Assembly: GCA_030262775.1 (NCBI GenBank)
Contig: JAJSZP010000005.1
Location: 1 to 37,217, forward strand
Length of the DNA stretch: 37,217 nt
Direction of reading: 5' to 3'
Source: Deltaproteobacteria bacterium
GTDB taxonomy: Bacteria > Desulfobacterota > Desulfobacteria > Desulfobacterales > ETH-SRB1
Part shown: piece after piece, positions 1-37,217 of the stretch
Numbering within the stretch: position 1 is the stretch's first letter
Layout: each line of letters opens with the position of its first letter
Translations under genes and position numbers: made by a program
The notes under the pieces: generated by a model
The model's database searches: none
Told to the model about the DNA's origin: nothing
Seen by the model: only the letters and a program-made list of their open reading frames with translations

Positions 1-1
1 A

Positions 2-358
2 TCCAAATATTTATACAGGGGTGTTATCAGTGAAGAAAATATTATTTCCAATCAAAATGGTCAGGTAACTTTTAAGTATATTGAAAGCAAGACTGGCAAT
101 ACACTATATCGCACCCTCAAAGGTGAGGATTTTTTGCATCTGATCATGCAACATGTGCTGCCCAAAGGGTTCCGAAGGGTCAGAGACTATGGGTTTCTTC
201 ATGGTAATGCGAAAAAACTGCTGTTTCTGGTACAATTGATTTTGCATGTAGTTATTAAAGGGATTGAACTCCGTCCAAGGCCTGTTTTTAAATGTCCTTT
301 CTGTAACTCACCTATGGTTATTCTGGGATTTCGTCTAACTGTATGGGAATCAGGCTAA
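2..358 (+). CDS. IS91-family (Y2) transposase, C-terminal fragment cut by the window edge
   Basis: An open frame enters from the left edge and runs to TAA at 356-358. About 118 residues are visible, beginning SKYLYRGVISEENI and continuing through FLHLIMQHVLPKGF, RVRDYGFLHGNAKK and a short zinc-ribbon-like CPFCNSPM near the end. These strings are typical of the C-terminal part of IS91/IS801/IS1294-type rolling-circle transposases; the catalytic HUH and tyrosine motifs would lie upstream of the window. A TTG at 134 gives a nominal start, but the homology clearly continues upstream of it, so it is not the real start. Whether the element is intact cannot be judged, and I could not delimit the insertion-sequence end in the following DNA. 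Confidence in the family is high, in completeness nil. Confidence 0.85.
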   Translation, partial: SKYLYRGVISEENIISNQNGQVTFKYIESKTGNTLYRTLKGEDFLHLIMQHVLPKGFRRVRDYGFLHGNAKKLLFLVQLILHVVIKGIELRPRPVFKCPFCNSPMVILGFRLTVWESG

Positions 359-683
359 CTCTTTTTGATGGCAAGGGCTTGCAATTCATTCAAACAGGAG
401 GAAAAAACTTTTATGAAATAGTTATTTTTTTGTAGCCTGTTTACAGGTTAAGGCATTCCCTCGCCTTGAAAAAAGTGCGCTTCTTGAAGACGCGCTTCCT
501 ACCCCTTGTTCAAAACAAGATATTTTCTTATATACAGAATATACAGACATACCGGGCTTGTCCAACAACTGGATAAAATTGTGGTTCGTTCCTCACACAA
601 TCTATCCTTATTCGATCGATATATTTTCAAAAAGATAGCGTGTTATTTTTGGGCCATTACCGTTTAAAGGCTTTGATAAAGTA

Positions 684-714
684 AAAATCCGACCCCCCAG
701 AGGGACCGGATTTT
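684..714. repeat. Hairpin-forming inverted repeat
   Basis: AAAATCCG at 684-691 is exactly complementary to CGGATTTT at 707-714, with a C-rich/G-rich loop between them. It could act as a weak terminator for the transposase or be part of the mobile element end; there is no long T tract beyond the stem. Confidence 0.4.
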
Positions 715-833
715 GGTATAAGCCCAGAAGTCATGATTTGTTGGGCCTGAGCCGATGAGTTCTGCTTTGCCGTATTAAAATAAGTCGGGCATTATCGTTT
801 GGATTTTATGACTGTAACAAAAACTTCAAGAAT

Positions 834-895
834 ACCCAAAACCTGTTATTGTGAGCTACTTAATACGGTCGCAATGACAAAATATGGTTTTGGGT
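834..895. repeat. REP-like palindromic element
   Basis: ACCCAAAACC (834-843) pairs exactly with GGTTTTGGGT (886-895). An inner, imperfect pair, TGTTATTG and CAATGACA, resembles the widespread GTCATTGCGAG type of intergenic palindrome. Function unknown. Confidence 0.5.
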
Positions 896-941
896 GTCTA
901 TCAAATGAGAACGATTTTATGGCAAAGCCAATTGTCTCTGA

Positions 942-960
942 CCTGGCCCAGAGGGCCAGG
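942..960 (-). terminator. Stem-loop just after the mrp operon
   Basis: CCTGGCCC and GGGCCAGG form a perfect 8-bp GC-rich stem with loop AGA. It lies 20 bases beyond the stop codon of the last minus-strand mrp gene. No T tract follows on that strand, so it may stabilise the mRNA 3' end rather than terminate on its own. Confidence 0.5.
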
Positions 961-979
961 ATTTCTATGTTCAATTAAA

Positions 980-2755
980 TTACCTCACGCCCATATAAAT
1001 CAAACCGTATAAAAAAAGAAATATAATTGCTGCGCAGGCGCTAAAACCTATCGGAAACCTGTAAGCGTTTTCATTATACGGTTTATTGATGAGTTCTTGA
1101 TATGATACCCTTTTTCCTTGAATCGAATTCCACAACATTTCCAGAAAAACGTAGGGGTGTTTGCTGATCTTCCCAACGGAGACAACATCCTTTGAAAGCA
1201 GATCCTGGCCCATTGATCTGAGTGCATTCAACGGACGATTGCAAAACCATAAAGTTGCTCTTCCAAACATTCTGTAAGGCCAGTCTGTATCAAGACTAAC
1301 CGTTGCCTCACCACCAAGTTTATCAATATAAATCCAGAATGCGGCCAGAGTAAGCACCAGCATCTGCATCATCGCCACAACTGTGCTTATAGCATATGGA
1401 TGGAAATCGACCGGATAAGGCAAAATGTCATAAAGAATTTTTGGGTAAACTCCTGTAAGTGTACATAACCCGGCGGCAATTCCCATTGCCAGCAACATAT
1501 TGAACGGTGGCTCTTTTGCCTCCTCTATAACGTCTTCAGTCCCCTTATTTGTACCGAACCAGACTCCCCAGGGAAGCTTTAATCCTGTATGCAAAAAAGT
1601 ACCAATGGAGGCAAGATGAAGCATCAATTCAATAGAAGGCCTGTGCAAAGCTCCTGCAGCAGCAACAATCATTGTTTTGCTTACAAATCCATTAAAGAGT
1701 GGAACCGCTGAAATGGAAAAAGCGCCCACCATGTACAGGGCAAGCGTGATCGGCATCTTTTTATACAAAGACCTCCCCTGCAAATCCGTCATTTTGCTCC
1801 TGCCTGTAACATATATAACCGCTCCCATCCCCATAAACAGAACGGACTTGTAAAGAATATGACAAAAAGCATGGGCAGCAGCGCCATTGATAGCCATTTC
1901 ACTCCCCAGCCCAATACCGCAAATCATATATCCTACCTGGCTGACAATATGATATGCAAGGAGCCGGCGGATATCGTTTTCAAGGACAGCATAGACCACT
2001 CCATAAAGCGCCATGATCGCCCCCATCCAGACCAGAAGTTCAACTCCGGGGAAACCCCTTAACAAAACGTAAACTGCACTTTTGGTGGTAAAAGCAGTCA
2101 TAAATACAGCGCCGGTAATGGTTGCTTCAGGATATGCATCTGCCAGCCATGCATGAAGCGGAGGCACTGCAGCGTTAAGTAAAAATCCTACCAGTATAAA
2201 CTTGGCAGCAAGTGTTCCAAAATCAAACAACTCAAACGCTAACGATCCGGTGGTTACCGCATGAATGACGATTCCGCACAATAAAACACATCCACCGAAG
2301 AGATGCACCAGAATATACCGGAAACCAGCTTCCAGAGACCGTTTTGTTTTTCGATAAAAAACCAGAAAGACCGAAGAAATGGCCATAATCTCCCAAAAAA
2401 CAAAGAGCGTAAACATATCTCCGGCAAAGACCACACCGAGAGTACATCCCACGTAAAGCAATGCAGCCACATGCTGTCCGTATTCCTTTATGTGTATAGC
2501 ATAGACCATACCAATAAAGGACATGATTACAAAGACATACGCAAAAACCATGCTGAGTTTGTCCACCCTGCCCAGAATAAGTTCGTAATCCAGAAACTGG
2601 TATGTCCAATAGGTGCCGTGGGGCATGTTTATAAGATTCCAGAAAGCTATGGCCGGAATCAACAGCACAAGGGCTTGCTTTAATATTCTTACCCTGATCA
2701 GGGGGATCAAAAGCGCCCCTATAATGTAAATAAATGCGGGGGGGATATTAATCAT
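980..2755 (-). CDS. MrpD/NuoL-like proton-conducting antiporter subunit (third D-type subunit)
   Basis: A 591-residue multi-spanning membrane protein of the proton-conducting transporter family (NuoL/M/N, MrpA/D). The core runs from about residue 70 to 400. The conserved transmembrane Glu lies in FVFWEIM, and a conserved Lys in AFTTKSAVYVLL. The usual Lys of the VKAG..P.H.WL motif is replaced by Asn (LLNAAVPPLHAWLADAY), a change I recall as typical of a subfamily of these large D-like proteins. The C-terminus, after about residue 430, carries a soluble segment and a last membrane helix, as in NuoL-like proteins. The start has AGAGGAT five bases upstream and overlaps the preceding small gene by 8 bases. 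As the last gene of the operon it probably supplies an extra proton channel to the Mrp complex. Ion specificity cannot be read from sequence. Confidence 0.88.
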   Translation of the reverse strand: MINIPPAFIYIIGALLIPLIRVRILKQALVLLIPAIAFWNLINMPHGTYWTYQFLDYELILGRVDKLSMVFAYVFVIMSFIGMVYAIHIKEYGQHVAALLYVGCTLGVVFAGDMFTLFVFWEIMAISSVFLVFYRKTKRSLEAGFRYILVHLFGGCVLLCGIVIHAVTTGSLAFELFDFGTLAAKFILVGFLLNAAVPPLHAWLADAYPEATITGAVFMTAFTTKSAVYVLLRGFPGVELLVWMGAIMALYGVVYAVLENDIRRLLAYHIVSQVGYMICGIGLGSEMAINGAAAHAFCHILYKSVLFMGMGAVIYVTGRSKMTDLQGRSLYKKMPITLALYMVGAFSISAVPLFNGFVSKTMIVAAAGALHRPSIELMLHLASIGTFLHTGLKLPWGVWFGTNKGTEDVIEEAKEPPFNMLLAMGIAAGLCTLTGVYPKILYDILPYPVDFHPYAISTVVAMMQMLVLTLAAFWIYIDKLGGEATVSLDTDWPYRMFGRATLWFCNRPLNALRSMGQDLLSKDVVSVGKISKHPYVFLEMLWNSIQGKRVSYQELINKPYNENAYRFPIGFSACAAIIFLFLYGLIYMGVR

Positions 2756-2960
2756 AATAATCCTCTTTCTTCATGAGCCATGCATGGCCAATCCATTTGG
2801 ATACAAGTATAATTACAACACATCCGACAAACCCGAATACAGCATCAAAGACAGGTATCTTCTGCCACCAGAAATGAGGATGCTGGTTAGGGAACAGAAA
2901 CCCGAGGATACAGGTTGCTGCGATACTTACATAAAGAATAATCTTTAATTTTTTTACCAT
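2748..2960 (-). CDS. Small two-helix membrane protein of the mrp operon, function unknown
   Basis: 70 residues: a basic N-terminus (MVKKLK), a hydrophobic helix at about 7-23, a short polar/aromatic loop (NQHPHFWWQK), a second helix at about 37-55, and an acidic tail. It is not a canonical Mrp subunit that I recognise. It has a ribosome-binding site (GGGAGTAGGA) and is tightly placed: two bases after the stop of the D-type gene upstream, and overlapping the next D-like gene by 8 bases. That makes it a real translated gene and suggests it assembles next to, or stabilises, the large D-like subunit encoded immediately after it. This role is inference from position only. Confidence 0.75.
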   Translation of the reverse strand: MVKKLKIILYVSIAATCILGFLFPNQHPHFWWQKIPVFDAVFGFVGCVVIILVSKWIGHAWLMKKEDYYD

Positions 2961-2961
2961 T

Positions 2962-4458
2962 CTATCCTACTCCCAATATGTTTTGTACTGCCAGAGATGT
3001 CATACTGAAAAAGCGAAAAAATGCATCAGGTACGATCCCGAATACGATTGACAACAAAGCTGTAATGACAAGAGGGATTACCATAAACATGGGGGCTTCA
3101 TCAAAATGGGGGGTAACATCATCCAGCGGCTTTTTGAAAAAAGAATTGTAAATTATAGGAAAGAAAAAAGCCACATCAAGCATAGCGCTCGTCATAAATA
3201 CAAACAAGAAAATAATCTGGTTTGCTTCAAGGGCGCCAAGGCATAAAAACCACTTACTGATAAACCCGCTCATAGGGGGAATGCCTGAAAGCCCAATGGC
3301 TGCAATGGCAAAAGCTCCCATTGTCAATGGCATCTGCCTCCCTATACCATCTAACTGACTGACATAATCCTTGTGTGCTTTTACATGCAGGGCTCCTGCA
3401 CAAAAAAACAGCGTAATTTTCATAAAGGCATGATTTGCCATATGGATAATTCCGCCGGTCATGGAACTTTTGGTCAAAAGCGCTGCCCCAAGAATGATCA
3501 TAGCAAGATTATTAATAGTGGAAAAAGCAAGCCTTCTTTTCAGATGATCCTGACCCAATGCAAGGAAGCCGGCCACGACTATTGTAAAGGAAGCTATATA
3601 TGCCATGATTAGCCAGACCCCCAAATCATGAAGAAGACCCGGACCAAACACAAAAAGAATAACCCTTAAACAACCAAAAACACCTGCCTTAACAACCGCC
3701 ACTGCATGCAAAAGCGCGCTTACAGGGGTAGGAGCAACCATAGCGGTAGGAAGCCATTCGTGCATCGGCATAAGACCTGCTTTGACACCAAAACCGAAGA
3801 TAAGCATCGCGAACAGCATTATCAGGACAGCGCTCGACCCGCCACTGTCCGCCATAAATCCGCCGGCTTTAAAATCAAGAGTGCCGGTCATGTGATAGAT
3901 CATTGCTATGGCAAACAGGAGGACGCACCCTGCTGTAAGAGTATAGGCTAAATATTTTCTCCCCCCCATAATCCCTTCTTTTGACTCCTTGTGGATTACC
4001 AGAGGATAAGTGGCAATGGTAAGTATTTCGTAAAAAACAAGAAAAGTAAGAAGATTAGCTGAAAATGCGATCCCTATTGTCGATGAAAGGCACATGGCAA
4101 AAGCGAAAAAATATCTCGTTTGCGCATGTTCGTTAAGCCCCCTGACATAACCTATAGAATAAAAAGAGGTTGCGATCCATAGAGACGATGCAATTACTCC
4201 GAACAGCATTCCAAAGGCGTCTATCCTGAATTGCAACAAAAGCCCAGGATAAAAAGTTACTATAGTATATTCGATCACTTTTCCCTGCAAAATTACAGGT
4301 ACCATGGAAAAAACGATCAGAAACTTTGCCACCGCGGCCATAATGGTCCACGATTCCCGAATATTCCTGTTCTTCTCTCCAGTGGCAAGAATCAGAAAAG
4401 CAGCGATCATTGACACCAAGACGGCCCAAAGGGGTCTTGATGAATATAGAACATCCAT
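2962..4458 (-). CDS. mnhD: Mrp-type antiporter subunit D homologue (second D-type subunit)
   Basis: A proton-conducting transporter subunit of about 498 residues with some 14 predicted membrane helices. Key features are the helix Glu in FLVFYEILTIATYP, the Lys-bearing half-channel motif FGVKAGLMPMHEWLP, and a second channel Lys in AVVKAGVFG. These polar residues are the ones used for proton transfer in NuoM/MrpD. Two in-frame ATGs lie at 4464 and 4458. GGGAGG abuts the first with no spacing but is six bases from the second, so 4458 is chosen. The gene sits 17 bases after a related D-type subunit (4476-5978), giving tandem D-type subunits as in Mbh/Mrp-like modules where the single large MrpA is broken up. 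Exact ion partner unknown. Confidence 0.88.
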   Translation of the reverse strand: MDVLYSSRPLWAVLVSMIAAFLILATGEKNRNIRESWTIMAAVAKFLIVFSMVPVILQGKVIEYTIVTFYPGLLLQFRIDAFGMLFGVIASSLWIATSFYSIGYVRGLNEHAQTRYFFAFAMCLSSTIGIAFSANLLTFLVFYEILTIATYPLVIHKESKEGIMGGRKYLAYTLTAGCVLLFAIAMIYHMTGTLDFKAGGFMADSGGSSAVLIMLFAMLIFGFGVKAGLMPMHEWLPTAMVAPTPVSALLHAVAVVKAGVFGCLRVILFVFGPGLLHDLGVWLIMAYIASFTIVVAGFLALGQDHLKRRLAFSTINNLAMIILGAALLTKSSMTGGIIHMANHAFMKITLFFCAGALHVKAHKDYVSQLDGIGRQMPLTMGAFAIAAIGLSGIPPMSGFISKWFLCLGALEANQIIFLFVFMTSAMLDVAFFFPIIYNSFFKKPLDDVTPHFDEAPMFMVIPLVITALLSIVFGIVPDAFFRFFSMTSLAVQNILGVG

Positions 4459-4475
4459 TCCCATCCTCCCGGTCC

Positions 4476-5978
4476 TTAAAAGCTTGCAGGGACTGCAAAC
4501 TGAATTACAGACGAAATGATCTTTCCACTAAAAATGCCGAGGAGAATAACTCCCGCAGCCATGATAACAATAGGGACAAGCATAGTAAAAGGAGCCTCGT
4601 CTCTTTGTATCTCCTCATGTATTGTTTCACCGCCATCATGGGCATATGCAGGCTCCATCGGTTTTAAATAAGCACATTCAATAACCCTGAAAAACAGAAC
4701 GGCATTTATCAAGCTGCTGCATAAGAGCGCTGCCGCCCAGAACCACTGCCCGGCCTCTATAGTTCCCAGTATGAGATACCACTTGCTGAAAAAACCACAA
4801 GCAGGCGGTATGCCAACCATGGAAAGAGCTGTTATCGTAAACGCTGCCATAGTAAACGGCATTTTCTTGTTAAGGTGACTCAACTGATGTATTTCCCGCG
4901 TCCCTGTTTTATATAATATTGCACCTGTGACTAAAAAGAGACACGCCATCATAACAGCGTCGTTCATGATATGAAGAATAGCCCCGGTAAGTCCCAATCG
5001 ATTCGCTACACTCACACCAATCACAATATACCCTACTTCCGCGACTACTACATAAACAAGCATCCTCTTAAGGTCTGTTTGAGCAAGCGCCTTAATTCCT
5101 CCCCAAACAATAGCCATGACCGCCAGCCATCCCAAAATGGTAAAGACCGGCACTATTTCTATGGAAAAATGGGGCTGAAATACGGTAAACATCAATCTAA
5201 TCATTACATATGCAGCCACTTTGGTCATCAAAGGGGCAATCAGCGCGCTCACCGCAGAAGGTGCAGTACAGTAAGCATCCGGCAGCCATGTATGCATCGG
5301 AAACAGCCCTGCCTTAACGGCTAAACCAACAGTAAAAAAGGCAAAGGCGACAAGGATAACCTTGGAGTCATACAGGGGCGGCAGAATATTGGCCAAATCA
5401 GCCATATTAAGAGAGCCGGTTGCTATATAAAGGTAACCAATGCCTAACAGGTAAAAACAGGCTCCGATGGTACCTATGATAATATAATTAAAGGCGGCCA
5501 TTGGCGCGCCTTCCTCACCAATTGCAATTAAAGCATAACAGGATAGCGCAGATATCTCCAGAAATACAAAAAGATTGAATACATCACCAGTGATCACTAT
5601 GCCCATGAGTCCAGTGACGAGGAGAAGAAACAGTGTATAAAAAGGAACTGTCTTCTCCGGAAGGTTATCTTGCACACTCTTTTTTGAATAAATGGCAACC
5701 ATCAGACTGATAAATGATACAATGACCAGCACAAATGCGCTAAGATGGTCCAGCACATATTCTATCCCCCACGGAGGGGCCCATCCAGCCAGACGATAGG
5801 AAAATTTGCCGGTCGTCATTACAGTATTCAGTATACTTAAAGAGGAAATAAGAGGTATGATAAGGACGGCGACAACCCATGGATAACAAAGTCTCTTTTT
5901 CCACCACCCAATCACAGGGACAAAGAGGGAAGCAATTAAAGGAACCACTATAATCAGCGCTGCAAATTGTTCTGCCAT
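4476..5978 (-). CDS. mnhD: Mrp-type antiporter subunit D (first D-type subunit)
   Basis: 500 residues, the usual length for MrpD/MnhD. The conserved Glu is in LFVFLEISALSCYALIA, the Lys/His half-channel in VGLAVKAGLFPMHTWLPDAY, and the second Lys in APLMTKVAAYVMIR. It follows mnhC at a distance of one base and has CAGGAGT six bases before ATG, so it is translated with it. In the Mrp complex this subunit is one of the proton channels and, with MrpC, corresponds to NuoN/NuoK of complex I. Of the three D-type proteins encoded here this one looks most like a classical MrpD, and the C-D order agrees with that. Confidence 0.92.
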   Translation of the reverse strand: MAEQFAALIIVVPLIASLFVPVIGWWKKRLCYPWVVAVLIIPLISSLSILNTVMTTGKFSYRLAGWAPPWGIEYVLDHLSAFVLVIVSFISLMVAIYSKKSVQDNLPEKTVPFYTLFLLLVTGLMGIVITGDVFNLFVFLEISALSCYALIAIGEEGAPMAAFNYIIIGTIGACFYLLGIGYLYIATGSLNMADLANILPPLYDSKVILVAFAFFTVGLAVKAGLFPMHTWLPDAYCTAPSAVSALIAPLMTKVAAYVMIRLMFTVFQPHFSIEIVPVFTILGWLAVMAIVWGGIKALAQTDLKRMLVYVVVAEVGYIVIGVSVANRLGLTGAILHIMNDAVMMACLFLVTGAILYKTGTREIHQLSHLNKKMPFTMAAFTITALSMVGIPPACGFFSKWYLILGTIEAGQWFWAAALLCSSLINAVLFFRVIECAYLKPMEPAYAHDGGETIHEEIQRDEAPFTMLVPIVIMAAGVILLGIFSGKIISSVIQFAVPASF

Positions 5979-5979
5979 T

Positions 5980-6375
5980 TTAGACTCCTGTTTCCTTTCT
6001 GATCATCAGGATCTCATCTTCTTCTAAGGTGTTATATTTTCTATAGATCAAAATAAGTGTTGCAATCGCAACGCCGGTCGTGGCTATAGACACAACAATA
6101 GCCGTAAGCATGAGAACATGGGGCAAGGGATTAATATATTTGGCGACTTCGATAACTTCATGACCATGTCCGTGGCCATGCCCTGAAAGTATGGGAACTG
6201 TAGCGCCTGCTTTCACACCTGTAGAAACGTAAAAAAGGATTATTGCTGACTGGAATATATTCATCCCGATTAATTTCTTGACAAGGTTTTTCTTACCAAT
6301 CATCGCATAAAGTCCTATCATCATCAGGATTATATATATCCAGAAGTTGTATTTGCTGATTACGTAGTCGAGCAT
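5980..6375 (-). CDS. mnhC: Mrp antiporter subunit C (NuoK-like) with a His-rich loop
   Basis: 131 residues with three membrane helices, related to NuoK. The conserved part is KKLIGMNIFQSAIILFYVS in helix 2 and a third helix ending in LIYRKYNTLEEDEI. The start chosen (6375) has AAGGAGG five bases upstream and follows the previous stop by one base; an upstream ATG at 6393 would bury that site inside the gene and is unlikely. Between helices 2 and 3 the protein has an alternating Gly-His run, SGHGHGHGHE, in the loop before a conserved Pro-Leu-Pro-His. The run could bind a transition metal, but it may also just be a flexible linker. Confidence 0.9.
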   Translation of the reverse strand: MLDYVISKYNFWIYIILMMIGLYAMIGKKNLVKKLIGMNIFQSAIILFYVSTGVKAGATVPILSGHGHGHGHEVIEVAKYINPLPHVLMLTAIVVSIATTGVAIATLILIYRKYNTLEEDEILMIRKETGV

Positions 6376-6376
6376 A

Positions 6377-6661
6377 TCAGCCTCCTTCACCATTGCGTTT
6401 TTTTCTCAACATCAGAACACAGCCAAGCGCTGCCGTAAAGACGACTACGGTCTCACCCATCGTGTCATAACTCCTGTAATCCGCGAGCACAGCGGTAACG
6501 ATATTAGGAGTTGCAGTTTTTTCCGTGGCCTCCAGGATATACCTTGGTGAAACATACGAATTGGCCGGAGAATTGGGATCACCCCAATCCGGCATGTCTC
6601 CAGCGCCGTAGATAAGCAGTGTTCCTGTCATAATAACCGCGATTAAGGCAATAACTTTCAA
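6377..6661 (-). CDS. MbhE-like Mrp subunit (equivalent of part of the MrpA C-terminal region)
   Basis: 94 residues: an N-terminal helix (about 3-20), an extra-membrane segment with YVSPRYILEATEKTATPNIV and VLADYRSYDTMGE, and a C-terminal helix. The segment TPNIVTAVLADYRSYDTMGE(T)VV is the signature of MbhE and of the end of MrpA/MrpB, which precedes the MnhB domain in classical MrpA-B fusions. The gene starts inside the stop of the preceding one (ATGA overlap) with AAGGAGGT six bases before ATG. In archaeal Mbh/Mbs complexes this protein packs beside MbhD in the antiporter module; a similar structural role is expected here. Confidence 0.85.
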   Translation of the reverse strand: MKVIALIAVIMTGTLLIYGAGDMPDWGDPNSPANSYVSPRYILEATEKTATPNIVTAVLADYRSYDTMGETVVVFTAALGCVLMLRKKRNGEGG

Positions 6662-6903
6662 TCTTTTGACCTCCTTTTTGTTTTACTAACCGCTGCAATA
6701 AACAAAACAGTTCCGACTCCGGCGCCAACTGAAGCCTCGGTAAAGGCTACATCCACCGCCCCCATTTCCGTCCACAGGAGACACATAAAGAAACTGTAAG
6801 CGCCCAAAATAATAACAGCAGCCAAAAGATCCTTTACATTAATAGCAGCAATCGCACAGATTATAATAAAAAGACAGAGTATAAGATCAAGTTGCCAGAT
6901 CAT
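6658..6903 (-). CDS. MbhD-like (DUF4040) Mrp subunit
   Basis: 81 residues with three hydrophobic helices. LLAAVIILGAYSFFMCLLW and GAVDVAFTEASVGAGVGTVLF match the DUF4040/MbhD family; the TEA-G-G motif corresponds to the part of MrpA/NuoJ that lines the ion path. The ATG at 6903 is preceded by GGGAGGG at a normal distance and overlaps the mnhG stop as ATGA, so it is preferred over an ATG 21 bases further up. Together with the mbhE-like gene and mnhB it represents the C-terminal third of a classical MrpA, here encoded separately as in hydrogenase-linked Mrp modules. Confidence 0.85.
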   Translation of the reverse strand: MIWQLDLILCLFIIICAIAAINVKDLLAAVIILGAYSFFMCLLWTEMGAVDVAFTEASVGAGVGTVLFIAAVSKTKRRSKD

Positions 6904-7223
6904 TTGCTTCCCTCCCTGGTCCAAGGTTTAACACCGCACCGAAAAGCAGCTCTTGAAATGGCGTGGGTTGCAGTGGGATTAGCCAAAAAAACAAAAACAG
7001 CGACAACGACTAACTTTATACTGTCTAAAATAGACCCGTGATATGCTGCGTGATATATAGAAAGACCGACAAGCGTTATAAGCACTGCCAGAGTATCGCC
7101 TTTCCCCGTGGCATGCATCCTGGAATAAAAGTCCGGAAAACGCAGGAAACCGATTGTCCCTGTGGCAAAAAAGAAACACCCCACTAAAATAAATATCACA
7201 GATATTCCTTTTACAATTTCCAT
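6900..7223 (-). CDS. mnhG: Mrp antiporter subunit G
   Basis: 107 residues, three membrane helices. The family signature GTIGFLRFPDFYSRMHATGKGDTLAVLI is fully present at about residues 23-50, followed by a third helix ending FVFLANPTATHAISRAA. The ATG at 7223 overlaps the mnhF stop (ATGA) and has GAGAGGTG about nine bases upstream; the TTG three bases earlier is not needed. MrpG packs with E and F at the end of the complex and is required for assembly in studied Mrp systems. Confidence 0.93.
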   Translation of the reverse strand: MEIVKGISVIFILVGCFFFATGTIGFLRFPDFYSRMHATGKGDTLAVLITLVGLSIYHAAYHGSILDSIKLVVVAVFVFLANPTATHAISRAAFRCGVKPWTREGSK

Positions 7224-7489
7224 CAAATTTCACCTCTCCCTTCAAAGTACTTTGCTGCCGCCAGTGTCCCGATAAAGTTCAAAATAGCGTAAACCATTAT
7301 GATATCCAAAAACATCTCTATCCTGCCATAGATAAACCCCATCAGCACCAGAACCACCAATGTTTTTGTGCCGATAGCTCCAACTCCTACGATCCTGTCT
7401 ATAATAGTCGGGCCCCACACTACCCGATAAAGACAAAGTAAAACAAAAAAACAAAGGAAAATACTCACGCCCAAATAAAAATTTTCCAT
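7223..7489 (-). CDS. mnhF: Mrp antiporter subunit F
   Basis: 88 residues, three helices, with the family hallmark RVVWGPTIIDRIVGVGAIGTK at about residues 22-42 and the helix-3 pattern YAILNFIGTLAAAKYFEGRG. It is overlapped at its end by mnhG. It begins 66 bases after the degenerate sigma-54 regulator gene and has GGGAGT before its ATG. The two-gene F-G block is standard; the insertion of a regulator between B and F is not. Confidence 0.93.
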   Translation of the reverse strand: MENFYLGVSIFLCFFVLLCLYRVVWGPTIIDRIVGVGAIGTKTLVVLVLMGFIYGRIEMFLDIIMVYAILNFIGTLAAAKYFEGRGEI

Positions 7490-7520
7490 CTCAATACTCC
7501 CAGGTTAACCCGTTAAGTTT

Positions 7521-7546
7521 ATTAGCTTATTAACTTAATAGCTAAT
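7521..7546. repeat. Small inverted repeat between regulator gene and mnhF
   Basis: ATTAGCT at 7521-7527 and AGCTAAT at 7540-7546 are exact complements with a 12-base AT-rich spacer. It lies in the only real gap inside the mrp cluster between the pseudo-regulator and mnhF, so it may be an mRNA hairpin or a binding site. AT-rich, low certainty. Confidence 0.3.
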
Positions 7547-7554
7547 TTGTTGCT

Positions 7555-8490
7555 TTAATTAATCGTTAAGTTGTATTTATTAAGCTTTGAATACAATGTG
7601 CTGCGGCTCACATTGAGCTGTTTTGCAACTTTTAATTTGTTCCAGTTGTTCTCCTGCAAAATTTTCATAAGGAATCTTTTCTCATTTTCCTCAAAAGAAG
7701 TTATCCCTTCATTTTTTTCTTTTAACACTTCATCCAGGATACGGGAAGGCAGTAATTCACGCTCAACTTTTTCACCCTTTGCCAGAAGAAAGGCATGTTG
7801 TATTGAGTTTTCCAGCTCCTTGACATTGCCCGGCCAGGTATAGTCCATTAATATCTGCATTGTATCGGATGTAACACCTCTGACATTTTTCCCTATTTCT
7901 ACATTAAGTGTTTCTAAAAAGCATTCTGTTAAAAGAGGGATATCATCTTTCCTCTGCCTTAAAGAAGGTAGATGTATATTAATTACATTCAGCATATAAG
8001 AAAATTCTTCATTAAAAGTTCCTATTTCTACCTCTTTGCCAAGATCAGTATTAACAGCGGCTATAATCCTTACGTCTGTTTTAATGCTTTTTTTTCCTCC
8101 AAGCCTTTTTATAGCCCCGTCCTGTAAAAAATTCTGAAGTTTGATCTGTGTCAACGGAGACATTTTATCAATCTCGCTCAAAAACACTGTCCCGCCATTA
8201 TTCTGCTCCAGACATCCTTTTTTTTGAGATACAGCTCCTTCAAAGGCGCCTGTTTCATGACCAAAAATCCCGCTTTCTACTATAAATCTCGGATAAGCTG
8301 AACAATTATACACATCAAAAGGTTTATCTTTTCTTGAGCTGTTCAAATGGATACATCTTGCCACCAATGCTTTCTCCGTCCCCTCTTCACCCTGAATCAC
8401 AACCGAGGTATCAGTAGGCGCCAGATTCAATATCATATTGTAGATCTGCTGCATCCTGGCAGACTGCTTATTGATCTCCTGTATCTTCAA
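7555..8490 (-). CDS. Degenerate sigma-54 activator (AAA+ plus Fis-type HTH, catalytically dead) inside the mrp operon
   Basis: 311 residues without receiver domain, laid out like PspF: AAA+ domain about 8-240, HTH about 265-306. The fold and linkers match the sigma-54 regulator at 16710-18581, but catalytic positions are changed. Walker A reads GEEGTEKA (34-41; third Gly replaced by Glu). Walker B reads FLSEI (103-107; Asp replaced by Ser). GAFTGA is GAFEGA (81-86). The FREDLYYRL arginine-finger segment is FNEEFSYML (159-167; both Arg lost). Sensor II GNVRELE is GNVKELE. The HTH is well kept (NKLKVAKQLNVSRSTLYSKLNKY). ATG overlaps the mnhB stop (ATGA), so it is co-translated. It should not hydrolyse ATP or remodel sigma-54, but should bind DNA and perhaps form mixed rings. 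The frame is intact over 311 codons, which argues for selection rather than decay. Confidence 0.88.
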   Translation of the reverse strand: MKIQEINKQSARMQQIYNMILNLAPTDTSVVIQGEEGTEKALVARCIHLNSSRKDKPFDVYNCSAYPRFIVESGIFGHETGAFEGAVSQKKGCLEQNNGGTVFLSEIDKMSPLTQIKLQNFLQDGAIKRLGGKKSIKTDVRIIAAVNTDLGKEVEIGTFNEEFSYMLNVINIHLPSLRQRKDDIPLLTECFLETLNVEIGKNVRGVTSDTMQILMDYTWPGNVKELENSIQHAFLLAKGEKVERELLPSRILDEVLKEKNEGITSFEENEKRFLMKILQENNWNKLKVAKQLNVSRSTLYSKLNKYNLTIN

Positions 8491-8981
8491 GCTCTCTTCC
8501 CTTGAATATTCTTTTCTTTTGAATGAAGTCCACCGGTTACTATGTCTAAAAAGATCGAAATCATCGCAGCCATAACAGTCATCCCGACACCGACCTCAAC
8601 ACCCAGAATACCTAGCGATCTTGCCTGCGCAATCCCCACATGCAAAATCTGATCAAGCTCTGCATAGTCTAAAAAATTACCACCAAGTATTAAACACAAT
8701 ACCCCTATTCCTGCATATATAATGGCTCCTGTGCTACACATAATGATATGCATTTTCTCGCTCATCTTCCTTAAAGCATTGTCCAATCCATAGGTGATGA
8801 CCAATAAAATAATGCTTGCCCCAAGAATCACTCCACCCTGAAATCCTCCTCCAGGGCTGTAATGTCCATGAGCTATAACATACAGAGCATAAATCTGCAT
8901 AAAGGGTATCAGCAATCTGGAAACTGTCTTTACAATAACGTCATCCGATTGTTTAGTCATCATATCGTTTACCCCGCTCAT
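8487..8981 (-). CDS. mnhB: Mrp antiporter subunit B
   Basis: 164 residues with four membrane helices. The signature HGHYSPGGGFQGGVILGAS at about residues 42-60 is diagnostic of MrpB/MnhB. The preceding residues SRLLIPFMQIYALYVIA form helix 1, and a later Gly-rich stretch (LGILGVEVGVGMTVMAAMIS) forms the last helix. The start is not certain: ATG at 8981 has only a weak site upstream, while two adjacent ATGs 18-21 bases downstream have GGGG eight bases before them. It is 57 bases after mnhE and overlaps the pseudo-regulator gene. MrpB completes the ion path built from the MbhD/MbhE-like pieces. Confidence 0.92.
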   Translation of the reverse strand: MSGVNDMMTKQSDDVIVKTVSRLLIPFMQIYALYVIAHGHYSPGGGFQGGVILGASIILLVITYGLDNALRKMSEKMHIIMCSTGAIIYAGIGVLCLILGGNFLDYAELDQILHVGIAQARSLGILGVEVGVGMTVMAAMISIFLDIVTGGLHSKEKNIQGKRA

Positions 8982-9038
8982 CAGTCATGGCTATTTATCC
9001 TTCAATCCCTAAATCTTTTTATTTTACTTACTTGCCCA

Positions 9039-9752
9039 TTACTTTAGCTCTACAAAAACAGGAGCTATATCAAGAGTATCCTGTACATATACATGATCGG
9101 CTTCCATAAATATATGCGCAATCCTGTCCTCCATCTCTCCGGTCAAAAGGTCTTCAGCGGTCTTTTTACTCACAGCATGCACATAAAATACCCCATCTCT
9201 GATATCCAGGGTAATGGTTCCGGGTGTAAGAGTAATCGAATTGGCAAGTGTGACAAAAGAAATGTCGCTTTCCAGTTTTGTCTTAAATTCTATTATCTTT
9301 GGATCTATCAGATTTTTTGGCCCCAGAGCCAATCGAACAACATGCATATTGGACAAAACGATCTGATAGAAAAGCCATGGAATATAAGTAATAAATCTTT
9401 TTACTATTACTCGCATATCACCTGCTCTTGGATTGGCAAAAAGAAGATCATGCGTTGCATGCGAAACCAGACCGCAACAAAGAACTCCGATGCTGATATG
9501 AAATAAATCATAGTGCCCTGACAAGAGCAGCCAGAAACCAAACAAAATAATGAATGTTGCTGTAAATCTGGTAATTTCTGTCTTTGTTTGCCTGGCGCCT
9601 TTAAATATTGCCTCTACTCTTTTTCGATGTACGGCCTGGCTTTCAGATGTGAGCCTGGCAGCAGTATCCAATACCTGCCTGCTCCTCTCTCTTGCTTTCT
9701 CTAATATCTCAAAGGACCTGTCCGTGGCCTGAACCAATATAGTTACTTCCAT
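9039..9752 (-). CDS. mnhE: Mrp antiporter subunit E with a long N-terminal extension
   Basis: 237 residues from the ATG at 9752, which has GAGGGA a few bases upstream; a TTG start 51 bases earlier lacks such support. The MnhE domain occupies roughly residues 64-237: membrane helices around TATFIILFGFWLLLSG, then FITYIPWLFYQIVLSNMHVV and the hallmark ANSITLTPGTITLDI. Usual MnhE proteins are about 160 residues. Here some 60-75 extra, highly charged and probably helical residues (many Arg, Glu, Gln) precede the first membrane helix, so they should lie in the cytoplasm. I do not recognise a domain in them. First core mrp gene, about 100 bases after usp with no obvious separate promoter. Confidence 0.9.
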   Translation of the reverse strand: MEVTILVQATDRSFEILEKARERSRQVLDTAARLTSESQAVHRKRVEAIFKGARQTKTEITRFTATFIILFGFWLLLSGHYDLFHISIGVLCCGLVSHATHDLLFANPRAGDMRVIVKRFITYIPWLFYQIVLSNMHVVRLALGPKNLIDPKIIEFKTKLESDISFVTLANSITLTPGTITLDIRDGVFYVHAVSKKTAEDLLTGEMEDRIAHIFMEADHVYVQDTLDIAPVFVELK

Positions 9753-9853
9753 TACATCCCTCTTCTTTACTAAATTTGGGCTTACCTTACTGCGTACATA
9801 CAAAAAATACGTTTTCCGAATTCAAGAGTATAGACTTTTGAAAAACGCTTTAT

Positions 9854-10645
9854 CTAAAAAGGAACTAACAGTGCAGGAACAGGGCTTCTCTCTACTACGT
9901 TGCAAGAATGTTTCCCTTTAAAAATATCTTTAAGGCTTTGCTCCGACGTTGTCCCCATAACTATTGATGTAGAATTATAATCATGCGCTGCAAGGATAAT
10001 TTCATCAGCAGTTTTGCCCGCATATACATGATATTCTGCGTCAATTCCCTGTTTTAAGCATTTATTGCGCGTTTCTCTTAATTTTTCCATAAGCTGTCTC
10101 AGATCACGCACGGTCAATTTCTTGTGTATTACATTTACAATATCAAGCTCTTTGATTAATTGTTTAAAACCAAGTATAATCTGTAATGCCTTTTCAGATG
10201 CCTGAGACCAATCGGTCGCAAATAAAATACGTTCAAATGCCCCTTTTGAAGTAAGCTTCAATCCTGTTTCATCATTGTCAACTATCATAACAGGCACGCT
10301 TGCATCCTTAACAAGTTTTTTAACAATGGGATCGCCAAACAAAATTCTTCTTTTCTTTTTATCAAAATGAACCACGGCAAATGATATCTGATTTTCATGG
10401 ATTGTGTTCAAAACACAACCGGACAAATCTCCGGAGTCAATTTTTATTGTAGCTTCCAGGCCATAGCTGTTTAATTGTTTTTTCCACTGCTCAAACACCT
10501 CAGGAGTTATATCCTCTGGCCTATCCTTTATTACACAAAGAAAAATTATTTCCTTAAAGCCAATATCTCTAAAACCTGACAATCCTTCCAGCATCCTGGA
10601 ACTTGGACGTCTAAGATCTGTAGCATATAATATTTTTCCGCCCAT
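9854..10645 (-). CDS. Tandem universal stress protein, first gene of the usp-mrp operon
   Basis: 263 residues made of two Usp domains (about 1-125 and 134-263). Each begins with a beta strand of the type KILYATDL / RILFATDWSQASEKAL. The second domain ends VMGTTSEQSLKDIFKG....VVERSPVPALLVPF. The ATP-binding GxxGx9G(S/T) motif is not preserved there (GTTS), so it is probably a non-ATP-binding type. AAGGGGAG lies close before the ATG. It sits at the head of the minus-strand mrp cluster, about 100 bases downstream of a strong sigma-54 promoter match, so it is likely co-transcribed with mnhE onwards. It is a distant relative of the divergent usp at 11283. Its role may be in stress signalling or binding a Mrp subunit; that part is speculative. 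Confidence 0.9.
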   Translation of the reverse strand: MGGKILYATDLRRPSSRMLEGLSGFRDIGFKEIIFLCVIKDRPEDITPEVFEQWKKQLNSYGLEATIKIDSGDLSGCVLNTIHENQISFAVVHFDKKKRRILFGDPIVKKLVKDASVPVMIVDNDETGLKLTSKGAFERILFATDWSQASEKALQIILGFKQLIKELDIVNVIHKKLTVRDLRQLMEKLRETRNKCLKQGIDAEYHVYAGKTADEIILAAHDYNSTSIVMGTTSEQSLKDIFKGKHSCNVVERSPVPALLVPF

Positions 10646-10744
10646 TATCTCCCCTTATTAATAGAGATCAATCTAACTAACTAAAACTTGTAAACTTGAA
10701 CCGTAGATTTATTGAATTTTATTTTATTTATTATTTAAGCCTAA

Positions 10745-10760
10745 AGCAACATTCGTGCCT
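10745..10760 (-). promoter_or_regulatory. Sigma-54 (-24/-12) promoter of the usp-mrp operon
   Basis: Read on the minus strand the bases are AGGCACGAATGTTGCT. Against the sigma-54 consensus TGGCACG-N4-TTGCW only the first base differs. The invariant GG and GC are separated by exactly 10 bases. Transcription would start near 10734, about 90 bases before the usp ATG at 10645. No comparable sigma-70 promoter is evident for this gene. Confidence 0.82.
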
Positions 10761-10905
10761 TTATGATCAAAATGCATGCCTGACCCTGTTTTTCAGGTGT
10801 TGCCAAAATTTGAAGCTGCAGGCATAAATAATATTACCAACACAAAGTGACCGGTTTTGGGGCACATAATAGTAATTTTTCATAAACATATTTATATCTT
10901 TAAAT

Positions 10906-10959
10906 AATATTATGTATAATTTTTGTACACATTTTGACTAAAGGCTGTACAATAATATT
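10906..10959. promoter_or_regulatory. Nested dyad with TTGTACA half-sites (candidate enhancer or operator)
   Basis: TTGTACA at 10923-10929 and TGTACAA at 10946-10952 are exact complements separated by 16 bases. They are flanked by AATATTA (10906-10912) and TAATATT (10953-10959), which are also complementary. It lies about 170-200 bases upstream of the sigma-54 promoter, a normal enhancer distance. Binding protein unknown. Confidence 0.4.
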
Positions 10960-10983
10960 CTCCCATCTCTTTGAGGATTAATA

Positions 10984-11013
10984 CACTTGTAAAAAAGTCC
11001 TTTTTTACAAGTG
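10984..11013. promoter_or_regulatory. Perfect 13-bp palindrome (candidate enhancer site)
   Basis: CACTTGTAAAAAA (10984-10996) and TTTTTTACAAGTG (11001-11013) are perfect complements around GTCC. A repeated CAAGTGGTT follows at once. Because it lies between divergent genes with nothing to terminate, an enhancer/operator role is more likely than a terminator, although the A/T runs would also permit termination. Confidence 0.45.
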
Positions 11014-11142
11014 GTTCAAGTGGTTGTGGATTTAGGAATTACAAATTATTAACAACTTGATAAAATTAGAAAAACCACTATCTTTTATACTTTTTTACGA
11101 GATCATCAGCTTTAAAAAAGTTTAGGCCTGGACGCCTTCTTA

Positions 11143-11158
11143 AGGCTTCTTAATTGCG
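11143..11158 (+). promoter_or_regulatory. Possible weak sigma-54 promoter for plus-strand usp
   Basis: AGGCTTCTTAATTGCG keeps the invariant GG-N10-GC spacing and GGC / TTGC cores but misses the ACG of the -24 box. It is a weak candidate beside the sigma-70-like promoter downstream. Confidence 0.3.
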
Positions 11159-11170
11159 CTTAATAAATAC

Positions 11171-11200
11171 TTGACAATTTAACTGCTATCTGCTTAATAT
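11171..11200 (+). promoter_or_regulatory. Sigma-70-like promoter of plus-strand usp
   Basis: A perfect TTGACA (11171-11176) is followed after 18 bases by TAATAT (11195-11200), 4 of 6 consensus matches. The start would fall near 11207, leaving a leader of about 75 bases before the ATG at 11283. Confidence 0.5.
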
Positions 11201-11282
11201 TAAAAAAATTTGCTTGTTAAATTTATAAACAACATTTGTTGTGCTTAGTTGACCAAAAAATTGTGGTTAAGGAGGATATTCT

Positions 11283-12149
11283 ATGAATCTTAAAAAGATG
11301 CTGTTTGTGACCAACTTTGATAAATTGTGGCTTGACGCTCTGGAATCACTGATGGATCTCAGAAAGTCAGGCCTTAATCATGTAGTTTTTCTCCATGTAA
11401 TAGAAAAAGATAAAATAGCAATGCATCGTGGAAAAGGCTACCTCAAAGAGGAAGAAGTCGGTCTCAAACAAAAGGCGGATGTGCGTTTTATAGATTGGGC
11501 GGAAAATATATTTGAAAAAGGAATGGAATGCGGTGCCTATGTTGTAGTTGGTAATTATATTCCCAAGATTCTCTCAACTGTTGAAGCGGAAAAAGCGGAT
11601 CTCATAGTGGTAGAAGCCCATGAGAGGACAAAAGTAGAAAAACTGTACGTGGATTCAGCGGTACTGGAACTCCTCCGACGAACCAAGACTCCTGTTTTAG
11701 TTCATAAATATATGCTGCCATCAGGAAAAACAAACGAAAAGCCTTTTGAGGTACCTCTCTTTGCAACAGACTGGTCTTCTCCATGTGAAAGAGCTTTGGA
11801 ACAGATTATCGACATTAAAAACAGTGTTAAAAAAGTAGTGGTAGTTCATGTTGTCAGTGAAGAGACTATGAAGGGAAAATCTAAAGATAACCTTCAAGCT
11901 CTTCAAAAAGAGAATAAGAAAAGGCTGGAAGATGTCCGTATTACTTTTGAAGACGAAGGTATAGAAACTGAGACTCATCTGGGTATGGGAGAAGTCGTTC
12001 CGCAAATTGAAAGCGCCGCGCGTGAACATGGCGCCACAATGGTTATTACAGGCTCAACAGGGAAAGGAGCATGGCGAGAGCGATGGCTGGGAAGTATTTC
12101 TCAGCAATTGGCAGAATTATCGGAACTTCCCACGTTGTTAATACCTTAA
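11283..12149 (+). CDS. Tandem universal stress protein, ATP-binding type
   Basis: 288 residues with two Usp domains (about 1-145 and 155-288). The second ends with ITGSTGKGAWRERWLGSISQQLAE, which preserves the full nucleotide-binding pattern G-2x-G-9x-G-S, so this protein should bind ATP or a related nucleotide. The gene has a textbook AAGGAGG before its ATG and its own promoter-like sequence, and it is followed by a strong terminator, so it is probably monocistronic. It is divergent from the other tandem usp; the two may respond to the same signal through the shared control region. Soluble cytoplasmic protein; the precise stress or partner is unknown. Confidence 0.92.
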   Translation: MNLKKMLFVTNFDKLWLDALESLMDLRKSGLNHVVFLHVIEKDKIAMHRGKGYLKEEEVGLKQKADVRFIDWAENIFEKGMECGAYVVVGNYIPKILSTVEAEKADLIVVEAHERTKVEKLYVDSAVLELLRRTKTPVLVHKYMLPSGKTNEKPFEVPLFATDWSSPCERALEQIIDIKNSVKKVVVVHVVSEETMKGKSKDNLQALQKENKKRLEDVRITFEDEGIETETHLGMGEVVPQIESAAREHGATMVITGSTGKGAWRERWLGSISQQLAELSELPTLLIP

Positions 12150-12188
12150 AACCAGGTCAAGTTATTAACTAGTTCGGTTGCTTAATTA

Positions 12189-12222
12189 AAAAAGGCGGAT
12201 AAACAAAATTATCCGCCTTTTT
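12189..12222. terminator. Strong bidirectional terminator
   Basis: AAAAAGGCGGATAA and TTATCCGCCTTTTT form a perfect 14-bp stem around a six-base loop, with T runs on both strands. It separates the plus-strand usp from the convergent signalling operon and serves both. Confidence 0.92.
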
Positions 12223-12264
12223 CATTTCTCTAACCGTGAACCCTGGAACTGTGAACCTGAGTAG

Positions 12265-12657
12265 TTAAGACAAAAATTTCTTTATCATTGCCCCCAATTC
12301 TTCGGGCTCAACCGGTTTTTCAAGATAGGCTTCCGGTTCCGGCACAGGTTGATCTCCAAACTCGTCAAGGGCCTTCTGAGAGCGGAGAAAGGTTCTTTGA
12401 GCTATTCCGGAATGCATAATTACCGGAATATCACTAAATTGAGAATCTGTTTTTACTGCACGATACATCTTGATCCCGCTTTCCTTAGGCATCAATACAT
12501 CCAAGATAATTAAAGCCGGTTTTTCCTTTTTGACCCTGCCGATACCCTCTTCGCCGTCTTTTGCAAGCTCCGGCATATAGCCAATATCTTCTACAACGCT
12601 TGAAACAAATGTTCTCACATCAACATCATCATCAACAATCAGCACTTTTTTCGCCAT
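12265..12657 (-). CDS. Single-domain response regulator (receiver only)
   Basis: 130 residues, a lone REC domain: acidic pocket IVDDD (about 7-11), phosphoacceptor Asp53 in LIILDVLMP, and Lys in YLEKPVEPEE near the end. An insertion-like stretch (RTFLRSQKALDEFGDQPVPEPEA) between strands 4 and 5 is rather long. AAGGAGG precedes ATG. It is the last gene of the four-gene signalling operon and has no output domain. It probably acts by phosphorelay or protein contact with the hybrid kinase encoded just upstream (12714-14342), whose own REC lies at the N-terminus. Confidence 0.9.
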   Translation of the reverse strand: MAKKVLIVDDDVDVRTFVSSVVEDIGYMPELAKDGEEGIGRVKKEKPALIILDVLMPKESGIKMYRAVKTDSQFSDIPVIMHSGIAQRTFLRSQKALDEFGDQPVPEPEAYLEKPVEPEELGAMIKKFLS

Positions 12658-12713
12658 AATCTATTCCTCCTTTAGTATAATTCTACACAAATCATTTTTA
12701 CCTTAGGGTTCGC

Positions 12714-14342
12714 TCAAACCTTCTTTCCCGGAAGCCGGAGGGTAAACACTGTCCCCTTGCCGGGTTGAGATGCAACATACATGGTTCCTCCGTGCTCATT
12801 TACAATCTTTTGTGTAACCAGCAACCCGAGGCCGGTACCTCGTCCTCCTTTTGTACTGAAAAATTCGGCAAAAATCTTGCTTTGAGTTTCCTCATCCATA
12901 CCACAACCATTGTCAATAACCTCGAATGTCGCGCCGCTCTCCTCCTCACGTCGCGTCCTTACTTTTACATGCCAATGCTTTTGCGTATCAGAATCAAAAA
13001 CACAGGCATCTATTGCATTTGAAACCAGATTAAGAACACAACTGTGAATTCCTTTTGGGTCAAAATATATCTCACCCATCTCCCTGTCAATGTCCCTGAT
13101 CAGATTGACATCATATTCCTTTGCCTTTGATTCCATAAGATCACAAACTTCATCTGCTATAATATTCGGATTATATTTTTCATATTCAGGTTCTCGTTCT
13201 TTAGAATAACTGAGAAGATCCATAACAAAATCGGAAACTTTATGTATATTTCTTTCCACCATATCCCAGCCAGTTTTCAATTTTTTTTGCTGGCGTTCCC
13301 TTTCAGCGTTTATATCCGCAATTTGCTTCAGAGATCGTGCTTGAAGAGGCAAAGCAGACATATTGTTATAGTCTATTTTATTTTCTGCCGACCAGTCAGC
13401 CGCTCCCTTTTTAAGAGCGGTATTTACTATGTAAACACCGCCTTTCAGTCCATTTAAGATATTTTTGATGCCATGGGCAAGACCGGCTATAGTCTGCCCT
13501 ATAGCTGCCAGTCTTTCAGATTGAATCAGTTCTTTTTCCAGGCGTTTAATTTCTCTAAGATCCTGAAAAAAACCAACACTTCCTATTGGCTTGCCACCTT
13601 CATACAGCATTGCGCACGAAAATCTTACCGGCACTGATTCGCCGCTCTTTGCTATAACAGATGCTTCATCTCCAACAAAAATATCGCTTGCTTTCCGATC
13701 TTTACCTGCAAAAATATCAGAGATTTTTTGAGTTATCCCTTCAGGGTAAAGATCGCCGGCTTTCATGGCGCTTTTGACTTCATCAACAGTATATCCAAAC
13801 ATCTCTTCCGCAGCAGGATTAAATATTATTATATTCTCTTCTTTATCCGTGGCAACAATCCCATCAATCGAACGCTGTACAAGCTTATCCTCAAACTCAT
13901 ACCTTCTCTTGATCTCTGCGGTTTTTTCCCTTACAATATTCCAAAGATCATTGGCATACTTATTCAATGTCTTTTTTGTTTTCAGCCGTTCCTCAGCCCT
14001 TTTTAAAGCAATTGTAAGGAGTTGATCGCTCACCGGCTTGGTTAAAAAATCAGATGCTCCAAAATGAAGCGATTGTATAGCAGATGCCATATCGCCATGT
14101 CCGGTAATAACAATTACCTCTACCTCAGGGTTAATCTCCTTGAGTCTTCTCAAGACTTCTAATCCATCCATCCCGGGCATCTGTATATCGGTAAGCACTA
14201 TTGGAAAGAATTCTTTTTGAAACAAGTCAATTCCCTGCTGCCCGCTCGCTGCAGTTGCCACATCATATCCATCACTTTTAAGAGATATGCTGAAGACTTT
14301 TCTAATGCCCTCTTCGTCATCAATCAGCAAAAGTTTTGACAT
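12714..14342 (-). CDS. REC-PAS-histidine kinase hybrid
   Basis: 542 residues, soluble. REC at 1-120 with Asp52 in VLTDIQMPG and Lys102; coiled linker 120-150; PAS 152-265; DHp with His290 in GLAHGIKNILNGLKGG; HATPase 385-540 with N box NLVSNAIDA, G1 DNGCGMD and G2 GGRGTGLGL. The REC and linker resemble those of the sigma-54 regulator in the same operon, suggesting a shared origin. An oddity lies in the DHp hairpin: between VNTALKKG and KKLKTGWDMVERNI there is an insert of about 40 residues (about 313-352) not usual in close relatives I know. The histidine is followed by Gly rather than the common Glu, as in some other kinases of this class. Likely passes phosphate to the single-domain REC protein next door. 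Confidence 0.9.
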   Translation of the reverse strand: MSKLLLIDDEEGIRKVFSISLKSDGYDVATAASGQQGIDLFQKEFFPIVLTDIQMPGMDGLEVLRRLKEINPEVEVIVITGHGDMASAIQSLHFGASDFLTKPVSDQLLTIALKRAEERLKTKKTLNKYANDLWNIVREKTAEIKRRYEFEDKLVQRSIDGIVATDKEENIIIFNPAAEEMFGYTVDEVKSAMKAGDLYPEGITQKISDIFAGKDRKASDIFVGDEASVIAKSGESVPVRFSCAMLYEGGKPIGSVGFFQDLREIKRLEKELIQSERLAAIGQTIAGLAHGIKNILNGLKGGVYIVNTALKKGAADWSAENKIDYNNMSALPLQARSLKQIADINAERERQQKKLKTGWDMVERNIHKVSDFVMDLLSYSKEREPEYEKYNPNIIADEVCDLMESKAKEYDVNLIRDIDREMGEIYFDPKGIHSCVLNLVSNAIDACVFDSDTQKHWHVKVRTRREEESGATFEVIDNGCGMDEETQSKIFAEFFSTKGGRGTGLGLLVTQKIVNEHGGTMYVASQPGKGTVFTLRLPGKKV

Positions 14343-14423
14343 ATTATTACGTTACCTCTCACAGTTAGCTGTTAGCTGTTAGCAGTTTCTCAAAACATAA
14401 AACCGTAAACTGTAAACAGATAC

Positions 14424-14444
14424 TAACATACTTTAGGTATGTTA
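14424..14444. repeat. 8-bp hairpin overlapping the sensor-kinase stop codon
   Basis: TAACATAC (14424-14431) and GTATGTTA (14437-14444) pair perfectly, and the stop codon of the kinase gene lies in the stem. No T tract follows on the minus strand, so it is more likely a processing or stability element within the operon than a terminator. Confidence 0.4.
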
Positions 14445-16490
14445 AACACTTTTTCCTGAAATAGCGGGAAATATCACTTTAAAAGAAGTCCCCACATCTT
14501 CTTTACTTTCAACAGTGATTTCTCCCCCATAGTCTTTAACAATATCATAACTTATAGATAACCCAAGTCCTGTTCCAGCGCCAATTTCTTTGGTTGTAAG
14601 AAATGGTTCAAAGATCTTGTCAATAATATCAGCCGGTATTCCTTTGCCGTTATCTGAAACTATTGCTACAACATGTTTGTCTTCCGCAAAGGTACTGACC
14701 TTTAGAATTTTTTTCCAGGTTTTTCCTCTTGCTTCCAAAGCATCGCGCGCATTAATAATCAGATTAATAAACACCTGTTCCAGTCTGTTATGATCCGCCA
14801 GTATGGGAGGAAGATTCTCGGCAAAATCCAACTCTATATGTATCTGATGAAGAGTTAATTGCTGGTTCAGCACCTGAAAAACATCCGCAATCGGTTTATT
14901 GATATTAATCTCGGCCCCTTTGACGTCAGATACTCTTGCGAAGTCTCTCATATGATTGATTATTGCGGATGCACGGTCAACGTAGCTGCTCATCTCTTCT
15001 GCCATGGTACGAAATGACTCTTTATCTATACTTTCACCTCTGTTTATCATCTTTATAAAAAAATCACTCCCCACCTTAATGACATTGAGAGGCTGATTCA
15101 ACTCATGGGCGATGCCGGAAGCCATAGTGCCAAGCGCCGACATCTTGCTGGCCTGAATTAACTGGGCTTCTTTTTCAACGCTTTCCGTAACATCTGACGT
15201 CGTTATAATCAGCGCATTTTGCTTCATATATTCTGCAAGACGCACATAAATGTTGACATAAAAAAATCCATTGTCTTTCCTGAAATGTTGCCTTTTGAAA
15301 TAAAGGAGAGTCTTGCCTTTTTTAATTGAAGCAAAATCATCAATCATATCTTCGCATGCTCTGTTTGAAAGATCAAAAAAGGACTTTTGCAAAAATTCTT
15401 CTCGCGAATACCCATAAAAACTTTGAGCTGTTTCGTTTACATCCAGGATGGCAAATGTCCTGCAGTCGACAATAAAAATCGGATTTGGATCAGTATTGAA
15501 CAGATCCCGATATTTTCTTTCAGAAATTATCAGTTCCATTTCAAATTGATTGCGACTGTGAAGCATATGTTTAAATGAATCGGCCAGCCGCATTATTTCA
15601 TCTCCGGAGTATTTTCTGTAAATTTCGCAATTAATACATCCCTCAACCTTTTCCGAAAACTTTCCCGAAGGCTCTGACCAGCGAAGAGTGTTCTGCACAA
15701 ACCAGCACGGTATGTCTGTCACGCCATATGCAGGACACTCTGTTTTGTTACAATCCGATTCTTCCCAACATTTAATAGTTTTGCCGAATTGAATTGTGGA
15801 TTTTCCGTGACTGGCCAGGTCTGCCATAGAGGTAAGCCTGGAAATAGGACGTGTAATATAATGCGAAAACCACAGGGCCAAAAAAAACCCCACAGCTCCC
15901 ATAAGAATCAGGGTGCCAGCAATTTCACGGTTTCTAAGCGCTATAATTCTTTTTTCTGTTGGTGACCAGCTAATCCCCACAGACAATACACCCAGCATAT
16001 TTCTTTCTGTTCCGTGACATTTATTGCAAGCTTTTTCATTTCTGATGGGCATAGCATAGCTGATAACTTTTTCTTTCCCATAGTATTCAAAGCCATTAAC
16101 CAGGCTTTTGCTTCGCAAACTCCTTTTAGTAATTTCAGAATTAACTGGACTGCCGATAAGTCCGGCATTACCGGCATACTTTATAATTCCGTCCCAATCA
16201 CAAAGAATGATTCTATATAACTCTTCAGCTTCATTCAAGTCTTCTAATATCTTCTGAACATATTCCATCTCACCATCAAGCATCGGATATTCGATGCTCC
16301 GCATAACAATCTTGCTGACCTTAAGCGCCCTGCCCTCTTGCTCCGCAGTATAAAACTTTATCTGCCTGATTGTCTGGTAATAAGTAAAAAGACCCATTAC
16401 ACCGCACAAAATCAGCGAGATCCCCAATATTATCTTATTTCTCAGGTTATTGCGAACAAGATTTGATATAGTGGCTATTTTAAATGGCAT
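14442..16490 (-). CDS. Membrane sensor kinase with a c-type heme motif and a Cys-rich insert
   Basis: 682 residues. Helix 1 at about 19-38, periplasmic sensor about 40-188, helix 2 at about 190-209, HAMP-like region, PAS about 325-440, DHp with His462 in [12 protein letters not shown], HATPase to the end ([25 protein letters not shown]). The periplasmic domain holds CNKCH (155-159), a covalent heme c site, so the sensor probably reads redox state or a diatomic ligand. Directly after HAMP lies a cytoplasmic segment with six Cys (241, 247, 252, 262, 285, 288; [17 protein letters not shown]....PCW....CINC) of the type seen in many deltaproteobacterial sensors and able to hold a metal or Fe-S centre. 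No ribosome-binding site is evident; two palindromic elements lie just upstream. It is the obvious partner of the sigma-54 regulator. Confidence 0.9.
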
Positions 16491-16506
16491 TGTTAAATAG
16501 TGTTTC

Positions 16507-16564
16507 AGTAGGGGCGATCCTTGTGATCGCCATGATTAGGGCGGATACAAGATTCGCCCCTACT
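16507..16564. repeat. Palindromic repeat of the GTAGGGGCGA type
   Basis: AGTAGGGGCGA (16507-16517) and TCGCCCCTACT (16554-16564) pair exactly. The interior (ATCCTTGTGATCGCC against GGGCGGATACAAGAT) also pairs imperfectly, so the whole 58 bases folds as one hairpin. Such units are scattered in many bacterial genomes. It sits 17 bases before the kinase ATG. Confidence 0.7.
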
Positions 16565-16567
16565 ATT

Positions 16568-16712
16568 TAGTGCCTAAACGAAAACTGCTAATTCTCCCAA
16601 TTTCTGCGTCAGGCTTAAATTTTACTCCTCAAAATACTCAATGTATTCCTGCGGTTAAAATTTTCGCCTTCCTTGAACTTGAAAAAATTTTCTAGTTTTC
16701 GTTCGGGCACTA
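16568..16712. mobile_element. MITE-like palindromic element overlapping the sigma-54 regulator stop codon
   Basis: Terminal inverted repeats TAGTGCCTAAACGAAAACT (16568-16586) and, on the other strand, TAGTGCCCGAACGAAAACT (16694-16712) match at 17 of 19 positions. Inside are further complementary segments (TTAAATTTT / TTAAAATTT) and a central AATAC-TCAAT-GTATT hairpin. There is no coding capacity. The terminal TAG supplies the stop codon of the regulator gene read on the minus strand. Confidence 0.75.
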
Positions 16713-18581
16713 TTTACTCGAATGAATATTATACTTTTTTAGCTTTGCATAAAGTGTGCTGCGGCTGATGTTCAGTTTTTTTGCAACCTGCAATTTATTC
16801 CATCTATACTCCTCCAGCACTCTGGCAAGAAACTTTCGTTCGTTCTCTTGAAATGAGCTTATGTTTTGCTCCTTATTTACAACAGAGTATATATCAAGCG
16901 GAAGGCTTTGTCCGCCAATAAATTTATCTTTGGTAAGAATAAATGCATGTTCAATAATATTTTCCAATTCCCTTACATTCCCGGGCCAACTGTAACGCAT
17001 CAATATATCCATAGCTTCCGAAGAAATTCCTTTTACTTTTTTATTCCCTCGCAAGTTCAGTCTTTTTAAAAAATGTTCAACTATAAGCGAGATATCATTT
17101 CGTCTCACCCTAAGGGGAGGAATATTTATTGGAATAACATTCAGACGGTAATATAGGTCCTCCCGGAAGTTCCCATTTTCCACCTCTTTTTTTAAATCCT
17201 TATTGGTAGCCGCTATTACTCTGATATCCACCTCAATAGTTTCCATACCCCCAGATCTTTCAAACGTTTGAAATTGAAGAAATCTAAGAAGTTTAACCTG
17301 CGACATAAGTGGAATTTCTCCGATTTCATCCAAAAAAAGAGTTCCCTTGTCAGCTAATTCAAATCGTCCTGGCTTCCGATGTATTGCGCCGGTAAATGCT
17401 CCTTTCTCATGGCCGAACAGCTCGCTTTCAAGTAGTGTCTGTGGATAGGCAGAACAATTAACAACAATAAAAGGGTTGTCTTTTCGATAACTATGCAAAT
17501 GAACGGCTCTTGCTACAAGCTCTTTCCCTGAACCACTCTCTCCCTGAATCAGCACAGTTGCATCGGTAGGAGCTATATCCAAAATCAACTTATAGAGCTG
17601 CTGCATTGTATGATCTTTCCCGATAATACCTCCATAGCCTGAAAACATTTTGACCTTATTCTCCAGCTCTTTCATTTTTTCGTTGTTCAGGGCAATTCTT
17701 CTTATAATGCCTGCAACCTGTGAAAGCATAAGATAGAAAAAACGTAAATCTTTCTCGGAAAAAACAATATGGACAGAGGCAATCAAAATCACCACCCCAA
17801 TAACGTCATCTTCCTTAATTATCGGAACAAGGGAGAGCGATTCATAGCCGTCAAAGCTTTTCAACCAGGGATATCCAGCAGCTCTAAGTTCATCAATATT
17901 CATGGGATGACGCATCAATCCAATAGCCGAGACAAGGCCTTCCCTGTCTTCAATATTCAGCTCTCTGTATCCATTAACCTTAACAAATCCTTTTTTCTCT
18001 TTATTAAGAATAAATGGGGCTATCTCTTCAAAAAAGAGTATATTTTTGGTTTGGTCGATTATAAAATCAAACGCCTCTCCAAGGGATTTTTTCTCACTGA
18101 TTTTGCGGGTTATATCGCAAAGAGATTCCATTTCCTTGTACGATTTTTCAAGTTCTCCGGTCTTTTCTTTTACTGCTTTTTCAAGATGGTAGGTATAATT
18201 CTTGAGTCTTTTTTTGATTTTCAATTTCTCTTCAGCGCGTTTTAATGCTACTAAAATGGCTTCTTCATTAATAGGTTTTGTGATAAAATCAGATGCATCA
18301 AGCTGTAATGCTTTCACAGCAAGCTTCATATCTCCATCGCCTGTTATCACAATAACCTCTGTTTCCGGGTTGATCTCCTTGATCCTTTTTAAAACACCTA
18401 TACCATCTATTCCCGGCATTTTTATATCCGTCAAAACAATAGAAGGAGCTTCTTGTTCACAAAGCTCAATTCCACTCTTTCCGTTTTTCGCTGTTATAAC
18501 ATCATAACCTTCACTTCTAAGTGATATGCTCAGTAGTTTTCTGATGCCCGCGTCATCATCTATTAACAAGATTTTTAACAT
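16710..18581 (-). CDS. Sigma-54-dependent response regulator (REC-GAF-AAA+-HTH), fully active type
   Basis: 623 residues. REC 1-120 with Asp52 and Lys102; coiled-coil linker 120-160; GAF-like domain about 155-300; AAA+ about 315-550; HTH about 578-616. All catalytic elements are intact: Walker A GESGSGKE (347-354), GAFTGA (394-399), Walker B FLDEIGE (416-422), arginine fingers in FREDLYYRL (472-480) and sensor II GNVRELE. The HTH ([23 protein letters not shown]) is almost the same as in the degenerate regulator of the mrp operon. It heads an operon with the heme/Cys kinase, a REC-PAS kinase and a REC protein. A likely target is the sigma-54 promoter at 10745-10760. The stop codon lies within the end of a palindromic element. 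Only a weak GAAGAA precedes ATG. Confidence 0.93.
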
Positions 18582-18892
18582 TACAATTCTTCATATTTTG
18601 AGACCGTTGAAAAATATTTAACATAGGTATAAAAAACAATCAAAAATCATAAATATAAGTCAAAATAATAGGACAATATTTAGTGCATTGTCAATAAAAT
18701 AAGTATTTAAGTGTTTAAGTGAGCACTGATTTTTGCCTCCTGTTTTGTTTACAAAAAACGGTTATCATGATATAAATATCATTTATATGATTTGTGAATC
18801 AATTCATAACTATCTACAACCTAAGGTATAAATGTAAATAATTCAGACCAAAAAAACGTTTTCTCTGACATATAATATAAAGGGTGGAAAAA
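18582..18892. promoter_or_regulatory. Divergent intergenic region between the sigma-54 regulator and ETF-QO genes
   Basis: 311 AT-rich bases with no coding potential. It has to hold promoters for both directions. One good sigma-70-like promoter is seen for the plus strand (18748-18776). I found no GG-N10-GC sigma-54 signature for either gene, which suggests the regulator does not control its own operon through sigma-54 here. Confidence 0.5.
18748..18776 (+). promoter_or_regulatory. Sigma-70-like promoter of the ETF-QO to RACo operon
   Basis: TTTACA (18748-18753) and TATAAA (18771-18776) each match consensus at five of six positions with the ideal 17-base spacing. Transcription would start near 18783, about 110 bases before the ATG. 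Confidence 0.6.
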
Positions 18893-20563
18893 ATGAACAC
18901 TGAACGCGAAAAAATCGAATTTGACGTGTTGTTTGTTGGAGGCGGCCCTGCAAGCCTTGCAGGCGCAATAAAATTGATGCAGATTGCAAGAAAAAAAGAT
19001 ATAAATATTGAGACGGCTCTCATTGAAAAAGGATCAAATATAGGATCGAACGCTTTGAGCGGAGCTGTTTTAAATCCCATTGCATTAAAAGAGCTTGTAC
19101 CTGATTTTCTGCAAAGAGGCTGTCCAATTGAAAAAACGGTAAGGGGTGACGAATTTTACTTCCTGACAAAAAATAAATATTATCATCTGCCTGTTATACC
19201 AAGACATATGCATAACAAAAATTTCTTTATTATCAGTTTGTCTAAATTTACAAAGTGGCTTGCGAGCATAGCAGAAGAACTAGGGGTAAACATATTTCCC
19301 GGTTTTGCCGGGAAAGAGATTCTTTATGCTTTAGATCAAAAAACAATAACCGGAGTCCGCACAGGTGATAAAGGCATTGGAAAGGACGGAAGTCCAAAGG
19401 GCAATTTTGAACCAGGAATAGATTTACTGGCTAAAGTTACTGTTTTGGGAGAAGGTTCAAAAGGAAGCCTTATCAGAGATATTGCGGAAAAACTTGATAT
19501 TTTTTCCGGGAAAATGCCGCAGGTTTTTGAAACTGGAATCAAAGAAGTTATACAGCTTCCTGAAAAAAACTATTTTACAACCAGCAAAGGCAACGATATT
19601 CATACTTTTGGTTATCCATTGGGAATTAATACACCTGGCGGCGGATTTATTTATGAAATGAAAGACAACAAAATTTCTTTAGGTTATCTTACTGCTCTAT
19701 CATATAGCAATCCAATGCTTGATCCTTACGAAGAATTCATAAAATTCAAGCAGCACCCTTTTATAGCAAACATTATTAAGAACGGTAAAGTGACAGAACA
19801 AGGCGCAAGGACTGTTCCTGCTGGAGGATATTTTACAATGCCGGTGCTTTCTGTCGATGGTGGAGTGTTTGTCGGGGGCTGTGCTTCAATACATAATACT
19901 CCGGGACTTAAAGGCATCCATGTATCCATGAAGTCCGGTATGCTGGCAGCAGAAGCAATCATGAAATCCATTGAAAAAAACAGCTTTGCTCAGAAAACTC
20001 TCGGTCATTATCATGAATTATTTGAAAAAAGCTGGGTAAAGGAAGAAATTTTTGAAGGAAGAAATTTTTCACAGGCTCTTTCTAAAAATGGATTGCTTAA
20101 ATTTATACTTCTTGGATCCCAGTATTTCACAAAAGGACGAGGTATATATGATAAGATGCCTATTGAAAAAGATTACAAGAAATTAAGGATCGCAAAAAAT
20201 GGTGGGCATGCCGGAAAAAATTTGGACAAAAAGGTCTTTGATGGTGTTTTGTATGTAGATAAACTTACAGGTGTTTATCTTTCAAAAACAATGCACAGAG
20301 AAGATCAGCCGTGCCATATTATAGTTCATGACAAGAATCTTTGTGTTAATCAATGTTTCACAGACTATCAATGCCCCTGTACTAAATTTTGTCCAGGTAA
20401 TGTTTACGAAATTGAAATAGACGAAAAAACTTCTCAAAGACGACTTAAACTTAACCCGGCCAACTGCCTTCACTGCAAAACCTGCGAGATCAAAGATCCG
20501 TTCAGGAATATTACCTGGATATGCCCGGAAGGTGGCGATGGCCCAGGTTATACTATACTTTAG
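18893..20563 (+). CDS. Electron-transfer flavoprotein:quinone oxidoreductase
   Basis: 556 residues from the ATG at 18893, which has AGGGTGG five bases upstream; a GTG three codons earlier overlaps that site and is less likely. The N-terminus has the FAD-binding GGGPASLAGAIKL motif. The middle carries the quinone-reductase fold with GxxxGxxFxxG-like HNTPGLKGIHVSMKSGMLAAEAI. The C-terminus holds a [4Fe-4S] ferredoxin-like domain with CPCTKFCPGNVYEI, NCLHCKTCEIKDP and WICPEGGDGPGY. The enzyme takes electrons from reduced ETF and passes them to the membrane quinone pool, linking acyl-CoA or other flavin-dependent dehydrogenations to respiration. It is membrane-associated without a clear membrane-spanning helix. 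First gene of a plus-strand cluster; the gap of 140 bases to cooC leaves open whether they share one transcript. Confidence 0.93.
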   Translation: MNTEREKIEFDVLFVGGGPASLAGAIKLMQIARKKDINIETALIEKGSNIGSNALSGAVLNPIALKELVPDFLQRGCPIEKTVRGDEFYFLTKNKYYHLPVIPRHMHNKNFFIISLSKFTKWLASIAEELGVNIFPGFAGKEILYALDQKTITGVRTGDKGIGKDGSPKGNFEPGIDLLAKVTVLGEGSKGSLIRDIAEKLDIFSGKMPQVFETGIKEVIQLPEKNYFTTSKGNDIHTFGYPLGINTPGGGFIYEMKDNKISLGYLTALSYSNPMLDPYEEFIKFKQHPFIANIIKNGKVTEQGARTVPAGGYFTMPVLSVDGGVFVGGCASIHNTPGLKGIHVSMKSGMLAAEAIMKSIEKNSFAQKTLGHYHELFEKSWVKEEIFEGRNFSQALSKNGLLKFILLGSQYFTKGRGIYDKMPIEKDYKKLRIAKNGGHAGKNLDKKVFDGVLYVDKLTGVYLSKTMHREDQPCHIIVHDKNLCVNQCFTDYQCPCTKFCPGNVYEIEIDEKTSQRRLKLNPANCLHCKTCEIKDPFRNITWICPEGGDGPGYTIL

Positions 20564-20703
20564 AGTTTGCAGGAATTGGGAATCGGGGCTAATAATGTTG
20601 CCTAAAATACTGCTGATAACAAATACTTGACTGTTTTGTTAAACTGGCATAATTATTTAAAAATTATATTACGCACCAATATTTTTGGAGAGATAGATAT
20701 TAT

Positions 20704-21453
20704 ATGCCTTTTTCAATTGCCCTGGCCGGAAAAGGAGGTACAGGCAAAACTACAATAGCAGGAATGCTGATTAAATATTTAGTGCTCAAGGGAAAAAGCC
20801 CCGTACTTGCAGTAGATGCGGATTCAAATGCAAATTTAAACGAAGTACTTGGCCTTGAGATCAAAGATACACTTGGGAATGCCCGTGAAGAAATGAAAAA
20901 AGGAAAAGTCCCCAGCGGCATGACCAAAGATGTCTTTATGTCAATGAAACTGGAACAGGCTATTGTTGAAACCAAAGGATATGATCTAATTGTTATGGGA
21001 CAACCTGAAGGAGCGGGTTGTTACTGTGCTGCAAATAATCTTCTAACAGGATTTCTTGAACGGCTTACAGGCAACTATCCTTATATAGTAACGGATAATG
21101 AGGCCGGCATGGAGCATATCAGTCGTTTAACAACAAGAAACGTTGATATTCTGCTTATTGTTTCCGACACATCAAGGCGAGGACTGCAAACAGCTATTAG
21201 AATTAACCGACTTGCAGATAACTTAAATATAGGGGTTTCAAAAAGCTATCTGATTATTAATAAGGTAAAGGAGAAACCATCTGAAGTTGTATTTGATATG
21301 ATTCAAAATAATGGCATTGAAATCGCTGGAACAATACCTGATGATAGCACTCTTTACGAATATGACTTAAATGGAATCCCTACTATTCAAATGCCTAATG
21401 ACAATAAGGCTGTTAAAGCGGCATTTGAATTATTTAATAATATTATTAAATAA
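20704..21453 (+). CDS. cooC: CooC-type ATPase for Ni insertion into CO dehydrogenase
   Basis: 249 residues of the MinD/NifH-like P-loop class. GKGGTGKTT at 9-17 is the deviant Walker A motif of this class. Cys106 and Cys108 in GAGCYCAANN form the CxC pair that binds metal at the dimer interface of CooC. DNEAGMEHISRLTT and VSDTSRRGLQTA are typical of CooC proteins. It matures the nickel-iron-sulfur centre of carbon monoxide dehydrogenase (CODH/ACS), which these organisms use in the Wood-Ljungdahl pathway; the CODH genes are not in the window. GGAGAG lies 11 bases before the ATG. Only 74 bases separate it from the following deacetylase gene. Confidence 0.92.
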   Translation: MPFSIALAGKGGTGKTTIAGMLIKYLVLKGKSPVLAVDADSNANLNEVLGLEIKDTLGNAREEMKKGKVPSGMTKDVFMSMKLEQAIVETKGYDLIVMGQPEGAGCYCAANNLLTGFLERLTGNYPYIVTDNEAGMEHISRLTTRNVDILLIVSDTSRRGLQTAIRINRLADNLNIGVSKSYLIINKVKEKPSEVVFDMIQNNGIEIAGTIPDDSTLYEYDLNGIPTIQMPNDNKAVKAAFELFNNIIK

Positions 21454-21527
21454 TTCAAGTCTCGCTCCCAACTTTATTTATCAAAGACTTTAAAGGACTG
21501 AATAACTAATTTAATTAAGAGGCAGTT

Positions 21528-22478
21528 ATGAATAAAACTGGGTTTCTATATGATGAAAGATATTTACTTCACAATACCGGCCCATACCATCCTGAGGTTC
21601 CTGCAAGGCTGGAAGCTATTTATAGCGGAATAAAAGACACAAATCTTCTTTCCATGCTAACCTTGATCAAGGCAAGCAGCGCGGATCTTAAGTGGATAGA
21701 AACTGTGCATGAAAAAAACTATATTAATCGCTTTAAAGATGCTTGTCTCGCGGGAAAAAAGATATTCGACAGTCCGGATAATCAGATGTGTCCTGAAACT
21801 TATGATACAGCCCTGCTAGCAGTAGGGGGCATTCTTGATACAATAGATCTGGTCATGAAAAACAAAATTGATAACGCCTTCTGTGCTGTGAGGCCTCCAG
21901 GGCATCATGCTGAAATTAGCAAAGCTATGGGGTTCTGCTATTTCAACAATGTTGCAATTGCTGCAAGGTATCTTCAAAAAGAATGGAATATAAAAAAGGT
22001 CGGTATCGTTGATTTTGATGTTCATCATGGTAATGGGACTCAACATATTTTTGAACAAGATCCATCTGTATTTTATTATTCAATTCATCAACATCCCTCG
22101 TTTGGATACCCGGGTACCGGTCAAGAATTCGAAAAGGGATCAGGGCCCGGCTATGGATTTACATTGAACTCTCCTGTCTTGCCGGACCAGGGAGACAGTG
22201 AATATAAAAAATTTTTTGAAAATGATCTTTTAGCTGCCTTCGAAACATTCAAGCCTGAAGTTATTATTGTATCTACAGGTTTTGATGCTCATGTTGATGA
22301 TGATATGTCAGATATCAGGTTGTCAACAGAAGGTTTTTCCTGGATAATGGGAAAAATAGTCAAAATGGCAAGCATTTATTCTAACGGCAGATTAATTTCT
22401 GTGCTGGAAGGAGGATATTCCCTTAAACGCCTTCCGGAACTGGCGAAAAATCATGTTGAAATTCTATTAAACAGTTAG
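21528..22478 (+). CDS. Histone-deacetylase-family protein (AcuC-like)
   Basis: 316 residues. The zinc deacetylase signatures are all visible: RPPGHHAEISKAMGFCYFNN (catalytic His pair), DFDVHHGNGTQHIF (zinc ligands Asp and His), and VSTGFDAHVDDD (third ligand Asp). RPPGHH is the class II style of the family. It probably removes acyl groups from lysines or small polyamine-like substrates in the cytoplasm; in Bacillus AcuC deacetylates acetyl-CoA synthetase. The next gene is a CBS protein of AcuB type, and acuB-acuC linkage supports a role in controlling acetyl-CoA metabolism. AAGAGGC precedes ATG. Substrate not deducible. Confidence 0.9.
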   Translation: MNKTGFLYDERYLLHNTGPYHPEVPARLEAIYSGIKDTNLLSMLTLIKASSADLKWIETVHEKNYINRFKDACLAGKKIFDSPDNQMCPETYDTALLAVGGILDTIDLVMKNKIDNAFCAVRPPGHHAEISKAMGFCYFNNVAIAARYLQKEWNIKKVGIVDFDVHHGNGTQHIFEQDPSVFYYSIHQHPSFGYPGTGQEFEKGSGPGYGFTLNSPVLPDQGDSEYKKFFENDLLAAFETFKPEVIIVSTGFDAHVDDDMSDIRLSTEGFSWIMGKIVKMASIYSNGRLISVLEGGYSLKRLPELAKNHVEILLNS

Positions 22479-22510
22479 GTTATTGGAAGTCAAAATGTCT
22501 GGAGGATAAA

Positions 22511-23188
22511 ATGTTTGTCAGCCAATCAATGACCAGAGAGGTCATAACAATTAACAAAGATGCTGATATTTTTGAAGCAAAAGACAAAATGACCAAACAC
22601 CGTATACGCCATCTTCCGGTAGTAGCTAAGGATAATCGTATTATAGGTATTGTTTCGGATCGTGATATACGAAGCGCTCTTCCCTGCAGCCTGTTAAAAG
22701 ATTACGATACAGGAAAAGTAAGGGAAAAACTTTTAGCGTTTAAGATTAAAGATATAATGATAATTGATCCCTTTACTGTTTCTTTGTCATATACCATTCA
22801 AGATGCCATTATGCTTATGCAGAAAACACGCGTTGGAGCATTCCCTGTTGTAGATAAACAAGGCAGAATTAAAGGCATCATCTCTACTCGTGACCTTTTG
22901 CACGCATTTATCAATGTTCTGGGTATAGAAGAATCCGGAACTCTATTATGTATTATTGCAGAAGAAAAAATCGGCCAGTTAAAAAAAATTGTTGATGCCA
23001 TAACCGAGGAAAATATTTCTTTTGGCAGTGTTCTTGTAGCCAGATACTGGGATGAAGGCAAAAAAGCCGTCTTCCCATACCTTTTAACAAAAAAGGTAAG
23101 TCACGTAAAAAGAAAACTTAAGAAAATGGGCTACACTCTTCTTGACCCGACAGAATGGTATATTAATCAGATAGCTCAAGACAACTGA
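22511..23188 (+). CDS. CBS-pair protein with ACT-like C-terminus (AcuB-like)
   Basis: 225 residues: CBS 1 at about 7-60 (MTKHRIRHLPVVAKDNRIIGIVSDRDIR), CBS 2 at about 76-135 (MQKTRVGAFPVVDKQGRIKGIISTRDLL), then about 80 residues resembling the ACT-like domain of AcuB (GIEESGTLLCIIAEEK....VDAITEENI). CBS pairs bind adenine nucleotides, so it may sense energy or acyl-CoA state. GGAGG with normal spacing before the ATG and only 32 bases after the deacetylase gene, so probably translated from the same message as its partner. Confidence 0.9.
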   Translation: MFVSQSMTREVITINKDADIFEAKDKMTKHRIRHLPVVAKDNRIIGIVSDRDIRSALPCSLLKDYDTGKVREKLLAFKIKDIMIIDPFTVSLSYTIQDAIMLMQKTRVGAFPVVDKQGRIKGIISTRDLLHAFINVLGIEESGTLLCIIAEEKIGQLKKIVDAITEENISFGSVLVARYWDEGKKAVFPYLLTKKVSHVKRKLKKMGYTLLDPTEWYINQIAQDN

Positions 23189-23234
23189 TTTAATAAACGC
23201 AAATTTCACACCCTTAATTTCTATCGGTGTTAAA

Positions 23235-24074
23235 ATGTATATTAAATGCTGGGGATCAAGAGGTTCTATCCCTGTGTCAGGAAAAGATTATATTAAATAC
23301 GGCGGCGATACAACCTGCCTGGAAATAAGAAGCAATAACAACGATATAATTATCGTTGATACCGGCACTGGAATTCGAAGGCTTGGGAACCAGTTAATAG
23401 AAGAAAGTCTATATAAATATAATATTATCTTCACGCATGCCCACTGGGATCATATAATGGGTTCCCCTTTTTTTAAACCGCTTTATTCCAAACATGCCGA
23501 ATTCCGAATGCATGAATGCCCGTTTCACAATAAATTTGTGGAAATCATGCTTTCAAAAATTATGGCCCCGCCTTATTTTCCTGTAGGGAATTCTGATTTA
23601 AGGGCAAAAATATCCTATGAAAAAGCATGTCAAACAAAATTCGAAATAGGATCTGTCACAATAATACCCATCCCTATCAGCCATCCTAACCGTGGCAGTG
23701 GATATAAATTTATTGAAGACGGTAAATCTTTTGTTTTTCTTACAGATAATGAACTGGGGTTTACACATCCTGGAGGTCTGGACTATAAAGACTATCTTGA
23801 ATTCTCTTATGAAGCGGATCTGCTTATTCACGATGCAGAATATACACCTGATGAATATAAAGGGACTATTGAATGGGGCCACTCGGTATATACCGATGCG
23901 CTTGATCTTGCTTCTGAAGCCGGGGTAAAAAAGTTGGGACTTTTTCACATTAACCAGGAAAGAATTGATAGTGAAATGGATAAAATTGTTGAAGATTGCA
24001 TGAAAAGTATAGCTAAAAAAGACCATAAATTTGAATGTTTCGCAGTAACTAGCGACATGAGTTTCGTTTTATAA
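23235..24074 (+). CDS. Metallo-beta-lactamase-fold hydrolase (PhnP / cyclic-phosphodiesterase-like)
   Basis: 279 residues. The metal site FTHAHWDHIMG (HxHxDH) lies at about 72-82, with further ligands in ISHPNRG, LTDNELG, HDAEYTPDEY and WGHSVYTDALDLA. The N-terminal WGSRGSIPVSG and KYGGDTTCLEI are characteristic of a bacterial branch near PhnP and RNase Z that is often found beside signalling genes. The likely activity is phosphodiester hydrolysis; substrate unknown. No good ribosome-binding site is visible before the ATG. It is followed by the RACo-like gene after only four bases, pointing to coupled expression. Confidence 0.88.
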   Translation: MYIKCWGSRGSIPVSGKDYIKYGGDTTCLEIRSNNNDIIIVDTGTGIRRLGNQLIEESLYKYNIIFTHAHWDHIMGSPFFKPLYSKHAEFRMHECPFHNKFVEIMLSKIMAPPYFPVGNSDLRAKISYEKACQTKFEIGSVTIIPIPISHPNRGSGYKFIEDGKSFVFLTDNELGFTHPGGLDYKDYLEFSYEADLLIHDAEYTPDEYKGTIEWGHSVYTDALDLASEAGVKKLGLFHINQERIDSEMDKIVEDCMKSIAKKDHKFECFAVTSDMSFVL

Positions 24075-24078
24075 ATTA

Positions 24079-25638
24079 ATGACAAAAAAAAATAATAACA
24101 AAACCCTGATAAAAACCGTTTCATTAACCCCGCCCTCTTTACAAGATAATACCGCGGATGCTGAACGGCTGATCATGGCCATAAAGTCTCATCTTAGAAC
24201 AAATACTGTTGATATTGATCTTTATTTATTAAGGCAGCTTCCCGGTCTTCTCAGGAAGTGGAACTATAATGTCCGCTGTATCTTTTTAAAAGACCGAGCA
24301 AGATGGATTCTTACAGGTATTACCGATTCAACAGATACAGTTCCCATTGCAGGACTGGCTGTTGATTTAGGCACCACAACAGTGGTCCTGCGTATCATAG
24401 ACCTTTCAACAGATCAAATTCTTGCTGAACATACCTTTGACAACCCCCAGATAGCTGTCGGGCCTGATATATTGACCAGAATACATTACTCTGATCAGGA
24501 TGAGGGGCTGAAAAAAATAAACAGACTGATTATAGACGGCCTCAATCAAATGATTGAAAAATCGTGCGACTCATGCAACATCAAACCTGATAATATATAT
24601 GCTGTTTCTGTAGCAGGTAATACTGCTATGACTCATTTTTTCATGGGGCTCAATCCCTATTGGATAATACGAGAACCGTATATTCCTGTAGTAAACAAAC
24701 CCGGCCTTATTAAAGCAAAAGCATTGGGCATTAATGTTAACCCTCTTGCGAGAGTTATTATATTCCCAAATGTAGGCAGCTACTTTGGAGGGGACCTGAT
24801 AGCAGGTATTCTTTTCTCGGGTATTGATAAAAAAGAAGACGTATCCATTTTAGTGGACGTTGGGACAAATGCAGAGGTCTTGCTCGGCAATAAACATTGG
24901 CTTGTAGCATGCGCGGGCGCGGCAGGTCCTGCCCTCGAAGGAGGTGTGACCAAGATGGGAATGCTGGCCGGTCCCGGAGTTATTGATCGGATTACAATTG
25001 ATCCGGTCACTTTTAACATTAAAGCTCATACAATAGGAGATGAGCCACCTAAAGGAATATGCGGGTCGGGACTTATAGACCTTGCAGCCTGTCTCTTTCT
25101 TTATGGCATTATCGACATCGGCGGCAAGTTTGTGCCATTGATGTGCGGTAACAGGCTGAAAGATAAAGATGGCATGAAATATTATGTGGTAGTGCCTGCA
25201 AACGAATCAGGGACAGGATCTGACCTTATAATCAGCCAGGCTGATCTTGACAGCCTGATAAGATCTAAGGCAGCAATGTATACAATACTTGAAACAATTA
25301 CTTCTTCGGTAGGAATGTCGCTTAAGGATCTTTCTACATTTTATGTGGCAGGCACCTTTGGTTCTTATATCAATCCCAACTCGGCCATTTCTATCGGAAT
25401 GCTTCCCGACCTGCCGATTGACAGCTACAAAACCTTAGGCAACAGTTCATTAGGTGGAGCAACAATGGCAATTATATCAAATGATTGTCTAAATAAAATT
25501 GATAATATCAGAGACAGAATAACCTATCTTGAGTTAAACGTAAATCAGGAATTTATGAACAGATTCAGCGCCGCCAAGTTTCTACCTCATACGGATAACT
25601 CTCTTTTTCCTTCAGTTAAACCCAGAATAAGTGCCTGA
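24079..25638 (+). CDS. RACo-like ASKHA ATPase (DUF4445) lacking the ferredoxin domain
   Basis: 519 residues. Reductive activators of corrinoid proteins normally carry an N-terminal [2Fe-2S] domain, a linker and a C-terminal ASKHA ATPase of the DUF4445 family. Here the ATPase part is intact: GLAVDLGTTTVVLRIID at about 92-108, SVAGNTAMTHFFMGL, SILVDVGTNAEVLLG, CAGAAGPALEGG, GICGSGLIDL and FYVAGTFGSYINP. The first 90 residues (PSLQDNTADAERL....LRQLPGLLRKW) match the region after the ferredoxin domain; there is no Cys cluster ahead of it. So the protein should bind ATP and a corrinoid protein but needs an external electron donor, or has another role. No clear ribosome-binding site; four bases after the previous gene. 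CooC nearby supports a Wood-Ljungdahl context. Confidence 0.85.
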   Translation: MTKKNNNKTLIKTVSLTPPSLQDNTADAERLIMAIKSHLRTNTVDIDLYLLRQLPGLLRKWNYNVRCIFLKDRARWILTGITDSTDTVPIAGLAVDLGTTTVVLRIIDLSTDQILAEHTFDNPQIAVGPDILTRIHYSDQDEGLKKINRLIIDGLNQMIEKSCDSCNIKPDNIYAVSVAGNTAMTHFFMGLNPYWIIREPYIPVVNKPGLIKAKALGINVNPLARVIIFPNVGSYFGGDLIAGILFSGIDKKEDVSILVDVGTNAEVLLGNKHWLVACAGAAGPALEGGVTKMGMLAGPGVIDRITIDPVTFNIKAHTIGDEPPKGICGSGLIDLAACLFLYGIIDIGGKFVPLMCGNRLKDKDGMKYYVVVPANESGTGSDLIISQADLDSLIRSKAAMYTILETITSSVGMSLKDLSTFYVAGTFGSYINPNSAISIGMLPDLPIDSYKTLGNSSLGGATMAIISNDCLNKIDNIRDRITYLELNVNQEFMNRFSAAKFLPHTDNSLFPSVKPRISA

Positions 25639-25708
25639 GAGGAAGGCGTATTAGTTATACGTTGACGACTGATAACGCATTGAAATTATTTATCTGAAAG
25701 TCTATATC

Positions 25709-27055
25709 TCACTTTATTTTTTTATTAAGATAACTTTGTTTCACACCTATTGCTTCTGCTGTTTTAGAAATATTATTATTATTCTGTAAAAGTTTTCTTT
25801 GAATAAATGCCTTTTCAAAAGCTCTTTTAGCATCCTCTAAGTAATCTATCAGAAAAAACTCTTCTTCTAAAAATCTTGTCTTTTCCATAGTTACCGGCTT
25901 ATAAGCGTTCGGAATATCAGACACCTCTATAATATCGCCTTCCACCATTATTGTCAGCCTTTCAATGAGATTTTTCAGCTCTCTGACATTCCCTGGCCAT
26001 GAATAAGCACACAATAGCTCAATCGTTTCCTTTGTCATGGTTTTCTTTGTACTTCGATTCTGTTTAGCACATTCATCAAGAAATGTTTCAACGAGTAAAG
26101 GAATATCTTCAGAACGCTTCCTTAAGGGCGGCACTTCAACTGGTATGACATTCAGCCTGTAATAAAGATCTTCTCTAAAATTGCCCTTTTCAATCTCTTC
26201 CTCAAGATTCTTGTTGCTGGCAGCTATTACTCTTACATTCACGCTTAATATTCTGTCGCCTCCAACTCGCTGGAATTGCTGCTCCTGTAAAACACGAAGA
26301 ATTTTAGCCTGAGTTTTCAAGCTCATATCACCTATCTCATCCAGAAATATAGTGCCGTTGTTAGCTAATTCGAATTTGCCTCTTTTCTTTGAACCTGCTC
26401 CTGAAAAAGCGTTTTTCTCATGGCCGAAAAGCTCACTCTCTATTAATTCCTCAGGAATTGCTGCACAATTTACAGTTATAAGAGGATAATCAACTCGGGA
26501 ACTCAACTGATGTATGGTTCTAGCTACCAGTTCCTTTCCAGTACCATTCTCACCTGTTATCAGTATCCAGGTATCAGTGGGAGACAAAAGCGTTATCTGT
26601 TTTTTCAGTATCTCAGTTGGAGGACTATTGCCAGTTATTGAATGTTTTTCAATCGTCTTTTTGCGCAGATACCTGTTCTCTTCTTCAAGTCGTCTGAAAT
26701 TAAGTGCATTGTTAATTGTAACAATAACCTTATCTATGGAAAGCGGCTTTTCTATCAAGTCGTATGCTCCAAGCTTTGTTGCTTTTACGGCTGTTTCTAT
26801 TGTCCCGTGACCGGTTATAATTATAACCGGAATAGTTGGACAATTTCTCTTTATCTCTTTTAAGGTCTCAATACCATCAATGCCCGGCATCCATATATCA
26901 AGCAGAACAAGATCCGGAGATCCTTCTTCAACTATTTTTAATCCCTCATATCCATTTGAGGCCATTTTAATCTCAAATCCTTCATCAGCAAGCAGGCCGC
27001 TTAAAGATTGGAGTATATAAGGCTCGTCATCAACAATTAATATAGATGGAAACAT
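25709..27055 (-). CDS. ntrX: NtrX-type sigma-54 response regulator
   Basis: 448 residues: REC 1-120 (Asp53 in LLDIWMPG, Lys103), AAA+ about 140-375, short HTH at the end. Walker A GENGTGKE, Walker B FLDEIGD and FREDLYYRL arginine fingers are intact. The GAFTGA loop reads NAFSGA (215-220). Thr to Ser is conservative, but the first Gly to Asn is unusual, so sigma-54 contact may be altered. The HTH (NISKTAEAIGVKQSYLNKKIK) stops right after the recognition helix, shorter than in many relatives. It follows the NtrY-type kinase after 13 bases. In Proteobacteria NtrYX responds to nitrogen, redox or envelope conditions; the lpxC linkage here hints at the envelope. Confidence 0.9.
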   Translation of the reverse strand: MFPSILIVDDEPYILQSLSGLLADEGFEIKMASNGYEGLKIVEEGSPDLVLLDIWMPGIDGIETLKEIKRNCPTIPVIIITGHGTIETAVKATKLGAYDLIEKPLSIDKVIVTINNALNFRRLEEENRYLRKKTIEKHSITGNSPPTEILKKQITLLSPTDTWILITGENGTGKELVARTIHQLSSRVDYPLITVNCAAIPEELIESELFGHEKNAFSGAGSKKRGKFELANNGTIFLDEIGDMSLKTQAKILRVLQEQQFQRVGGDRILSVNVRVIAASNKNLEEEIEKGNFREDLYYRLNVIPVEVPPLRKRSEDIPLLVETFLDECAKQNRSTKKTMTKETIELLCAYSWPGNVRELKNLIERLTIMVEGDIIEVSDIPNAYKPVTMEKTRFLEEEFFLIDYLEDAKRAFEKAFIQRKLLQNNNNISKTAEAIGVKQSYLNKKIK

Positions 27056-27068
27056 TTGGCATAGCTCC

Positions 27069-29303
27069 TTAGGCTGGTAGTTCTATTACAATTTTAGCCC
27101 CCCTGGGCTGGTTATCTTGTATGCGTATCATGCCATTATGATCAGAAATTATCGTGCTGACAATTGTCAGGCCTAAACCCATTCCAGCTTTTTTTGTCGA
27201 AAAATAAGGCTCGAAAAGCCGTGTTTTATCTTCATTAGAAATACCTGCCCCATCATCAGCAACCTCTATTCTCACCAACTTTAATATAGGGTCATGAGTC
27301 AAAGTTATAAAGATATTGCCCTGTTTCTTAATTGAAACTATTGCATTGGCAACCAGATTAATCATAGCTTGCTTTATTTGCTGACGATCAAGATTAATGC
27401 GCGGGATCTTATCTGAAATTATAACTTTGAAATTAATATGTTGATGACCTTCTTTGTAAAGTGCTACGGTCTCTTCAATTATTGAAGGCAATTCACATGA
27501 TTCAGGATTTGCCGTCGGGAATCTTGCAAAAGCAGCAAACTCATTCACCAGATTTCGAATCATATCAACATGGTCAATTATCATCTTAGTGCATTCCTCA
27601 AAAATCGGTTCATTTATCTTTTCTGAATATTTCCGTTTAAGTCTTTGAGCTGAAAGCGTTATCGGAGTTAAAGGATTTTTTACTTCATGGGCAATCCTGC
27701 GAGCAACTTCACGCCACGCTATCATTCGCTGCGCTTTCTCCAGGTCCGTCAAATCATCAAAAACCATAACTATACCCATATGGTTTTCAGAATCATCTTT
27801 GAGTTCATTAACATGCATCATAAAACTCCGTGGTCTTCCATCTATTGTAAGCCTTAAAGGAAGTTCAACATGGTCTTCCCGAGAAAGGCTAAGATTTTCC
27901 ATTAGCTCCACTGCGAAGTTAACATACTGTTTCGTTAACAGCTTTTTATAGCTTTTGTTTAATATGTCCTCAGAGTTAAGATTCAGCATCTTTTCGGCCG
28001 ACTTGTTAATTGTGGTAACAAATCCATTGGCTCCCAGAGTTATTACACCAGCAGAAACATTCTTTAAGACGATTTCCATATACTGCCGTCTTTCTTCGAT
28101 CTCCATATTCTGCTCACTAAGCATGCGTGCGGAAAGTTCCAGTTGTTCCCTGCTAATCCTGAGATCCCTGGTCATTTTATTAAATGAATCAACCAGACTT
28201 CCAATTTCATCATCTGCCACAGCACCTATGCTTACCCTTAAATCCCCCTCCGCAACCCTTCGGGTACCTTCAGCAAGTTCCATAATTGGTATTGTAATTG
28301 TCTTCGCCAAATAAAAACCAAACCATACTGCACAAAAAACAACAAGCAACGCCACTATTGAAAGATTTATATAATAGGTAACCTGAATAGGTCCTTTTAA
28401 TAATTTTATCTGCTGGTATTCCTCGAAACCTCTTGAAATAGAAGCCATATTTTCTGAAAGATCCGAAGGAATAAAAATATTCAATACAACAAATGCCTCA
28501 GCATCTTTATGTTTGACTCCAAAAGGAACAGTCCCGATAGTTCTTATTAACTCCCCCGTATTAATGTTTTCAAAAACTGATATTACTTTTTTTGACTCAA
28601 AGTCTTTCTGGAGGTTATCTGCTGAAACAAGACTAAGAGGTTCATCCTCTATTCGCTGAACTACGGCAAATGTAGTACGTTCTGCATTTATGTTATAAAC
28701 TTCTACAGCATGAAAATTGAATGCCCGCTGGACTACCTGGATATAATGGGAAAGAGAAGTTCTGTTTTTAGGATCTAAAAATTGCTTAGCCTTAATCTGA
28801 TATGATATTTTTTCCATGAAAAACTGATTATTTTCCTCTGCACGTTTATAAACACTTCTTCCAACAAGCAGTGAATTTTCAAGAGCCTGCTCGACAGGTA
28901 CGTCAAACCAAAACTCAATGCTGGTTGTAATAAAATTGATCGAAAAGAAAAACAAAACAATGGTCGGCAGAAGTGTAAGGGCTATAAATGCAACAACAAG
29001 CCTCGTGCGAAGCTTTGCTCCCATGACTTTACGTTTTCTATCATAAAGAAGCTTTACCAGATTCCTGAATACAAGAAATATCAATAAGATAAGCAAAAGC
29101 AGATTAATATTGATCAGAATGAACATCAGGATCGTGTTGGAAATTGGGATATCAGCTCCAAAATGAACAATTCTGCTTTCAGCAAAAGTCAAAATTGCAA
29201 CAATGGCAATTATGACAACAATCAAAAGGCCTTCTCTTTTACGCCTTTTTCGTTCATCTTCTGAAATAAAGGAGTTGGGCTTTTTAAATCTGTTCTTCCT
29301 CAT
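27069..29303 (-). CDS. ntrY: NtrY-type membrane histidine kinase
   Basis: About 744 residues from the ATG at 29303; a TTG start 66 bases upstream would overlap the previous gene and is less likely. No strong ribosome-binding site is seen for either. Three helices near the N-terminus (LLIVVIIAIVAILTF, TILMFILININLLLLILLIFLVF, LVVAFIALTLLPTIVLFFF), a periplasmic sensor of about 200 residues, a fourth helix (IVALLVVFCAVWFGFYLA), HAMP, PAS, DHp with RIAHEVKNPLTPITLSAQRLKRKY, and HATPase ending GMGLGLTIVSTIISDHNG. The EVKNPLTPI box is characteristic of NtrY. The cognate regulator gene follows directly. DUF4390 and lpxC genes precede it, a conserved deltaproteobacterial arrangement. Confidence 0.92.
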   Translation of the reverse strand: MRKNRFKKPNSFISEDERKRRKREGLLIVVIIAIVAILTFAESRIVHFGADIPISNTILMFILININLLLLILLIFLVFRNLVKLLYDRKRKVMGAKLRTRLVVAFIALTLLPTIVLFFFSINFITTSIEFWFDVPVEQALENSLLVGRSVYKRAEENNQFFMEKISYQIKAKQFLDPKNRTSLSHYIQVVQRAFNFHAVEVYNINAERTTFAVVQRIEDEPLSLVSADNLQKDFESKKVISVFENINTGELIRTIGTVPFGVKHKDAEAFVVLNIFIPSDLSENMASISRGFEEYQQIKLLKGPIQVTYYINLSIVALLVVFCAVWFGFYLAKTITIPIMELAEGTRRVAEGDLRVSIGAVADDEIGSLVDSFNKMTRDLRISREQLELSARMLSEQNMEIEERRQYMEIVLKNVSAGVITLGANGFVTTINKSAEKMLNLNSEDILNKSYKKLLTKQYVNFAVELMENLSLSREDHVELPLRLTIDGRPRSFMMHVNELKDDSENHMGIVMVFDDLTDLEKAQRMIAWREVARRIAHEVKNPLTPITLSAQRLKRKYSEKINEPIFEECTKMIIDHVDMIRNLVNEFAAFARFPTANPESCELPSIIEETVALYKEGHQHINFKVIISDKIPRINLDRQQIKQAMINLVANAIVSIKKQGNIFITLTHDPILKLVRIEVADDGAGISNEDKTRLFEPYFSTKKAGMGLGLTIVSTIISDHNGMIRIQDNQPRGAKIVIELPA

Positions 29304-29331
29304 AATAATTGTGGAAAAAATTGTGTTTATT

Positions 29332-29895
29332 CTAGTAGATAAAATCTGTTGTATGCCAATCGGTTTCAAAGTCCTTTAGTGAAACATAATGCGGATAAAA
29401 AGGAAGAGTAAGTTTGCCAAGTTCGGCTTTAGCTCTAATTTGATATTTCTCGCCTTTTTTCAGCCTGCCAAGCGAAACAATTTTTAAGCCATCAACTTGT
29501 GCCATAAATTTTTGGGCTTCTTCAAAAAAATTTGTTACAAAATGCGCTCCACTTCCTGATGAACGTGTTACAATAAATTCTTTTTTTAAATTATCATATT
29601 TAATTGTATGAGTTGTAGTTATTTCGACTATTTTATTATCAAACCAAAAAGTATTAACCTGGTAAAGAGTAGTAATAAATCTAAGAGTCATCGGTATTCC
29701 ACTCAAGAGAGCCTTTTTTGTCTCCTTGCTGAAAGCCTCCTCAACATTTAGATAAAGAAGAAGATCGTCACGGGTATTTGTTACTGTCATATTGGCCAGC
29801 CTAGCATTCTGCTCCTTAGCAAAAACCAAATTTTGCAACATGAAAATTATAGCAATGAAAACAATCCAGACTTTGAGATTAATTAATGCAAGCAT
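29332..29895 (-). CDS. DUF4390 exported protein preceding ntrY
   Basis: 187 residues. The N-terminus has a hydrophobic signal-like segment (about 6-26, ending LVFAKEQ), so it is probably periplasmic or membrane-anchored. The body contains the DUF4390 patterns NVEEAFSKETKKALLSGIPMTLRF, HTIKYDNLKKEF and AKAELGKLTLPFYPHYVS. No enzymatic residues are evident and function is unknown. It is regularly found just upstream of ntrY, and the stop lies 28 bases before the ntrY start. A role as periplasmic partner of the sensor is plausible but unproven. Confidence 0.85.
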   Translation of the reverse strand: MLALINLKVWIVFIAIIFMLQNLVFAKEQNARLANMTVTNTRDDLLLYLNVEEAFSKETKKALLSGIPMTLRFITTLYQVNTFWFDNKIVEITTTHTIKYDNLKKEFIVTRSSGSGAHFVTNFFEEAQKFMAQVDGLKIVSLGRLKKGEKYQIRAKAELGKLTLPFYPHYVSLKDFETDWHTTDFIY

Positions 29896-29995
29896 ATATG
29901 TAACTACTCAGGTTTACGGTTGGTTGTATGGGACCGTGAAGCAATTAGTTACGATATAGGACACACAATTAAATGGCAAGTGATTTTGGTTGAAG

Positions 29996-30880
29996 TTAAA
30001 GTTGAGGCAATTCATTAATATCATGGATTATGCGTGTTACCCATGACTTCTTGTTTTCGAAGAATTTTTTCAGAAAAGCGTGGTTAAAGGAATGACCGGA
30101 TTTGTTTAATATAACATGGCCTAAAATCGGCATACCGAGAAGAGAAAAATCGCCAATGCTGTCAAGAATTTTATGCCTTACTAACTCATCCGGAAAGCGC
30201 AAACCATCTTTGTTTAATATGTCTTTCTCGTCAAGTACTATGACATTATCCAACGAACCTCCACGCGCAAGGCCATACTTTTTTAAATATTCAATTTCTT
30301 GAAGAAAACCAAAAGTTCTGGCTCTGCATATTTCTTTTTCAAAAACTTGATCTGACATATCTATGGAATATGATTGTTCTCCTATTAGCGGATGATCATA
30401 ATATATTGTACATGTAATTTTAAATTTTGATGCCGGATACACACCAACGAATTTTTCGTCTTCTTCAAGTTCAATGGGCTCCTTTACAACAAAAAAATAT
30501 CTTGGGCCAAGCTGTTCCTCTATCCCAGCGGCTTTTATATGTAAAATAAAAGGGCCGGCACTTCCATCCATTATTGGGATCTCATAGGCATCAAGTTCAA
30601 CAATTGCATTATCAATTGAAAAGCCGGCAAAAGTGGCCATAAGATGCTCTATTGTTGAAACAATAAAACCATCATAACCTATTACCGTTGCAAGACTTGT
30701 ATCCACAACCATATTAAAATACGCTGAAACGCTTGGTTTATCAGGAAGATCAGTTCTCACAAATTTAATTCCATGATTAACAGGTGCCGGCTTAATTGTT
30801 AGATTAACTTTTTTTCCTGAGTGTACACCCACACCTGAAAAACTGACTGGTTTTGAAATAGTTCTTTGTCGAAAATGCAT
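29996..30880 (-). CDS. lpxC: UDP-3-O-acyl-N-acetylglucosamine deacetylase
   Basis: 294 residues from ATG 30880. The first committed step of lipid A synthesis, cytosolic and zinc-dependent. Zinc ligands His79 (STIEHLMATF), His236 and Asp240 (RHKILDSIGD) and catalytic His263 (SGHSFNH) are all present at near-identical numbering to E. coli LpxC, together with the MDGSAGPF motif. Its presence shows a Gram-negative outer membrane. GGGGAG lies about 14 bases before the ATG, so the start is a little uncertain (a TTG codon directly precedes). It begins the minus-strand block that continues with DUF4390, ntrY and ntrX; the 100-base gap to the DUF4390 gene may hold a secondary promoter. Confidence 0.96.
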   Translation of the reverse strand: MHFRQRTISKPVSFSGVGVHSGKKVNLTIKPAPVNHGIKFVRTDLPDKPSVSAYFNMVVDTSLATVIGYDGFIVSTIEHLMATFAGFSIDNAIVELDAYEIPIMDGSAGPFILHIKAAGIEEQLGPRYFFVVKEPIELEEDEKFVGVYPASKFKITCTIYYDHPLIGEQSYSIDMSDQVFEKEICRARTFGFLQEIEYLKKYGLARGGSLDNVIVLDEKDILNKDGLRFPDELVRHKILDSIGDFSLLGMPILGHVILNKSGHSFNHAFLKKFFENKKSWVTRIIHDINELPQL

Positions 30881-31076
30881 CAATTATAGTTTGTCTCCCC
30901 AAAATACAGTTCGAATTTCTTGAAAATAATTCATTTGTATCACTCAAATTTATTCATTAATACATCTTTTTATATCATCTTGACAATAAAATAATAAAAT
31001 GATTGTTCTATATAACACTATTCGTTATTATTAATAAGTTTGGAACCTAACCTGTTTATTTTTATAGGGGGAACGA

Positions 31077-32612
31077 TTGCTTGCAAAAGTTTTAAGCAGT
31101 GCTGTTATAGGGATAGATGCATACCTGATTGAAGTTGAGGTTGATATAATGCCAGGTCTCCCTACTTTTACCACTGTTGGACTTCCTGAGGCTTCTGTAA
31201 AAGAAAGCAAAGAGAGGGTTAAATCCGCTATTAACAATTCAGGCTTCATTTTTCCTGATGACAGGATAACCGTCAATTTAGCCCCTGCAAATATTAAAAA
31301 GGAAGGGACAGGCTTTGATTTGCCAATAGCATTAGGTATATTAACCGCAACTAACATTATTCCCCAGGACGTTAGTTCCAACTACCTCATTTTAGGCGAA
31401 CTCTCATTGGATGGTCGTATTAAATCTGTAAAAGGCTCACTTCCCATGGCTATAGCTGCAAAAATAGCAAACTATGAAGGGATAATTGTTCCTTACGATA
31501 ATGGCAGAGAAGCCTCTGTAGTAAAAGGGATCTCGGTTTATCCCGTAAAAACTCTATCTCAGGTAATAAATTTTTTTCGTGGATTCTCTCAAATTCCAGC
31601 CAAAGTAACAGATATTTCTGCTATATTTGACAGAAACAATAAATTTGATGTGGATTTTTCCGAAGTAAAGGGCCAGGAACATGTAAAAAGGGCTTTGGAG
31701 GTTGCAGCGGCAGGCGGCCACAACCTTATCATGATCGGGCCTCCAGGAGCAGGCAAGACCATGCTGGCAAAACGCCTTGCCAGCATACTGCCTCCAATAA
31801 CATTTGACGAATCCATTGAAACCACAAAAATATTCTCTGTAGTTGGAATGCTTGCAAAAGGCCAGGCACTTATTACAAAAAGGCCTTTCAGGTCCCCTCA
31901 TCATACAGTATCAGATGCAGGTTTAATAGGCGGCGGTCGGGTTCCAAGGCCGGGAGAGGTCAGTATGGCTCACAATGGAGTGCTTTTTCTGGATGAACTC
32001 TCGGAATTTAAAAAGCATGTATTAGAAGTTCTTCGACAGCCTTTAGAAGATCAAACAGTAACTATTTCCCGCGCTTCTTCAACTATTACCTATCCTTCAA
32101 GTTTTATGCTGGTTGCTGCAATGAACCCATGCCCGTGCGGCTATTTTTCTGATCCCAAGCATGAGTGCAAGTGTTCGTATCAGCAGATCCACAGGTATAG
32201 ATCAAAAATCTCGGGTCCTCTTATGGACAGGATAGATATTCATGTGGAAGTTCCTGCCGTACCATACAGGGATCTTATGGAAAAATTCAATTCAGAGTCA
32301 TCTAAAAATATCAGGAACCGGGTTTCAGCAGCACGCGAACTTCAGTCTCAAAGATTTGCAAAATCAAAAATATACTGCAACGCTCAAATGAACTCTCGCC
32401 ATATAAAAAAATATTGTAAAATCGATAATGCATCTTGCAGCCTCCTGGAATCAGCCATAGATAAACTTGGCCTTTCCGCTCGAGCGTACAAACGCATATT
32501 TAAAATTGCCAGAACTATTGCGGATCTTGAAACCGAAAACCATATAAAGATTGACCACATCTCAGAGGCAATTCAATACAGGAGTCTGGACAGAAGTAAA
32601 CACCTGACGTAA
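31077..32612 (+). CDS. comM: YifB/ComM-type Mg-chelatase-like AAA ATPase
   Basis: 511 residues: N-terminal ribosomal-S5-fold/Lon-like domain (about 1-170), AAA ATPase with Walker [14 protein letters not shown] and Walker B VLFLDEL, and a C-terminal helical domain with CPCGYF and KHECKCS Cys motifs and [19 protein letters not shown]. ComM is a helicase that promotes branch migration during natural transformation and is present in many bacteria of unknown competence. The start is TTG at 31077, supported by AGGGGGA just upstream and by the conserved N-terminus [22 protein letters not shown]. Divergent from lpxC across about 200 bases. A weak hairpin follows the gene. Confidence 0.94.
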
Positions 32613-32664
32613 TGGTTCACGGTTTACAGTTTTTTTAATGAAGTATGCAACGACTGAAGCATTT

Positions 32665-32684
32665 TAACCGTAAACGGTTATTTT
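32665..32684 (+). terminator. Possible terminator of comM
   Basis: TAACCGT-AA-ACGGTTA forms a perfect 7-bp stem and is followed by TTTTATT. The stem is short, so it is probably a modest terminator. Confidence 0.5.
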
Positions 32685-32704
32685 ATTGACTCTCATTATT
32701 TACT

Positions 32705-32771
32705 TGAGTTTTCAAAAAATAGTTTAATGCCAATATTTCCAATTTAGGAAAAACTGTTTTTCGAAAACTCA
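32705..32771. repeat. Inverted repeat in the cold-shock gene leader region
   Basis: TGAGTTTTC (32705-32713) pairs exactly with GAAAACTCA (32763-32771), and pairing extends inward with a few mismatches through AAAAAATAGTTT / AAACTGTTTTT. It may be a small dispersed element or a structured part of the leader. Confidence 0.5.
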
Positions 32772-32918
32772 GGTATTTAGTTAGAGATCGTTTGATATTA
32801 TTCAGAAGTTATGACATTAATAAAACATTACAAGTTGGAGATGAATGAATTTGATTTCCGGGTTATGCTTTTTTATAATGAAGTAATATTTTAATGATAT
32901 TTAAGAGGTAGATTGTAT

Positions 32919-33122
32919 ATGAAAGAAGGAACGGTTAAATGGTATAGTGAAAAAAAAGGCTATGGTTTTATTGAAACCGAAAACGATGGGGAAATTTTTA
33001 TGCACAGCAGCGGCATCAAAGACCATGGCTTTTTTGTGTTGCAAAAATCCGACAGAGTAACATTTGAGATAAAGCAAACACGTCACGGGCAACAGGCAGA
33101 CAATGTTAGAATAGTAAAGTAA
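32919..33122 (+). CDS. Cold-shock domain protein (CspA family)
   Basis: 67 residues, a single cold-shock domain: EGTVKWYSEKKGYGFIE (RNP1 KGYGFIE intact) and EIFMHSSGI at RNP2, where the usual VFVHFSAI has lost its second Phe to Ser and a Val to Met. The protein should still bind single-stranded nucleic acid through RNP1, perhaps more weakly. ATG at 32919 has AAGAGGT nine bases upstream; an in-frame TTG two codons earlier overlaps nothing useful. A decayed second copy follows 165 bases downstream. Confidence 0.93.
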   Translation: MKEGTVKWYSEKKGYGFIETENDGEIFMHSSGIKDHGFFVLQKSDRVTFEIKQTRHGQQADNVRIVK

Positions 33123-33287
33123 GTTCTTTGGAAAAAACCAAAGATCCTGATGTAGTTTCAAATTGATTTATTTTTATAAACTCGTCGTTGATGGCGTATC
33201 GGTTTTGTTCTTAGGGGAAGATCTATTCGTCAAGGTGGTAACAACCTGAAGTCAGGAACCATTATTTTTTTAAAGTAGATTGTCACT

Positions 33288-33490
33288 ATGGCTGATAGTA
33301 TCATAAAATGGCTTAACGATCAAAAAGGTTTTGGGTTCATTGAACAGGAAAATGATTCTGATGCATTAGCTCATCATTCAGGAATCAACACATCTGGGTT
33401 TAAATCCCTTAATTAGGGTGGATTGAGTTAGATTTGACATTGAGCAAGGGCAAAAAAGGCCCTGCCGCTATAAATGTAACTGTAGTTTAA
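33288..33490 (+). pseudogene. Decayed second cold-shock gene
   Basis: From ATG 33288 the frame reads MADSIIKWLNDQKGFGFIEQ and on through HHSGINTSGFKSLN to a TAG at 33414. Beyond it, after frame changes, come FDIEQGQK and then KGPAAINVTVV ending at TAA 33490, which are the expected end of a CspA-type protein. So the gene carries a nonsense change and at least one frameshift, the latter near an A6 run. The bases before its start (GTAGATTGT) are the same as before the intact csp, showing a tandem duplication. The conserved RNP2 is also damaged (ALAHHSGI). Confidence 0.85.
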
Positions 33491-33506
33491 CAAAATATTT
33501 TATAAC

Positions 33507-33550
33507 AAAAAAGGGTACTTTGTCAAATTAGAGCAGAGTGCCTTTTTTTT
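33507..33550. terminator. Bidirectional terminator between the csp copies and pgi
   Basis: AAAAAAGGGTACTTTG and CAGAGTGCCTTTTTT pair with one bulge and two G-T pairs, and the right arm continues into a T8 run. A T run also follows on the minus strand, so it can serve both csp and the convergent pgi. Confidence 0.75.
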
Positions 33551-33630
33551 CATACTTCATGACCTCAATCGTTCCGGGTTGTTATAGAAAACTCACTTTA
33601 TCTGGAATACGGTTACGTATGATCAAAATT

Positions 33631-35247
33631 TTATAGCTTGCCTGAAAAGAGGGCATCAAGGTAGAATTTTGTAATTTTATCCATCTTTTCAAACGAGTGA
33701 TCTTTTTGTTCATTTTTTAATTCTATTTCGTTTCTGATGCCGGAAGCTATCGCTTTGCCTAGCTCCACACCGAACTGGTCAAAGGGATTTGTGCCCCATA
33801 TAAAAGCCTCAAAAACAGTTTTTGCTTCATAAAATGACAAAAGTCGGCCAATGCTTTCAGGTGAAAGATTGTTTATAAGTATGGTGGAAGAGGGCCTGTT
33901 GCCCGGAAAATATTTTGCTTTATTCTTATCTTCTTTCCCTAAAGCAAGTGCTGTAGGCTGTGAGATCAGATTGGCCCATAATTCCTGATGATTTGTAACG
34001 CGTTTTGATTTGTAATTATACTGAGGTTTGATCACTCCTATAAACTCAATGGGAAAGGGACGTCCCTGATGCGCCAGTTGAAAAAAAGAATGCTGGGCAT
34101 TTGTGCCGGGCTCTCCAAAAATAATAGCTCCTGCGGGTTCATCCAGGGAATGTCCTTCCTGTGTTACTGATTTGCCGTTACTTTCCATACTGAGCTGTTG
34201 AATATGGGGCGCCAGCTTTTGCAACGGGGATGCATAGGGAATTATTGCCTGAGTTTGATATCCCAAAAAATTATTGTTCCATATTGAAATAAGAGCAGCA
34301 ATTAGAGGGATATTCTTTTCGCATGGAGAATCCTTTGAATGAATATCCATCTCTTCTGTGCCTTTTAAAAATTGCTCAAACTTATCATAACCTAAGTACA
34401 GACTAAGTGGTACGCCGCCAACCGCAGAGCTTACGCTATATCTACCTCCAATAAAATCGAACATGTGGAATGAAGATAGAACAGGATTTTTTGGATCGTC
34501 TCCAGGACTTCCTTTGCTGGTAACGGTTATAAGGTGCTTAGAAGGATCAAGTCCTTTTTCTTTCATAAATGAAATGGCAAGATTTGTATTGGCAATAGTT
34601 TCGGCAGTTGTATAGCTTTTTGAAACAACTATCCACAAGGTAGATCCCGCCTCTATTCTGGATACTATATTTCCAAAATTGTGAATATCTACATTTGACA
34701 AAAAATGTATTTCAATATCTTTATCCGCAAAGGCTTCCAGAGCACAAGAAACAAACTTCGTGCCCAGATATGATCCTCCTATGCCGATTACAACAACATG
34801 GTTAAAATGTCTTCCGGTTGATCCGGTTATCTTCCCATTATGAACTTTTGAAGCAAATTCTCTGATATTTTCTCTTGTTTTTATTATCTCAGGCATTACA
34901 TCCTTTTTATCCAAAAAAATAGAATTACCTGAGAAATTTCTTGAAGCAGTGTGAAGAGCAGCTCTGTTTTCAGAAGTATTTATCTTTTCACCATTCATCA
35001 TTGAAATAAACTGTTCTTTTAGTTTTCTTGCTTTTGCTAATTCAAAAAGTAGAGACATGACCTTTTCATCCACTCTCTGACGAGAAAAATCATAGAAAAA
35101 ACCATTGCATTTTAAAGAAAATTTTTCGAGCCGGCTGTTTTCTTTGATGAGATATTTTAAATGCCTGTCAGGCCGGCTAAAGTTTTCAGCATGTTTCTTC
35201 AGGTTCTTCCATACTGGAATGCTGGTTAGATTTAAGCTTCTATGCAT
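33631..35247 (-). CDS. pgi: Glucose-6-phosphate isomerase
   Basis: 538 residues, near the usual length of bacterial Pgi. Interconverts glucose-6-phosphate and fructose-6-phosphate in the cytoplasm. Substrate-binding and catalytic motifs are present: VIGIGGSYLG, SKSYTTAET, GGRYSVSSAVG, FGEPGTNAQHSFFQLAHQG (catalytic Glu and His) and GVELGKAIA (Lys). AAGGGATG lies seven bases before the ATG. Probably monocistronic, ended by the shared terminator near 33530. In an autotroph or acetate oxidiser it would serve gluconeogenesis and polysaccharide synthesis. Confidence 0.97.
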   Translation of the reverse strand: MHRSLNLTSIPVWKNLKKHAENFSRPDRHLKYLIKENSRLEKFSLKCNGFFYDFSRQRVDEKVMSLLFELAKARKLKEQFISMMNGEKINTSENRAALHTASRNFSGNSIFLDKKDVMPEIIKTRENIREFASKVHNGKITGSTGRHFNHVVVIGIGGSYLGTKFVSCALEAFADKDIEIHFLSNVDIHNFGNIVSRIEAGSTLWIVVSKSYTTAETIANTNLAISFMKEKGLDPSKHLITVTSKGSPGDDPKNPVLSSFHMFDFIGGRYSVSSAVGGVPLSLYLGYDKFEQFLKGTEEMDIHSKDSPCEKNIPLIAALISIWNNNFLGYQTQAIIPYASPLQKLAPHIQQLSMESNGKSVTQEGHSLDEPAGAIIFGEPGTNAQHSFFQLAHQGRPFPIEFIGVIKPQYNYKSKRVTNHQELWANLISQPTALALGKEDKNKAKYFPGNRPSSTILINNLSPESIGRLLSFYEAKTVFEAFIWGTNPFDQFGVELGKAIASGIRNEIELKNEQKDHSFEKMDKITKFYLDALFSGKL

Positions 35248-35590
35248 TTATCTACATCCCTTATAATTCTGTCGGAAATATTTGCATCGCTTTCAACCAT
35301 ATACAAACAGAGCGGAAAGGATAATCAAAACACCCCTATAAAGATAAGCATGAAATATGCTTCTCAAAAAATAGTGATGCCTGTTGTTATTATACACCCA
35401 GGAAACTATTGGTCAAGCAATTGATTTTCCCAAGCCTTCCATACAGATGCTTATTTCAGAACAAGTATAGTGAACCCAGAAAATGAGACAGTGCGTTAAG
35501 GCGTGGTTCAAAAAAAAGAGACACAGAATGGGCAAAAAACACAGTAAAAAATTGAAGGCGAGAATTGCTCTTGACTTGGGGTCCACTTCA
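35248..35590. other. Non-coding region between the AmrS-like gene and pgi
   Basis: About 340 bases with no convincing gene on either strand. It should contain the pgi promoter. The only structure seen is a short hairpin AAGCAT-GAAAT-ATGCTT at 35346-35362. A GG-N10-GC match on the minus strand near 35416-35431 is too poor to call. Confidence 0.4.
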
Positions 35591-36787
35591 TTATTTCTGT
35601 GGATTATTATCCCATATCCCCGGGATCTTGGCACCGCAAAACTTGCATTTATTCCCTGCCAGATTATATGTTGGCAAGAAATAGCCATGACGTTTAATTA
35701 ACAATTTGCTGCAATTATGACAATAGGTGTTATTCCCCTCATGGTTTGGAACATTGCCGACATAAACATACCTGATACCCTCCTTCATTGCTAATTCGCG
35801 GAAACGCGTCAATGTTGAAACAGGAGTCGGGGCCAGCCTGTCAAGTTTGTATTTAGGGGAAAAGCGTAAAAAGTGTAACGGATAGTCGGGCCCCAGATTA
35901 TCAAGTATCCATCCGCACATCTGTTTTATCATTTCTTCATCATCTACATATCCAGGTACCACCAGAGTTGTGATCTCAAGATGAATTTTCTGCTCATGCA
36001 GCGTCTTTAAAGTGTTTAACACCGGTTGAAGCCGCCCTCCGTTCAGTTTCCTGTAAATTGCATCGCTGTATGATTTAAGATTTATATTTGCGCCGTCCAG
36101 CACTTTGCACAGCTCAAGGAGGGGCTTTTGGTTGATGTAACCGTTTGAAATCCAAAGGTTATGCAAACCTTTTTCCTTCGCCAGTCTGGCGATGTCAATC
36201 ATGTATTCAAAAAAAGTGACTGCCTCCGAATATGTGTATGCAATAGATTCAGAGCCCAAACGCAGGGCTGTCTCTACTGCTTCAGCAGGAAAAAGCTCAT
36301 AATTACGCACTTCATGAGGCTTTGCCTGTGAAATCTCCCAGTTCTGACAATTTAAACAACGAAAATTGCATCCCGTAGTAGCAAGGGAAAAAACCATTGA
36401 CCCGGGTCTGAAATGAAAAAGCGGCTTTTTTTCCACAGGATCGTTATGGACAGCACAAACATTTCCATAGGCAAGGCTGTAAAGTTTGCCGTCTATGTTA
36501 ACTTTAGAGCGGCAGACACTGCGATCGCCAGGAGCAAGTATGCAACGATGGGGGCATATTCCGCAAACTACTTTTTTATTTTCCAGCCTGCTGTAAAGGA
36601 ATCCTTCATGAGACCATTTCCACAATGTTTTTGGAGCATCGTTTTTAAACACTTTGCCGCGGATATCGTCGGGACCGGATATAAAGCGCCTGTCCCCGGC
36701 AAAAGGCTGGTACACATCGGCAAACATTGCAGTGGACAGCAATGCTCCGCTATAGTAAAGAAAATCCCTTCTCGTTATAGTTTTCAT
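35591..36787 (-). CDS. AmrS-like radical SAM protein (AmmeMemoRadiSam type) with a twin-Arg leader
   Basis: 398 residues from ATG 36787, which has GGAAGG six bases upstream. The radical-SAM cluster motif CNFRCLNC is present in ATTGCNFRCLNCQNWEIS, with the family-specific GICPHRC....CRSKVNIDG segment before it and a C-terminal zinc ribbon (CHNCSKLL....CKFCGAKIP). This fits the AmmeMemoRadiSam-system radical SAM family, related to pyruvate-formate-lyase activases. The N-terminus MKTITRRDFLYYSGALLSTAMFA looks like a Tat signal (RRDFL then a hydrophobic stretch), odd for an enzyme that needs cytosolic SAM and reductant. The AMMECR1 and Memo partners are not in this window. Confidence 0.88.
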   Translation of the reverse strand: MKTITRRDFLYYSGALLSTAMFADVYQPFAGDRRFISGPDDIRGKVFKNDAPKTLWKWSHEGFLYSRLENKKVVCGICPHRCILAPGDRSVCRSKVNIDGKLYSLAYGNVCAVHNDPVEKKPLFHFRPGSMVFSLATTGCNFRCLNCQNWEISQAKPHEVRNYELFPAEAVETALRLGSESIAYTYSEAVTFFEYMIDIARLAKEKGLHNLWISNGYINQKPLLELCKVLDGANINLKSYSDAIYRKLNGGRLQPVLNTLKTLHEQKIHLEITTLVVPGYVDDEEMIKQMCGWILDNLGPDYPLHFLRFSPKYKLDRLAPTPVSTLTRFRELAMKEGIRYVYVGNVPNHEGNNTYCHNCSKLLIKRHGYFLPTYNLAGNKCKFCGAKIPGIWDNNPQK

Positions 36788-37091
36788 TATGCCTTCCAAT
36801 AACAATCAAACTTGCCAGTTTCAAAAATATCAATCCTGCCGTGTTAGAAGGAAAAATTTGAGTAAATCGTGCTTATGTGTACGTCGTCGAAGATTTTGAC
36901 TGATAAGGAACGTGGACGAAATAACTTCCCCAACTATGCATCACAGATTCAGGCCACCTTTGCCCGATCTCACATCACAAAAATATCGAAATAGCCTGCT
37001 ATTCCATCAACTTTTGTGATGTGAGATCGAACAAATTTGACCCAAATCTATGCGCCTACTTGGGGAAGTTATTTCGTCCACGTTCCTAACG
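36788..37091. other. Non-coding region with a large palindrome, upstream of the AmrS-like gene
   Basis: About 300 bases, more than half of which is the 182-bp palindromic element at 36906-37087. No gene is seen. The stretch next to the AmrS-like ATG must carry its promoter, but no clear boxes stand out. Confidence 0.45.
36906..37087. mobile_element. 182-bp palindromic (MITE-like) element
   Basis: The outer 28 bases on each side (36906-36933 and 37060-37087, beginning AGGAACGTGGACG) are perfect inverted complements. An inner pair, CGATCTCACATCACAAAA at 36965-36982 and its complement at 37012-37029, is perfect over 18 bases. The parts between also pair loosely, and the centre is AATAG-CCTG-CTATT. 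It has no coding capacity and begins right at the end of the Fic-type gene, four bases from its stop. Confidence 0.8.
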
Positions 37092-37217
37092 TTATTTAAA
37101 TAGTTTAATATATTCTCTAAACAAATAAAATTTACCTCTTTTTGCACCTGTAATTTCTTCAATTATACAAAGTTCTTCCATTTCATCTATTAATTTATAA
37201 ACAGTTGGAAGTGAAAG
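37092..37217 (-). CDS. Fic-family protein, C-terminal end cut by the window edge
   Basis: A minus-strand frame enters from the right edge and stops at TAA 37092-37094. The 41 visible residues, starting LSLPTVYKLIDEMEEL and continuing IIEEITGAKRGKFYLFREYI, match the C-terminal winged-helix of Fic/DOC-type proteins (pattern S.PT.Y..ID.L.E.GI..E.TG..R...Y.F..Y). Such proteins usually carry an AMP-transferring Fic core upstream and the helix regulates their own expression. The core cannot be seen here. High AT content compared with its neighbours fits an accessory gene. Confidence 0.7.
   Translation of the reverse strand, partial: LSLPTVYKLIDEMEELCIIEEITGAKRGKFYLFREYIKLFK

Follow-up and report, generated by a model that had tools for sequence, protein, structure and literature searches.

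The DNA analysed here, a stretch of 37,217 nucleotides from a Deltaproteobacteria bacterium of the Desulfobacterales (hereafter the window), raises the question of what a transcription activator that has lost its catalytic residues could be doing inside an Mrp (Mnh) antiporter operon. The operon has the subunit set of known Mrp operons (mnhA/D, B, C, D, E, F and G), but differs from them in that mnhB and mnhF are separated by a regulator gene, a universal-stress-type protein (USP) gene stands first, and a cassette of a bacterial enhancer-binding protein (bEBP) and kinases is linked to it (Table 1). The regulator gene, which encodes what we call the pseudo-bEBP, runs on the minus strand from 8490 to 7555 over 311 codons, and its TTG start shares four base pairs (TTGA at 8487-8490) with the TGA stop of mnhB, an overlap that not every relative has in this exact form. 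By descent the protein is clearly a bEBP, with a complete domain set in Pfam consisting of a Sigma54_activat AAA+ domain (E 2.8e-52), the lid AAA_lid_14 and the Fis-type HTH_8. An AlphaFold2 model built from 28 aligned sequences has the bEBP fold (mean pLDDT 85, pTM 0.68), the best structure matches of which are ZraR (1ojl), NtrC1, LuxO, NtrX and FlrC. In domain order, fold and HTH the protein resembles the PspF/NtrC/ZraR-type bEBPs, among which PspF likewise has no N-terminal domain, and it agrees with a preliminary description made from the DNA alone, which had noted a full-length PspF-like protein with an intact HTH in a 311-codon frame overlapping mnhB; the strand is minus.

Table 1 Features of the Mrp operon, its upstream region and the linked regulatory cassette in the window.
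Feature	Coordinates	Strand	Remarks
Pseudo-bEBP, dead sigma-54 activator	7555..8490	-	AAA+ core, lid and Fis-type HTH, 311 aa; N-terminal sensory domain absent
Degenerate Walker A GEEGTEKA, residues 34-41	8368..8391	-	Gly to Glu39, 17/17 orthologues
Degenerate sigma-54 contact loop GAFEGA, residues 81-86	8233..8250	-	No Thr in any of the 17; G013 has the loop deleted
Degenerate Walker B FLSEI, residues 103-107	8170..8184	-	Asp absent in 17/17
Lost arginine fingers FNEEFSYML, residues 159-167	7990..8016	-	Finger 1 absent in 17/17, finger 2 absent in 12/17
Altered sensor II GNVKELE, residues 221-227	7810..7830	-	Lys in 17/17
Intact Fis-type HTH, residues 266-308	7567..7695	-	Matched to the HTH of the partner bEBP
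Remaining mrp operon	980..7226	-	mnhG, DUF4040, mnhA/B-like, mnhC, three MnhD/A-type subunits
mnhF	7223..7489	-	MrpF_PhaF
mnhB	8487..8981	-	Stop overlaps the pseudo-bEBP gene start
mnhE	9039..9803	-	MNHE
USP1	9854..10645	-	First gene of the operon
Putative sigma-54 promoter AGGCACG-N4-TTGCT	10745..10760	-	Promoter of the operon USP1-mnhE-mnhB-pseudo-bEBP-mnhF...
Putative enhancer site 3, TGCCCCAAAACCGGTCA	10848..10864		Degenerate in the window but strong in relatives; site 2 lies 65 bp away
Putative enhancer site 2, TGTACAAAAATTATACA	10913..10929		Centre at -175
Putative enhancer site 1, TGTACAGCCTTTAGTCA	10935..10951		Weak; centre at -197 from the -12 GC
USP2, two-domain universal-stress-type protein	11283..12149	+	Divergent from the operon
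Single-domain response regulator of the cassette	12265..12657	-	
Receiver-PAS-histidine kinase of the cassette	12714..14342	-	
Sensor histidine kinase of the cassette	14442..16490	-	PAS, HisKA, HATPase
Intact partner, response-regulator bEBP	16710..18581	-	Receiver, linker, AAA+ and HTH, 623 aa

Where the protein departs from PspF, NtrC and ZraR is in the residues for ATPase activity, the arginine fingers and the sigma-54 contact, which have been lost and the loss of which is fixed; the roles of these motifs with respect to ATP, the neighbouring subunit and sigma-54 have been reviewed (PMC7175178). When aligned to its paralogue in the window, hereafter the partner, and to the solved structures of ZraR (1ojl) and NtrC1 (4l4u), the window protein has the third Gly of Walker A replaced by Glu39 with Lys40 kept, the Walker B Asp replaced by Ser105 with Glu106 kept, Asn160 and Met166 in place of the two arginine-finger Arg and Lys224 in place of the sensor II Arg. 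Neither the Walker A signature GxxGxGK nor the Walker B Asp-Glu pair, the GAFTGA loop, the arginine fingers or the sensor II Arg of a functional activator is found in it. Every substitution in the preliminary description (GEEGTEK, GAFEGA, FLSEI, FNEEFSYML and GNVKELE) was borne out by the alignment, in which the partner (18581 to 16710), as had also been claimed, keeps every motif residue.

The changes are shared by 17 orthologues from four families of Desulfobacterota, namely the window genome (G000), nine other genomes of its family with 78-96% identity to the window protein and G013 with 58% identity, all ten with the gene at the same position, two genomes of f64 (a family in the window genome's order), three of f90 (a family elsewhere in the phylum) and G460. 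The third Gly of Walker A is Glu and the sensor II Arg is Lys, a conservative change, in all 17; whether the catalytic substitutions are fixed was a check proposed at the outset, and these two are. The GAFTGA Thr is present in none of the proteins, the Walker B Asp has become Ser, Asn, Thr or Cys, and the first arginine finger has given way to Asn in 16 proteins and to Leu in the remaining one. The reported loss of both fingers is correct for the window protein and does not extend to the whole set, since the second finger is Met in 12 of the orthologues and remains Arg in five (from f90, G013 and G460). By comparison, all eight motif residues are intact in 16/16 partner bEBPs and 40/40 other bEBPs. 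Chance or assembly error is excluded by the recurrence of the same changes in 17 genomes. From its motifs the protein would be expected neither to hydrolyse ATP nor to contact sigma-54, and it may retain some nucleotide binding, as the Walker A Lys is preserved in 17/17 and the Walker B Glu in 13/17 of the sequences.

Multiple catalytic losses are also what a decaying duplicate would display. The pseudo-bEBP, including its AAA+ core, is under ordinary purifying selection: under the codon model MG+F3X4 in IQ-TREE, ten close orthologues give an omega of 0.129 (0.123 when G013 is added), their AAA+ portion 0.133 and their HTH 0.116, and the reference values are 0.124 for the AAA+ domain of the partner, 0.22 for the partner's N-terminus, 0.109 for mnhB and 0.113 for mnhF. 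The AAA+ value is like that of the partner, which suggests that the AAA+ fold still has a role and disfavours decay. Stop codons in relatives, an omega near 1 and homologues with restored motifs at the locus had been named beforehand as results that would speak against selection; the frames are without stops in all 17 genomes, omega is far from 1 and no motif-restored homologue was found at the locus among the relatives examined. Together with the conserved position and start of the gene and the fixed replacement residues, the omega of 0.13, the intact frames across four families and the synteny refute a pseudogene, and we assign that reading, or an assembly artefact, a negligible probability. 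In the protein tree the 17 sequences form one clade (UFBoot 100), which rules out an independent origin in each family, and since this clade branches close to the base of the lineage to which the partner belongs, the catalytic loss appears to be ancient and most simply a single event.

The pseudo-bEBP gene and the partner occur together in 16 genomes. The two exceptions, G005 with only the partner and G014 with only the pseudo-bEBP, are both cases in which the contig ends before the missing gene, and 11 sampled relatives of these families have neither. Several of the relatives that have neither gene possess a plainer, differently ordered Mrp operon; in G001, G002 and G010 (L165, L166 and L167) an mnhE-F-G-A-B-C-D operon lies beside the same ETFQO-cooC genes with no USP and no bEBP cassette. 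The pseudo-bEBP gene hence travels with the regulatory cassette and not with Mrp as such, as relatives devoid of the cassette still have Mrp. On contigs that cover the region, the genes run partner, kinase, receiver-kinase, receiver, USP2 (divergent), USP1, mnhE, mnhB, pseudo-bEBP, mnhF, mnhG and the rest. The partner gene is located about 9 kb from the pseudo-bEBP gene and outside the operon that it probably controls. In G460, in which the order is partner, USP1, USP2, pseudo-bEBP, mnhE, mnhF and so on, the pseudo-bEBP gene has a new position between USP2 and mnhE, still in the same operon and downstream of a sigma-54 promoter with sites. The fixed losses, the omega of 0.13, the synteny, the co-occurrence with the partner and the single monophyletic clade strongly support the initial proposal of a selected pseudo-activator.

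The similarity between the two paralogues is unevenly distributed. The pseudo-bEBP and the partner are 70% identical in the HTH (78% in the HTH core) and 56% in the AAA+ core, the reverse of what is seen between the partner and its sister bEBP clade (51% in the HTH and 72% in the AAA+ core), and the corresponding values for the pseudo-bEBP and other bEBPs are 37% and 48%. The HTH identity is 69.8% within the same genome and 69.6% between genomes, so that gene conversion or a genome-specific co-evolution of the HTH can be rejected and the match is an old one that has been preserved, not a product of local homogenisation. With the HTH domains more alike than the AAA+ cores, the simplest reading is that both proteins are held to the same DNA sites.

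Candidates for such sites lie upstream of USP1. A sigma-54 promoter was found there in 12/12 genomes examined, f90 included, and also in G460 and G079; its score is weak in a few genomes (10.5 bits in G013). The relaxed sigma-54 pattern has 12 matches in the window against 9.1 expected, a number that is uninformative without conservation. Across relatives the promoter is preceded by 17-bp palindromes TGTAC-N7-GTACA at -107 to -124, -171 to -191 and -195 to -214, with spacings of about 65 and 22 bp that are kept across families; sites 1 and 3 of the window genome are weak or degenerate. The weight matrix for the sites was derived from ten genomes, for which matches are circular, and independent support comes from G079 and G460, both outside the training set, in which USP1 is preceded by the same trio. 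A weight-matrix scan of the window revealed no site above threshold upstream of the partner gene or the kinase. Genome-wide scans were pattern searches only, in which exact matches to the strict 17-bp consensus are too few to inform alone; in G505, two of the three exact genome-wide sites fall at the USP1 promoter. The sites are assigned to the proteins by co-occurrence and conservation. The two paralogues are seen to co-occur, and sharing of targets is suggested by the HTH match and the site conservation. The earlier idea of a competitor for enhancer sites is independently supported by the matched HTH and by the conserved sigma-54 promoter and palindromes in front of the operon that holds the gene, the common binding itself being predicted.

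Two further observations concern the DNA around these sites. Between sites 2 and 3 (10865-10912) a block TAAAGATATAAATATGTT is nearly invariant in the family and more conserved than the sites themselves, and is perhaps a DNA-bending or further binding element. In G460, two extra palindromic sites 21 bp apart lie over the 5′ end of the pseudo-bEBP gene (L154 9083-9120) and are a possible internal operator.

The sigma-54 type of the promoter bears on whether the pseudo-bEBP could function apart from sigma-54, using its HTH and perhaps a new AAA+ ligand to act at sigma-70 promoters or to repress, with no need for the partner. VpsR, Rhodobacter capsulatus NtrC and Caulobacter NtrC share with the pseudo-bEBP a bEBP fold with no usable GAFTGA loop; several such bEBPs act at sigma-70 promoters, VpsR without ATP, whereas R. 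capsulatus NtrC depends on ATP binding and Caulobacter NtrC on its Walker residues (PMC10274813). The VpsR structure 7v2b is, moreover, one of the sequence matches of the window protein. These proteins are, in contrast to the pseudo-bEBP, response regulators at sigma-70 promoters, while here an intact paralogue and a sigma-54 promoter accompany the protein. The pseudo-bEBP gene lacks an intact partner only at a contig end, its HTH is matched to that of a sigma-54 activator and the conserved promoter beside the sites is of the sigma-54 type, which makes a partner-independent role quite improbable; a sigma-70-type role fits less well than that of a co-activating subunit.

The explanation towards which we lean, with some reserve, is that a conserved pseudo-bEBP shares the enhancer sites of its partner, perhaps in mixed oligomers, and damps its own operon. 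In this model, a duplicate of a sigma-54 activator would have lost ATP hydrolysis and sigma-54 contact and kept the fold and the DNA specificity of the partner. The linked kinase cassette would phosphorylate the response-regulator bEBP (16710-18581), which would then bind the TGTAC-N7-GTACA sites upstream of USP1 and drive the operon from the sigma-54 promoter. Expression of the operon would cause the pseudo-bEBP to accumulate along with Mrp; as a homodimer or in mixed oligomers with the partner, it would occupy the same sites and lower activation, resulting in a negative feedback built into the sodium/proton antiporter operon. Such feedback is favoured because operon membership survives rearrangement, the HTH is matched, the AAA+ core is constrained and the residues for ATP, the neighbouring subunit and sigma-54 are lost. 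The preliminary description had likewise named a ring poison limiting its own operon as one possibility. Common binding sites, mixed oligomers and a net negative effect are all inferred, and the protein is probably a built-in brake or modulator of the Mrp operon; as regards the sign of regulation, the sequence is compatible with a brake and a co-activating subunit alike.

As a pure DNA competitor, a homodimer would occupy the enhancer sites and never contact the partner, the AAA+ domain serving as a scaffold. This variant of the damping model accords with the conserved HTH and the conserved sites, but a scaffold predicts a relaxed constraint on the AAA+ domain, the omega of which (0.133) equals that of the partner, and we consider it unlikely. 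An AAA+ core as constrained as the partner's is evidently still in use, which speaks for contacts within an oligomer rather than for competition on DNA alone.

The same constraint is consistent with the main rival to damping, in which the pseudo-bEBP is a specialised co-activator, a non-hydrolysing subunit of a mixed ring that assists its assembly or placement at paired sites and thereby raises or shapes activation. Besides the near-equal omega of the two AAA+ domains (0.133 and 0.124), this reading draws on the strict pairing of the two genes, the paired or triple sites with fixed spacing of about 22 and 65 bp, and the existence of hetero-oligomeric bEBPs (PMC9542535). HrpR-HrpS, VnfA1-VnfA3, FleQ-FleT and RedR1-RedR2 are, like the pair described here, two paralogous bEBPs at the same promoters (the shared sites being predicted in our case), and VnfA1 and VnfA3 have their binding targets in common (PMC9542535). 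These precedents are, however, co-activators that are not described as devoid of ATPase motifs (PMC9542535), whereas here one member has no catalytic apparatus and is encoded inside the regulated operon. Furthermore, the loss of the sigma-54 contact loop and of an arginine finger would impair the neighbouring sites of a ring, and the location within the target operon is unlike that of an activator gene. On balance co-activation seems rather unlikely, although it deserves slightly more weight than the bare competitor.

The damping model may reach beyond the Mrp operon. In G000 and G003 the interval from nhaD to the rnf operon contains a pair of sites similar to sites 2 and 3, with the 65 bp spacing, and a sigma-54 promoter directed towards rnfB, and such a pair is also present upstream of nhaD in G079; the nhaD/rnf-linked sites are at G000:C26 (L181 1740-1910), L179 3279-3462 and L140 11032-11113. 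No nhaD-linked sites were found in G008, G009 and G013, and this part of the regulon is seen only in the window's genus and f64. The presence of the sites near mrp, rnf and nhaD, which encodes a Na+/H+ antiporter, suggests a sodium-energetics regulon. Mrp and Rnf have been proposed to form a sodium energy circuit in Seep-SRB1a, the sulfate-reducing partners of anaerobic methanotrophs (PMC10553843). A more specific and doubtful form of the damping model would have the inactive subunit enter the partner's ring at the shared sites and set activation in proportion to the output of the operon, and with it the sodium circuit of Mrp, Rnf and NhaD.

If true, this would amount to a subunit-poison feedback on the sodium circuit of syntrophic sulfate reducers, of a kind for which we know of no description in sigma-54 regulation. 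The locus brings to light a candidate regulon under sigma-54 that would serve sodium energetics (Mrp, Rnf and NhaD) in Seep-SRB1a. It also offers a natural case in which to ask how many inactive subunits can be accommodated by the ring of a sigma-54 activator. Among kinases, pseudo-enzymes are familiar; a conserved bEBP that lacks its catalytic and sigma-54-contact determinants and always stands beside an intact partner in four families has, to our knowledge, not been described. In the open-access literature we found no direct precedent for a conserved bEBP partner that has lost its catalytic residues, nor for control of an mrp operon by sigma-54, a provisional result.

Several minor features of the locus are also of note. 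The Mrp operon of G001, G002 and G010 represents a locus-level replacement in close relatives. The G013 gene groups with f90 and not with its own family in the tree (L106 11330-12256), a possible case of transfer between lineages. The two double-domain universal stress proteins that flank the regulatory region (9854-12149) are conserved with the cassette and are also found inside the G460 operon. Finally, the sensor region of the cassette histidine kinase (14442-16490) contains a CxxCH motif (CNKCH) followed by a Cys-rich insert, which suggests that a haem- or metal-based redox sensor may feed the Mrp regulator.
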